Of a stretch of DNA of 51,070 bases, positions 1-51,070 are shown in pieces. Source of the DNA: Bacteroidota bacterium (GTDB lineage Bacteria > Bacteroidota > Rhodothermia > Rhodothermales > Bin80). The position numbers and the translations under genes are program-made. Under the pieces are notes generated by a model. The model ran no database searches. It saw nothing but the letters and a program-made list of their open reading frames with translations, and was not told the DNA's origin. The stretch spans positions 1 through 51,070 of the forward strand of contig JAPOUL010000104.1 of the NCBI GenBank assembly GCA_026708685.1, written 5' to 3'. Numbering within the stretch: position 1 is the first letter of the stretch; each line of letters starts with the position of its first letter.

Positions 1-51
1 GTTAACCAGTCATACTTGGTTCCAACCAGATCCAAAATGCCTTCTTTCTTC

Positions 52-134
52 AAGGTTCTTCCATTTTTAGTGTGGGTTGCCTGTTTTTGATGGTTCTACT
101 GGATATAAACCCAGACTAAAAATGGAAGAACCTT
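52..134. repeat. 27-bp inverted repeat with 29-nt spacer
   Basis: Arms at 52-78 and 108-134 are reverse complements over 27 bases with one mismatch (core AAGGTTCTTCCATTTTTAGT). The right arm starts inside the stop codon (133-135) of the decayed minus-strand reading frame next to it. It may be a transcription terminator for that gene or the edge of a small mobile repeat. The long perfect stem is directly visible; its function is not. Confidence 0.6.
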
Positions 135-512
135 AAAACTCAATCGTCGTGAATATTCTGGGAAGACATGTGTCAACAAGCCATGTGTGCATGGATGGAA
201 CAGGAGTATTGTATCCTTCCTCACCTTTGTCTGCTAAAATACCCTTCTCAAACAGCTGGTCAAAAAGGTATTTAGCCCCCGACTCTCAGTAGATTCTTGG
301 CAGAGGCAACAGCACATCTAACGGTCAAATGTATCGCATGCGGGGTGCTCAGAAATGACTTTGATTGCATGCTTGATTCCATCAACAACAAATGGATGAA
401 CATTTCTTGGCAATGTTGTGAAGTTCTGTGAGATTGGCCTGATCAAGATCTTCAACCTGCCTCATCCTGATGTGATAGCATTGAAAGTCCACGAGAATGA
501 GATATTCTATTT
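133..512 (-). pseudogene. Decayed AAA-type ATPase C-terminal remnant
   Basis: Minus-strand translation gives protein-like segments in different frames, separated by at least three breaks. Reading downstream they are: a segment around EDLDQANLTELHN, then NVHPFVVDGIKHAIKVISEH, then LTVRCAVASAKNLLRVG, then KYLFDQLFEKGILADKG followed by TPVPSMHTWLVD and a stop at 133. The last part resembles the winged-helix-like tail of large AAA_16-type ATPases. It also matches the equivalent tail in the remnant at 41162-42073 (VFNQALEHGIIDQQNG, then FRFPSLHNWHIDEY after reading through a break). No single frame is open across the region, so this is called a pseudogene. The family assignment is from memory and moderate; the 5' limit is uncertain. 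Confidence 0.5.
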
Positions 513-553
513 CGTCAAGATTTCAGAATAGGACTTCTTGATCAAACATAAAC

Positions 554-856
554 TCACATACGGATCCATACGACAGCAATTAAAACGATCATCATGATGC
601 ATAAAAGTATAACGGAAGATTTTACAAACCAAATTAAGAACCTTTGACTGGCCTGAAGGGATTGGAGTGAGTCTTTGATTCCTGAGTATCGATCGTACAG
701 GACAATTTTAAATTTGTCCATCAGACCAACGGATGCCATTAGGACTAACACTTTCACAAAAAATGAGGGAGCTCTATGGGAAACAACGACTTTTAACAAG
801 ACTTCCAGAGCTTCGACTCCGTCATCGTCTTGCCTTGGATTGACTTTCTTAGCCAT
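554..856 (-). CDS. Small putative single-pass membrane protein
   Basis: This open frame encodes 100 residues from an ATG at 856. The N-terminal half is charged (MAKKVNPRQDDDG) and residues about 72-97 form a strongly hydrophobic segment (FLIWFVKSSVILLCIMMIV) that would span the membrane near the C-terminus. A second, weaker hydrophobic stretch lies near residues 32-46. I recognise no family and see no clear ribosome-binding site. It lies just upstream, on the same strand, of the decayed ATPase remnant, so it may be a surviving part of an eroding locus or a chance frame. Confidence 0.35.
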   Translation of the reverse strand: MAKKVNPRQDDDGVEALEVLLKVVVSHRAPSFFVKVLVLMASVGLMDKFKIVLYDRYSGIKDSLQSLQASQRFLIWFVKSSVILLCIMMIVLIAVVWIRM

Positions 857-1224
857 GAAAAAATAGCACTACGTGTTAAAGATGGATTCTAAATAACAAT
901 TCCTGTCTGGTAACAAAAGAGGACGATTCACAGATTGAATCATGATCAGGTCAAGAAAGGACTCAATGGATAGATGGTAAATTATCAAGAAAGATCACAA
1001 CGAAGGAGTCTTTGGAGGAGTTGATGGAGATGATTGACGAAAAGTGATACACATTAATCATCATTCTGTTTTAATTTTCAGAAATCCCACAACCTCATTC
1101 AAATGAGGCATCACTCATCCATCAAAATCGTACAGATGCTTTTCTACATGCGACCTAATGTAGGTAGATACTAATGATCTGTTCTCAATGATCATGCAAA
1201 CGTTCAATTTTACACATCTCTGAT
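857..1224. other. Gene-free stretch with palindrome and short coding remnant
   Basis: No complete gene is visible. On the plus strand a start-less frame ending at 1047 reads KITTKESLEELMEMIDEK, which looks protein-like and could be a C-terminal scrap of a lost gene (weak). A palindrome CCTCATT-CA-AATGAGG lies at 1093-1108, about 117 bp upstream of the nuclease gene start. No convincing promoter was found. Confidence 0.4.
1093..1108. promoter_or_regulatory. 16-bp palindrome upstream of addB-like gene
   Basis: The two 7-bp arms CCTCATT and AATGAGG are perfect reverse complements around a 2-bp centre. The site lies in the leader region of the helicase-nuclease pair and could be an operator or a small hairpin. 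No regulator can be named. Confidence 0.25.
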
Positions 1225-3945
1225 ATGATGACTAAAAAAACGACTATCGTCGTTCTTGATCGACACTGCTATCTTACACAACGTCTCGAAATGGCAAATC
1301 ATCGCAGGCATGGAACGCAGATTATGATGATCAATGAACTCGCCGTCAGACTTGCAGGTGGATTCGTGCAAACGGTGAATCCTGCATTTCTGCGTGCAAC
1401 CATTCAGGAAGTGCTACCGAATACAGATCTTGGGAGCTTAAACGGCATCAAAGACCTTCCCGGATTTGTCGGAACTGCGACGAACACCATCAATAAGGTA
1501 TGGCTCAGTGGCTTTGATCTCAACCAATCACACCACCGTGTACGAGAGGTCGCACACCTCAATCATGCCGTTTCTCAACGAATGCCTCCTTCCATGCTCC
1601 CTCCTGAATCTCTCATTGAGGCAGCTTGCAAGAACATCAATCATGCCCGCATTGTGCTCGGATCAGTGAGCTTTATTGGTATGACAGAACTGCACCCCTG
1701 CTGGTGGCGATTGGTTGAACTACTCTCAGAACACGTACCCGTCAATTGGAATGCGGGGCCAAGGCATGTCCCACCGCATTTGCCTTCACGCTGCAAAATC
1801 CAATCAGAGTCTCAACAAACGCCATCCATCACAGCAGTGAGTTGTTCCACCCCATTTCATGAATGCGTTGAGGCAATGCGGTGGGCACGACACTTGGTCT
1901 CCAATCAAAATATCTCTCCCTCCGATATCGCCATTGCTTCCACCGATACGAAGATCTATGACGATTTTTTCTTGACATTACGAGAAGAGTCTGACCTGCC
2001 TTTGTATTTTGCACATGGGGTGAATTTAATCAATCGACCTCATGGGCAGGCAGTGGTTGCCTTAGCCGATCTGCTACTTCGCGGAATTTCTTCAGATCGA
2101 ATCCATCGCCTATGCACGCATCAACAGTTTTTGACCAATAGACTCCAATCCTTGGGGAAAGCATGGTGGAATCTGACCAATCAAATTCATGACCTGCACA
2201 TGCTCTCTCAGGAGCAAATCCATCTGCATGTGTCCAAACAGGTTGAGGCCCTGGAAAATGCAGATGATAACCCTGTATCACTTGTACTATCCCAGATCAA
2301 TCAAAATGCCGATTACCGACTGGATCAAAACCCTCAATTAAATCTAATGGATCACATTGACATGAAGCAGTCATGGCTCAAGTCTGGTGAACAAATCCTT
2401 GCAGGTGCAGCACTTCAACTGTGGACTAGTCTTCTGAAAGTGTCTCCTGCTACGTCTATTGAACAGGAAATTCTCAAGATTTCTGTGCCCGAACCCCCAG
2501 AATTCAGTGAACGGGTTGCCTGGATGCCTGCACGATCCTTAGCGGCTTCGCCAAGACCCTATGTTCGGCTTCTTGGACTCAATTCATATCGCTGGCCGCG
2601 CGAAAACATGAAAGATCTACTCCTGACCGGGCCTGGCTTAGAGTATGCCAACCAATTACTGGATCCTCTTCCTATTTCTGATGCTGACCAACGAGATTTT
2701 TCTACGATCTGCAAGACAACGTCCAATTCCATTCTTTGCTCGTTTGCCCGATACGATGCCGATGGAAAGGTTCTAGGGCACAGTCATCTTTTGCATTCAG
2801 ATCTTCTTCGTAGTGGCACAAAAGCCTTCCGTAATTCAACCCCTGTACATGCAATGAGTACATCAGATTGGACGCTCGCCTCACCTGCTCAATTCAAACA
2901 CAATCCCGTTGCAGTCAATGCCTATTCATGCTGGAAAAATTGGAGAAGTGATCATATCACAGAACATGATGGCTTGATTCAAAAAAATCACCCTCTCATT
3001 CTTCATCTGTTGAAAAAGCCAGCATCTGCTACATCACTGACAAGAATGCTACGGTCTCCCCTTGGGTTTGTATGGCATTACGGCCTGAAATGGAGAGGAA
3101 TCCAGCCATATGTTGACCCATTGAAGTTGAATCCTATGAATTATGGAAGCCTAGTGCATCTGGTTTTGCAGTCCGTTCTTCAGAACATAGAATCTCACAG
3201 AAAACAGGCTAGCGATTGGTCAAGAGAGAATTTGATAGCACAAGCGATTGAATCTACATGTGCGGATTGGGAATCGCTCTATGGGATTCCACCAAAATTA
3301 CTCTGGGAAGATACAATGAAGCAGATCACCCATATGACGAACCTTGTGTTTCAGGACTACCATCCAGGGGAGTCATCACAGTCGTTTGCTGAGGTGCCAT
3401 TCGGAAGCAGTGAGGGGGAAACCCTTGCAGATGTTCCATGGGATCCTAATGCTCCTGTGACTCTTACGGGAACAAGCCTACGAATGACAGGGACCATTGA
3501 TCGTCTTGATCTTGACCTGCATCCAAAATCTGCAGATCTTACAGACTATAAAAGTGGAAAGCCTCTCAGGGAATCTGGGTTGAAAGGAGGACGTGAACTC
3601 CAGCGATGTATCTATTTTATCGCGGCCAGTTCTTTATTAAAACGAAAATTAAAGATCTCAACAAGTCTTTTTTATCTACAAAATGGACATCGCTTACCTC
3701 TTCCCACACCCCAGGAAGAATTCGTCGGTCAACTCTCACAAAATGTGAACGAAGCGATTCAAAACTTTCATGATGGTTATGTCCTATTTGGTGCGATACC
3801 CAAGCAACAGTACGATTTAGGGATCTACATGGATTTGAAACTTGCCCTCCCCGCCGACTTGTTTCAAGGATATCTCCCTCGAAAGCAAGAAGACCTCACA
3901 AAAAAACTTGGTTTAGTTCTTACTGAATTTTGGGAGGAAGATTGA
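1225..3945 (+). CDS. AddB-like PD-(D/E)XK nuclease
   Basis: The 906-residue protein matches the AddB-like subunit of helicase-nuclease complexes that process double-strand DNA ends for recombination. The C-terminal nuclease domain is visible: IDRLDL near residue 759, the catalytic TDYKSG (D774, K776) and the ELQRCIY motif (Q793-Y797) expected of RecB-family nucleases. The N-terminal two thirds is poorly conserved, consistent with the inactivated helicase fold of AddB. After residue 797 there is no cysteine, so the C-terminal cysteine cluster that holds the iron-sulphur centre in Bacillus AddB is absent. Translation could start at either of two adjacent ATGs (1225 or 1228). Its stop overlaps the next gene's ATG by one base (TGATG), which implies translational coupling with the helicase. 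The exact class (AddB versus a related nuclease) is inferred mainly from the C-terminus and the partner gene. Confidence 0.8.
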   Translation: MMTKKTTIVVLDRHCYLTQRLEMANHRRHGTQIMMINELAVRLAGGFVQTVNPAFLRATIQEVLPNTDLGSLNGIKDLPGFVGTATNTINKVWLSGFDLNQSHHRVREVAHLNHAVSQRMPPSMLPPESLIEAACKNINHARIVLGSVSFIGMTELHPCWWRLVELLSEHVPVNWNAGPRHVPPHLPSRCKIQSESQQTPSITAVSCSTPFHECVEAMRWARHLVSNQNISPSDIAIASTDTKIYDDFFLTLREESDLPLYFAHGVNLINRPHGQAVVALADLLLRGISSDRIHRLCTHQQFLTNRLQSLGKAWWNLTNQIHDLHMLSQEQIHLHVSKQVEALENADDNPVSLVLSQINQNADYRLDQNPQLNLMDHIDMKQSWLKSGEQILAGAALQLWTSLLKVSPATSIEQEILKISVPEPPEFSERVAWMPARSLAASPRPYVRLLGLNSYRWPRENMKDLLLTGPGLEYANQLLDPLPISDADQRDFSTICKTTSNSILCSFARYDADGKVLGHSHLLHSDLLRSGTKAFRNSTPVHAMSTSDWTLASPAQFKHNPVAVNAYSCWKNWRSDHITEHDGLIQKNHPLILHLLKKPASATSLTRMLRSPLGFVWHYGLKWRGIQPYVDPLKLNPMNYGSLVHLVLQSVLQNIESHRKQASDWSRENLIAQAIESTCADWESLYGIPPKLLWEDTMKQITHMTNLVFQDYHPGESSQSFAEVPFGSSEGETLADVPWDPNAPVTLTGTSLRMTGTIDRLDLDLHPKSADLTDYKSGKPLRESGLKGGRELQRCIYFIAASSLLKRKLKISTSLFYLQNGHRLPLPTPQEEFVGQLSQNVNEAIQNFHDGYVLFGAIPKQQYDLGIYMDLKLALPADLFQGYLPRKQEDLTKKLGLVLTEFWEED

Positions 3946-6900
3946 TGAGCAGTTTAGTTGATTCTCAGGCTCGATACCGTGCCCTGACCGCCATTGATGA
4001 ATCCCTGGTTGTTGAAGCTGGGGCTGGAACGGGAAAAACCACGATTCTGGCAGGACGAATTGCCGTCATGCTTGCTCGCGGGAAACTTCCCGAACATATT
4101 GTTGCCGTCACCTTTACTGAAGCAGCTGCAAGTGAACTTCTCCTGCGGGTTCGTGAATATGTGCGTGAACTTCTGGAAGGTACCTTTCCTCCCGGTCTCT
4201 CTGAGGTCTTTAACAAAAATTTGTCTTCATCCGAAAAAGACTGTCTACAGGATGCTGAAAAAAATCTGGACTTTCTTACATGTTCTACCATCCATGGATT
4301 CTGCCAGCGCGTGTTGAAGACATTTCCAGTGGAAGCGAATATTGACCCAGGTGCTGTCGTTATGGATGAATCTCAGGCAAATGCAATTTTTCAGGAAGTC
4401 ACGAATGGATGGCTACAAAACATTCTCTCTAAGGATGATGGATTGTTAGTAGCACAGGTGTTGATTCGTGACGGGATGTATCATCTTCAAAGCCTCACCG
4501 ATCGTTTACGGGCCTACCGCAGTGCAACCTTGCATCCCCCACATCATCTTCATGAAACCATCAATCAATTCCAGCTGGCACTCAAGGAATATGTTGACTT
4601 TATTCAGGATCTGGAAGCTCCCGTGCCTACGGCCCATGCGGTTGCTGCTGGATTCTCTGCATGGATCAAGAGATCTGCGATCACAGCTCAGAGTCCCATC
4701 TCAGAAATCCTCGATTTCATGGATCTTCCCGCTGAATATCAACTGGTCACTCGTGAATCCTCTCAAACAACCCTGACCGTGTTTAATCGAAAATCCCAGA
4801 GCAATGACTGGAAAAATGCCCTGACCGGAACGCAAAAATCAATCAATGAGGCACGAAAAACTGCATCGGATGCCTATGAAAATGTTCGCACCCTGTGGAA
4901 TGGAAAGGTGCGTCAGGAGATGGCTGGTTTGCTGTTGTACCGCCTTGTAGATGATCTGAAAGGCCTGTTTCAGCGGTATCAACAATATAAAAGATCAGCG
5001 GGGCTTCTTGATTTTGATGATCTCATCTACGGCACGGCGAATCTCCTTTGTCATTCAGAACATGGTCCTCATGTCCGTAAAGCACTTGCTCAACAGTATC
5101 GTTTCATCCTAGTTGACGAATTTCAGGATACCGATGGTCTACAGGCGGAAATCTTCTGGAATCTGTGCAGTGACGATCAGCATGATGATTGGTATCAACT
5201 CAACACACGACCGGGGTCCATCTTTATCGTAGGGGATCCCAATCAGTCCATCTATAGGTTTCGTGGAGCAAATGTATCGATTTATACAAAAGCCAGAGAA
5301 ACTTTCCCCAAGGAAAATGTACTGAGCATCACCACAAATTTCCGTTCTACGGCTCCAGTGTTGGCATTTGTGAATGCCCAATTTAAACAGCCCCTTTCTG
5401 AGTCTCATCAAGCCGGCTACATTGATTTACAGCCCTTTGATACTAAAAAACCTGATGGACAGTCTGTGGCATATGTAGAATTTGATCCACAGGATGCGAC
5501 ACCTGCTCATTTCCACGAACAGGAGGCCGAAACGGTTGCTCAGGTCTGTCAAGAGCTCATCAGGAGGCAATACCATGCAAAAGATATTGCACTGCTGACC
5601 CCAGTGGGGACCGATGTTCATCACTATGAACGTGCACTCCAGAACGTGGGAATTGAGTTTGAAACGCAGGCTGGCAAGAGCTTCTATCTTCTTCAGGAAA
5701 TCCAGGATATGGTTGCACTGACGATGATCCTTGCCAATGGACATGATACGTTTGCATTCGGTGCATTTCTGAGAGGTCCTCTGGTTGGATGTACAGATCA
5801 GCAGCTACTGGATTTGGCATGGGAACTTCCAAGAGATCCAGATCGGCCGGATGACTTGCCTCAACTCAATGCTTGGATTGATGTCAACCCTATCAAAAAC
5901 GATCGTATCCGAGAGGTGATCACCCATCTTCAGTCTCTCTTAAAGATTGCGCACCGATGCACACCTTATGTTCTGTTGTCTTCCGCAGTGGACACATTCC
6001 GCATACGTGCACACCTGCGACTTCGATACGGAAAACAGGCTCCCCGTGCACTGTCAAATATAGATCTCTTTCTTGAACAGGCACGATCGTATCATGTCAG
6101 GGGCTTAAAACATTTTGCTCACTCGGTCTATCATCGCTGGGCATTTAAAACTCCAACCCCCGAAGCGAAACCCGATACATCACAGGATGCCATTACCATC
6201 AGTACCATGCATAATGCAAAAGGACTTGAGTGGCCAGTCGTCATCCCAATCAATACATGGAAAAAACCAAGGGCTTCCGATCCGATTATCGTTGATCGAA
6301 GTACTGAACATCTCTATGCTCCCCTGTTCTCAATCCCTGTCGCGGGACATCAAAAGATCAAAGAAGAGGAAACTGAACAGCAACGGCACGAGCGGATTCG
6401 ACTTTGGTATGTTGCCACAACCCGTGCACGTGACCTTCTTCTTCTAACGCTTCCAGCATCATCCACTGACACCGGTACATCTTGGCGTGGTACGGTGAAT
6501 CTTCATACCGAAGCACTCCCACCTTTTGATCCTGCACTCCTCCATGATAAAGAGTCCTCTGACTCTACTTTAGAGGCACAGGTCCAGTCGCATGAGGAGT
6601 TTATGGCTGAGTCCGAAAGGATTCAGCAAATATCCAACCGATTAAAATGGATAAGCCCAAGTAGGGACGAGATCCCAACGGTGGATGTGGAAACTACCTT
6701 TCTTCATGAAGGTGATTCCCTAGTGGATTCCATCAATCCATCCGAGATTCAGGGAAAAGGGGTAATTCGAGGACTGGTCATTCATAAACTGATGGAAGAA
6801 GTTCTCACTGGAGAAACCACATCGGATCAACTTCATCCAAGAGCGGAGCACTTGATCAAACAAATCCATGAGTCCATGGACATTCAGACGCTGATCCCAA

Positions 6901-7229
6901 TGGACTCCGAAGAGATATGTCACAGAATCCAGAGAACCCTGGAACTCCCACAAATTAGTCCTCTTCTTGATTCACTGATTCCCGAATGTCCTGTCTACAA
7001 TATGATGACTGATGGCAGCACAAAATCGGTTGTTGCTGGAATTGCAGATGCTGTCAGTTTTTCATCAGACGGCATCCCTGAATTGATTATTGACTGGAAA
7101 AGCGGACAGATAGAGTCGCATCATGAGCAGCAAATTGGAGCCTACATGAGTGCTACTGAGATTGACCGAGGCCTTTTAGTCTATATTGATCTTGGACAGG
7201 TAAAGGAGGTGAGACGTTCAGCACTATGA
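3945..7229 (+). CDS. AddA-like UvrD-family helicase-nuclease
   Basis: The 1094-residue protein has a complete superfamily 1 helicase set: Walker A EAGAGTGKTT (residues 24-33), Walker B LVDEFQDTD (D391, E392), VGDPNQSIYRFRG (from 429), STMHNAKGLEWP (from 753) and YVATTRARDLL (from 822). A C-terminal RecB-type nuclease follows, with IIDWKSG (D1050, K1052) and a downstream QQIGAY motif. It should unwind and degrade broken DNA ends with the AddB-like partner encoded just before it. The ATG at 3945 was chosen over an in-frame TTG at 3930 because GGGAGG sits about 8 bases before it and the ATG overlaps the upstream stop. Both subunits keep nuclease motifs, as in AddAB. Its last 6 bp overlap the tail of convergent hemL. 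Confidence 0.9.
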   Translation: MSSLVDSQARYRALTAIDESLVVEAGAGTGKTTILAGRIAVMLARGKLPEHIVAVTFTEAAASELLLRVREYVRELLEGTFPPGLSEVFNKNLSSSEKDCLQDAEKNLDFLTCSTIHGFCQRVLKTFPVEANIDPGAVVMDESQANAIFQEVTNGWLQNILSKDDGLLVAQVLIRDGMYHLQSLTDRLRAYRSATLHPPHHLHETINQFQLALKEYVDFIQDLEAPVPTAHAVAAGFSAWIKRSAITAQSPISEILDFMDLPAEYQLVTRESSQTTLTVFNRKSQSNDWKNALTGTQKSINEARKTASDAYENVRTLWNGKVRQEMAGLLLYRLVDDLKGLFQRYQQYKRSAGLLDFDDLIYGTANLLCHSEHGPHVRKALAQQYRFILVDEFQDTDGLQAEIFWNLCSDDQHDDWYQLNTRPGSIFIVGDPNQSIYRFRGANVSIYTKARETFPKENVLSITTNFRSTAPVLAFVNAQFKQPLSESHQAGYIDLQPFDTKKPDGQSVAYVEFDPQDATPAHFHEQEAETVAQVCQELIRRQYHAKDIALLTPVGTDVHHYERALQNVGIEFETQAGKSFYLLQEIQDMVALTMILANGHDTFAFGAFLRGPLVGCTDQQLLDLAWELPRDPDRPDDLPQLNAWIDVNPIKNDRIREVITHLQSLLKIAHRCTPYVLLSSAVDTFRIRAHLRLRYGKQAPRALSNIDLFLEQARSYHVRGLKHFAHSVYHRWAFKTPTPEAKPDTSQDAITISTMHNAKGLEWPVVIPINTWKKPRASDPIIVDRSTEHLYAPLFSIPVAGHQKIKEEETEQQRHERIRLWYVATTRARDLLLLTLPASSTDTGTSWRGTVNLHTEALPPFDPALLHDKESSDSTLEAQVQSHEEFMAESERIQQISNRLKWISPSRDEIPTVDVETTFLHEGDSLVDSINPSEIQGKGVIRGLVIHKLMEEVLTGETTSDQLHPRAEHLIKQIHESMDIQTLIPMDSEEICHRIQRTLELPQISPLLDSLIPECPVYNMMTDGSTKSVVAGIADAVSFSSDGIPELIIDWKSGQIESHHEQQIGAYMSATEIDRGLLVYIDLGQVKEVRRSAL

Positions 7230-8513
7230 ACGAAGACTTTTTTTCAGGGCTGTCTCAAATGCCTCCATTGTTAGCGTACACGACTCTGCGTCATGGGCAG
7301 TTGACACAAACCATGCTTCATATTGGGAAGGGGGAAGATACACGTGATGTTCAAGGAATGCTCGAAAAACTTTTGCAAAGAAATCTGTATCTGAAGTAGA
7401 GGCACTTTCCCAATCGGTCACTGACTTCTCTGTAAAAAAACAACTGAACATGGTTCCAACTCCCTGAACCTGCACTGGAACCGATTGACTGGTTGCGATG
7501 TCCTTGAATGCTTCAATCAATGTGGCAGTAGCCGATGCAGCCTGATCCCAATGTTGAATTCCTGCGTCTAAGGTTGCCATTCCTGCAGCCACAGACAACG
7601 GATTACCAGAGAGCGTGCCCGCCTGATAAACAGGTCCTTGCGGGGCCACCATTGTCATGATATCCTCTCTTCCACCATAGGCACCAATGGGCAGTCCTCC
7701 ACCGATGACCTTACCAAGGATGGTCAGGTCTGGAGTCACATCAAATAACGCTTGAGCTCCCCCTGGATGAACGCGGAAGCCCGTCATCACTTCGTCAAAG
7801 ATGAGTAAAGACTCATGGTGATGAGTCAAATGACGCAGACCATGTAGGTAGTCATCCTGAGGAGGAATCACCCCCATATTCCCGGCAACAGGCTCAACAA
7901 TCATCGCGGCAATCTCCCCAGAACATCGGTCAAAAGCTCGTTTGACGGCCATCAGATCGTTAAAAGGAACGACGATCGTATCCTCGACAGATCGCTTTGG
8001 TACACCTGGACTATTTGGTAGACCCAGTGTGGCCACACCACTACCTGCCTCAACCAGTAAACTATCTGCATGTCCATGATAATTACCAATACATTTGAGA
8101 ATCTTATCCCGCCCAGTGAATGCTCTTGCCAAGCGGATGGCACTCATCACAGCCTCGGTTCCAGAATTTACTAGGCGCAACTTCTCAATAGAGGGCATCA
8201 CCGACTGAATCTTGCGTACCAAACGAGCCTCGTCCTTAATACATGCGCCAAAGCTGGTGCCACGACGGATGGCATGGTTCAAGGCGGTTTGCACCTTTGG
8301 ATGCGCATGTCCGGCTAGTAGGGGGCCGTACGATAAAACGTAATCCACATATTGATGACCATCTACATCTTGTATCCATGCTCCCTTTCCCCTCTCAATG
8401 AAGATTGGTGAGCCGCCAACAGCTTTATAGGCCCGAACGGGTGAACTCACCCCGCCTGGCATACAGGAAACGGCCTCCTGAAAGAGCTGATCTGAAATCG
8501 TGCGTTGATGCAT
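7224..8513 (-). CDS. hemL: Glutamate-1-semialdehyde 2,1-aminomutase
   Basis: The 429-residue class III PLP aminotransferase converts glutamate-1-semialdehyde to 5-aminolevulinate, the first dedicated tetrapyrrole precursor in the C5 pathway, in the cytoplasm. The N-terminal PGGVSSPVRAYK segment is typical of HemL. VNSGTEAVMSAIRLAR forms the phosphate-binding region, LLIFDEVMTGFR holds the conserved Asp, and ILGKVIGGGLPIGAYGG carries the PLP lysine at about K268. Length is normal for the family. Translation starts at ATG 8513. The gene converges on the addA-like gene with a 6-bp tail-to-tail overlap. No other haem gene lies nearby. Confidence 0.95.
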   Translation of the reverse strand: MHQRTISDQLFQEAVSCMPGGVSSPVRAYKAVGGSPIFIERGKGAWIQDVDGHQYVDYVLSYGPLLAGHAHPKVQTALNHAIRRGTSFGACIKDEARLVRKIQSVMPSIEKLRLVNSGTEAVMSAIRLARAFTGRDKILKCIGNYHGHADSLLVEAGSGVATLGLPNSPGVPKRSVEDTIVVPFNDLMAVKRAFDRCSGEIAAMIVEPVAGNMGVIPPQDDYLHGLRHLTHHHESLLIFDEVMTGFRVHPGGAQALFDVTPDLTILGKVIGGGLPIGAYGGREDIMTMVAPQGPVYQAGTLSGNPLSVAAGMATLDAGIQHWDQAASATATLIEAFKDIATSQSVPVQVQGVGTMFSCFFTEKSVTDWESASTSDTDFFAKVFRAFLEHHVYLPPSQYEAWFVSTAHDAESCTLTMEAFETALKKSLRS

Positions 8514-8851
8514 AGAAGTCTGATGTACATTTTCAGTCCATTATACTCATCAGGAATGATTTTGACATCACAGGTGTGCATTGTATAGTTCAAATAGGAC
8601 TGACACTGTTTCATGACGAAGACCATCTCGACTCAAATCAACTCTCACATTCATGAGCACCCCTTTTAGGTGCTACGAGCCATATTTCTTCACATTTGAA
8701 TCATCGCAATGGTTTGTAACCCAAATTTTACTTAAATTAGAGCATTCCTTTAATAGGGATTCGTTTACGGAGACAGGCATCCTTTCGGTACGAATACGGT
8801 TATCATTTCATCATAAACGAGTTTTCCTCTTTTCAATTAGTTCATCGTTTC
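8514..8851. other. Divergent intergenic region, hemL / acyl-CoA synthetase
   Basis: This 338-bp spacer must hold the promoters of both divergent genes, but no clear -35/-10 pair stood out. A small hairpin AGCACC-(7 nt)-GGTGCT lies at 8656-8674. A short open frame from 8653 overlaps the start of the synthetase gene and is not believed. I see no RNA gene. Confidence 0.4.
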
Positions 8852-10597
8852 ATGTCTTCAATTTCTACAATTTGCCAACTTGTTGACGCTGGGCTGGACA
8901 GCAATTCGTCCATCGTAGCCTCCACCAAACGAAAAGGTGCATGGTATGATACCGATCATGTTACATTTCGGGATCAGCTTCATGCATGTGCAGCGGGTTT
9001 CTACAGCCTGGGCGTTCGCAAAGGCGACCGTGTTGCAATCCACTCTGAAAGCAGCACCGAATGGCTGATTTTGGATCAGGCACTTTTGTCTTTGGGGGCC
9101 ATCAGTGTGCCGATCTATACATCACAACCTCAGGATCAAATCCTCCATATTGCGGGGGATGCAGGCATCTGCGGTTATATCGTTTCATCACAGGAATTAT
9201 ACGATCGATGCCCTGCACAATTTGTATCCAGCGTTCCTACGATGCAGTGGATGGTAGGAATTCGTGGGAAATTTTCGCCAGAGACGCTCACCTACGATGA
9301 GTTAATGCAGCGTGGAAAAGAGCTCCTGTCCTCTGAACCTGACTTGCTCACGACAACGAAGGAAGCCATCCAGAGCACGGACTTAGCGACCATCTGTTAT
9401 ACCTCAGGCACCACTGGCATGCCTAAGGGCGTGATGCTTACACACCGTAATCTAACAACGAATGCCATAGCAGTTGCAGACAGACTGCCTTTTACCGTTC
9501 CAGGCCCTGTCCTCTCCTTTTTGCCCCTATCTCATTCGTTTGAACGGATTGCTACCTTATTCTATCTCTCTAAATCCTGCCCCATCTATTTTATTGAAAC
9601 TCCCGATGAACTCCTCAGTGATATGCAGCATGTGCGACCGCGGCATATGACAACGGTTCCGCGCTTGCTTGAAAAAGTGCACGCGGGAGTCATCACGAAA
9701 TCCCTGAATGAAACTGGGATCAAGGGAAAGATTGGTCGCTGGGCACTTGCTCGGGCCGAGAAGTTTGATCTAGAAAACCCCAGTTCCTCTCTTTCTGATC
9801 TAATTGCTGAAAAACTGGTGTACAAAAAGGTTCGTGCCCGTCTCTTTGGAGGGGATCTCCAGGCGATTACCAGTGGGGGGGCAGCCCTCTCTGGACGCAT
9901 CCAGTCATTCATCAATGGTTTAGGAGTCTACTGTGGCCAAGGATATGGACTGACAGAAACGTCTCCTGTCATTACCTTATATGAAAAGGGTAAACTCCGT
10001 GCTGGCTCAGTTGGAACACCGATTCAGGACGTTGAAGTCAAAATCGCTGAAGATGGTGAGATTTTATCGAGAGGCTCCCACATCATGCAGGGTTATTATA
10101 ATATGCCTGAAGAAACAGCAGAGACAATTTCTGAAGATGGCTGGTTCCACACTGGAGACATTGGTGAGATGGATCAGGATGGCTATCTCTACATCACCGA
10201 TCGCAAGAAGCAGCTCTTCAAGTTATCAACTGGAAAGTACATTGCTCCTGCACCGATTGAGGTCGCCCTTGCGTCCAATGCTCTCATTGAGCATGCGGTG
10301 ATCATAGGACCCAATTACAAGTTTTGCTCTGCACTCATTGTGGTTGACAATGGATATGTAGAACAGTCGTTTGGGGCAGATGTAGATTCTGCTGTTCTGA
10401 CTGGAGCAGTTCAGAAACTGGTGGATAAGGTGAACGAAAGTCTACCCGGCTGGGAGCAGATCAAAAAATTCCTCTTACTGACCGAGCCATTTACGATTGA
10501 TGGTGGACAGCTCACGCCCACACTGAAGGTTCGGCGAAAGAATGTTCTTGAACAGTACAAGAATCAGATCCATCAACTGTACTCCGTGAAGGGGTAG
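8852..10597 (+). CDS. Long-chain fatty acid--CoA ligase (AMP-forming)
   Basis: The 581-residue ANL-superfamily enzyme activates a fatty acid through an acyl-adenylate and transfers it to CoA. The P-loop-like motif YTSGTTGMPKG begins at residue 183. GYGLTETSP gives the adenylate-binding T-E pair. DGWFHTGDIGEMDQDGYLYITDRKKQ is split here into the hinge region HTGDIG and the DRKK segment, and LSTGKYIAP precedes the mobile C-terminal domain. The extended sequence and KLSTGKYIAP motif fit the FadD15-like long-chain group rather than acetyl-CoA synthetase. No membrane segment is evident. It is followed 70 bp later by pckA on the same strand. The substrate chain length is inferred from the family only. 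Confidence 0.88.
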   Translation: MSSISTICQLVDAGLDSNSSIVASTKRKGAWYDTDHVTFRDQLHACAAGFYSLGVRKGDRVAIHSESSTEWLILDQALLSLGAISVPIYTSQPQDQILHIAGDAGICGYIVSSQELYDRCPAQFVSSVPTMQWMVGIRGKFSPETLTYDELMQRGKELLSSEPDLLTTTKEAIQSTDLATICYTSGTTGMPKGVMLTHRNLTTNAIAVADRLPFTVPGPVLSFLPLSHSFERIATLFYLSKSCPIYFIETPDELLSDMQHVRPRHMTTVPRLLEKVHAGVITKSLNETGIKGKIGRWALARAEKFDLENPSSSLSDLIAEKLVYKKVRARLFGGDLQAITSGGAALSGRIQSFINGLGVYCGQGYGLTETSPVITLYEKGKLRAGSVGTPIQDVEVKIAEDGEILSRGSHIMQGYYNMPEETAETISEDGWFHTGDIGEMDQDGYLYITDRKKQLFKLSTGKYIAPAPIEVALASNALIEHAVIIGPNYKFCSALIVVDNGYVEQSFGADVDSAVLTGAVQKLVDKVNESLPGWEQIKKFLLLTEPFTIDGGQLTPTLKVRRKNVLEQYKNQIHQLYSVKG

Positions 10598-10667
10598 ATC
10601 CAGTTTGCCGGGGTGCAACGCTTTCTTTGTATACTCGTAAGCATTCTGGTGATCTCCCTGCAAATCT

Positions 10668-12314
10668 ATGCTTGATCTGTCCCCGTTCGGCATCAAGGTT
10701 GAGGATGTCCGACGGAATGTGGTTCCAGCAGTCCTCTATGAGGATGCCCTCCGTAACGAACCAACTGCTGCGATTGCACACAGCGGTGCTCTTGCCATCA
10801 CCAGCGGTGAAAAAACAGGTCGTAGTCCCCACGATAAACGGATTGTAAAGGCATCACCAAGCGACACAGATATATGGTGGGGAGCCGTCAATCTCCCGAT
10901 TGATCAGCACACCTTTGAGATCAACCGTGAACGTGCAAGAGACTATCTGAATACACGAGATCGCCTGTATGTCGTCGATGGCTATGCAGGCTGGAATTCT
11001 CAGTATCAGATCAAGGTACGAGTGATCTGTGAGCGTGCATATCATGCACTCTTCATGCACAATATGTTAATTCGTGTCAGCGATGAAGAGCTAGACCATT
11101 ATGGTGATCCTGATTATGTTATCTATAATGCGGGGATGTTCCCCGCCAATCGCCACACAACCTACATGTCTTCAAAGACGAGTATTGATCTATCCTTTGA
11201 AGATCAGCAGATGGTGATTCTGGGGACTGAATATGCTGGCGAAATGAAAAAAGGGATCTTCACCATCATGAACTATATCATGCCCCGTCAGGGTGTCCTT
11301 TCCATGCATTGTTCTGCGAATCAGGGAGTCCAAGGAGATGTATCCCTTTTTTTCGGGCTCTCAGGAACTGGCAAGACGACGCTGTCTGCGGATCCTGCCC
11401 GTGCACTGATCGGAGATGATGAGCACTGCTGGGCAGATGACGGGATTTTCAATATTGAAGGAGGGTGCTACGCAAAGGTCATCCATCTCTCGGCTACCCG
11501 TGAACCGGAAATCTATAAAGTGATTCGTTTCGGTACAGTACTAGAAAATGTGATCCTTGACCCAGACACTCATACCGTGGATTATTCAGACACCACCCTC
11601 ACTGAAAATACGAGAGCATGTTTTCCCATTGACTATGTGGATCACGTTCAGATTCCCTGTCGTAGCGGTCATCCATCCAATATTATTTTTCTCACCTTTG
11701 ATGCTTTTGGGATTTTTCCTCCTGTCGCGAGGCTTACGCCAGCTCAGGCGATGTATCACTTCATCAGTGGCTATACGGCGAAGGTTGCGGGCACCGAAGT
11801 TGGAGTTGATGAACCCGTGGCTACATTCTCTGCATGTTTTGGAGCGGCATTTTTAGTCTGGCATCCTTCCAAGTATTCTCAATTGCTTGCTGAAAAGATG
11901 GAACAGCACAATGTCAACGTATGGCTGATCAACACCGGGATCGTTGGGGATGGAAGTGAGCGAATCAAACTGCGCCATACCCGTGCGATTATTGATGCCA
12001 TTCATCGTGGAGTTCTTCTTGATGTTCCTACCGTTACGGAGCCGATTTTCAAGTTATCGATCCCCACGACATGCCCTGGAATTCCTGAAACTCTTTTATT
12101 TCCAGAGAAGTCTTGGTCGGATCTTGGCGCTTATCATGAGACTGCTCATCGCCTTTCCACTCTATTCGCTGATAATTTTGCTCAGTATGCACACAGATGT
12201 TCAGATGAAGTCCAATCTGCTGATCCTCTCTACCATGCGGACTTGGCGATCCCTTCAAACCGTTCACACCTCACCAAGAGACAGGATGTCACCGTAGGAC
12301 ATTCATCCAATTGA
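10668..12314 (+). CDS. pckA: Phosphoenolpyruvate carboxykinase (ATP)
   Basis: The 548-residue cytosolic enzyme converts oxaloacetate and ATP to phosphoenolpyruvate and CO2, the gate to gluconeogenesis. It belongs to the ATP-dependent family: GLSGTGKTTLS (K236) is the kinase-1a P-loop, IGDDEHCW with the following DDG is the metal-binding kinase-2 region, and FLTFDAFGIFPPV together with the GYTAKVAGTE segment are family hallmarks. The conserved KTGRSPHDK stretch lies near the N-terminus. Length is normal. It may be co-transcribed with the acyl-CoA synthetase upstream, which would pair fatty-acid use with gluconeogenesis (inference). No terminator was seen in the 129 bp before convergent pyrB. 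Confidence 0.95.
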   Translation: MLDLSPFGIKVEDVRRNVVPAVLYEDALRNEPTAAIAHSGALAITSGEKTGRSPHDKRIVKASPSDTDIWWGAVNLPIDQHTFEINRERARDYLNTRDRLYVVDGYAGWNSQYQIKVRVICERAYHALFMHNMLIRVSDEELDHYGDPDYVIYNAGMFPANRHTTYMSSKTSIDLSFEDQQMVILGTEYAGEMKKGIFTIMNYIMPRQGVLSMHCSANQGVQGDVSLFFGLSGTGKTTLSADPARALIGDDEHCWADDGIFNIEGGCYAKVIHLSATREPEIYKVIRFGTVLENVILDPDTHTVDYSDTTLTENTRACFPIDYVDHVQIPCRSGHPSNIIFLTFDAFGIFPPVARLTPAQAMYHFISGYTAKVAGTEVGVDEPVATFSACFGAAFLVWHPSKYSQLLAEKMEQHNVNVWLINTGIVGDGSERIKLRHTRAIIDAIHRGVLLDVPTVTEPIFKLSIPTTCPGIPETLLFPEKSWSDLGAYHETAHRLSTLFADNFAQYAHRCSDEVQSADPLYHADLAIPSNRSHLTKRQDVTVGHSSN

Positions 12315-12443
12315 AGGACTGCTATTCACGTGTTTCATGTCCTATTGATTTGTCCAGGGCAAGGATGTGGTGTCTTCCATTACCCACCTGGCTGTAAAGC
12401 GAACTTCCTGTCTACATGTTGATCAAAGAGTAGCATTCATTGA

Positions 12444-13406
12444 TCAATCACGGTCAGTAGCACGACTGGAAGCAAGTAAATACATGACGGCCATGCGGAC
12501 AGCCACACCATTGGTGACCTGATCAAGGATCACAGCCCGCTCATGCTCAACGACTTCATCATCAAGTTCAACCCCACGGTTAACGGGCCCCGGATGCAAT
12601 ACAATCAAATCCTGATGGATCTCCATATGTTCTGACGTGAGACCATACAGTGCGTTATATTCACGCAGAGAAGGCACCAGGCTGGCTCCAAAACGCTCCT
12701 GCTGAATACGAAGAGTCATTGCGACCTGACAGTCTTCAAGAGCCTCATCAAGGCGATGTGTCACGCGAACCCCTAGTTGTTCAATGGATACGGGTATCAG
12801 TGTCTGTGGGCCGCACAGGGTCACCTGAGCTCCAAGAGTTGTCAGTGCAAAGATGTTGGATCTTGCTACACGACTGTGGGCAATGTCTCCTATGATGGAC
12901 ACCCGCAGATTCTCAAAACGATCATAGTGTTCGGAAATGGTCAGCAAATCAAGAAGTGCCTGCGTGGGATGTTCATGTGCTCCATCTCCAGCGTTGATCA
13001 CACTCCCCTGAATGCATCGTGTCAGAAAATGCGCTGCCCCCGGAGAACTGTGGCGAATGATGGCCATGTCTACCTTCATTGCCTCAATATTTTGAGCAGT
13101 GTCTCTCAAGGTTTCACCCTTGGATAGGCTGGACCCTGATCCACCAAAATTGACCAGATCAGCTGACAGTCGCTTGGCAGCAAGTTCAAACGAGATACGC
13201 GTTCTTGTAGATGGCTCAAAAAAAAGATTCACAATCGTAAAACCGCGAAGCGTTGGAACACGCTTGATCGGACGTTCTAGGATTTCACGAAACTCTCTGG
13301 CGGTTTCAAGAATCAGAAAAATCTCCTCAACGCTGTAGGTGGAGAGCCCCAGTAAATGGCGATGCAGCAAAACTTGCGAACTGATGTTTGAATCTCCTAT
13401 GTTCAT
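12444..13406 (-). CDS. pyrB: Aspartate carbamoyltransferase catalytic chain
   Basis: The 320-residue protein joins carbamoyl phosphate and aspartate in the second step of pyrimidine synthesis. [19 protein letters not shown] is the carbamoyl-phosphate-binding STRTR motif. HPTQALLD and [15 protein letters not shown] are further ATCase signatures. The start ATG overlaps the pyrR stop by four bases (ATGA), so the two genes are translationally coupled. No regulatory chain (pyrI) follows, as expected when PyrR controls the pathway. pyrC and carAB are not in the window; pyrD lies separately at 33229. Confidence 0.95.
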
Positions 13407-13963
13407 TCGTCCTCTCCTCGTTCAATTAACCACACCCCATCATGATCATCAATTTCACTGAGCTGTACCCGAACTTCCTCACGAGATATGGTAGGCACAA
13501 CGCGACCGACCATATCGGCACGGATGGGTAGTTCACGGTGTTCTCGATCAATCAGAGTTAAAAACTGCAGCCGTGCTGGACGGCCTAAATCCGTGACTGC
13601 ATCCATAGCTGCACGAACGGTGCGCCCCGTGTACAAGACATCATCAACCAGAATCAGATGCCCACTGCTTACATTAAATGGAATGTTGGTGGATCGGATC
13701 TTGCGTGCACCTGATCTTCGTCGAAAGTCATCTCGATACATGGTCACATCAAGTGTGCCAAAAGGAACATTGATGCCCTCAAGTTCATAAATAAGCGTCT
13801 GAAGTCTCTTTCCAAGGTAAACTCCCCTTCGATGCAATCCTACAATAGCAATCTCGTGACTAGAATCCATGGACTCAATCACCTGCCGAGCCAATCTAGT
13901 AATGGTGCGGTGCACATCCTGTGCATCCATTAACTGTGCTTTAATGATTTCAGGCGGTTTCAT
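13403..13963 (-). CDS. pyrR: PyrR bifunctional pyrimidine regulator / uracil phosphoribosyltransferase
   Basis: The 186-residue PRTase-fold protein carries the PRPP-binding motif [19 protein letters not shown]. PyrR proteins bind pyr mRNA in response to UMP/UTP and usually keep weak uracil phosphoribosyltransferase activity. An in-frame TTG lies upstream at 13981, but the ATG at 13963 gives the usual family length and was chosen. It precedes pyrB with a 4-bp overlap. Only 42 bp separate it from the divergent DUF58 gene, and no anti-terminator/terminator pair was recognised there, so how it regulates pyrB here is unclear. Confidence 0.92.
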
Positions 13964-14005
13964 CCGTATAATGTAAGGCAATCATCGCTTTAACGCATCT
14001 CGTCC

Positions 14006-14944
14006 ATGAGAAATCCAAATTCTGAAAGTCCTCTCAAGTATTTAGATCCCGTCACTGTATCTCGGTTGAAGAACATGGAGATGCGTGCACGCTTGGTTGT
14101 AGAAGGGTTCATTACGGGCTTGCACAGGAGTCCCTATCATGGATTTTCTGTTGAGTTTGCAGAACATCGCTTATACAATCCAGGAGACGCTTTGCGCCAT
14201 GTGGACTGGAAAGTGTATGCCAAAACAGATCGATACTATGTTAAGCAATACGAAGAAGAAACCAATTTACATCATTATATCGTACTAGACACCTCGGCTT
14301 CCATGCAGTATCGCCATGCTGGTCAACTGTCCAAATTGGAATACAGCATTTATCTAGCGGCTGCACTTCATTTCTTGATGATCCAACAAAGGGATGCCAC
14401 GGGGCTCCTCTCCTTTGACTCTGAAATCCGTACCTTCCTGCGGCCACGAAGCACGATGCGGTATCTACGAGAAATTCTCATTCAGCTGGAACGTTTGGAG
14501 AACATCAATAGTGCAGAGAATTATACAGCAACAGCCCGTTCACTCCACCAGATAGCAGAACGGTTACGCAGACGATCACTGATTGTTGTCCTTTCCGATC
14601 TAATGGATGAAACCGACACGCACGACGACATCGTCCGTGCCTTGCAACACCTGCGGCACAGAGGACACGAAGTGCTCCTCTTCCGTATCCTTGAAAAAGA
14701 AACCGAAGCCCTGTTTCATCTCCCTGACCGCCCTATGATTCTGCGTGACATGGAATCTGGCGCTGAAATTGCACTCAATCCAGGTCAGTTGCGTCAGGCC
14801 TATTCCAAAAAGATGGAGTCCATCTCCAGCCGACTCCAGCGGCAATGCCGTAAACATTCGGTAGACTATGTTGAACTTGATACCGGCATTGCATACGATA
14901 CAGCACTGATGGCATACCTCAATAAGCGAAAAACGCTTCATTGA
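14006..14944 (+). CDS. DUF58 protein with vWA-like domain
   Basis: The 312-residue protein matches the DUF58 family: a conserved HVDWKVYAKTDRYYVKQYEEE core followed by a von Willebrand A-like fold. The metal-site motif is DTSASM (D95, S97, S99), and RRSLIVVLSDLMDE is the second conserved strand. Family members usually sit beside a MoxR ATPase and BatA/BatB membrane proteins, but none of those are adjacent here. No signal peptide or membrane segment is seen, so it is probably cytoplasmic or membrane-associated through partners. The M20 gene starts 3 bp after its stop, suggesting co-transcription. Molecular role is not established. Confidence 0.85.
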   Translation: MRNPNSESPLKYLDPVTVSRLKNMEMRARLVVEGFITGLHRSPYHGFSVEFAEHRLYNPGDALRHVDWKVYAKTDRYYVKQYEEETNLHHYIVLDTSASMQYRHAGQLSKLEYSIYLAAALHFLMIQQRDATGLLSFDSEIRTFLRPRSTMRYLREILIQLERLENINSAENYTATARSLHQIAERLRRRSLIVVLSDLMDETDTHDDIVRALQHLRHRGHEVLLFRILEKETEALFHLPDRPMILRDMESGAEIALNPGQLRQAYSKKMESISSRLQRQCRKHSVDYVELDTGIAYDTALMAYLNKRKTLH

Positions 14945-14947
14945 TCC

Positions 14948-16153
14948 ATGAAGATGGAACTCACTTCCACGATCAAGCATCTTGCGGAGGCGATTCAGCC
15001 TGAAATGGTTCGGATCCGAAGGGCGATTCATCGCAACCCGGAATTATCCTTTCAGGAATTTGAAACGTCGGATTTGATTCGGAGGGAGCTGGACAACTTC
15101 AACATTGAATATACCGACCCCAGTACGGAAACAGGTGTCATCGCTCATGTACGGGGAGCACATGCCGGCCCGACCATCCTTCTGCGTGCTGATATAGACG
15201 CTCTTCCCATCCATGAACAAACGGATTCACCGTTTATTTCAAAAAACTCTGGAGTGATGCATGCCTGTGGTCATGATATGCATACGGCATCCCTTCTGGG
15301 CTGTGGCTATATATTGCATCAATTACGCGAACATCTTAAAGGAACCATACGGCTCGTGTTTCAACCTGCTGAAGAAAAACTGCCCGGCGGGGCATCATCC
15401 ATGATTTCAGGGGGAATCTTGGATGCCACCGAAACTGAACGTGCACCGTCCTATTGCATTGCACAGCATGTGATGCCATCCTCTCCCGCTGGAACACTGG
15501 GGTTCCGCTCGGGGCCCTTCATGGCCAGTGCTGACGAGATCTATATTCGGATTGAAGCTGATGGAGGGCATGCTGCCAAACCAGAAGATCTATCTGCTGA
15601 TAGCATTCTAGTGGCTGCCCATATGATTGTTGCTCTTCAGAGCATCGTCAGCCGTACTATGCCCCCCGAAATCCCATCGGTACTGACAATCGGCAGAATT
15701 GAAGCGGACGGTGCGACCAACATCATTCCATCCAAGGTGTTGCTTGAAGGCACCTTTCGATGTTTTGATGAAAACTGGAGGCAGCAGGCGTGGGATCGGA
15801 TTCTCCAAGTGATTCATCACACCGCTACTGCATATGGTGCTGCAGTTGATGTTGACATCAAGAAAGGTTATCCTGGTGTGATCAATGATCCTTCACTGAC
15901 CAAACTGGCCCAGGATACTGCAGCCCATTACCTTGGACAGGATCAAGTAGAGATGGTGCCGATTTGGATGGCAGGTGAAGATTTTGCATATTTTTCCGAA
16001 AAATGTGATAGTTTATTGTATACTTTAGGAGTCGGTCCATCGGATGATTTGCATACTCCTACGTTTTGCCCTGACGAGTCAGCATTAGAGATTGGATCTG
16101 GGTTTATGGCATTCTTAACGAATCAGGCGATCCATAATCTAATTAAATCGTGA
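14948..16153 (+). CDS. M20-family amidohydrolase (hippurate-hydrolase-like)
   Basis: The 401-residue metal-dependent amidohydrolase belongs to the M20D group, which removes acyl groups from amino acids and related amides. Visible metal ligands and catalytic residues include C107 and H109 in MHACGHDMH, E142-E143 in QPAEEK, and H174 in AQHVMP, with AGEDFAYF and a late His in DDLHTPTF. A dimerisation domain lies between these regions. There is no signal peptide, so it is predicted to be cytoplasmic. The start could be ATG 14948 or ATG 14954. It follows the DUF58 gene with a 3-bp gap. The actual substrate cannot be read from sequence; candidates include hippurate, N-acetyl-amino acids and indole-3-acetyl-amino acids. 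Confidence 0.88.
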   Translation: MKMELTSTIKHLAEAIQPEMVRIRRAIHRNPELSFQEFETSDLIRRELDNFNIEYTDPSTETGVIAHVRGAHAGPTILLRADIDALPIHEQTDSPFISKNSGVMHACGHDMHTASLLGCGYILHQLREHLKGTIRLVFQPAEEKLPGGASSMISGGILDATETERAPSYCIAQHVMPSSPAGTLGFRSGPFMASADEIYIRIEADGGHAAKPEDLSADSILVAAHMIVALQSIVSRTMPPEIPSVLTIGRIEADGATNIIPSKVLLEGTFRCFDENWRQQAWDRILQVIHHTATAYGAAVDVDIKKGYPGVINDPSLTKLAQDTAAHYLGQDQVEMVPIWMAGEDFAYFSEKCDSLLYTLGVGPSDDLHTPTFCPDESALEIGSGFMAFLTNQAIHNLIKS

Positions 16154-16247
16154 ACATTTCGTATTTTAGTCCTACATTTGGCTTCTGAAGATGTAGCTGG
16201 CACATTAGATCAGCATTGCATTGAATTAACTCTTGACCTATTCATAT

Positions 16248-18824
16248 ATGGAGAGTACCTCCACAAATCGCACAAGCATCGTTGATCGTGCTGGTCAATT
16301 GATACGCAGGATTACGCCTCGGGCACGACGGCTTGCCACGGTCATTTTTCTCGCGAATGTGGCACTGATCATTATCACGGCACTTTCGATCTCCATCACT
16401 CAGATCACCAACTGGATTACCGCCTCACGAGATCAGGCACTTCAGAATGCAGAGGATACGGCAAGTCAATTATCCAAGGTTTATGCAGATATAGGGGAAA
16501 TTTCCATTGCAAGTGTTGCTCGGACTGCCGATGCCTCACTCAATGCACCGATGACGGCCCAAGCGTTTGCCGCTGCCTTCTTTGTCAAGGCCGCTGCTGA
16601 TGCAGACTATGACACCTCCAATGTGGTTGATCTGTTAACATCTATTACTGAAGAAACCGTCCTTGACGAGTTCTGGATTACCGACAGTACGGCGTTCTCC
16701 TATTTGACCAATGTGCGTGGCCCTGATGGCTCCCTGATTCCTTTTCAGTTTAAGATGAGTCCAAGTGAGCAGCCCCAGGCCTTCAAGTTCTATTCTCTCT
16801 TGAATGTTTCGCCCGATTCTTTTTCTGTGGTGACACAACCTGCACAGGTGAGAGAAGTGGATCGTGATGTCTACAAGTATGTGGCCACCAATGGTGTTGA
16901 CCATCGCCGCATTGTACAGGTTGGGAATCGATTGGACTTCGGTGATAGTGAGCTCTTGAGCCAGACCCATGCGGGTGTCAATGCAGATGTATCCGCTGTG
17001 ATTGAAGGAAACCTGTCCGCGAACATGAGAGTCATTGGGGTGATTCTGGATCACTATATCACCGCTGTGCGAAACGCTGGTTACAGTGATGAAAATATCA
17101 TTGCAGATCTTGAGAACATCATCACCCATACGGAGATTGGAGAAATTACCATCGCAGACCGTCAAAGTCGGGTGGATCATTTTGTGACCTCCTCTGGTGG
17201 CAGTTCGCTTACGACACTGCCCTTTCAGGACGAGATGGATGAGTTGTTTGTGGATCAGTGGATTGATCACAGTGGCATGAAGCCTCATCGTGGCGACTCA
17301 TCACTGTATAAATATGTAACCGTCGCTCGCCCACAAAGTGAGTATATTGTTCAGGTAGGACTCCCCATCGTACGAGGTGATAATGCCAGCATTCTCAATA
17401 CGGTCTATCAGGAACAGGCCAATGTCCTTGTGAGCGAAGGGTATCCAGAGGCATTGTGGTTTATTGACTCTGATGGTAACATTGCCGCAGCTGCCCAGCA
17501 TTCCGAGGCCAATGATATCATGGAGCTGCAGAGAGCATGGAGCCAACCCTATGATGAGCGCTCCAGATATTCTTCCGAAGTTGTTGCTGAAGCAAATCAG
17601 ACGGGGATGGCCAGTAGCAGAGCGTGGCTTGGATTGATTGCTCAACAGTCCGAGCGGGGATTATGGGTTGCTATGCCAGTTGCCATTGAAGATAACCGAA
17701 TCGGAACGGTGCTCGCTTTTATTAATCTTGATGAGACCGCATCTGAAATATGGTATGGAATGATCCAGACCCTCATCATCTCTCTGCTGCTACTAATCTT
17801 TACTGGATTTGCAACCTACATTGGAGCACGTTTACTCACTCGCCCCATTGAACAGATCGCCGAATCTGCCCGATTCGTTGAGAGTGGAGAGCAGCCCGAT
17901 GAGGACATCATCGGACCTGTCCTTGATCGGTCTGATGAAATTGGAGCACTCGCACGGGTCTTTCAGGATATGACCGTTCAGGTTTTCTCTCGTGAGGAAG
18001 TTCTGGAGACTCTGGTTTCTGAGCGAACCTCTGAGCTGGTCAATGCGAACAATCAACTTCGAGTCGCCCAACAGGCCATCAATCAGGATCTTCAGATGGC
18101 CATGGCCGTGCAGGCGGCTCTGGTTCAGGACGGAACTGCCGATCTTGAAACGTTTACTGCCAGTGCCCGTATGGAACCCGCACTGCAGGTTGGAGGTGAT
18201 TTTGTAGACTTTTTTGAGGATGGAGATTCTCTGATCTGCGTTGTCGGTGATGTGTCTGGAAAGGGTGTTGCCTCTGCTCTGTTCATGGCAGCATCACAGG
18301 CAGCCATCCGATTTGCAGCCAATGAGAGCAGCGATGTAGCAACGATTTGCCAGAGTGCAAACAATCGTATCTGTCAGCAGAACCCAATGGGACTTTTTGT
18401 CACCGTCTTTCTTGCAAGGGTCAACTTGAAGACGGGTGAACTTACGTATGTATCTGCAGGCCATGAGCCTCCGTATCTAATGGACGGCGAAAAGCGTACA
18501 ATGCTGCCTGGAACAGGTGGGGTTGCTATGGGTGTACTTGATGGAATTGAGTACTCCAAGAAAGTCATTCAAATGGAGCACAACGAGGTTTTATTTTGTT
18601 ACACTGATGGATTGACCGATATGGTGAATCTCGCTGGTGAGATCTATGGAAAAAATCGCCTTGAACTTGCCTTGGATGGATTTCCAAAATTTGATCCAGT
18701 GGAGATTCTGGATCATGTCTGGAATGACATCATGGACTTCTCTCGTGGTGCTGCGGCAGCAGATGATCGCACGTGTTTGGTCCTTTATCGAAAAGATTCT
18801 TCCACTCAAACAGAGACAACATGA
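16248..18824 (+). CDS. Membrane sensor SpoIIE-type serine phosphatase
   Basis: The 858-residue protein is a membrane-bound PP2C-type phosphatase expected to dephosphorylate the STAS protein encoded downstream. A first membrane helix spans about 29-50. A large extracytoplasmic sensor (about 55-500) follows, then a second helix at about 505-528, a HAMP linker, a short coiled coil, and a SpoIIE/PP2C domain from about 640. Metal-binding acidic residues are D651 in GGDFVDFF and D668 in GDVSGKG, with DDRTC near the end. The sensor contains two related halves (YKYVAT...RIVQVG and YKYVTV...YIVQVG), which suggests a double-Cache-like fold. ATG 16248 was preferred over TTG 16233. It overlaps the next gene by ATGA. 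The signal sensed is unknown. Confidence 0.88.
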   Translation: MESTSTNRTSIVDRAGQLIRRITPRARRLATVIFLANVALIIITALSISITQITNWITASRDQALQNAEDTASQLSKVYADIGEISIASVARTADASLNAPMTAQAFAAAFFVKAAADADYDTSNVVDLLTSITEETVLDEFWITDSTAFSYLTNVRGPDGSLIPFQFKMSPSEQPQAFKFYSLLNVSPDSFSVVTQPAQVREVDRDVYKYVATNGVDHRRIVQVGNRLDFGDSELLSQTHAGVNADVSAVIEGNLSANMRVIGVILDHYITAVRNAGYSDENIIADLENIITHTEIGEITIADRQSRVDHFVTSSGGSSLTTLPFQDEMDELFVDQWIDHSGMKPHRGDSSLYKYVTVARPQSEYIVQVGLPIVRGDNASILNTVYQEQANVLVSEGYPEALWFIDSDGNIAAAAQHSEANDIMELQRAWSQPYDERSRYSSEVVAEANQTGMASSRAWLGLIAQQSERGLWVAMPVAIEDNRIGTVLAFINLDETASEIWYGMIQTLIISLLLLIFTGFATYIGARLLTRPIEQIAESARFVESGEQPDEDIIGPVLDRSDEIGALARVFQDMTVQVFSREEVLETLVSERTSELVNANNQLRVAQQAINQDLQMAMAVQAALVQDGTADLETFTASARMEPALQVGGDFVDFFEDGDSLICVVGDVSGKGVASALFMAASQAAIRFAANESSDVATICQSANNRICQQNPMGLFVTVFLARVNLKTGELTYVSAGHEPPYLMDGEKRTMLPGTGGVAMGVLDGIEYSKKVIQMEHNEVLFCYTDGLTDMVNLAGEIYGKNRLELALDGFPKFDPVEILDHVWNDIMDFSRGAAAADDRTCLVLYRKDSSTQTETT

Positions 18825-19243
18825 TTACAGGAGATTTCAACGTTCAAATTTCGGCCCGCGTATCCGAGTTGCATGATCTTGCAGCAATGGTAGAAACCTT
18901 TGGGGAAGCCCAGGAGCTCCCCAATCGGACCGTATTTATCATCAACCTTGCCCTAGAGGAATTAGTCACCAATACGCTGGTTCATGGTGTCTTTGACGAC
19001 GGGGTTGAACCCAAAATCAAAATCAACCTGACAGCTTCTAAGCAGCATGTCACTGTCGTGGTTGAGTCCAACGGTGGAGCGTTTGATCCTACCGAGGATT
19101 CCAATCCAGATACGACCAGCGAGTTGGCAAACCGTCCGATCGGAGGTCTTGGCTTGCATCTTGTCAAGGCACAGGCGGATGGATATTCCTATGAGTTTAT
19201 TGATGGCATCAATCGACTCACTTTGGAATATAATACCGCATAG
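18821..19243 (+). CDS. RsbW/SpoIIAB-like anti-sigma serine kinase
   Basis: The 140-residue GHKL-ATPase protein fits the anti-sigma kinase of a partner-switching pathway: it would phosphorylate the STAS protein and hold a sigma factor or other target. The N-box is ALEELVTNTLVHG (E47, N51) and the G2 region is GGLGLHLVK. In the G1 box the usual Asp is replaced: the sequence reads VVVESNGGAFDP with Ser at residue 83 where D-x-G is expected. The ATG at 18821 overlaps the phosphatase stop (ATGA), giving strong coupling; an upstream in-frame ATG at 18773 lies inside the phosphatase gene and is rejected. Whether it still binds ATP normally is open. Confidence 0.85.
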   Translation: MITGDFNVQISARVSELHDLAAMVETFGEAQELPNRTVFIINLALEELVTNTLVHGVFDDGVEPKIKINLTASKQHVTVVVESNGGAFDPTEDSNPDTTSELANRPIGGLGLHLVKAQADGYSYEFIDGINRLTLEYNTA

Positions 19244-19251
19244 TTCTTATA

Positions 19252-19280
19252 TTGAACTTTATTCTATTCATTTGTTAAAT
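19252..19280 (+). promoter_or_regulatory. Possible sigma-70-like promoter for STAS gene
   Basis: TTGAAC (19252-19257) and TTAAAT (19275-19280) are separated by 17 bp and lie 29 bp before the STAS start codon, in the only sizeable gap of this module. It could provide extra STAS protein independent of the upstream genes. Rhodothermota promoter rules are not certain, so this is tentative. Confidence 0.35.
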
Positions 19281-19309
19281 CAACATATCACCACTTGGAG
19301 GAACCATCT

Positions 19310-19663
19310 ATGGCCAGTAATATTGACGTACAAGAAGAACGCGAAGGAGATGTTCTTATCATGATCCCCGTTGGACGGATCGACAGTTCCAATGCTCCCA
19401 TTTTTGAGCGCTTGGTCAAAGATCGCATTGACGATGGAGAGACAAAAATCGTTGTTGACTTCACCAAGCTATCCTTTATCAGTAGTTCGGGAATGCGTGT
19501 GCTGTTGATTGGGGCGAAAAATATTCAGTCTAATCAAGGCAAACTCGTTCTCTGTAGCATGCGAGATAGCATTCGTGAGATCTTTAGTATTAGCGGGTTT
19601 GATACAATTATTCCCGTTGTGCAGGATCGTATCGCCGCCATTGATCTCCCCTTGACCGGTTAG
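19310..19663 (+). CDS. STAS-domain anti-sigma factor antagonist
   Basis: The 117-residue single-domain STAS protein is of the SpoIIAA/RsbV type. The conserved region KIVVDFTKLSFISSSGMRVLL contains the phospho-acceptor loop; by alignment to DSSG in SpoIIAA the acceptor is probably S59 (loop residues S58-S59-S60-G61). Unphosphorylated, it should bind the kinase encoded upstream and release that kinase's target. The ATG at 19310 was chosen because GGAGG lies 8-9 bases before it; the frame extends further upstream to 19295 without support. With the phosphatase and kinase it completes a partner-switching set. No sigma factor is adjacent; the ECF-type gene at 42838 is remote and no link can be claimed. 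Confidence 0.92.
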   Translation: MASNIDVQEEREGDVLIMIPVGRIDSSNAPIFERLVKDRIDDGETKIVVDFTKLSFISSSGMRVLLIGAKNIQSNQGKLVLCSMRDSIREIFSISGFDTIIPVVQDRIAAIDLPLTG

Positions 19664-20386
19664 GTTCTGGTGGTATTCCACCACGCTGTACTCTTGCTGA
19701 AGCACCTTTAATGGTTGAGCTGTCGGGGGCTTTCCCTAACAATCTAATGGGTTGCTTCTCCAGTATCTACGAATGCTCCTGTGGCTGGAGTATCCTGTTG
19801 TCTTTGATCCATCATGATGCGTTATGATTGGTGAACTCACTGCTGGACATGTACCTGTCAGAGTTCCATGTCAGAAGGAATATGTGTGAGGTGCATGATC
19901 GCGTTACTCTCTGCGGCCATGTTCCTGATCCTGCTACTTCTCATTGATAACACATCAACATGAGTAACAATATGCCGCATTTGTAGTGATCTTTCCCTCC
20001 AGAACTTAGATGTTCTTCATCCGAGTTTGTCAAGTGTAGGCATATTTTTCTTCTTCAAGGCATGGCTTGCCTTTCGTGGTACTCGGATTTTGATGGAAGT
20101 TGTCATGTGATGTGGGCAATTCCTAAGGGGACTGAAAGATGATGCCGCTGAAGAAAGGAGGTCCAGTCATCCAAGGGTAGGCTCAGGGAAAAGATGAACG
20201 AACTCTGCGAAAGGGGTAGGTTGCTAAGAGAATGTTTGAGATGATGATTCAGTCCCTGCCAGATTGCATGTCGTTCTGATACGATGCTATAGTTTGGTCA
20301 AGAAAGTTTCTTTGTCATGGAGGTTTCCATCATGATCCACAACGGATCCAAAGTGTTAGGCAACCGAGCAGATTCGAGATACATCT
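19664..20386. other. 723-bp stretch without a recognisable gene
   Basis: Neither strand shows a convincing coding frame or a known RNA. Short protein-like scraps occur (for example MMPLKKGGPVIQG on the plus strand, interrupted at once by stops), consistent with old eroded sequence. The plus-strand frame opening at 20317 runs antisense into the S9 peptidase gene and is rejected. It separates two convergent transcription units. Confidence 0.45.
19668..19683. terminator. Weak hairpin after STAS gene
   Basis: TGGTGG-TATT-CCACCA forms a 6-bp stem with a 4-nt loop 5 bases after the STAS stop codon. It has no T-tract, so a terminator role is only suggested by position. Confidence 0.3.
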
Positions 20387-23125
20387 TTACTGATCTTCGG
20401 TCAGTTCTAATCCCAGTGTTTTTCCCTTGTCAATGGCTGGAACCCCTTCAGTCATCCATACGGGAGCGGGAGAATCCATCAGGTAGTGGTCAAAGAACTG
20501 TTGCATACGAATCGCAAAATCTCTTCGATTTGGGTATTGGGAAAGTCCATGACCTTCGCCATTGTAGTTCAGCATCCAGACCGGTTTTTCTAGTCGACGA
20601 AGAGCGACAAAGAATTCAATCCCCTGATACCAGGGAACCGCACCATCATCATCGTTGTGAAGCATCAGCAGGGGTGTCTTGATCTTGTCCGCCTGAAACA
20701 GTGGGGAATTGTACAGATACCGGAGGGGGTACTCCCACAGCGAGCCACCGATCCGACTCTGCGTTTGTTCATACTGAAACATACGGCTCATCCCGCTTGC
20801 CCATCGAATTCCACCATACGCACTGGTCATATTGACCACAGGTGCACCCGCTTCTGCAGCGGCAAACAAATCTGATTCGGTAATCATGTAGGCAATCTGA
20901 TAGCCTCCCCAGCTATGCCCCTGCACGCCAACGCGATCGGGATCAATAAATCCCTGATTGATCAGCATGGTGACACCAGGAACCACCGCGTTCAGTGCAC
21001 TTTCACCGGGGTAGCCAACCTTGTAGGGAATATCTGGGACAAACACCACATATCCACGGCTCACATAAAACGAAAAACTGATAGACGATCGTGCAGTCGA
21101 CGGTGGACGGTACTGATGCAAGCCGTCGGACATTTTTTCGTAGAAGTACACCATCATAGGGTATGCCTTTGAAGGATCAAAACCCTCTGGCTTAAAGAGC
21201 ATCCCCGTCAGAGGGAGACCGTCCAGAGAGGACCAATGGACCAGTTCAGCCGAGCCCCATGTGTACATCGATTGCTGGGGATTAATATCACTTACTTTTC
21301 GGAAGTCAGAAAAATCCAGCCCACTCGTCCACAAATCACTGGATTCCGAAAAACTTTCACGAATGAGCAGTAACTGCTCAGCCTTCTTTGCTTTCAGCGG
21401 CCTGCGCAGTCGCTTATCCATCATGATCAGTTCTGTGGGAATACGATCGCTACGGATGTCCGTACGAAGAAATCCTGATGCTTTGGTCTGCATATCAAAG
21501 GCCTCAAGGAGAAGCTCATCGGGGATATGCTCTAGCTCAGGATCCAACAGTACATAACGTAATCGCAGATGGTGATCGCGTCCATATCCATGAGTAACAC
21601 TACGTCGCTGCGTGACCTCTCTGGGATTGACAGCCCAAACATCCGTTCGGTCATAGAAGACAAACTCGGCATCATTTTCAGTCCACCCAGCACTCCCATA
21701 TGGATTGGGGGAGAACGGCCAGTCATGGAGCTCGTTGTGGATCGGATAGTCCATGGAGGCCGTGAGATGGATAGGTGTGCCGCCTTCAGTCGAAAGTGCC
21801 ATCCATGCTAATTGATCACGATCCCACCAAGTCACGTATTCTGTATTGGGAGATAAAGTGGGGAGGTATTGAATGGACTCTAACACCTGGGTCCTCTCAC
21901 CGCTACTGGCATTGAGAAGATACACATCGTACATTCGTGGTGAATCCCAACTGATCTGTTTCTGGTAGGGTAGATTTGACCATCCCAACCCAATATCAGA
22001 ATCTCCCTCCATGCCGATCAAGACATTCGGTATGACTTGATCGGCTAACTGCACGATCTTGAGTGATTCCAGATGGATGACCGCCTGATACGAGCGTTCT
22101 TTTTCCTCCTCAGCATTGACGAGCTGCATGGGCTGCAAAAGGGGATCCTTCCAGTTCCAGATATCTAGAACGGGGGCTTCGTCGTCCTCCTCTGGTTCCT
22201 CATCAGGCTTCGGGGCAGTTCCGAAGAAGAGTCGGGTGCCGTCATTTGAGAAGGATAGATCCCCATGAGGACTGATCCACCACCCCTCCATTAAAGCTGG
22301 ATTGGCAGATGTTGCAATTGCATGCACGCTATCGGAGTCAGTAGACCAGTGGTATACGGCATATTCAGGCGGATCAAGGGTATGTCCCTGATGACTGGAT
22401 AGGAATGCAAGGTGGTTGCCAACTTCATCAAAAGTGATCTGATCATACTCTCCACCATCAGAAAGAAGCGTATCACTGGTGATACCAGACAGATCAACAC
22501 GAATGATGCCAGTATCCAGAGAATCAACTCCTGCGTAGGTGTAGACGAGGTGTGCACCATTGGGGGAGAGTGCATAATCTTTGACATTCGGGAAACGGGC
22601 TTCCTCACCAGTGGCTACATCGTGAAGATGCAAGGTCTGTCCATCACCCACTGAATCTGCTTCAGATGGTTCCAGCAAATAGGCAACCTTACCCGTAAAT
22701 TCTTCTGGAATCTGGTAGGACTCAACATGGGCGATCGTGCGCTGCACTGCCGTCTGGAGGTTTAGAATGGCTAGACTGTCCTTTGGCATGTCCTGATCTT
22801 CAAGTTCTGCTTTGCGGGCGGCACGCAATGTATCTTCGGAAGGAGCAATCAGATAGACGGCATAGCGGGAGTCATGCGTGAAGGTTGCCTGAGTTCCACG
22901 AGGAATCTCATGGATCTGACCATTGCTCAGATGTTCCACCGTAAGAGTTCCATCACCTTTCTCGGGCCCATATTCATAGAAAACCCACTGCCCATCATCA
23001 GATATCGTCCAGTCTGAAAAACGATTCCAGATTTGATAGACATCATGGTCCAAAGGTTTGTTCTGGGCAATAACATCAACACGTAACAAGGAAAGACAAA
23101 GAAAAAGAAAACAGAATCGGTACAT
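20387..23125 (-). CDS. S9-family (prolyl oligopeptidase-like) secreted peptidase
   Basis: The 912-residue protein begins with a signal peptide (MYRFCFLFLCLSLL followed by a cleavage region near VIAQ). A long beta-propeller-like N-terminal region follows, then a C-terminal alpha/beta-hydrolase domain. The nucleophile is S738 in GVQGHSWGGYQ; the acidic residue lies in NDDDGAVPW and the His in GEGHG. It should cleave oligopeptides or remove dipeptides in the periplasm. A GTG at 23149 directly abuts the pheA stop, but ATG 23125 begins the signal peptide cleanly and was chosen. It is the last gene of a six-gene minus-strand run. No T9SS sorting domain is present, so the periplasm or outer membrane is the likely location. 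Confidence 0.88.
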   Translation of the reverse strand: MYRFCFLFLCLSLLRVDVIAQNKPLDHDVYQIWNRFSDWTISDDGQWVFYEYGPEKGDGTLTVEHLSNGQIHEIPRGTQATFTHDSRYAVYLIAPSEDTLRAARKAELEDQDMPKDSLAILNLQTAVQRTIAHVESYQIPEEFTGKVAYLLEPSEADSVGDGQTLHLHDVATGEEARFPNVKDYALSPNGAHLVYTYAGVDSLDTGIIRVDLSGITSDTLLSDGGEYDQITFDEVGNHLAFLSSHQGHTLDPPEYAVYHWSTDSDSVHAIATSANPALMEGWWISPHGDLSFSNDGTRLFFGTAPKPDEEPEEDDEAPVLDIWNWKDPLLQPMQLVNAEEEKERSYQAVIHLESLKIVQLADQVIPNVLIGMEGDSDIGLGWSNLPYQKQISWDSPRMYDVYLLNASSGERTQVLESIQYLPTLSPNTEYVTWWDRDQLAWMALSTEGGTPIHLTASMDYPIHNELHDWPFSPNPYGSAGWTENDAEFVFYDRTDVWAVNPREVTQRRSVTHGYGRDHHLRLRYVLLDPELEHIPDELLLEAFDMQTKASGFLRTDIRSDRIPTELIMMDKRLRRPLKAKKAEQLLLIRESFSESSDLWTSGLDFSDFRKVSDINPQQSMYTWGSAELVHWSSLDGLPLTGMLFKPEGFDPSKAYPMMVYFYEKMSDGLHQYRPPSTARSSISFSFYVSRGYVVFVPDIPYKVGYPGESALNAVVPGVTMLINQGFIDPDRVGVQGHSWGGYQIAYMITESDLFAAAEAGAPVVNMTSAYGGIRWASGMSRMFQYEQTQSRIGGSLWEYPLRYLYNSPLFQADKIKTPLLMLHNDDDGAVPWYQGIEFFVALRRLEKPVWMLNYNGEGHGLSQYPNRRDFAIRMQQFFDHYLMDSPAPVWMTEGVPAIDKGKTLGLELTEDQ

Positions 23126-23149
23126 TGGGCGGGGGGAATGATGAGACAC

Positions 23150-24013
23150 TTATGGATGAGCGATTTGATTGGATCCATCCCAGGTATCTCCGACTGGGTA
23201 GGATCCAAGGATTTTTAAATCAGTGCTGATTTCTTGGAGGTGTTCAAGGGCTCGCTGAAGACGCGGATGCTCAATATCTCCCTCCACATCCAGATAGAAG
23301 AGGTAATAGCCCGGTCGTCCAATCAGTGGACGACTTTCCACTTTATAGAGATCCAGATCACGCAGAAAAAATACAGCCAAACTTTTGAACAGGGCACCAG
23401 GAATATTATACTGAGGCTCAAAGACAATGGATGTCTTCAGTTTGGTCTTGTCGGAATCCATTCTTGGTGCATCATGCGGTGCAAGTGCCAGAAAACGTGT
23501 GTAATTCTTAACATGACTCTGCAGGTCTGTCGCCAGAATGTCAAGTCCGTACTGCTTTGCAGCTCTTGCTGGAGCAATGGCTGCCCTCGCAAGACTCGTG
23601 CCAGAGGCAATCAGTTTTGCTGCCCCAGCCGTGTCATAGGTGGGGGTCACTTCACTGGATCCAAGATGCTGTTTGAGAAACGTCTGACACTGTCCAAGAG
23701 CCTGCGGATGGGAGAGCACATGCGTGATGGTTTCAAGGCTGGCCCCTTTTTTGGCCATCAGGTAATGGCGGATACGGAGTTTAACTTCCCCTGCAATTTT
23801 GACATCATGCTGGCGCAGGTGATCGTAGTTAATGTGAACGCTGCCAAATAGTGAATTTTCAATAGGAATGATGCCACGCACCGCCTGTCCAGATTCAACG
23901 GCCAGAAAGACATCCTCCATGGAAGGGACACCATAGGGATTGCATGATGGATACAGTCGCTTGGCGGCTTCTTCGCTAAAGGCTCCCACTTCTCCCTGAT
24001 AGGCAATTTTCAT
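23150..24013 (-). CDS. pheA: Prephenate dehydratase with ACT domain
   Basis: The 287-residue monofunctional enzyme converts prephenate to phenylpyruvate for phenylalanine synthesis. The catalytic domain shows IPIENSLFGSV, LSHPQALGQC and the TRF motif in KNYTRFLAL. The C-terminal ACT domain has GALFKSLAVF and KVESRP, the sites that bind phenylalanine for feedback control. No chorismate mutase domain is fused. The start was set at ATG 24013 (MKIAYQGEVGAFS), one base after the argS stop, rather than a longer frame from 24082 that would overlap argS. Confidence 0.93.
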   Translation of the reverse strand: MKIAYQGEVGAFSEEAAKRLYPSCNPYGVPSMEDVFLAVESGQAVRGIIPIENSLFGSVHINYDHLRQHDVKIAGEVKLRIRHYLMAKKGASLETITHVLSHPQALGQCQTFLKQHLGSSEVTPTYDTAGAAKLIASGTSLARAAIAPARAAKQYGLDILATDLQSHVKNYTRFLALAPHDAPRMDSDKTKLKTSIVFEPQYNIPGALFKSLAVFFLRDLDLYKVESRPLIGRPGYYLFYLDVEGDIEHPRLQRALEHLQEISTDLKILGSYPVGDTWDGSNQIAHP

Positions 24014-24014
24014 G

Positions 24015-25760
24015 TCACATTCGGATTGGTGCACTGATTCCAAGAATGGACAGTCCATTGCGCAACGTGATCGCAGTGGCATGTGCTAACGCCATACGAG
24101 ACTGTGCAATCTCAGTGGCTTCACCAAGGATTCTGCAGGAGTGATAAAATTTGGTAAATGCTTCAGCAAGACTACGCAAATACGTGGCAAGGCGATGCGG
24201 CTCATAGGTTTGTGCACAGCTCATGACGGTCTCTGGAAAATGAAGGATCTCCTTGATCAATGCAATTTCAGCATCGTGAATCAGTCGTTGCAGACTCTCT
24301 ATGGATGGGTCCATTTCAAGACCAACTTCCGATGCCTTCCTTACAATGGAACAGATGCGTGCATGTGCATACTGAAGATAGAAGACTGGGTTTTTATCGT
24401 TTGCCTCTCGGGCCAGATCCATGTCAAATTCTAAATGTTTTTGAGCAGATCGCATGATAAAGAAATATCGGGTTACATCGGGGGTCACTTCGTTGATGAG
24501 CTCGTCCAGCGTAATAAAATTTGCCTTGCGCGTACTCATCTTGACCTCCTGTCCATTACGCGTCAGAGTCACAAACTGGTAGATGATCACATGGATCCGA
24601 TCGGCATCCAGCCCCAACACATCCAGTGCACGCAGAATATCAGGGTAGGTGTCAATATGATCTGCACCAAAGATATTGAGCAGTAGATCATACCCTCGCT
24701 TGAGTTTATCCATGTGATACGCAATATCAGGCAGACGATACGTTGGTTCCCCTGTTTGTTTCACTAAGACAGTATCGGTCTGCTTCCCTAGTTCGGAGGT
24801 CCTAAGCCATGTCGCACCGTCTTTTTCATACGTCATCTTTTGATCGCCTAGTGACTTGAGAACATCAGACACGGCACCGGTTTCATAGACGCTCTTTTCA
24901 TTAAAATAGATGTCCATCGAAATTCCTAAACGCTCCAAAGTCGATTGAATTTCAGAAAAGATGGTGGATTTAGCAGCTTGTTCAAAGAGGTTATCGGTCT
25001 CTGCATCCAGGAGATCAACGCCATGCTGCTCAGCCAAATCTCGTGCAATCAGGGTGATGTACTCACCCAGGTAGCCATCTTCGGGAAAGGTGTGTGAAAC
25101 GGTCACTGAGGTTTGATCTGCTCCCGCGATGGATTTCGTCTGATAATGCTGACGGTGTGTGATCGCACGGGGCTCGGAGGCAAAGGGCTGGTCAGGCTCG
25201 GCGGTCACCTGTTCATAACGACTACGGACCGAAGCACCCAATACTCGCATCTGACGGCCTGCATCGTTGAAGTAATATTCGCGTGTCACCTGATAGCCGC
25301 TCCATTCCAGAAGGTTGGCAGAGGTGTCCCCCAGGACGGCATTACGCCCGTGACCAACGGTTAATGGACCCGTTGGGTTTGCACTGACGAATTCAACCAG
25401 AGCCGTCTGTCCATGACCAAGGTCAGAGCGTCCAAAATCCATATCCAGTTGTAGACAGGATTCCAGTTCCTGATAGAGATAACTTGGAGATCCCCTGAAA
25501 TTGATAAACCCTCCACCCGCAATCGTAACCGAATCAATGTAGAAGGGGTCATGGTGGTGTTCCCTGTATATCTCAACAACCTGTTCAGCAATGCTATGGG
25601 GGGGGCGGCGTAAATAACGGGCTAGTTTCAGAGCACAGTTTGTGGAAAGATCACCATGATCGGGATTGGCTGGAACAGAGATCTCAATCGTAAAGTCATC
25701 GGGGACTCCATCAAACGTACGAAGGGTACGCTCAAGGGCACCTTCAAGATATTTTTTCAT
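24015..25760 (-). CDS. argS: Arginine--tRNA ligase
   Basis: The 581-residue class I aminoacyl-tRNA synthetase charges tRNA-Arg. ANPTGPLTVGHGR is the HIGH-type signature, and VKMSTRKAN is the KMSKS equivalent. The N-terminal tRNA-recognition domain is present (DLSTNCALKLAR region) and a DALR-type anticodon-binding domain ends the protein. Length is normal. It starts 4 bp after the flavoenzyme stop and is followed one base later by pheA, so it is embedded in the operon-like run beginning at mrdA. Confidence 0.96.
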   Translation of the reverse strand: MKKYLEGALERTLRTFDGVPDDFTIEISVPANPDHGDLSTNCALKLARYLRRPPHSIAEQVVEIYREHHHDPFYIDSVTIAGGGFINFRGSPSYLYQELESCLQLDMDFGRSDLGHGQTALVEFVSANPTGPLTVGHGRNAVLGDTSANLLEWSGYQVTREYYFNDAGRQMRVLGASVRSRYEQVTAEPDQPFASEPRAITHRQHYQTKSIAGADQTSVTVSHTFPEDGYLGEYITLIARDLAEQHGVDLLDAETDNLFEQAAKSTIFSEIQSTLERLGISMDIYFNEKSVYETGAVSDVLKSLGDQKMTYEKDGATWLRTSELGKQTDTVLVKQTGEPTYRLPDIAYHMDKLKRGYDLLLNIFGADHIDTYPDILRALDVLGLDADRIHVIIYQFVTLTRNGQEVKMSTRKANFITLDELINEVTPDVTRYFFIMRSAQKHLEFDMDLAREANDKNPVFYLQYAHARICSIVRKASEVGLEMDPSIESLQRLIHDAEIALIKEILHFPETVMSCAQTYEPHRLATYLRSLAEAFTKFYHSCRILGEATEIAQSRMALAHATAITLRNGLSILGISAPIRM

Positions 25761-25764
25761 GGGA

Positions 25765-26895
25765 TCATCGGTTGATCCAGTTCCATTGAAAGGGAGAGAG
25801 ATCTATGGGAGGAGGCTGATCAAGAGCGAGCGCCGCCAGGGATTCGCCAATAGCTGAACTTGCCTTAAATCCATGGCCAGAGCATGCACTTCCTACGATC
25901 ACGCATGGATCATGTCCATGGTGATAATCAATCAGGAAGCGTTCATCTGGCAGATTGGAATACATACAGACGGTGGTTTTCAGACAGGGTCCAGCTGCCT
26001 CGGGAATGAGTTGCTGTAGGATGTCATAGGCGGGGGCATGGTCCTCTTGACGAACATCTCGATGAAGGTCATTGGGATGAGAGACGGTGGGCCCAACATG
26101 ATGGAGCCCCACCTTGAAGCCATACCCCAGATCCGGACATCCATAGCTACGGATACCGTCAGATGATTCCTGGATAAATGGCGGACATCGGTCAGGGGTG
26201 CAGTTCGGTCCCATGGGGTGAAACCAGGAGTTCGTGACACGTTCAATCGTCATGGGAAACGCTACAAAATCCCGCATCCATGCTCCTGCAGTCAGGATCA
26301 CTTTGGAGGATTCAAACCTGTGATCACGCGTGCTCACGATGACGCGGTTGTTACGGGTTACGCAGGAAACCACAGGATGCCCAAACAGACATGTTGCTCC
26401 ATGCGACGCAGCACGTTTCAGATGAGTGCGGACACAGAGTTCTGGTTGGATGTATCCAGCTTCCAGATCAAGCACTGCAGTCTGGTCAGACTCAAGGCGA
26501 TATGCAGGGAAACGCCGACGAACTTCATCGGAGGAGAGGACCAGATGCTGGATCTCTCCGAGGCGTGCACTTTCCTGAGCATGTTTGATGAATTCGCTAC
26601 CCTGATTGCCGATGGTAAGGCATCCCCCAAGATGCATGAGCTTGGTGGATGATTGTTGCTCAAGATCCTCCCATAGGTGATAAGCACGTTTCAGTAAAGG
26701 TACATAATAGGTGCCTTCAAAGTATGCTTTGCGGATCAGGCGGCTTTCACTGTGGGTGGAGCCAAAAGAGTGTGGAGGAATGAATTGATCAATGCCAAGG
26801 ACAGATGCTCCCGACTGGGCAACGTGATAGAGTGTTGCACTTCCAGAGGCTCCAAGCCCTATGACAATTACATCAAAGGTGGATGGATGCATCAT
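25765..26895 (-). CDS. MTOX/sarcosine-oxidase-family FAD amine oxidase
   Basis: The 376-residue flavoprotein matches monomeric sarcosine oxidase / N-methyltryptophan oxidase. The N-terminal dinucleotide fold reads VIVIGLGASGSATLYHVAQSG, and THSESRLIRKAYFEG is typical of this family. The cysteine that holds FAD covalently is conserved (C310 in TTVCMYSNLPDERF), and GSACSGHGFK lies near the C-terminus. It should oxidise an N-methylated or secondary amine to aldehyde, amine and hydrogen peroxide. The substrate is not predictable: sarcosine, N-methyl amino acids or pipecolate are all possible. Its ATG overlaps the rodA stop by one base (TAATG) and argS follows after 4 bp, an unusual place for a catabolic oxidase. 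Confidence 0.88.
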   Translation of the reverse strand: MMHPSTFDVIVIGLGASGSATLYHVAQSGASVLGIDQFIPPHSFGSTHSESRLIRKAYFEGTYYVPLLKRAYHLWEDLEQQSSTKLMHLGGCLTIGNQGSEFIKHAQESARLGEIQHLVLSSDEVRRRFPAYRLESDQTAVLDLEAGYIQPELCVRTHLKRAASHGATCLFGHPVVSCVTRNNRVIVSTRDHRFESSKVILTAGAWMRDFVAFPMTIERVTNSWFHPMGPNCTPDRCPPFIQESSDGIRSYGCPDLGYGFKVGLHHVGPTVSHPNDLHRDVRQEDHAPAYDILQQLIPEAAGPCLKTTVCMYSNLPDERFLIDYHHGHDPCVIVGSACSGHGFKASSAIGESLAALALDQPPPIDLSPFQWNWINR

Positions 26896-28151
26896 TATCG
26901 ATAGAGTGAAAGCTCAGACCGTCTCATGTAGATGCTCAGAGCAAGTCCCAGAAGGATTGAGTTGGTCAATAGTGCAGAGCCGCCATAGGAGAAAAATGGA
27001 AGGGGAATTCCTATCACTGGAAGGAGCCCCAGCACCATCCCCAAGTTGATTACCACATGAATCAGAAATAATCCCGCGACACCACAGATGAGACATGTGG
27101 CAAAAGGATGCTCTATAGATTGAGAGAGCCAAATCAAGCGCAGGATGAGCGAGGCAAACAGGAGCAATACCAGAACACTGCCCACAAACCCCCACTCCTC
27201 ACCAATCACGGAGAAAACAAAGTCCGTGGACTGTTCGGGAATATACCGACCCTGCGTTTGACTTCCCTGCTTAAATCCATGTCCCCAGAATCCGCCAGAT
27301 CCGAGAGCTGCCTTGGACTGCACAAGGTGGAATCCAACCCCCGAACGAAACTCACTCGCCTCAGGATTTGAAAAAGAAACAATACGGTCAACTTGATAGG
27401 GCTGAAAGACATAATTGAGTGCAAAGGTAGCCATCCCAATGGTCAGCGCACTGGCTAGAACGCCCACACCAATCCACTTGAAATCACGGGTCCCTACCCA
27501 TGCAACGAGTCCGACCACCGCGATGAATCCAACGGCAATCATCCAATGAATGATTGCTAAATATCCTGCAATGGGAAAGATCAGGATCACTCCCACAATT
27601 CTCAGTGGGATGCCATTACAGAGCCAGAGGACTGGGATCAAGCCAGCAAAAACAAGAGTCGTCCCGAGATCATTCTGAAGGACAATCAACATGGCGGGAA
27701 GAACGAGGATGGCCGCAATCAATCCTGCTCTGTGAAAGATTTTCTGGAGTTCCAATCGTGAGGTCCACAAATAGGCACACATACATAACGCACCGATTTT
27801 TGCAAGTTCAGACGACTGAAACCCATAGGGGCCAATGTAAACCCACGATCGTGCACCGCTGACTTCACGCCCAATGACCAGAGCAACAATCAGCAGGACT
27901 ATTGTGGAGATATAAATCAGTGGAGCGAGACGAGTCAGCAAATTCACGGGGATCAACAGGGTCCCTACGAATGCGATCAGCGAGATGCCCAACCACATCA
28001 GCTGTCGCTGAAAACTGTTCTGGACCGTGCTGAGCAAAAACTCCTGGGCCTCACCGTGTGTGGAACTGTAGATGGCTACCAAACCGCAGGCACACAGACA
28101 AAGCCACACAAAGACAGACAGAAAATCAAGCTGTTGATACCATCTCCGCAT
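26895..28151 (-). CDS. rodA: Rod-shape-determining protein RodA (SEDS glycosyltransferase)
   Basis: The 418-residue polytopic membrane protein of the SEDS family polymerises glycan strands during lateral cell-wall growth, working with PBP2. About ten hydrophobic helices are evident. Conserved stretches include LQNDLGTTLVFAG and FVFSVIGEEWGFVG, and the C-terminal IPLPFFSYGGSALLTN carries the family signature. It overlaps both neighbours by one base (TAATG), with mrdA upstream, which is the classical PBP2-RodA pairing. mreB, mreC and mreD, often found just upstream, are not in this cluster. Confidence 0.95.
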   Translation of the reverse strand: MRRWYQQLDFLSVFVWLCLCACGLVAIYSSTHGEAQEFLLSTVQNSFQRQLMWLGISLIAFVGTLLIPVNLLTRLAPLIYISTIVLLIVALVIGREVSGARSWVYIGPYGFQSSELAKIGALCMCAYLWTSRLELQKIFHRAGLIAAILVLPAMLIVLQNDLGTTLVFAGLIPVLWLCNGIPLRIVGVILIFPIAGYLAIIHWMIAVGFIAVVGLVAWVGTRDFKWIGVGVLASALTIGMATFALNYVFQPYQVDRIVSFSNPEASEFRSGVGFHLVQSKAALGSGGFWGHGFKQGSQTQGRYIPEQSTDFVFSVIGEEWGFVGSVLVLLLFASLILRLIWLSQSIEHPFATCLICGVAGLFLIHVVINLGMVLGLLPVIGIPLPFFSYGGSALLTNSILLGLALSIYMRRSELSLYR

Positions 28152-29998
28152 TAGAGATCATCGTCAATAGCAAGCAGTTGACTGGTTGCCGATAGAGCAC
28201 GTTGCATCCGAATATCCGTTCGCCAAGAGGGAGGTACTTCTCCCTTGAGATACTGTTCAGCCAGAAGACTCGCAATGGGGGCAGCACACTGGCTGCCATC
28301 ACCCGTATTCTCGCATTGAACCGCAAGTGCAATCTGTGGATCGTCAAAGGGGGCAAACATAATGAAGACCGAATGATCGGTCATGTCGCCGGGAGCCTGA
28401 GCGGTGCCTGTCTTTCCACCACTGGGAATTCCGGGGATCTGAGCCATGACACCTGTGCCTTCCTCCATTACAAGACGCATTCCTTCACGCACCAGATTGA
28501 GATGGAGGGTATCAATCTGTAGCTCAGCAGGGTCAGGCAAGTCCGGCACGGGTAGCGTTTCACCCGTTTCGGGGTTGGCCAGGTGCGTCACCAAGTGAGA
28601 TGCATGCAACGTCCCGCCGTTGGCAATTGCCGATACATATCGGGCCAGCTGCAGGGGAGTGACTCCCATATCTCCCTGCCCCACCCCCATATTCATCATG
28701 GATGTTCTCTGGAGATAGTTCGGTAGGGAACCAAAATAGGAAGAATCTGGAATCAAACCGCTAGTTTGCTCCAGAAGATCAATGGGAGCATGTGCTCCAA
28801 AGCCAAATTGACTGGCGTAATCGTGGAATGCCGATATGTCCATCCTGCGGGCGATCTCAAAAAAGAAGGTGTTACACGAGTGCTTGATCGCATCTAGGAC
28901 ATTGATGGAACCATGTTCTCCCAGACACCGAAACACTTTACCCCCGCCAAGAGGGTGATAGCCTTTGCAGGGAATGGTTGCTTCATGTCCATGTTCTCCA
29001 AGAAGACCTTCTGAAAGTGCAAAAAGAGCCATAAAAGGCTTCCATGTAGACCCCGGTGGCATAAAATTCATCGTGGCCCGATTGTATAGCGGCTTGTCAA
29101 TATGGTTGACCAAGGCCCTCCACGAATCCCCCTGAACGCCATCGTCAAATAACTCCAGAGAATAATCAGGTTGACTGACCAGTGCAATCATGCTTCCATC
29201 ATTGGGATCTAGAGCGACGACAGCACCGCGTTTATTGACAAAGAGCGATTCAGCAAGGGCCTGTACATCGGAATCTATCCCCAGGTGAATGTCGTAATAG
29301 TGGCGAGGTTGCTGATCTCCATGTCCACTGGCATAGGACATCACTTCCACGCCATAGACATTGACCCATCTTCTGGCAATACCAGGGACTCCCCGAAGCC
29401 ACGGTTCATACGAGCGCTCAATTCCCGTCCTGCCTAAATAATCTCCTTGACGGTAAAGGGCAGAATCGGCATCAATACCCATCGTGTGAAGTTCGTCACG
29501 ATTGATTTCACCTATATATCCGAGGGCATGGGACATGCGTGCATCGCTGGGGTAGTTGCGCCTCTGGTCAATGACGGCACCCACACCCGGCAACAGGTAC
29601 GAATCTTCGATCACCCGGCTGTACTGTTCAAACGAAACATTTGAAAAGGCGGGACTCGGCTGATAGGGGTTGCGCTTTCGTGCACTCTCCAATCGGTGGG
29701 CAACCACTGAATCTTCCACTCCCAGGTGCTGGGAGAGGCGAGGAATATAGGATTCATCAAAGTACTTCGGTGTGATTGTAACCGTATATTTCGGTAGATT
29801 GTGCACCAGAACTGAACCGTTCCGGTCATAGACTGAACCTCGTGCAGGCAGGACGCGAATGTTGCGAAGTGCATTCCCGTGGGCGACTTCGGAATGATCA
29901 TGCTGTTCCACTACCTGAAGCCGAAACAGCTGCAAAATCAGGATAAGCACCAGAGAAATAACAGTGCTGTTAAAAAGAGTATATCGGACTCGGGTCAC
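28151..29998 (-). CDS. mrdA: Penicillin-binding protein 2 (elongasome transpeptidase)
   Basis: The 615-residue class B PBP cross-links peptidoglycan during rod elongation. One N-terminal membrane anchor (about 10-27) is followed by the PBP dimer domain (PARGSVYDRNG). The transpeptidase carries all three motifs: PPGSTWKPF (S317, K320), HSCNTFF (SxN) and GGKTGTAQ. Trp replaces the more common Phe inside the first motif. GTG 29998 is the start because no ATG lies between it and an upstream in-frame stop. It heads the minus-strand run and diverges from the metallopeptidase-barrel gene, with 129 bp between the start codons. Confidence 0.95.
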   Translation of the reverse strand: MTRVRYTLFNSTVISLVLILILQLFRLQVVEQHDHSEVAHGNALRNIRVLPARGSVYDRNGSVLVHNLPKYTVTITPKYFDESYIPRLSQHLGVEDSVVAHRLESARKRNPYQPSPAFSNVSFEQYSRVIEDSYLLPGVGAVIDQRRNYPSDARMSHALGYIGEINRDELHTMGIDADSALYRQGDYLGRTGIERSYEPWLRGVPGIARRWVNVYGVEVMSYASGHGDQQPRHYYDIHLGIDSDVQALAESLFVNKRGAVVALDPNDGSMIALVSQPDYSLELFDDGVQGDSWRALVNHIDKPLYNRATMNFMPPGSTWKPFMALFALSEGLLGEHGHEATIPCKGYHPLGGGKVFRCLGEHGSINVLDAIKHSCNTFFFEIARRMDISAFHDYASQFGFGAHAPIDLLEQTSGLIPDSSYFGSLPNYLQRTSMMNMGVGQGDMGVTPLQLARYVSAIANGGTLHASHLVTHLANPETGETLPVPDLPDPAELQIDTLHLNLVREGMRLVMEEGTGVMAQIPGIPSGGKTGTAQAPGDMTDHSVFIMFAPFDDPQIALAVQCENTGDGSQCAAPIASLLAEQYLKGEVPPSWRTDIRMQRALSATSQLLAIDDDL

Positions 29999-30127
29999 TT
30001 GTTTTGTAATTAAGTTTTAGAATTCCCCAATAAACATCTCGTTCATGGAACCGTTTGACGAGATAGGACTATGACGTACTACAGAGCTGTAAAGTTCCTT
30101 CATCACGATAACTTATCTGGAAACTCT

Positions 30128-33100
30128 ATGCGTAAATTCTTATCCATTGGTGGTTTGGTCGTCGTACAGATGCTCATGGTATGGTCCCATGTCTCGGCAC
30201 AGCAGTTTGGCAGAAATAAAGTCCAGTATGATCAATTTGACTTCCGAAGTTTTCAGACAGCTCATTTTGAGTTCTACTACTATCCCGAGCAAAAGGTGGC
30301 GGTTCAGGATGCGTCCCGAATGGGAGAGCGATGGTATCGCCGTCATTCTCGCACTTTTTTACGTCAGTTCCATGAGCGCAAGCCCGTCATCTTTTATGCA
30401 AATGATGCTGATTTTCAACAAACGAATATCATCGGTGGATCCATTGGCCAGGGTGTTGGGGGATTTACGGAAAGTCTGAAAGAACGTGTGGTGATGCCCC
30501 TGACGGGGATCTATGCGGCGACTGACCATGTGTTAGGGCATGAGCTCGTTCACAGTTTTCAGTATGATATTGCTCTGGCAAGGGAGGACAGCTCCCGCTT
30601 TGCCCTTCAACTGGTACCATTATGGCTCGTAGAGGGAATGGCAGAGTATTTGTCTATTGGACGTAAGGATGCTCACACGGCCATGTGGATGCGTGATGCC
30701 GCATTGCGTGATGATTTACCGACGATTGAAGCAATGACCCGCACCAACAAATACTTTCCCTACCGTTTCGGTCAGGCGTATCTGGCGTATGTTGGAGGGA
30801 AATACGGTGATGCAGCGGTGACGGATCTATTCAAGTTAAGTGGGCGCATTGGTGTAGATTCCTCCTTTGTCTATACGCTCGGCATCACAGCCGATTCTCT
30901 ATCGGTCGAATGGGCCCAGGCCATTAAAGATGCATACCTGCCCCTGATGGATTCCAGGGCACATCCAGACAGTGCAGGCACCCCTATCCTGAACGAGAAC
31001 ATCACTGGTGGTGCGTTGAACCTCTCTCCGTCCGTGAGTCCTGATGGACAGTATATTGCGTATCTCAGTGAACAAGATATTTTTAATATCAACCTGTTTG
31101 TTGCTGATGCCGCTACAGGTAAAACGATTCGAAAATTACAGTCCACCAATTCAAATCCCGAATTTGATAACATACGATTTATCAACTCTGCTGGATCATG
31201 GTCTCCAGATGGCAAGAAGTTTGCCTTTGTTACCTTTGTCCAGGGCGACAATGAGATCTCTATCTGGAATCTCGATAGTGGTGCCATCGAAAATCGGATC
31301 CGCGTAGACGGTGTGAGTGCACTCACGAATCCTGCATGGTCTCCCGATGGACAGTCCATAGCATTTTCTGGAATTGATGGTGGAATCAGTGATCTCTATG
31401 TGTATGGTTTGCAGACTCGACAGGTCCAACAAATTACGAGCGATCGATTCGCTGATCTGCAACCCGCTTGGTCTCCCGACGGGAAGACGATAGCCATCGT
31501 AACCGATCGAGGGCCTGATGGCACCAACTTTGAAACGCTTGAGTTTGCTGCTACCCGGTTTTCACTGATCCATCTTGATGATGGTGATCATCAAATCCTC
31601 CGTCCATTTGCCCACGGGAAACATATTAATCCCCAGTTTTCTCCCGATGGGCAGAGTCTGTATTTTATCAGTGACCACGATGGGTTTTCGGACATCTACA
31701 GATATGACTTCCGTGAGGAAGCCAGCTACCGCGTGACCAACCTTAAGACGGGAGTCAGTGGAATCACATCCCTATCACCAGCGATGACCGTCGCCCCTCA
31801 AAATGGAAGACTGGTCTTTTCGGTGTTCTATGATGGTCGTTATTCCGTCTTTGGACTTGATGGTGACGAGGCCATTGGAGAACTGGTGGAACTTTCGGAG
31901 CTAAGTCATGCGAGCGTTCTTCCACCGCTCAGTGCACAGGATGATGGGATTGTTGCTGACTATCTTGACGATCCCCTGACAGGTCTGCCTGAGCCACGAA
32001 CCGCCGTTGAAGAGGTGTACAATTCTCGCCTTAGGCTTGACTATGTTGCTCCTCCGTCACTGGGGGTTTCTGTTGGAGGGTATTATGGTGGTGGAGCTTC
32101 AGGCGGAGTCGGTTTTTTTTTCAGCGATATGTTGGGCAATCGTAATCTTACGGTGATTGCACAGGCCAACGGAACGTTTAAGGATATTGGAGGAGTTGTG
32201 CAGTACATGGATCGGGGGCGACGCTTTAACTATGGTGGGGTCCTTGCACATATCCCCCTCTTGAGTGCCTACCCACGACAGGGGTTTAATCGGTTTGGGG
32301 AGTATGTGATTCAGGATTTCCGTCAGCGGCTGTATCAGGATCAGGTTCGGGGAATCGGTTCCTATCCCTTTACGACTACCCAGAGGATGGAGTTTTTTGG
32401 AGGCTTTACACGCTATGGATTTGATATTGAGGCGTACACATACACCTACACGGCTTTTGGCATTCAACGAGAGCGGCAGCGAGCCGACAAATGTAGCAAT
32501 CTAACCCCTGAAGAGCGTCGTACGGTTTGGGCGTGTGAACCAGACGGGTTTTATTATTTTGATGCCGGGCTTGCACTGGTCGGTGACTTCAGTAATTTTG
32601 GGTTTACCTCTCCGTCAAGTGGAGGTCGATACCGTTTTCAGGTTGTACCTCGATTCGGGACCGACAATTTTGTGAGTGTCCTTGCGGATTACCGACGCTA
32701 CTACTTCATGCGTCCGGTGACCTTTGCGGTTCGGGGAATGCTCTCTGCCAATTTTGGTGCGGATCAGGGTCAGATTTTTTCGAGGGAAACCCTTTACTCT
32801 CCCTACTATGGAGGGTTTGTTCGCGGATACAGTTATTCCTCGTTTGAATTTGGGAAAGAGTGTCGTGACCAAAACTGTTCGGTCTATACCCGGCTCTATG
32901 GAACGCGATCCGCGTTGGTGAGTGCTGAACTTCGGATCCCGCTATTGGGAACGGAAACCCTGGGGCTGATCAATTTTCCGTATCTCCCCACCGAGATCCT
33001 TGGCTTTGTTGATGCTGGAATGGCGTGGAATGAGGAAGACAATCCGTTTGAGATGCTCAAATTTGAGAGAGATACGATCGAGCGGGTGCCAGTGGTCAGC

Positions 33101-33223
33101 GTTGGCCCCTCTGCCCGATTCAACGTGCTTGGGTATCTCATCTTTGAGATTTACTATGCTGTTCCATTCCAGAGACCTGATAAAGGTGGCCATTTCGGGT
33201 TCCAGTTCCTGCCGGGTTGGTAA
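30128..33223 (+). CDS. Outer-membrane metallopeptidase / beta-propeller / barrel protein
   Basis: The 1031-residue protein has a signal peptide (MRKFLSIGGLVVVQMLMVW, cleaved near SAQ). A gluzincin-like peptidase domain follows, with H138-E139-L-V-H142 and a downstream zinc-ligand candidate E169 in WLVEGMAEYLS. A TolB/PD40-type propeller then carries repeated SPDG motifs (VSPDGQYIAYLS, WSPDGKKFAF, WSPDGQSIAF, WSPDGKTIAI, FSPDGQSLYF). The last 350 residues are rich in alternating aromatic strands like a BamA-type surface-antigen barrel. It is probably anchored in the outer membrane with the enzyme and propeller in the periplasm. An earlier frame start at 30071 lacks a signal peptide and was not used. 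Its function is unknown. pyrD starts 5 bp later. Confidence 0.82.
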   Translation: MRKFLSIGGLVVVQMLMVWSHVSAQQFGRNKVQYDQFDFRSFQTAHFEFYYYPEQKVAVQDASRMGERWYRRHSRTFLRQFHERKPVIFYANDADFQQTNIIGGSIGQGVGGFTESLKERVVMPLTGIYAATDHVLGHELVHSFQYDIALAREDSSRFALQLVPLWLVEGMAEYLSIGRKDAHTAMWMRDAALRDDLPTIEAMTRTNKYFPYRFGQAYLAYVGGKYGDAAVTDLFKLSGRIGVDSSFVYTLGITADSLSVEWAQAIKDAYLPLMDSRAHPDSAGTPILNENITGGALNLSPSVSPDGQYIAYLSEQDIFNINLFVADAATGKTIRKLQSTNSNPEFDNIRFINSAGSWSPDGKKFAFVTFVQGDNEISIWNLDSGAIENRIRVDGVSALTNPAWSPDGQSIAFSGIDGGISDLYVYGLQTRQVQQITSDRFADLQPAWSPDGKTIAIVTDRGPDGTNFETLEFAATRFSLIHLDDGDHQILRPFAHGKHINPQFSPDGQSLYFISDHDGFSDIYRYDFREEASYRVTNLKTGVSGITSLSPAMTVAPQNGRLVFSVFYDGRYSVFGLDGDEAIGELVELSELSHASVLPPLSAQDDGIVADYLDDPLTGLPEPRTAVEEVYNSRLRLDYVAPPSLGVSVGGYYGGGASGGVGFFFSDMLGNRNLTVIAQANGTFKDIGGVVQYMDRGRRFNYGGVLAHIPLLSAYPRQGFNRFGEYVIQDFRQRLYQDQVRGIGSYPFTTTQRMEFFGGFTRYGFDIEAYTYTYTAFGIQRERQRADKCSNLTPEERRTVWACEPDGFYYFDAGLALVGDFSNFGFTSPSSGGRYRFQVVPRFGTDNFVSVLADYRRYYFMRPVTFAVRGMLSANFGADQGQIFSRETLYSPYYGGFVRGYSYSSFEFGKECRDQNCSVYTRLYGTRSALVSAELRIPLLGTETLGLINFPYLPTEILGFVDAGMAWNEEDNPFEMLKFERDTIERVPVVSVGPSARFNVLGYLIFEIYYAVPFQRPDKGGHFGFQFLPGW

Positions 33224-33228
33224 CTGCG

Positions 33229-34314
33229 ATGGAAGCCCTTGTGCGGCGTTGGCTTTTCAACCTGGATCCTGAACTTGCACATCAATTCGCGTTTGCCGCT
33301 GCTTGGCTTGCCGATCATATTGTCCCTTCCTATCTAAAAAAAACATTTGAGTTTGATGATCCTATTCTGGGACAGGAGATTTGGGGACACACCTTTAAGA
33401 ATCCAGTAGGACTGGCCGCAGGGTGTGACAAGAATGCCCTGTTGCTTCCGTTTTGGGAGAAATTGGGTTTTGGTCATGTAGAGGTTGGTTCGGTGACGCT
33501 AGATAGGTCCAAGGGGAATCCCAAACCACGACTTTTCCGCCTTGCAAAGGATCAGGCCATTATCAACCGACTCGGATTGCCTAGCAAGGGTGCACCGTAT
33601 GTTGCACAGCGTTTATCCAAGGTAACGCTTGATCAAGTACCCGTAGGGATCAATATTGCACGCACAGAAACGAAATCCTCGGTCATTGATGATTTTTGTG
33701 GATGTGCAACGTTACTGTTGCCCTATGCAAACTATCTGACGATCAACATCTCGTGTCCGAATACCATAGGAGGAAAAATCTTGGAGGATACGCAGATGCT
33801 GGATGGACTTCTTGAAAAATTATCGCATCTTGTTGGGACGAGGATTCCTATTCTGATCAAGTTAGCCCCCCCAGATACATCCAAGGTCATTTATGACAGC
33901 CAGATAGAATCGATTGTTCAAATGGCCATCAATCATGATATCAGTGGTTTTATCGTTTCCAATACGGCCGACAATCGATACGGATTGGTGACCCCGAAAG
34001 AACGTCTAGATCAGATTGGATATGGAGGAGTCAGTGGTCCACCTCTCTTTCAGCGAGCCCTGCAAATGATTAGATATGTCCGATCCTGTGTAGGTCCCAA
34101 GTATCCGATAATTGGTGTTGGAGGAATTTCATCGGCCCAAGATGCCTATGCCATGATCTGTGCAGGAGCATCTCTGGTGCAAATGTATACCATATTGGTC
34201 TATGAGGGTCCATCCATCGTCAAGGAAATAAAACGCGGACTGGCAGAGCGACTTCAAGCCGATGGACATGCATCCATCCAGTCTGCTGTAGGGACCGATT
34301 CCAAACTTGGATAG
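33229..34314 (+). CDS. pyrD: Dihydroorotate dehydrogenase, class 2 (quinone)
   Basis: The 361-residue FMN enzyme oxidises dihydroorotate to orotate, passing electrons to membrane quinones. The N-terminal helices (VRRWLFNLDPELAHQFAF) that associate with the membrane, VGLAAGCDKNA, GINIARTETK and GVSGPPLFQRAL support class 2. The catalytic-base position reads NISCPNT: Cys176 occupies the place of the Ser typical of class 2 (S175 in E. coli), and Cys is usual in class 1. ATG 33229 was chosen over TTG 33217, which overlaps the upstream gene. It is separated from pyrRB and may be co-transcribed with the barrel protein gene. Confidence 0.9.
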   Translation: MEALVRRWLFNLDPELAHQFAFAAAWLADHIVPSYLKKTFEFDDPILGQEIWGHTFKNPVGLAAGCDKNALLLPFWEKLGFGHVEVGSVTLDRSKGNPKPRLFRLAKDQAIINRLGLPSKGAPYVAQRLSKVTLDQVPVGINIARTETKSSVIDDFCGCATLLLPYANYLTINISCPNTIGGKILEDTQMLDGLLEKLSHLVGTRIPILIKLAPPDTSKVIYDSQIESIVQMAINHDISGFIVSNTADNRYGLVTPKERLDQIGYGGVSGPPLFQRALQMIRYVRSCVGPKYPIIGVGGISSAQDAYAMICAGASLVQMYTILVYEGPSIVKEIKRGLAERLQADGHASIQSAVGTDSKLG

Positions 34315-34377
34315 CGGAAAAGAGGGTAGTAAACCATAGAAGTACCGTCGCTCCAAGTGACTTCCTATAAAGCGGAT

Positions 34378-34392
34378 TGACCATGATGGTCA
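34378..34392 (+). promoter_or_regulatory. 15-bp perfect palindrome upstream of receptor operon
   Basis: TGACCAT-G-ATGGTCA has 7-bp arms that are exact reverse complements around one base. It lies 12 bp before the LacI-like site and could be a second operator. The binding factor is unknown. Confidence 0.35.
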
Positions 34393-34403
34393 GGGTATCA
34401 TGA

Positions 34404-34419
34404 TTGGAAGCGTTTCCAA
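34404..34419 (+). promoter_or_regulatory. LacI-family-like operator
   Basis: TTGGAAGCGTTTCCAA is an even 16-bp palindrome with a central CG and a single mismatched pair, the form typical of LacI/GalR-family operators. It sits 15 bp upstream of the -35 element of the candidate promoter for the TonB-receptor gene. A LacI-type regulator is not encoded in this window. Confidence 0.5.
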
Positions 34420-34434
34420 AAAAAATCCTGCCTC

Positions 34435-34463
34435 TTGATTTATTGATGATTTTTGATTATACT
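34435..34463 (+). promoter_or_regulatory. Sigma-70-like promoter of the receptor operon
   Basis: TTGATT (34435-34440) and TATACT (34458-34463) are 17 bp apart and lie 47 bp before the receptor start codon. Spacing and sequence are good for a housekeeping promoter. The overlap with the palindromes just upstream suggests regulated transcription. Confidence 0.5.
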
Positions 34464-34510
34464 TCAGTAATTGCTGTTCGGACATTTTCCATTTAAACCG
34501 AAATATTTCC

Positions 34511-37500
34511 ATGAGATTCCGTTACTTCATACTTTTCTTGTTCGTACTTTTTTCGTCAAGTGCTATTTCTTTTGCACAAACCGGGAAGATTGCTGGTACC
34601 GTCTTTGATCAAAATGACGAGCCGCTCCCTGGGGTGAATGTGATCATTGATGGGAGTACCATTGGTGCTGTGACAGATTCGGATGGAGTCTTTTCTATCC
34701 TCAACATACGCCCTGGTATTCATACGCTTCGTGCTACCTTCATTGGGTTTACCCCCGTTACAGTAGAGGGAATTCGTGTGGCGATTGAGTTGACCACAGA
34801 AGTCAACATTTCTATGCAGGAGGAAACTGTCGGTATGGATGAGGTCATTGTTTTCGCGGAACAGCCTGTCATACAGCGAGACATTGCCGCTTCTCAGAGA
34901 AATATTGATGCAGAAGAAATTCAGTCTGGAAAGTATCAGACCGTTGCTCAAGTGCTCACCTCCCAGGTTGCGTTTAATGATATCTCGACCGTAGAAGACC
35001 GACCAGAAATTCGAGGCTCCTTCTTTGATGAGTCCCTGTATCTGGTGGATGGAGTCAACTATAATGATCCCCTTACCAATCAACCTCACTATCGTGCAAA
35101 TCTTGACGCAGTGGAGGAAATCAAAGTCCAGACGGGGGGATTCAGTGCGGAATATGGAGATGTTCGTTCGGGGGTCATCAATGTGGTCACGCGTGAGGGA
35201 GGAGATCAAATTTCGGGATCGTTCAACGCTCAGTATAGTCCCGCAGGATACAAGCATTTTGGCCCAGGTCCCTTTGATTTTGCCTCCCCGATCGTAGAGC
35301 CCTTTGTGGATCCCAGTCTGGGGGCATTTGAGGGGGGAAATTCGTTTTTTGATGGTTGGAACTCCGTCGCTTCATCCTTACCCGAAAGTGAGGCCCATGC
35401 TGGTGCTCCCATGGAGTTGTATGCACGCTATCTGTGGAGACACCGCTCGCAGGATGCCATTGATGAACTCAAGCGTTTAGAACAAGACGGCATTGTGCAA
35501 TTTGCCGATGGGGTCAATCCTGATGATTTTGTATTCCATCAGACGGGGGTCAAGCCTGATTACCGTCTGAGTGCAACGCTCGGAGGCCCCATTCCATTTT
35601 ACAGGCGGATGAAATTCTTTTTCAGCTATGACCGATTTCAGTCTGAATACGCCTATCGCTTTCCACAACCAACCTTTGAAGATCAGAATTTCCGTGGAAA
35701 GTTGACCACCAATTTTGGACAGGGCAAAAAGCTGAATCTTCATGGGTATTATAGTTCACAGAAGGGGGGAACTGGAGGGCAGGGCCCTGGCATCGGTGGG
35801 TTTGTGTCCAGTAATCCATTTTCGTCGACAGGATCTACCAACAAGTACTGGTATCCTGACTGTGCCGTTCCTGGAAATCGTACCCGTCAAATCTATGGTA
35901 GCCAGTGGACCCATGCCATTTCAGCCAAGACCTTTTATGAACTTCAGTTGACCCACGACCGGGTTGATTATGGTATGGATCTGATCTACCGCAATACAGC
36001 TCCCATTCCGGGGTCTGGTGGTGTGACCAGCTCCTCAAAAACCAGTGGGTCGGGGGTTGATGCTGGAAGGATCGGAACCGAGGAAGAAGCGAATCAGCGT
36101 GCTTCTGCTGGTCAAGAGGGATGGGAGAACTGGCGCAACTGGGCTCTCATTCGTATCGGTCAGCACTGGTATGACGAAGCTCCGAAAGGATATGGGCCTG
36201 TCAACTGGAGGGACATTACCGGCGAATATCGGATGGAATCATGTAATCTGCGTGCCGACGAGACCAATACGCGTGGATGGGATGCATCGGGTAACTTTAC
36301 CAGTCAGGTGACTCAAAACAATCAGATTCGTGCCGGTGTGCAGTTCAGGACCGAATCCTTTGATCAGTACTACGAGGCCCTTGATCCATCGGTGAACGCT
36401 GGAAATGTATGGGATTCTGAGACACAGCAGATCATTGGTGCAGTGTATGTGCAAAATAAATTGGAATTTGAAGGATTCGTCGCGACGGTTGGTGTGAGAC
36501 TTGATGTGCTCAATACTGCCGATTTTCCAACGGTACTAGAAGGATGTGATCTGTTTGACCATGGAGACACTTCCCAATGTACGGGAGGGACTCAGGGCGG
36601 TCCATGGACTTCTGGCACCTATCCTGGAAATACGACCGAAGAGGTGGAAAACGGACGGTTGCTGGGGACCAGACAAACGACTGTCACAGAATCAATTGGA
36701 GAAAAGAGAAAAACACACGCGAGAGTTTCTCCTAGAATAGGAGTCTCGCATCCGATCTCTACCGTAGCCAAGGTGTTCTTTAACTACGGACATTTTTATC
36801 AGTGGCCGAGTGCTTTTGAGATGTATCGACTCCGAATGGACACGCGCCGTGGTTTTCGTGTCGTGCGGCTTGGCAATCCGCTACTGGATCCAGAGCGAAC
36901 GATTCAATACGAAATTGGATATGAGCAGAATCTGTTTAATAGCATGAATCTTCGAATGACGGGTTACTACAAAAATGTCAACGGTGAAATTGGAGATGTG
37001 CGATTCTACCCAATTAGCCACGGTGGAGATTATCGGATGTCCATGAACAGATCTTTCCGCGATGTGCGTGGTCTTGAGGCTTTTCTAGAATTACGTCGGG
37101 GAATCTTTCCCTATGTCAGTGGCTGGGCAAGTTTTAACTACCTTGTTGAAAGTGGTGCTGGATATGGTTATGAGAGATTTTATGAAGACCCCGTGAGGCA
37201 ACCTTTACTGGCGAACTCTCAGGTGTCGAATCCTGATGTGCGTCCAATTGTTAAGGGGAGTGTGAGTTTCCATTTACCTGACAACTTTATGGGACCTCGC
37301 CTCGGAGATGTGTCTTTGCTTGGTGGGCTGAACGTGTCGATATCGTACACATGGCGTAGGGGAAGGCAGTTTACATGGAATCCCGCCGATGTTCCGTTGG
37401 TCGAAGACAATCTGCGGTGGAGCCCCTATCAACGCTGGGATATGCGCCTGAGTAAGTCCCTCTTTAAGGCGGGCAATTACGAAACCGAATTCTATCTTGA

Positions 37501-37798
37501 TATTTCTAATCTTTTCAACACTCGCAACTTGGCATCTTTCGTTGGTGCAGATGTAGACAACAGTACTGGCTGGGCATGGGATGGACATAAGTGGTGGAAA
37601 ACGGAGGTGCGTGATTATATGGAATCCCTCGGATACACCGCCGAAAATCAAGCGGTGGGTGATCCAGATGGCACCTTCAGCAACACGATTGGAAATCCAG
37701 GCGACTGGGATAATGATCAAATAGATCTCCCCGCGTTTAGTCCATGGTCCTTTTTGGAGCACAGAGATATTTTCTTTGGTGTTCGGGTCTATTTTTAA
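34511..37798 (+). CDS. TonB-dependent outer-membrane receptor (carboxypeptidase-regulatory N-domain)
   Basis: The 1095-residue protein has a signal peptide (FILFLFVLFSSSAISFAQ). A carboxypeptidase-regulatory-like beta-sandwich (about 24-105, GTVFDQNDEPLPGVNVI) follows, then a plug domain (YLVDGVNYNDPLTNQ, GFSAEYGDVRSGVINVVTR) and a large C-terminal barrel ending in the aromatic signal FGVRVYF. It should import or engage a substrate at the outer membrane using TonB energy. No SusD-like lipoprotein follows; instead a T9SS-type secreted protein and a PorV/PorQ protein come next, so it is not a classic SusCD pair. A LacI-like operator and promoter precede it. The ligand is unknown. Confidence 0.9.
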   Translation: MRFRYFILFLFVLFSSSAISFAQTGKIAGTVFDQNDEPLPGVNVIIDGSTIGAVTDSDGVFSILNIRPGIHTLRATFIGFTPVTVEGIRVAIELTTEVNISMQEETVGMDEVIVFAEQPVIQRDIAASQRNIDAEEIQSGKYQTVAQVLTSQVAFNDISTVEDRPEIRGSFFDESLYLVDGVNYNDPLTNQPHYRANLDAVEEIKVQTGGFSAEYGDVRSGVINVVTREGGDQISGSFNAQYSPAGYKHFGPGPFDFASPIVEPFVDPSLGAFEGGNSFFDGWNSVASSLPESEAHAGAPMELYARYLWRHRSQDAIDELKRLEQDGIVQFADGVNPDDFVFHQTGVKPDYRLSATLGGPIPFYRRMKFFFSYDRFQSEYAYRFPQPTFEDQNFRGKLTTNFGQGKKLNLHGYYSSQKGGTGGQGPGIGGFVSSNPFSSTGSTNKYWYPDCAVPGNRTRQIYGSQWTHAISAKTFYELQLTHDRVDYGMDLIYRNTAPIPGSGGVTSSSKTSGSGVDAGRIGTEEEANQRASAGQEGWENWRNWALIRIGQHWYDEAPKGYGPVNWRDITGEYRMESCNLRADETNTRGWDASGNFTSQVTQNNQIRAGVQFRTESFDQYYEALDPSVNAGNVWDSETQQIIGAVYVQNKLEFEGFVATVGVRLDVLNTADFPTVLEGCDLFDHGDTSQCTGGTQGGPWTSGTYPGNTTEEVENGRLLGTRQTTVTESIGEKRKTHARVSPRIGVSHPISTVAKVFFNYGHFYQWPSAFEMYRLRMDTRRGFRVVRLGNPLLDPERTIQYEIGYEQNLFNSMNLRMTGYYKNVNGEIGDVRFYPISHGGDYRMSMNRSFRDVRGLEAFLELRRGIFPYVSGWASFNYLVESGAGYGYERFYEDPVRQPLLANSQVSNPDVRPIVKGSVSFHLPDNFMGPRLGDVSLLGGLNVSISYTWRRGRQFTWNPADVPLVEDNLRWSPYQRWDMRLSKSLFKAGNYETEFYLDISNLFNTRNLASFVGADVDNSTGWAWDGHKWWKTEVRDYMESLGYTAENQAVGDPDGTFSNTIGNPGDWDNDQIDLPAFSPWSFLEHRDIFFGVRVYF

Positions 37799-37873
37799 CG
37801 TTTAGGACATTCCATCTTCTTCATCTGGTGATCCAGTGACCTATTCCTTGATTCTCTACTCATGTATGCAGAT

Positions 37874-40084
37874 ATGAAAAATCAAAATTCTACTCTTCGT
37901 CTACTCGCTTGCTTTCTGCTGGCGATGATGCTCCACGAGAGCCCTCTGGCTCAGGAAGCACGAAACCTAACCGTTGGGCCTTTGCAGTACAACACCAATG
38001 AAGCGATGACCGATGATGCATTATCGTGGCCTGTCGGACGCCCTGTTGGTGGGGGGCGATTATCAATGCTTTCTGTCAATACCGTTGTGATTGGTGTGGA
38101 ACGGACCTGGACGGATGCTACTGGGGTTGTTCGTGACATTCAAGTCGCCCAGATTGGACGACATAAATTTTCAGATATAGAACTGGTGACTCCCCCCGTT
38201 GACGGGGCCTTCACACGGACGTTTCGTTCTCAATATCCTTCCAAGATACTGGACGGCACCGACTGGGCCAATGCACAGGCTAAGGGGGATCCAGTCGATC
38301 AAAATCTTCCTGCTGATGGTGTCATTTATACCCACCTCAATACATGGACGGGCATTGATATTGAACGTTGGGTTTACGGTTTTGCAAACGATGACCATGA
38401 TGACTATTTGATCATGGAGTATCGCTTTACCAATGTTTCTGGTCAAGTTCGCAATAATGTCTATTTTGGACTTCAGGCACAGACCCATGGAAGTGCCTAC
38501 TATCCCGCTGATATCTGGGGAAATTACTATGGGGCTACCTATGCCAGTTATGCTGGTGGGGACACCTCTGCAGATTCACTACGGCTCTGGTATTCATGGG
38601 ACGCTGATCAGACCAGTAATACAACCGAAGATACACGGGGGAAGCCGCATCCTCGTTGGGGGCATTTTCAGGAACCCCAGTTTTTTGGTACGGTGGTCCT
38701 GCATGCTGACACTTCTCCGTCCGATGAAACCGATGATCCATCACAGCCACTGAAGGCGGGTTGGTCACAGCGTGAACTGGCCCCAGACCTGAATGTTGCT
38801 GGTCACGAGGATATCTACAATTATCTTTCCAAGGGATGGGATTCAGCCAATCCTGGTGCCTATGGTGTCACAGTTGACAATACGGGCACGATTGTTTCGG
38901 AGGGATCCTACCGTATTCTTGATCCCAGTCTTGGCCCCTCAGGTGACCCAAGTGTGGACATCAACAACACCACACAGTTTGATCCGCTCACGGAGCAGGA
39001 AAAAACATCGTTGTTCAGTTTCGGTCCCTACACACTCAACCCAGGTGATGACATACGTATCGTAACGGCTTATGTGGGCGGAGAGATTCCCTACCGATGG
39101 GCGATTGATGCCGGAGCGGCGTACTCCAATGGGAATCCCCAACAGCTCTCTCCAGTGCCGCTACCGTACCCCGTGCCGAACTACGGGAGCAATTATCTCA
39201 ACCCATTGGGCTCTGATGAACTGGATGCTATCCGTACCTATTTGGGAGGGCAGACGGTTGCCTCCCAAGGCGCAACGCTGGATAGAGAAACCAAAAATGC
39301 TGTGTTGGATCTGGGTAGGCCATTGCTCTTTCTTAATGCTAGCAAAGCGGTTCGTACATGGAAAAATGGCAATGTGAAGTACGGAAAAGGATCCTTTGAT
39401 ATTCCACTTGCTCCCTCAACCCCTTCCCTCACTGGCATGTCAGAGAATGATCAGATTCGTCTCAACTGGGGTAATGAGGCGGTGGAGGATACGCGGAGTG
39501 GGACGGTTGTCAACTATCGGATTTATCGTGAGGCGATTCGCCCCGCAGCTCTTGAAACACCAACCGATACCACATTTGTGCTTCATGAGGAGCTTCCCTC
39601 TAGTGCGAGAGAATATGTCGATAATCGTGTTACAAGGGGAGAAGATTATTATTACTATGTGGTTGCAGTCAACGCAGATGGGGTAGAGGGAAGTCGATTC
39701 TTGAATCGCACGGGCGTGACCAGTGATAAGTTTCTGGAGGCATTGACTCCTACCCGTTCGCCTGATGCGAACTGGCAGAATAATGTGGTGGTGGTCCCCA
39801 ATCCCTACCATGCTCAGGGAGCTTTCAATTACGAGGAGGCTCGTCGCTTGACCTTCCTCAATCTACCGGCATATGCCAATATTCATGTGTATACAGTGAC
39901 GGGGGATCGGGTGCAAACGATTGAACACACCTCGGGCACGGGTGATGCCGATTGGGAGCGTCAGCAAACCTTCAGTACCACCCAAATTGTCAGTGGAATT
40001 TATATCTATGTTGTGGAGGAACTCAGTGAGTCAGGAAGCCCAACAGGAAATCAGGCCATCGGCAAGTTCGTGGTCATCAAATAG
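37874..40084 (+). CDS. Secreted FN3-like protein with T9SS-type C-terminal domain
   Basis: The 736-residue protein starts with a signal peptide (LLACFLLAMMLHESPLAQ). Most of the body is unrecognised, with repeated FGLQAQTHG, YYGATYASY and similar aromatic-rich strands. An FN3-like module lies near residues 515-615 (LNWGNEAVEDTRSG, YYYYVVAVNADGVEG). The last about 90 residues, beginning VVVVPNPYHAQG and ending GKFVVIK, fit the type A sorting domain that directs proteins through the type IX secretion system. ATG 37874 (MKNQN) was chosen over ATG 37862, which adds only MYAD. It lies between a TonB receptor and a PorV/PorQ gene, in keeping with cell-surface export. Enzymatic activity, if any, is not apparent. 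Confidence 0.78.
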   Translation: MKNQNSTLRLLACFLLAMMLHESPLAQEARNLTVGPLQYNTNEAMTDDALSWPVGRPVGGGRLSMLSVNTVVIGVERTWTDATGVVRDIQVAQIGRHKFSDIELVTPPVDGAFTRTFRSQYPSKILDGTDWANAQAKGDPVDQNLPADGVIYTHLNTWTGIDIERWVYGFANDDHDDYLIMEYRFTNVSGQVRNNVYFGLQAQTHGSAYYPADIWGNYYGATYASYAGGDTSADSLRLWYSWDADQTSNTTEDTRGKPHPRWGHFQEPQFFGTVVLHADTSPSDETDDPSQPLKAGWSQRELAPDLNVAGHEDIYNYLSKGWDSANPGAYGVTVDNTGTIVSEGSYRILDPSLGPSGDPSVDINNTTQFDPLTEQEKTSLFSFGPYTLNPGDDIRIVTAYVGGEIPYRWAIDAGAAYSNGNPQQLSPVPLPYPVPNYGSNYLNPLGSDELDAIRTYLGGQTVASQGATLDRETKNAVLDLGRPLLFLNASKAVRTWKNGNVKYGKGSFDIPLAPSTPSLTGMSENDQIRLNWGNEAVEDTRSGTVVNYRIYREAIRPAALETPTDTTFVLHEELPSSAREYVDNRVTRGEDYYYYVVAVNADGVEGSRFLNRTGVTSDKFLEALTPTRSPDANWQNNVVVVPNPYHAQGAFNYEEARRLTFLNLPAYANIHVYTVTGDRVQTIEHTSGTGDADWERQQTFSTTQIVSGIYIYVVEELSESGSPTGNQAIGKFVVIK

Positions 40085-40095
40085 GAAATTGTCTC

Positions 40096-41145
40096 ATGAG
40101 AAATATCAAAACTATCGTACTTGGCACCATACTCATTGCTTTGATTGGTGCTCATCCAGCGATGTCACAGGCTGTGAAATATGCTCAGGCTGGATTAAGT
40201 TATTTGCAGATCGCTCCTTCTGCGGATGTTGCTGCGCTTGGCGGCACCTATGTGTCAACCACGGGGAAAGCTACATCTGTCTTTTCGAATCCTGCTGGGT
40301 TGGGTCTCTTGCGTGGAGCCGATGTCAGTGCTGGCTATGTTGCATGGATTGCAGATATTGCTCTGTATAGCATGGCTGGCGCATATCACATTGAAAATGT
40401 TGGCGTTTTCGGGGTGAATTTGGTGAGTATGGATTATGGTTCATTGCGGGGAACCCGTCCTTGGCAATCGGGGGATGACCCCTCTTTACGAGATCAGGGA
40501 TACATTGACCTTGGAGATTTTACGGTCAATGATTTTGCGTTTGGCATTTCGTATGCACGCTCGATTACGTCGCAATTTTATGTCGGCGGCAATGTCCGTT
40601 ATGCCCGTCAGGATTTGAGTCCCAACATCAATGTTGCCATTATTGATGCGATTACGGGCGGTATTGTTGACAATAGTGAGAATGTGGTGACCAATGTCGT
40701 TTTTGACTTTGGTACGCTCTACTATCCGGGATTTCATGATTTACGGTTTGGGGCATCGTTGCGCAACTTCTCCAATCAGAGTGATTATTTTGATCAGCGG
40801 TTTGAATTGCCTCTTACTCTGGACTTTGGGCTAGCGATGGATGTCTTTCAGTTAATGAACGAGGCTTCTGGCCCCAGCAACAGCAAGCTGACCGTTGCCA
40901 TGGATTGGGTCCATCCGCGTGACTACTCGGAGCGTTTGCACCTGGGAGTAGAATATGGATTCATGGATTTATTTTTTCTACGGGGTGGATACAAGTTCAA
41001 TTACGATGAGGAGAGTTTCACGGGTGGACTGGGAGTTCATCTTGAAACAGGAGGATATGGTCTCCGTGCCGACTATGCTTACTCTGCGTTTGGTGACTTT
41101 TTTGGCTCTGCCAATCGACTGTCTGTGTCACTGCTCATGAAATAG
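40096..41145 (+). CDS. PorV/PorQ-family outer-membrane protein
   Basis: The 349-residue protein has a signal peptide (IVLGTILIALIGAHPAMSQA) and a FadL-like 14-strand barrel pattern. The N-terminal segment (FLQIAPSADVAALGGT-like, here YLQIAPSADVAALGGTY; then FSNPAGLG) is diagnostic of the PorV/PorQ family, which shuttles T9SS cargo to the attachment complex. It starts 11 bp after the T9SS-type protein gene, so the two are surely co-transcribed and are likely partners (inference). Core T9SS genes are not in the window. Confidence 0.85.
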   Translation: MRNIKTIVLGTILIALIGAHPAMSQAVKYAQAGLSYLQIAPSADVAALGGTYVSTTGKATSVFSNPAGLGLLRGADVSAGYVAWIADIALYSMAGAYHIENVGVFGVNLVSMDYGSLRGTRPWQSGDDPSLRDQGYIDLGDFTVNDFAFGISYARSITSQFYVGGNVRYARQDLSPNINVAIIDAITGGIVDNSENVVTNVVFDFGTLYYPGFHDLRFGASLRNFSNQSDYFDQRFELPLTLDFGLAMDVFQLMNEASGPSNSKLTVAMDWVHPRDYSERLHLGVEYGFMDLFFLRGGYKFNYDEESFTGGLGVHLETGGYGLRADYAYSAFGDFFGSANRLSVSLLMK

Positions 41146-41161
41146 CTGGCATGCAGTTCAC

Positions 41162-42073
41162 AAGAGAATTGGACGTAGTATTTTCTTGGTGATCTATGGG
41201 GATCTGGGAAGGCCAGTCATGCTCCTTGCAGGCGGATTTAGGAGTACAGAGGCAGGATTGAATACCTTTGGACTTTCGCGGTTTGATCGATGTGAGATGT
41301 CCATCTTGGGCGGTTTGATAAAGAGTCCGTATATGGGGTGATCCGAGATTGGCTAACGCAGGTAGGTGGTGTGGAAGATGATCCCACTACATGGGTTGAT
41401 TGCATAGAGAGCAGGCGTATGGGTGGCCTCAGCATATCATGTCCTACATTACGCCTGCCGTGGAGTATCTCTACTCCAATCGTCATCTCATGACCGATGA
41501 GGGACTGGAGTTTGTTTTTGCGAAGGGTGCTGACTATCGTCTGAAGTATTTGAGAGTCAAGCACATGATATTGACGAAGAGTTGTACGAAGCACTTGCCA
41601 AAGCAGTCATGGGTGTTCCAATAGATGGCACCACAACTCGGACGGTCATCATAGACGATCTAAAGCAGAGTGGGTCAACTCAGAGGGTGCGGATGAAGTC
41701 TTCAATCAAGCACTTGAGCATGGAATTATTGATCAGCAGAACGGGGTCGTTATGGGATTTCGATTCCCTCTCTGCATAATTGGCATATTGACGAGTACGT
41801 TAGAAGCAAAAGCCAAGACATCCCAAAGACACCCAAGCAACTACATTCCAAGACTCATGAGGTATCGTTGCCTTCCAGAAAAAAGGATCAACAAGGAATG
41901 AAGAGAGTCAAAGGCGATCACGAAGACAACCGCATACATCATACAGGCGGGTTTTCAATGGACGATAACCAGCCATGCAGATGGGATTTCCGAACATCAT
42001 GTTGTTTACAACACTTCGTCACGAAACTGATTTTGGTGCGCCCGAAACATTACAAAATTCATGCTTTGATCTG
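41162..42073 (+). pseudogene. Decayed AAA-type ATPase gene
   Basis: Successive plus-strand segments are coherent only if the frame is switched at least five times. In order they are: RPVMLLAGGF, then TFGLSRFDRCEMSILGG, FDKESVYGVIRDWLTQVGG, EQAYGWPQHIMSYITPAVEY, DIDEELYEALAKAVMGVPI, WVNSEGADEVFNQALEHG and PSLHNWHIDEYVRS. The GWPQHI element and the helical tail resemble large AAA_16-type ATPases of unknown function. The N-terminal nucleotide-binding part with Walker A is missing upstream. The tail matches the remnant at 133-512. The family call is moderate; the decay itself is clear. Confidence 0.6.
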
Positions 42074-42216
42074 AGAAGTCAGCAATAGTTAACCAATGCA
42101 AAAGACTTCAGGTTTAACGATTTGGATTTTCACTTGGTAGTCGAGTGGAATCAGACAAGCCATCCAAAAACGGAAGAACCAGAAACTGGAAGAAGATGGG
42201 TTTTTTCATAACAAAA

Positions 42217-42244
42217 ATGGAAGTATATTTATATGAACTTCCAT
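42217..42244. promoter_or_regulatory. Inverted repeat upstream of Lrp/AsnC gene
   Basis: ATGGAAGT (42217-42224) and ACTTCCAT (42237-42244) are exact reverse complements around an A/T-rich 12-nt spacer, about 76 bp before the regulator's start codon. Lrp-type proteins often control themselves, so it may be an autoregulatory site; this is inference. Confidence 0.3.
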
Positions 42245-42319
42245 CCATGAAACGTTCTATACTAAGGCGTTTAACAACGTTTGGTAGATTTTCAGTTCCG
42301 TTCTACAATCAACAATCCT

Positions 42320-42817
42320 ATGATTAGCAAGAAAATTGACGAAACCGATGCGAGAATCCTGAACTTATTACAGTCTTCAGGTCGGATGAAACGCATTGAT
42401 ATGGCCGCCCGCGTTGGCTTGAGCATGACCAGTGTAAGTGACCGGATGCGCAAATTGGAAGAAAACGGTTATCTCACTGGTTATCATGCGACCGTGAATT
42501 CCAAGGCACTTGGCTTTGACATTACTGCATTCATTCGCGTATCAGTGGACACATCAACAAACTATGAAGCACTGATAGAACATGTTTGTGGGTGCAGTGA
42601 AGTCCTTGAGGCTCATTCGGTAACCGGAGAAGGCTCTCATATCTTAAAGGTAAGATCGCATGATACGACATCTCTGGAGCGGTTACTTGCCAGTATTCAG
42701 TCCTGGCCAGGTGTGACTGGAACGAGGACAAGTATCGTATTGAGTACATTCAAGGAAACCCGTCAGTTGCCCATATCTCCTGATGAAGGTACAAGTAAGC
42801 GACAAAATCGTCCATGA
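42320..42817 (+). CDS. Lrp/AsnC-family transcriptional regulator
   Basis: The 165-residue protein has the standard layout: an N-terminal helix-turn-helix (IDETDARILNLLQ, then MAARVGLSMTSVSDRMRKLE at about 27-46) and a C-terminal RAM/ACT-like effector-binding domain (GYHATVNSKALGFDITAF, EVLEAHSVTGEGSHILKV). Lrp proteins sense amino acids or related metabolites and act as dimers or octamers. ATG 42320 (MISKK) replaces a longer TTG-initiated frame from 42281. It heads a closely spaced plus-strand series: an ECF-like sigma factor follows after 20 bp. Confidence 0.92.
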   Translation: MISKKIDETDARILNLLQSSGRMKRIDMAARVGLSMTSVSDRMRKLEENGYLTGYHATVNSKALGFDITAFIRVSVDTSTNYEALIEHVCGCSEVLEAHSVTGEGSHILKVRSHDTTSLERLLASIQSWPGVTGTRTSIVLSTFKETRQLPISPDEGTSKRQNRP

Positions 42818-42837
42818 ACGGATGAAGATGTGGTTTG

Positions 42838-43449
42838 ATGCCTGAAGACCAGACGAGGGGTAAAAAGTCTGCATCCAGTCTCAAGGATCAAGATCTGGTT
42901 TCCCGTGCACTCAATGGTGATCAGTCGGGATATTCGCTACTCGTGAAAAAATACCAGAAGGGACTGCATCTGCACATCAAGCGTACCATTGGCGATTTTT
43001 CAGGGATTGAAGATCTGGTTCAGGAGGCATTTATGAAAGCTTTTAAGGCACTGGATTCGTACTCCACCAACTATGCGTTTTCAACATGGCTCTATAAGAT
43101 CGCATCCAATCATGCGATTGATTATAAACGCAAGAAACGACTGGCTACAATATCGCTGGACACCCCAATCTCTACCAAAGATGGGGAAATCCAACACGAA
43201 ATATCCGATGATACATATCGTCCAGATCAATCGATTGAGGGAGGACAGCGTACAACCATCATTCAGGATGTCATAGACCAGCTCCCTCCCAAGTATAACC
43301 GAGTGATTGTGATGCGGCACCAACAGGAAAAAACGTACGAGGAAATTGCTCAGGAACTGGACTTGCCTCTCGGCACTGTGAAGGCTCATATTTTTCGTGC
43401 ACGTCGATTGATGTATTTACATCTGAAAGACAAGCGGGATTCCCTTTAA
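42838..43449 (+). CDS. ECF-type RNA polymerase sigma factor
   Basis: The 203-residue protein has region 2 (LVQEAFMKAFKALDSY, AFSTWLYKIASNHAIDYKRK) and region 4 (LPPKYNRVIVMRHQQ, KTYEEIAQELDLPLGTVKAH, IFRARRLMYLHL) and lacks regions 1 and 3, as in extracytoplasmic-function sigma factors. It should direct RNA polymerase to a specific promoter set. ATG 42838 follows a TTG at 42835 and was preferred. No anti-sigma gene follows, so its control is unclear. It sits between an Lrp regulator (20-bp gap) and purB (19-bp gap). Confidence 0.92.
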   Translation: MPEDQTRGKKSASSLKDQDLVSRALNGDQSGYSLLVKKYQKGLHLHIKRTIGDFSGIEDLVQEAFMKAFKALDSYSTNYAFSTWLYKIASNHAIDYKRKKRLATISLDTPISTKDGEIQHEISDDTYRPDQSIEGGQRTTIIQDVIDQLPPKYNRVIVMRHQQEKTYEEIAQELDLPLGTVKAHIFRARRLMYLHLKDKRDSL

Positions 43450-43468
43450 GACCATGGACTCATAATCA

Positions 43469-44785
43469 ATGATTCAACGATATACACATCCTTCTATGGA
43501 TCAGCTCTGGAGCGAACAGCATCAGTTTGAGGTTTGGCTCCAGGTGGAACTGGCTGCATGTCAGGCATGGTCGCAGATAGGAGTGATTCCCCAGCAGGAT
43601 GTCCAAATCCTTCAAGAGCATGCCTCTTTTGATATCAAGAGGATTCATGAAATTGAGGAATCTACCCGCCATGATGTTGTAGCATTTACGCGGGCTGTGA
43701 GTGAGGGACTTGGCCTAGAAAAAAAATGGATTCATTACGGATTGACCTCATCGGATGTCGTGGATACCGCATGGTCTGTGCGGCTTGCTGAAGCCAATCG
43801 CTTACTGATACAGGCACTGGATCAGCTGTTACAAATCTTAAACGAAAGGGCCATTGAACATCGCTACACTCTGATGATGGGCCGGACGCATGGTGTTCAC
43901 GCAGAGCCAACCACATTTGGATTAAAACTCGGACTCTACTATGCTGAGATGCGACGCAACCTCACTCGCCTCCAGTCAGCGGCTGAAGAGATCAGAACGG
44001 GAAAACTATCAGGGGCAGTGGGTACATTTGCTCACACTCCTCCAGAGGTGGAACGAATCACATGCGAACTGCTGGGGCTTCGCCCCGAACCCATTGCAAC
44101 GCAGGTGATCCAACGGGATCGTCATGCCCATTATGTGAGTGTCCTCGCATTGATTGGTGCAAGTCTCGAAAAGATTGCTGTTGAAATTCGTCATCTGCAG
44201 CGTAGTGAAGTCAGGGAAGCGGAGGAATCGTTCGGGGCAGGGCAAAAGGGGTCCAGTGCAATGCCTCACAAGCGCAATCCAGTAGGGAGCGAAAATATTA
44301 CAGGCTGTGCACGATTATTGCGGGGCTATATGGTATCCGCTATGGAAAATGTGGCTCTTTGGCATGAAAGGGATATTTCCCATTCAAGTGTTGAACGTGT
44401 CATTCTGCCTGATGCTACCACCGTTCTCCATTATGCCTTACTTCGGATGACACGGATCCTGAAACATCTGGTGGTCTATCCTGATCAGATGAAGAAGAAC
44501 CTGAAAGCAACCCACGGACTCTATCATAGCCAGCGACTGATGTTAACATTGATTGACAGGGGTTTGACGCGTGAAGAAGCCTATGATCTTGTCCAGCCGC
44601 TTGCCATGCAAAGCTGGCATCAGGGACATAGTTTTGAGTCACTGGTTTGTGCATCTCATCAAGTAATGGAGCATTTATCGGCTCAGGAGATCGGCCAACT
44701 TTTTAGTGCAGACCATCATATGAAGCGGGTGGATACACTTCTCTCTCGGGCAGGAATCACATTCACTGACCCTGAGGAAATATAG
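43469..44785 (+). CDS. purB: Adenylosuccinate lyase
   Basis: The 438-residue enzyme acts twice in purine synthesis, releasing fumarate from SAICAR and from adenylosuccinate. The fumarase/aspartase-superfamily signature is GSSAMPHKRNPVGSENI. GRTHGVHAEPTTFG carries the catalytic-region His, and the N-terminal STRHDVVAFTRA and LTSSDVVDTA stretches are typical of the short bacterial PurB type. Length is normal. It lies 19 bp after the sigma factor gene and 51 bp before a TonB receptor gene. Confidence 0.95.
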   Translation: MIQRYTHPSMDQLWSEQHQFEVWLQVELAACQAWSQIGVIPQQDVQILQEHASFDIKRIHEIEESTRHDVVAFTRAVSEGLGLEKKWIHYGLTSSDVVDTAWSVRLAEANRLLIQALDQLLQILNERAIEHRYTLMMGRTHGVHAEPTTFGLKLGLYYAEMRRNLTRLQSAAEEIRTGKLSGAVGTFAHTPPEVERITCELLGLRPEPIATQVIQRDRHAHYVSVLALIGASLEKIAVEIRHLQRSEVREAEESFGAGQKGSSAMPHKRNPVGSENITGCARLLRGYMVSAMENVALWHERDISHSSVERVILPDATTVLHYALLRMTRILKHLVVYPDQMKKNLKATHGLYHSQRLMLTLIDRGLTREEAYDLVQPLAMQSWHQGHSFESLVCASHQVMEHLSAQEIGQLFSADHHMKRVDTLLSRAGITFTDPEEI

Positions 44786-44836
44786 GACACACAGTTGAGA
44801 AGACTTGTCTCTGTACCAGTATTGATTTTGGCAGAC

Positions 44837-47617
44837 ATGGTATACAAGATCGCAGGCAGTCGGCTTTCAGCACTATGGTTTGTGTGCGTGTATGGTCTAT
44901 TTGCTGGTTCTGTTCTGGGGCAAGATGCCATTGTACGTGGTCGTGTAACGGATTCCCAAACGGGCGAGCCTTTGGTTGGCGCGAATGTAGTCGTCATCAA
45001 TACGCCCATTGGAAGTTCAACAAATACAGACGGGCAGTTTGTTTTCTCCATTGAGCCGGGCAGTTATCGTCTTCGGGCCAGCTTTATTGGATATTCTTCA
45101 GTGGAACTGCAGGTCACTCTCGCTAGTGGAGATACTCATCAATGGAATCCCCAACTGGTTCAGGGAACGAACCTTGATCCTATCCAAGTGACTGCAGGTC
45201 GCCGTCAGGAAAAAGTACTGGATGCCCCTGCGTCCATAGATGTGATCACTGCACGCGAAATTCAGGGAGATGTGACCCAAACCACGGCCCGATCCTTACG
45301 TAATATCACGGGGTTGGATATCGTGCAGACGGGTGTCGATCGCTATGAAATCGCCCTTCGGGGATTCAATAATGTTTTCTCAAGATCCACCCATGTCTTG
45401 ACGGACTATCGTAAAGCAGGTGCAGCATCCATCGGCGTCAATCTTCATAATGTGATGCCCAATCTCGCCATTGATACCGATCGAATTGAGATCGTTCGGG
45501 GTCCAGGATCTGCACTCTATGGGCCTGGGGTTGATTCGGGAGTGATTCATTATTTTTCGAAGGATGCTTTTGACTCTCCTGGAATGACCCTTTCCATGAG
45601 TGGTGGGCAACGCTCAAGTCTCAATCTGCAGGGTCGTTATGCAGCTGTGCTGGGGAAGAGTGTTGGCTTGAAAGTCGTGGGAAGTTATGCGAGGTCGGAA
45701 GATTTTATCCTGCAGGAATGTGACCCTGAACTTCTTGAGGCGGAGAGGTTCAAAGAATGCCCTGATGAACATGATGCCATTCAGCTATTTGTGGATGGAC
45801 CTCGGGATCCCATGCACCGAAAATTTGTAGGCTATGCGGGTATTGATCTGCGATTAGGAACACAAACCAGACTCTCTTTCAGTGGAGGACTGAGCCATCT
45901 TAATGGGACGGTGCTCAGCAGTCTTGGCACGGTTCAGGCAAGGGATATGATTGCGATCTACGCTCAGATAAGGATGACCAGCGGACCGGTCTTTGTGCAG
46001 GCATATCTCAATACCATTGATTCAAGAGAGTCGTACATTTATGGTGGGGGGATCATCGGGGAGTCATCGGAGGAAGTGACTGTTCAAGGTCAGTATACGA
46101 AGCAGATCGGTTCTTGGGTGGACATCACTGCCGGGATTGATCTAACATTGGAGCATATCGATAAACTTGGGGCTTATTTCCAATCTACAGCTAGGATAAC
46201 GGATCGGATGGAACTGACTCTTGCTTTACGAGGGGACTATAACAATGTGGTCACGAATCTGCATCTGTCTCCTCGGGTTGCTCTTGTGGTGAAGCCGACA
46301 CCATCTTCAAGCCTTCGCACAACCTATAACCGAAGCCTGTCGTCTCCTCTGGCGACTGATTATTTTTTGAATCTGGTCGCAGCCACTCTTGGACAGCTCA
46401 ATGTACGAGCACGCGGAGGTGGTACAGGGTTTACCTTTGACCGTGATCCATCGTATCTAGATTTGGGTGCACCGACTTCACTGGTTGCTTCAAGCCTGCT
46501 TCCGGGAAGAGAAGGAACACCAACTCCGGTAGGAATTGAGACAGGAACGCTGTATCAATTGATTTACGAGGGACTCATTGCCATTGCTGAACCAGACCTA
46601 TTGCGTTTACTTGAAGAAAATAACATTCGTATTCCATCTGCATTGTTATCACGATTGACGGATCAGTTAAGTCCAGAGAACATTCAGGTTCAGGGGTTTA
46701 GTCCAGGAGTCCTTGGGCTTCCCAATCTGAGCACCCTTGAGATTGAGCCACGCTCAGACTTGCATCAACTTCAAGATGTGGGCCCCATCCAGCCTGCCAT
46801 CACTCAGACATGGGAGGTTGGATATAGGGGAATTCTTGATCAAGCAGTTGTGTTTTCGGTGGACGGGTATTATGCACGACGCAAGAACTTTACTGGTCCC
46901 CTTCAGGCTTTGACTCCATTTGTTGTCATCCCTAATTTACAGCGTGATTTGATACGCGATCTGGCAGCAGGTTTAAATCAGAACGATGAAATTGGTCTCC
47001 TGTTACGAAGTTTTGGGCTGACACCAGAATCAGTTGCTGAACTGATTGTAGATCTTGCTGGTGATGATTTGCCCGATGGTGAAACGCCAGTCGCCATTGT
47101 TCAACCCAACGAAAATAACCCCGGAGTAGGGGCGTACCCCGAACTCATGCTGAACTTTCCGAATTTTGGAAACATCCAATACTTTGGTGTGGACCTGTCG
47201 GCATCGGTGATCCTCAGTGATCAACTGAGTTTTTTCGGGAATGCCTCATGGGTGAGTGATGACTATTTTGATCATACTGAACTCAGCGAAGAAACTGAAG
47301 AAATTGAGTTAGCACTCAATGCACCGGGTCTGAAGTTCAAGTTGGGCGGACAGTACCAGCATTCAGGTGGGCTTTCTGTGATGGCTTCGGGTAGATTCAT
47401 TTCGGGATTTCCAGTTCTTGCGGGTCAGTATATTGGTGATGTTCCGCGATATCAGGTCTTTGATCTTGGGCTCGGTTACTCCATCAAACGTTTGGGGATC
47501 CGTGCTGATATTGCTGTCAATAATGTATTGAACAGTCAACATCGAGAGTTTATAGGTGCTCCTCGGCTGGGAAGAGTGATCATGGCAAGATTAACCTATA
47601 CAACCTCTAGTCGTTGA
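44837..47617 (+). CDS. TonB-dependent outer-membrane receptor
   Basis: The 926-residue protein has a signal peptide (LSALWFVCVYGLFAGSVLG). A carboxypeptidase-regulatory-like domain (GRVTDSQTGEPLVGANVVV) follows, then a plug (VLDAPASIDVITAREI, IEIVRGPGSALYGPGVDSG) and a barrel. Long loop-rich insertions occur around residues 540-640 and 690-760, which probably face outward. The C-terminus ends MARLTYTTSSR without the usual terminal aromatic residue. ATG 44837 was chosen because it places the signal peptide correctly; a TTG at 44795 is possible but less likely. The substrate is unknown. It follows purB and may be part of the same transcript. Confidence 0.88.
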   Translation: MVYKIAGSRLSALWFVCVYGLFAGSVLGQDAIVRGRVTDSQTGEPLVGANVVVINTPIGSSTNTDGQFVFSIEPGSYRLRASFIGYSSVELQVTLASGDTHQWNPQLVQGTNLDPIQVTAGRRQEKVLDAPASIDVITAREIQGDVTQTTARSLRNITGLDIVQTGVDRYEIALRGFNNVFSRSTHVLTDYRKAGAASIGVNLHNVMPNLAIDTDRIEIVRGPGSALYGPGVDSGVIHYFSKDAFDSPGMTLSMSGGQRSSLNLQGRYAAVLGKSVGLKVVGSYARSEDFILQECDPELLEAERFKECPDEHDAIQLFVDGPRDPMHRKFVGYAGIDLRLGTQTRLSFSGGLSHLNGTVLSSLGTVQARDMIAIYAQIRMTSGPVFVQAYLNTIDSRESYIYGGGIIGESSEEVTVQGQYTKQIGSWVDITAGIDLTLEHIDKLGAYFQSTARITDRMELTLALRGDYNNVVTNLHLSPRVALVVKPTPSSSLRTTYNRSLSSPLATDYFLNLVAATLGQLNVRARGGGTGFTFDRDPSYLDLGAPTSLVASSLLPGREGTPTPVGIETGTLYQLIYEGLIAIAEPDLLRLLEENNIRIPSALLSRLTDQLSPENIQVQGFSPGVLGLPNLSTLEIEPRSDLHQLQDVGPIQPAITQTWEVGYRGILDQAVVFSVDGYYARRKNFTGPLQALTPFVVIPNLQRDLIRDLAAGLNQNDEIGLLLRSFGLTPESVAELIVDLAGDDLPDGETPVAIVQPNENNPGVGAYPELMLNFPNFGNIQYFGVDLSASVILSDQLSFFGNASWVSDDYFDHTELSEETEEIELALNAPGLKFKLGGQYQHSGGLSVMASGRFISGFPVLAGQYIGDVPRYQVFDLGLGYSIKRLGIRADIAVNNVLNSQHREFIGAPRLGRVIMARLTYTTSSR

Positions 47618-47973
47618 ACAAGACATTGGACATAGGGGGGATGCAGTTGGGTATAAAGAGCGTCCCTTTACATGCCCCAAAGCAACGAGGCACAAGCGGA
47701 TCTGTCTGCTCAACAACGTAACTGCTAACCATTGAGACATTCATTCCTACGGGTAGCAGTTCCTGAGAGATCGTGGATCAGTGCAGTATTTTTTCACGGT
47801 CAGGATACCTTCAATCAACCCCGATACTTCCCAGATACATCTTGCAGTGATGCATCCATGATCTTATCTCAGAGTTCACCAGTTAAGGATGAAAGTCCAC
47901 GACACGTGAATCACTATGAAGGTCAATCTCGGGTAGGATGCGTAGGAATATAGTTCACATCCTACCCATTGGG
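47618..47973. other. Convergent intergenic region with a hairpin
   Basis: No gene is seen in these 356 bp between the converging receptor and FN3 genes. The plus-strand frame at 47732-47953 has no family features. The only clear element is the hairpin at 47931-47967. Confidence 0.45.
47931..47967. terminator. Hairpin 3' of the large FN3 gene
   Basis: GGGTAGGATG (47931-47940) pairs perfectly with CATCCTACCC (47958-47967) around a 17-nt loop, 6 bp beyond the FN3 gene stop. There is no U-tract on either strand, so it may be a Rho-type stop, an mRNA 3'-end stabiliser or a bidirectional terminator. Confidence 0.5.
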
Positions 47974-50900
47974 TCATTTGACGCTCATAAAATGTCCGAC
48001 ATAGACCGAAGAAGACCTGTCATCCAAAGATGTTGCACGAATCCGATACAGATACGCGCCGGAAGGCAAATTCAGATCGCTGAGTAGCATTTCATGTCCC
48101 CATCCTGCGGTGAGATACTGCGATGGGGTTGACACCAATCGCCTCCCAGTAACATCCATGACTTCCACCTGCACCTGTGCAGGCCACGGAAGATCAAAGA
48201 CCAGATTTGTGGAACTATGGAAAGGATTCGGGTAATTGGAATACCCTCTTAGCTCTTGGGGTATCCCCGGATTTTCATCTGTATGAACCGGAGAGATGAC
48301 ACCAATGCTGAATAAGAGACTATCCTGTGCCCCATGATGATCCGTCGCTTTGTAGGTCAGAGAGATCGGTGGAGTAATTTCCAATGGGGTTCCACTGATC
48401 GTACGGGTCGCAAGATCAAATTTCAGGTAATACGGAAGATCCAACAGCGTAAGGGTATACTGGATGGGAGGCACTCCTCCTGTCACCTCTGGAAGCACCA
48501 GAGGATCAATGACCTGCCCTCGCGGATAGGATTGGTTGGGTACGGTTTCGGTAAAGGTGATGGTATATACTTCCATCTCAAAGTCCAGTTTGCTGCTGGT
48601 CCCCGCACGATCCTTCACGGTATAGGTATAGACCTTGGAGTCCGTCACTTCGGAGGGCGTTCCGCTGAGCGTACGCGTCTCTGCATCAAAGGCGATCCCT
48701 TTGGGAAGGTCCGGGGTTAGGGCGTACACATAGGGTGGTGCCCCTCCCATGGCGTTGGGCAAGACAAGATCAGCAATCGCTTTTCCGACAGGATATATTT
48801 GATCTGCAACCGAGTCTGCAAGGGCTAAGTCTGGTGGCACAATGACTTCTATGGTGAATGTCTGTATCGCCGTGGCATTATCGTCATCGGTGACCGTATA
48901 TGTATAGGTGGTTACAGACATGCTCGCTGAGGAGGTTCCACTGATGGATCGCGTGGAAGCATCAAACTCAAGTCCTGCAGGCGGATCTGGCGTGAGAGCA
49001 AAACGATAGGGCGGTGTTCCACCTACGGCATCTGCAAGCACCACCTCATCAATGGGTACTCCCACAATAAAAGATTGATTAGGGATCGTCTCTGCAAACG
49101 TCAGTGGAGGCACATCAGGATCGTCATCATCGACAATGGTCAGCGTGTAAACACTTTGACTTCCTATGTCATATCCTGTACCGCTGGTCAGTGTTACGAT
49201 GATCGTCTCGTCCGATTCGTCGACTTGATCATTGGTGATCGCAATGGAGAGATTCGCTGATGTCGCATTGGCAGCCACCGTAAGAGAGCCTGCTCCCTGA
49301 GTGGTGTAATCAGTCGTTTGGGTGGCCGTACCTCCCAGAGAATACAGCACCGTGAGTGAACTTGTGGGGGCGGGATTTACATTGATCTGAACCGCTACCG
49401 TGGCTACATTTTCGTTGACCTGAGAAGACGCTACAACAAACGAGACAACGATATCAGTTGTCGTTCCCGATGTGGTTGTGGTAGCACTGTCTACATCGGA
49501 TGGTAGACTTTCAAGTCCCTCTGCGTTGATGGCATAGACCCTGTAATAGCGGGTACTCCCTGCCGTCAATCCTGTATGGGAGTAGGTGGTTTCGCTGTGA
49601 CTTGCGACCAGATCTGTCCAGTTAGTGCCTCCATCATCTGACACTTCAATCCGATATCCTCTGATGGACGCACCTCCCATACTGGATGGAGCACTCCACG
49701 ATAGATTAATGATGGTTTGCCCCGATGCTGTCGCGCGGAGTGATCTCGGGGCAGTTGGAGCCGTGGCCGTGGGGGTAGCAGTTGTCGCATTGGCTGTATT
49801 GGACACTGGACCTCTTCTACCAACAGAGTTGATTGCACTGACACGATAGTAACGGGTGGTGCCAGGGGCCAGGCCGGTGTGCGAATAGCTGGTAATGGTA
49901 TGACTTGATACCAGTATTGTAGTAAAATCAATTCCGTCTGCGGACACCAGAATACGGTAGCCGCTAATGGGTGCACCGCCCGTAGTTCTCGGAGCGCTCC
50001 AACTCAGATGGATGATTGTTTGTCCAGAGGCGGTTGCCGTGAGCTCCGTTGGTGCATCAGGAAAGGTGGCCGTGGCCGCACCGGTCGTGGCATTAGCTGT
50101 ATTGGACCATGGACTATTGCCTTCCGAGTTGATGGCACGCACCCGGTAGTGACGAGTGTCGCCAGCACTTAGGCCGGTGTGCGAATAGGTGGTCGCGCTC
50201 TGACTTGCCACCAGTTGCGAGAAATTGGTTTCACCGTCTGTAGACACCTCAATCCGATAACCGCTGATTGCCGCGCCGCCATTCCTTGCCGGAGCGGTCC
50301 AACTCAGGTAGATGGTGGTTTGCCCAACAGCCGTCGCCGTCAATGATCTCGGGGCTGTCGGAGCCGTAGCCGCATCGGTGGTGGCATTGGCTGTATTGGA
50401 CCATGCACTATTGCCAACCGCGTTGATGGCACGCACCCGGTAGTGACGGGCTGAGCCAGCACTGAGGCCAGTATGCGAATAGCTGGTCGTGCTCTGACGT
50501 GCTACCAGTTGCGAGAAATTGGTTCCCCCGTCGATAGACACCTCAATCCGGTAGCCGCTGATTGCCGCACCGCCGTTACTTGCCGGAACGGTCCAACTCA
50601 GATTGATGATCGTTGATCCATCAGCCGTTGTCGTGAGCGAAATCGGTGCACCCGGGACAGTCGCCGTGCGTGTAGCAGTTGTCGCATTGGCTGTATTGGA
50701 CACTGGACCTCTTCTATCAACAGAGTTGATTGCACTGACACGATAGTAACGGGTGGTGCCAGGGGCCAGGCCGGTGTGCGAATAGCTGGTTGTGGTATGA
50801 CTCGACACCAGTATTGTAGTAAAATCAATTCCGTCTTCGGACACCAGAATACGGTAGTCGCTAATGGGCGCACCGCCCGTATTTCTCGGAGCGGTCCAAC

Positions 50901-51069
50901 TCAGGTTGATGATGGTTTGTCCAGAGGCGGTTGCCGTGAGTTCCGTTGGTGCATCAGGAAAGGTGGCCGTGGCTGCAACGGTTGTCGCATTCGCCGTATT
51001 AGACCATCCACTATTACCTACCGAGTTGATGGCACGCACCCGGTAGTGACGGGCAGTGCCAGCGGTCAA
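47974..51069 (-). CDS. Large FN3-repeat surface protein with T9SS sorting domain (5' end outside window)
   Basis: At least 1031 residues are visible; the start lies beyond the window. In order there is one partial FN3 repeat, five full FN3 repeats of about 98-100 residues each (SYSHTGL and NTANATT recur), and a Calx-beta-like domain (about 530-650, acidic VDESDETI). Three putative Ig-like (He_PIG type) domains follow (IPNQSFIVG, VADQIYPVG and VPNQSYPRG, each with a SGT motif), then a C-terminal T9SS type A sorting domain (YPNPFHSSTNLVFDLP to the end). It is predicted to be exported and displayed on the surface for adhesion or matrix binding (inference). FN3-rich proteins are common in host-associated bacteria, but no host claim can be made. 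A hairpin lies just after the stop. Confidence 0.88.
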   Translation of the reverse strand: MTAGTARHYRVRAINSVGNSGWSNTANATTVAATATFPDAPTELTATASGQTIINLSWTAPRNTGGAPISDYRILVSEDGIDFTTILVSSHTTTSYSHTGLAPGTTRYYRVSAINSVDRRGPVSNTANATTATRTATVPGAPISLTTTADGSTIINLSWTVPASNGGAAISGYRIEVSIDGGTNFSQLVARQSTTSYSHTGLSAGSARHYRVRAINAVGNSAWSNTANATTDAATAPTAPRSLTATAVGQTTIYLSWTAPARNGGAAISGYRIEVSTDGETNFSQLVASQSATTYSHTGLSAGDTRHYRVRAINSEGNSPWSNTANATTGAATATFPDAPTELTATASGQTIIHLSWSAPRTTGGAPISGYRILVSADGIDFTTILVSSHTITSYSHTGLAPGTTRYYRVSAINSVGRRGPVSNTANATTATPTATAPTAPRSLRATASGQTIINLSWSAPSSMGGASIRGYRIEVSDDGGTNWTDLVASHSETTYSHTGLTAGSTRYYRVYAINAEGLESLPSDVDSATTTTSGTTTDIVVSFVVASSQVNENVATVAVQINVNPAPTSSLTVLYSLGGTATQTTDYTTQGAGSLTVAANATSANLSIAITNDQVDESDETIIVTLTSGTGYDIGSQSVYTLTIVDDDDPDVPPLTFAETIPNQSFIVGVPIDEVVLADAVGGTPPYRFALTPDPPAGLEFDASTRSISGTSSASMSVTTYTYTVTDDDNATAIQTFTIEVIVPPDLALADSVADQIYPVGKAIADLVLPNAMGGAPPYVYALTPDLPKGIAFDAETRTLSGTPSEVTDSKVYTYTVKDRAGTSSKLDFEMEVYTITFTETVPNQSYPRGQVIDPLVLPEVTGGVPPIQYTLTLLDLPYYLKFDLATRTISGTPLEITPPISLTYKATDHHGAQDSLLFSIGVISPVHTDENPGIPQELRGYSNYPNPFHSSTNLVFDLPWPAQVQVEVMDVTGRRLVSTPSQYLTAGWGHEMLLSDLNLPSGAYLYRIRATSLDDRSSSVYVGHFMSVK

Positions 51070-51070
51070 G
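49775..51070. repeat. 897-bp-offset higher-order FN3 repeat
   Basis: Sequence at about 49775-50173 recurs at about 50672-51070 with an exact 897-bp offset (three FN3 units) and, by eye, roughly nine in ten bases identical. For example, CAACAGAGTTGATTGCACTG recurs at that spacing. The modules run B-A-B-B-A-C by sequence subtype from the N-terminal side, so a multi-repeat block was duplicated. The upper copy is cut by the window edge. Within it, two B units repeat at 294 bp. Confidence 0.7.

Follow-up and report, generated by a model that had tools for sequence, protein, structure and literature searches.

A modular FN3-array gene of an uncultured Bacteroidetes genus as one member of a putatively phase-variable, recombining family of T9SS-sorted surface proteins

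The window, that is, the whole stretch of DNA analysed here, is one complete contig (C23, 51070 bases) of the genome G000 (3.83 Mb, 170 contigs, 99.64% complete), which was compared with nine other genomes of the same genus. Its right end is occupied by a minus-strand frame of 1031 aa, which has its stop at 47974 and is still open at the contig end (ORF listing). The 5' end of the gene is missing, the contig stopping at 51070, inside an array of FN3 domains. Gauged against a relative of 1510 aa, the portion in the window would be roughly the 3' two thirds of the gene. The features of the locus are collected in Table 1.

Table 1 Features of the truncated FN3-array gene and its surroundings in the window
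Feature	Coordinates	Strand	Basis
Truncated gene: partial FN3, 5 FN3, Calx-beta, 3 He_PIG, T9SS type-A CTD	47974..51069	-	ORF and domain profiles
Partial FN3 (type B), truncated at the contig end	50959..51069	-	Domain profile/comparison
FN3 type A, first copy (A1)	50656..50958	-	Domain profile/comparison
FN3 type B	50362..50655	-	Domain profile/comparison
FN3 type B	50062..50361	-	Domain profile/comparison
FN3 type A, second copy (A2), 897 bp from A1	49759..50061	-	Self-offset, domain comparison
FN3 type X; G008 gives way about here to own paralogs and G007 as nearest relatives	49471..49758	-	Window-wise comparison, tree
Calx-beta domain	49120..49461	-	Domain profile
Three He_PIG domains	48286..49110	-	Domain profile
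T9SS type-A sorting domain	47977..48285	-	TIGR04183, 29.3 bits; Pfam PF18962, 21.6 bits
Contig end within FN3 array	51070..51070	.	Contig record
TonB-dependent receptor, convergent neighbour	44795..47617	+	ORF and domain match

The C-terminal sorting domain matches TIGR04183 at 29.3 bits, above the NCBIfam cutoff of 23; the Pfam profile PF18962 reaches 21.6 bits on the same domain, under its cutoff of 27. Two components of the T9SS machinery, PorU (953.7 bits) and SprA (1700.1 bits), were searched for in G000, and both were found over cutoff. An earlier note on this DNA had proposed a surface protein; the sorting domain above the NCBIfam cutoff, together with SprA and PorU in the genome, supports that proposal, the product being a predicted T9SS-sorted surface protein. 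The note mentioned neither the strand of the gene nor its truncation. No recognised adhesive domain was found with Pfam in the visible part of the gene, where stalk-like domains are present; the top-scoring F5_F8_type_C match falls on sequence that is also assigned to an FN3 domain. Elsewhere in the window, the stretch 37862-41145 encodes a 740-aa protein that weakly matches the in-house CTD profile (12 bits) and, next to it, a 349-aa outer-membrane-like protein; Pfam gave no match there at 1e-4.

The purB-TonB pair that flanks the window gene is kept in four relatives (G002, G005, G006, and G007), and none of these four carries an FN3-family gene beside the pair in the stretches of 13.8 to 19 kb searched with in-house profiles (frames of at least 100 aa). 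The window gene itself belongs to a large family of paralogs, and the sequence shared within this family coincides with contig breaks. The number of FN3 domains, counted with an in-house profile, varies among the paralogs and the members from other species: at least six, including the partial one, in the window gene, 8 in C57, and 12 in C108 of the same genome, 9 in G007:C121, 10 in G007:C118, and 11 in G008:C121, which is cut by its contig end. Of 16 genomes of the family, six (G000 among them) have DNA matches to the FN3 array; these six belong to the same genus, and the match in G009 is weak. Broken family copies also occur in G000, for example, C39, which contains several stops, and C55, which retains the 3' part only.

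Among all self-offsets from 30 to 1999, the best for the window gene is 897, which is the sum of three FN3 lengths (303+294+300). This repeat is real and not a product of chance, but the repeated block does not consist of three near-identical domains. When identity at the 897-bp offset is followed in 30-nt bins from 51040 to 50681, 11 of 12 bins hold 26 to 30 identical bases and one holds 23; bins below 50681, to about 50411, hold 15 to 22, and identity is at chance level from 50410 on. The high-identity stretch (approximately 51040-50681 against 50143-49784) thus comprises A1 and short adjoining parts of the domains on either side, which amounts to no more than about 1.3 FN3 domains. A1 and A2, which are not adjacent, are 93.4% identical at the nucleotide level (pS 0.134, dS 0.147); the next pair of domains in the repeat (W_3 and W_6) is about 62% identical, and the third position is without a copy, a Calx-beta domain occupying that place. 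Therefore, of the three-FN3 blocks with high identity that the earlier note had described, the offset stands and the high identity shrinks to about 1.3 domains. The note had also seen subtypes recurring in order; the B-A pair does occur twice, but it is the sole combination to do so in the order (B)-A-B-B-A-X, and the third position does not repeat. Adjacent full FN3 domains of the gene are 59 to 83% alike, with 58.7% between A2 and the following X domain and 82 to 83% among the B domains (pS 0.32 to 0.46). A single clean duplication of three domains was rejected because identity falls to chance along the offset.

Comparison with the other genomes revealed that the FN3 part and the C-terminal part of the gene have different closest relatives. 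In 150-nt windows over positions 0 to 1200 from the contig end, that is, across the array to A2, the best other locus is G008:C121, with up to 146 of 150 bases identical, although several of these windows match the repeat within the gene just as well or marginally better. Beginning with the X domain, the best matches are C75, C170, and C55 of the same genome or genes of G007. The window array is 86% identical to G008 over 928 nt, and the C-terminal part is 82.2% identical to C75, 80.6% to G007a, and 60.2% to G008. The trees of the two parts disagree: G008_9 groups with W_2 on a very short branch (support 100) in the FN3 tree, and G008 lies far from the window gene in the C-terminal tree. At the level of sequence, the window gene is a mosaic, with an FN3 part like that of G008 and a C-terminal part like those of its own paralogs and G007.

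Core genes served as a control and were saturated in 20 of 20 cases, with pS of 0.73 to 0.84 (best matches in the fetched stretches: G007 for 11 and G008 for 9). Core DNA matches longer than 1 kb from positions 1-20000 of the window are 67 to 74% identical, a few short ones being higher. The long stretches beside the G008 gene are 68% identical to G000, for which reason a misbinned piece of G000 was rejected as the origin of the G008 contig. In these comparisons, pieces of the family show much higher identity across species of the genus than the core genes do. For example, C170 is nearer to G007:C121 (85.3%) than to C75 of its own genome (79.5%), and C124 is 90.1% identical to G007:C95 at the nucleotide level over 332 codons, with no other protein match between the fetched stretches of these two (frames of at least 150 aa). 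The nearly equal pS (0.098) and pN (0.100) of the latter pair would fit relaxed or diversifying selection. Two further candidates were tried and discarded. A phage origin of the FN3 block was rejected after one scan of IMG/VR, in which none of 7 pattern matches was a confirmed relative; the idea that C124 directly continues the window gene as its 5' half was rejected, the ends of the two being without a shared stretch (the longest sequence common to their 400-nt ends is 30 nt and internal).

The best surviving alternative to exchange between loci is ordinary growth of a stalk, in which a recent unequal crossover within one surface gene would have duplicated an A-B-B unit of 897 bp. Its exact register and the 93.4% identity of A1 and A2 are what such growth would leave, and recent tandem FN3 copies of 95 to 97% nucleotide identity are present in other family genes, namely, G007:C121 and C57. 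Near-identity is, however, confined to one domain of the unit, the B domains of the window having diverged as given above; furthermore, another species, G008, has an A domain at an equal or smaller distance from A1, and a B-A-B-B' row of FN3 domains of its own. The A domain of G008 is 94.1% identical to A1 at pS 0.073, compared to 0.134 between A1 and A2, although the counts of shared sites (13, 11, and 6) are close to a trichotomy, so that the lower pS to G008 carries little weight when taken alone. Since A1 has a counterpart in another species that is no more distant than A2, and the gene is a mosaic, the earlier note's recent block duplication within the gene is not supported as the main event, and stalk growth as the whole explanation appears unlikely, if still deserving serious attention.

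A second feature of the family lies at the starts of its genes. Ten family genes in two genomes (G000 and G007) carry a tract of 9 to 13 C after a leader that resembles a signal peptide (judged by eye, in the relatives only), and the leader is in frame with the body in six of them and out of frame in four. The G000 genes are in frame in C7 (13 C), C128 (10 C), and C85 (9 C) and out of frame in C81 and C88 (9 C each) and C124 (11 C); C7 and C128, where 24 codons are visible after the tract, were assigned to the family by 97 to 100% identity over 70 nt with C88. In G007, the genes of C119 and C91 (10 C each, found by protein search with the post-tract part) are in frame, as is the full-length gene of C121, in which the leader and the FN3 part share a frame; leader and FN3 part are in different frames in both C124 and G007:C95. 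An in-frame tract encodes three to four prolines, and both wrong frames after the tract reach a stop within a few codons. The out-of-frame copy in C81 meets another stop after 82 codons; given this second stop, and C39 broken at several places, the out-of-frame copies could be plain pseudogenes.

How the tract genes were found bears on their number. A scan of G000 for C runs of at least 9 on either strand yielded 33 places, compared to about 10.6 expected from independent bases at 46% G+C; 30 of the 33 were given loci (six of them FN3-family starts), one more lies inside such a locus, and those in C158 and C162 were left out. Five of the six tract genes of G000 and two of the four of G007 came from searches that favour the tract or adjoining sequence. 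Among the six starts found by FN3 similarity alone, the tract is present in three (C124, G007:C95, and G007:C121) and absent in three (C57, C108, and G007:C118). The probability of three in six from the density of tracts is 4e-8, but this figure is too small, because C124 and G007:C95 are near-copies at the tract and hence not independent. A family fragment with an internal stop in G007:C85 has no C6+AT3 run.

The tract also marks where some copies begin to be alike. C124 and G007:C95 have unrelated DNA upstream to the C run and identity directly after it, and C88 and G007:C119, which do not match upstream, are 97.2% identical over 428 nt once the tract begins, its first C included; the sequence shared by each pair thus has the same edge. 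C128, for its part, matches G007:C119 at 99.3% over 301 nt and G007:C91 at 97.3% over 488 nt, and has the leader and 200 to 400 nt upstream in common with both; the one further match of C128 to the fetched parts of these two contigs (297 nt at 74%) lies near the other end. By these alignments, the tract is one edge of shared sequence and not the sole one. G007:C119 and G007:C91 are near identical in upstream DNA, leader, and tract, and 85% identical over the whole match, as after gene conversion of the 5' end.

Long tracts in G000 extend beyond this family. The common flank consists of C9-13 followed within 3 nt by T5 or longer, often with TA before it. This T5 flank follows 20 of 31 C/G tracts of at least 9 (loci L162-L191), compared to 0 of 56 runs of C5-6 in the window; 14 of 25 tracts have it when the six FN3 genes, which share the flank by descent, are removed. 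Restriction-modification genes are a usual class of phase-variable genes. G/C tracts of 9 to 11 were found in or at the edge of such genes (Pfam and PADLOC matches) at L172, L176, L182, L183, L188, L189, and L163, located in C79, C85, C118, C121, C136, C144, and C8 of G000, respectively. The types represented are Type ISP, EcoRI-type methylase, type III-like methylase, N6_N4 methylase, and HSDR_N; L183 and L188 appear to be out of frame, and phase-variable methylation is possible for the tract-bearing genes of this kind. C tracts of 16 (G005:C30, L145) and 12 (G006:C9, L137) lie just before signal-peptide-like starts of other proteins. An extreme low-complexity G/C stretch with N in G002 (C3:10119-10450, L133) probably arose as an artefact of sequencing or assembly; because this stretch of C3 inflates the number of tracts in G002 (213), that count was left out. 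A G8 run at 25598 of the window was dropped from the tract candidates, as the frame containing it is presumably that of an arginyl-tRNA synthetase.

All of these comparisons depend on the assembly, which the earlier note had warned may be unreliable in this region. The warning was well founded: the contig ends within the gene, and two other contig ends share exactly 55 nt (C59 and C112; C121 and C84 share 53 nt). For five contigs (C59, C112, C142, C121, and C84), the first base falls in the final 100 nt of a family gene, compared to 0.15 to 0.53 such contigs expected for 17 to 60 family genes. Short-read contigs of co-occurring species might accordingly have been misjoined at shared repeats, creating false mosaics and false identity near contig ends. 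Such artefacts would suit the contig breaks on shared repeats of 55 and 53 nt, the location of the 97 to 99% matches at contig ends, and the ends of C7 and C128 about 72 nt past the tract inside a shared stretch; moreover, none of the six tract genes of G000 is farther than about 1.4 kb from a contig end, where chimeric joins are likeliest. Many of the shared pieces are, however, 80 to 94% alike, which is not strain level, including the match of the window array to G008, and the complete gene of G007:C121, whose C-terminal part has the 85.3% match to C170, sits inside an 89.9-kb contig. Misassembly as the general explanation is therefore judged improbable, though for the tract edges of G000, which are close to contig ends, it is a serious contender. 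Still less credible is that the C tract is a mere proline-rich linker, with length differences that are harmless or assembly noise, for although an in-frame tract does encode prolines, 4 of 10 copies are out of frame, both wrong frames stop almost at once, and other G000 tracts of at least 9 lie in restriction-modification genes.

The explanation that we find the most probable, with appreciable room for doubt, is a phase-variable, recombining family of modular T9SS-sorted surface proteins, of which the window gene would be one member. Slipped-strand mispairing at the C tract would decide whether leader and body share a reading frame, and so whether the gene is translated. The FN3 arrays and the bodies would be shuffled by homologous recombination, both among repeats and among loci; the T9SS would place the product on the surface, where the FN3/Calx/He_PIG array would act as a stalk, an adhesive fibre, or a binder. 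The population would thereby vary the choice and the length of the fibres it displays, perhaps where it meets an animal host. For the window gene itself, whose own start lies off the contig, a C-tract switch is an extrapolation from its relatives.

A bolder and distinctly speculative extension is a contingency system of two layers. The tract would not only switch genes but also serve as a join that moves bodies between promoter/leader heads and between species of the genus, such that a common pool would supply cells with new surface fibres; the signature of C9-13, A, and T5-8, often with TA first, would mark switches in restriction-modification genes as well. If the family is indeed switched and shuffled, its members would represent a changing repertoire rather than fixed genes, and gene counts from short-read MAGs would scramble them. 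How uncultured bacteria vary their surface would, furthermore, become testable from raw reads.

Homopolymeric tracts close to the 5' end make genes such as Neisseria opa and pilC phase-variable. That tracts of this kind slip when they lie near the start of a gene is well established (PMC2831843). Such phase-variable genes resemble the present family in that the tract of the relatives lies just after a signal-peptide-like leader and out-of-frame copies stop early. Unlike them, the present genes form an FN3 family with T9SS sorting domains in an uncultured Bacteroidetes genus, known here from assembled sequence alone, and the tract is in two pairs also an edge of shared sequence.

Other systems share the architecture. 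In sponge-associated MAGs, according to passages of Robbins 2021 (PMC8163846), FN3-containing genes are enriched and laterally transferred, and the class Rhodothermia is named there for fibronectin-binding proteins; array mosaicism or a phase switch is not described in these passages. A sponge derivation of the window genome is only a lead, provided by the isolate label of a relative. Searches of the literature on phase variation in sponge symbionts or in Bacteroidota surface proteins brought up no such family among the papers listed. Fibrillar adhesins and FA-like proteins, as presented in parts of PMC8286594, are likewise long multidomain proteins with repeated domains; the window gene differs in having a T9SS sorting signal and no sortase anchor, and no recognised adhesive domain in the part seen. 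Periscope Proteins, in the corresponding passages of Whelan 2021 (PMC8201768), are also surface proteins with tandem folded domains, some with repeats of high DNA identity, and their repeat number differs between genes. In contrast to these proteins, the window gene has FN3 domains whose identity to their neighbours is no more than 59 to 83%, and the stronger signal is shuffling between genes and species.
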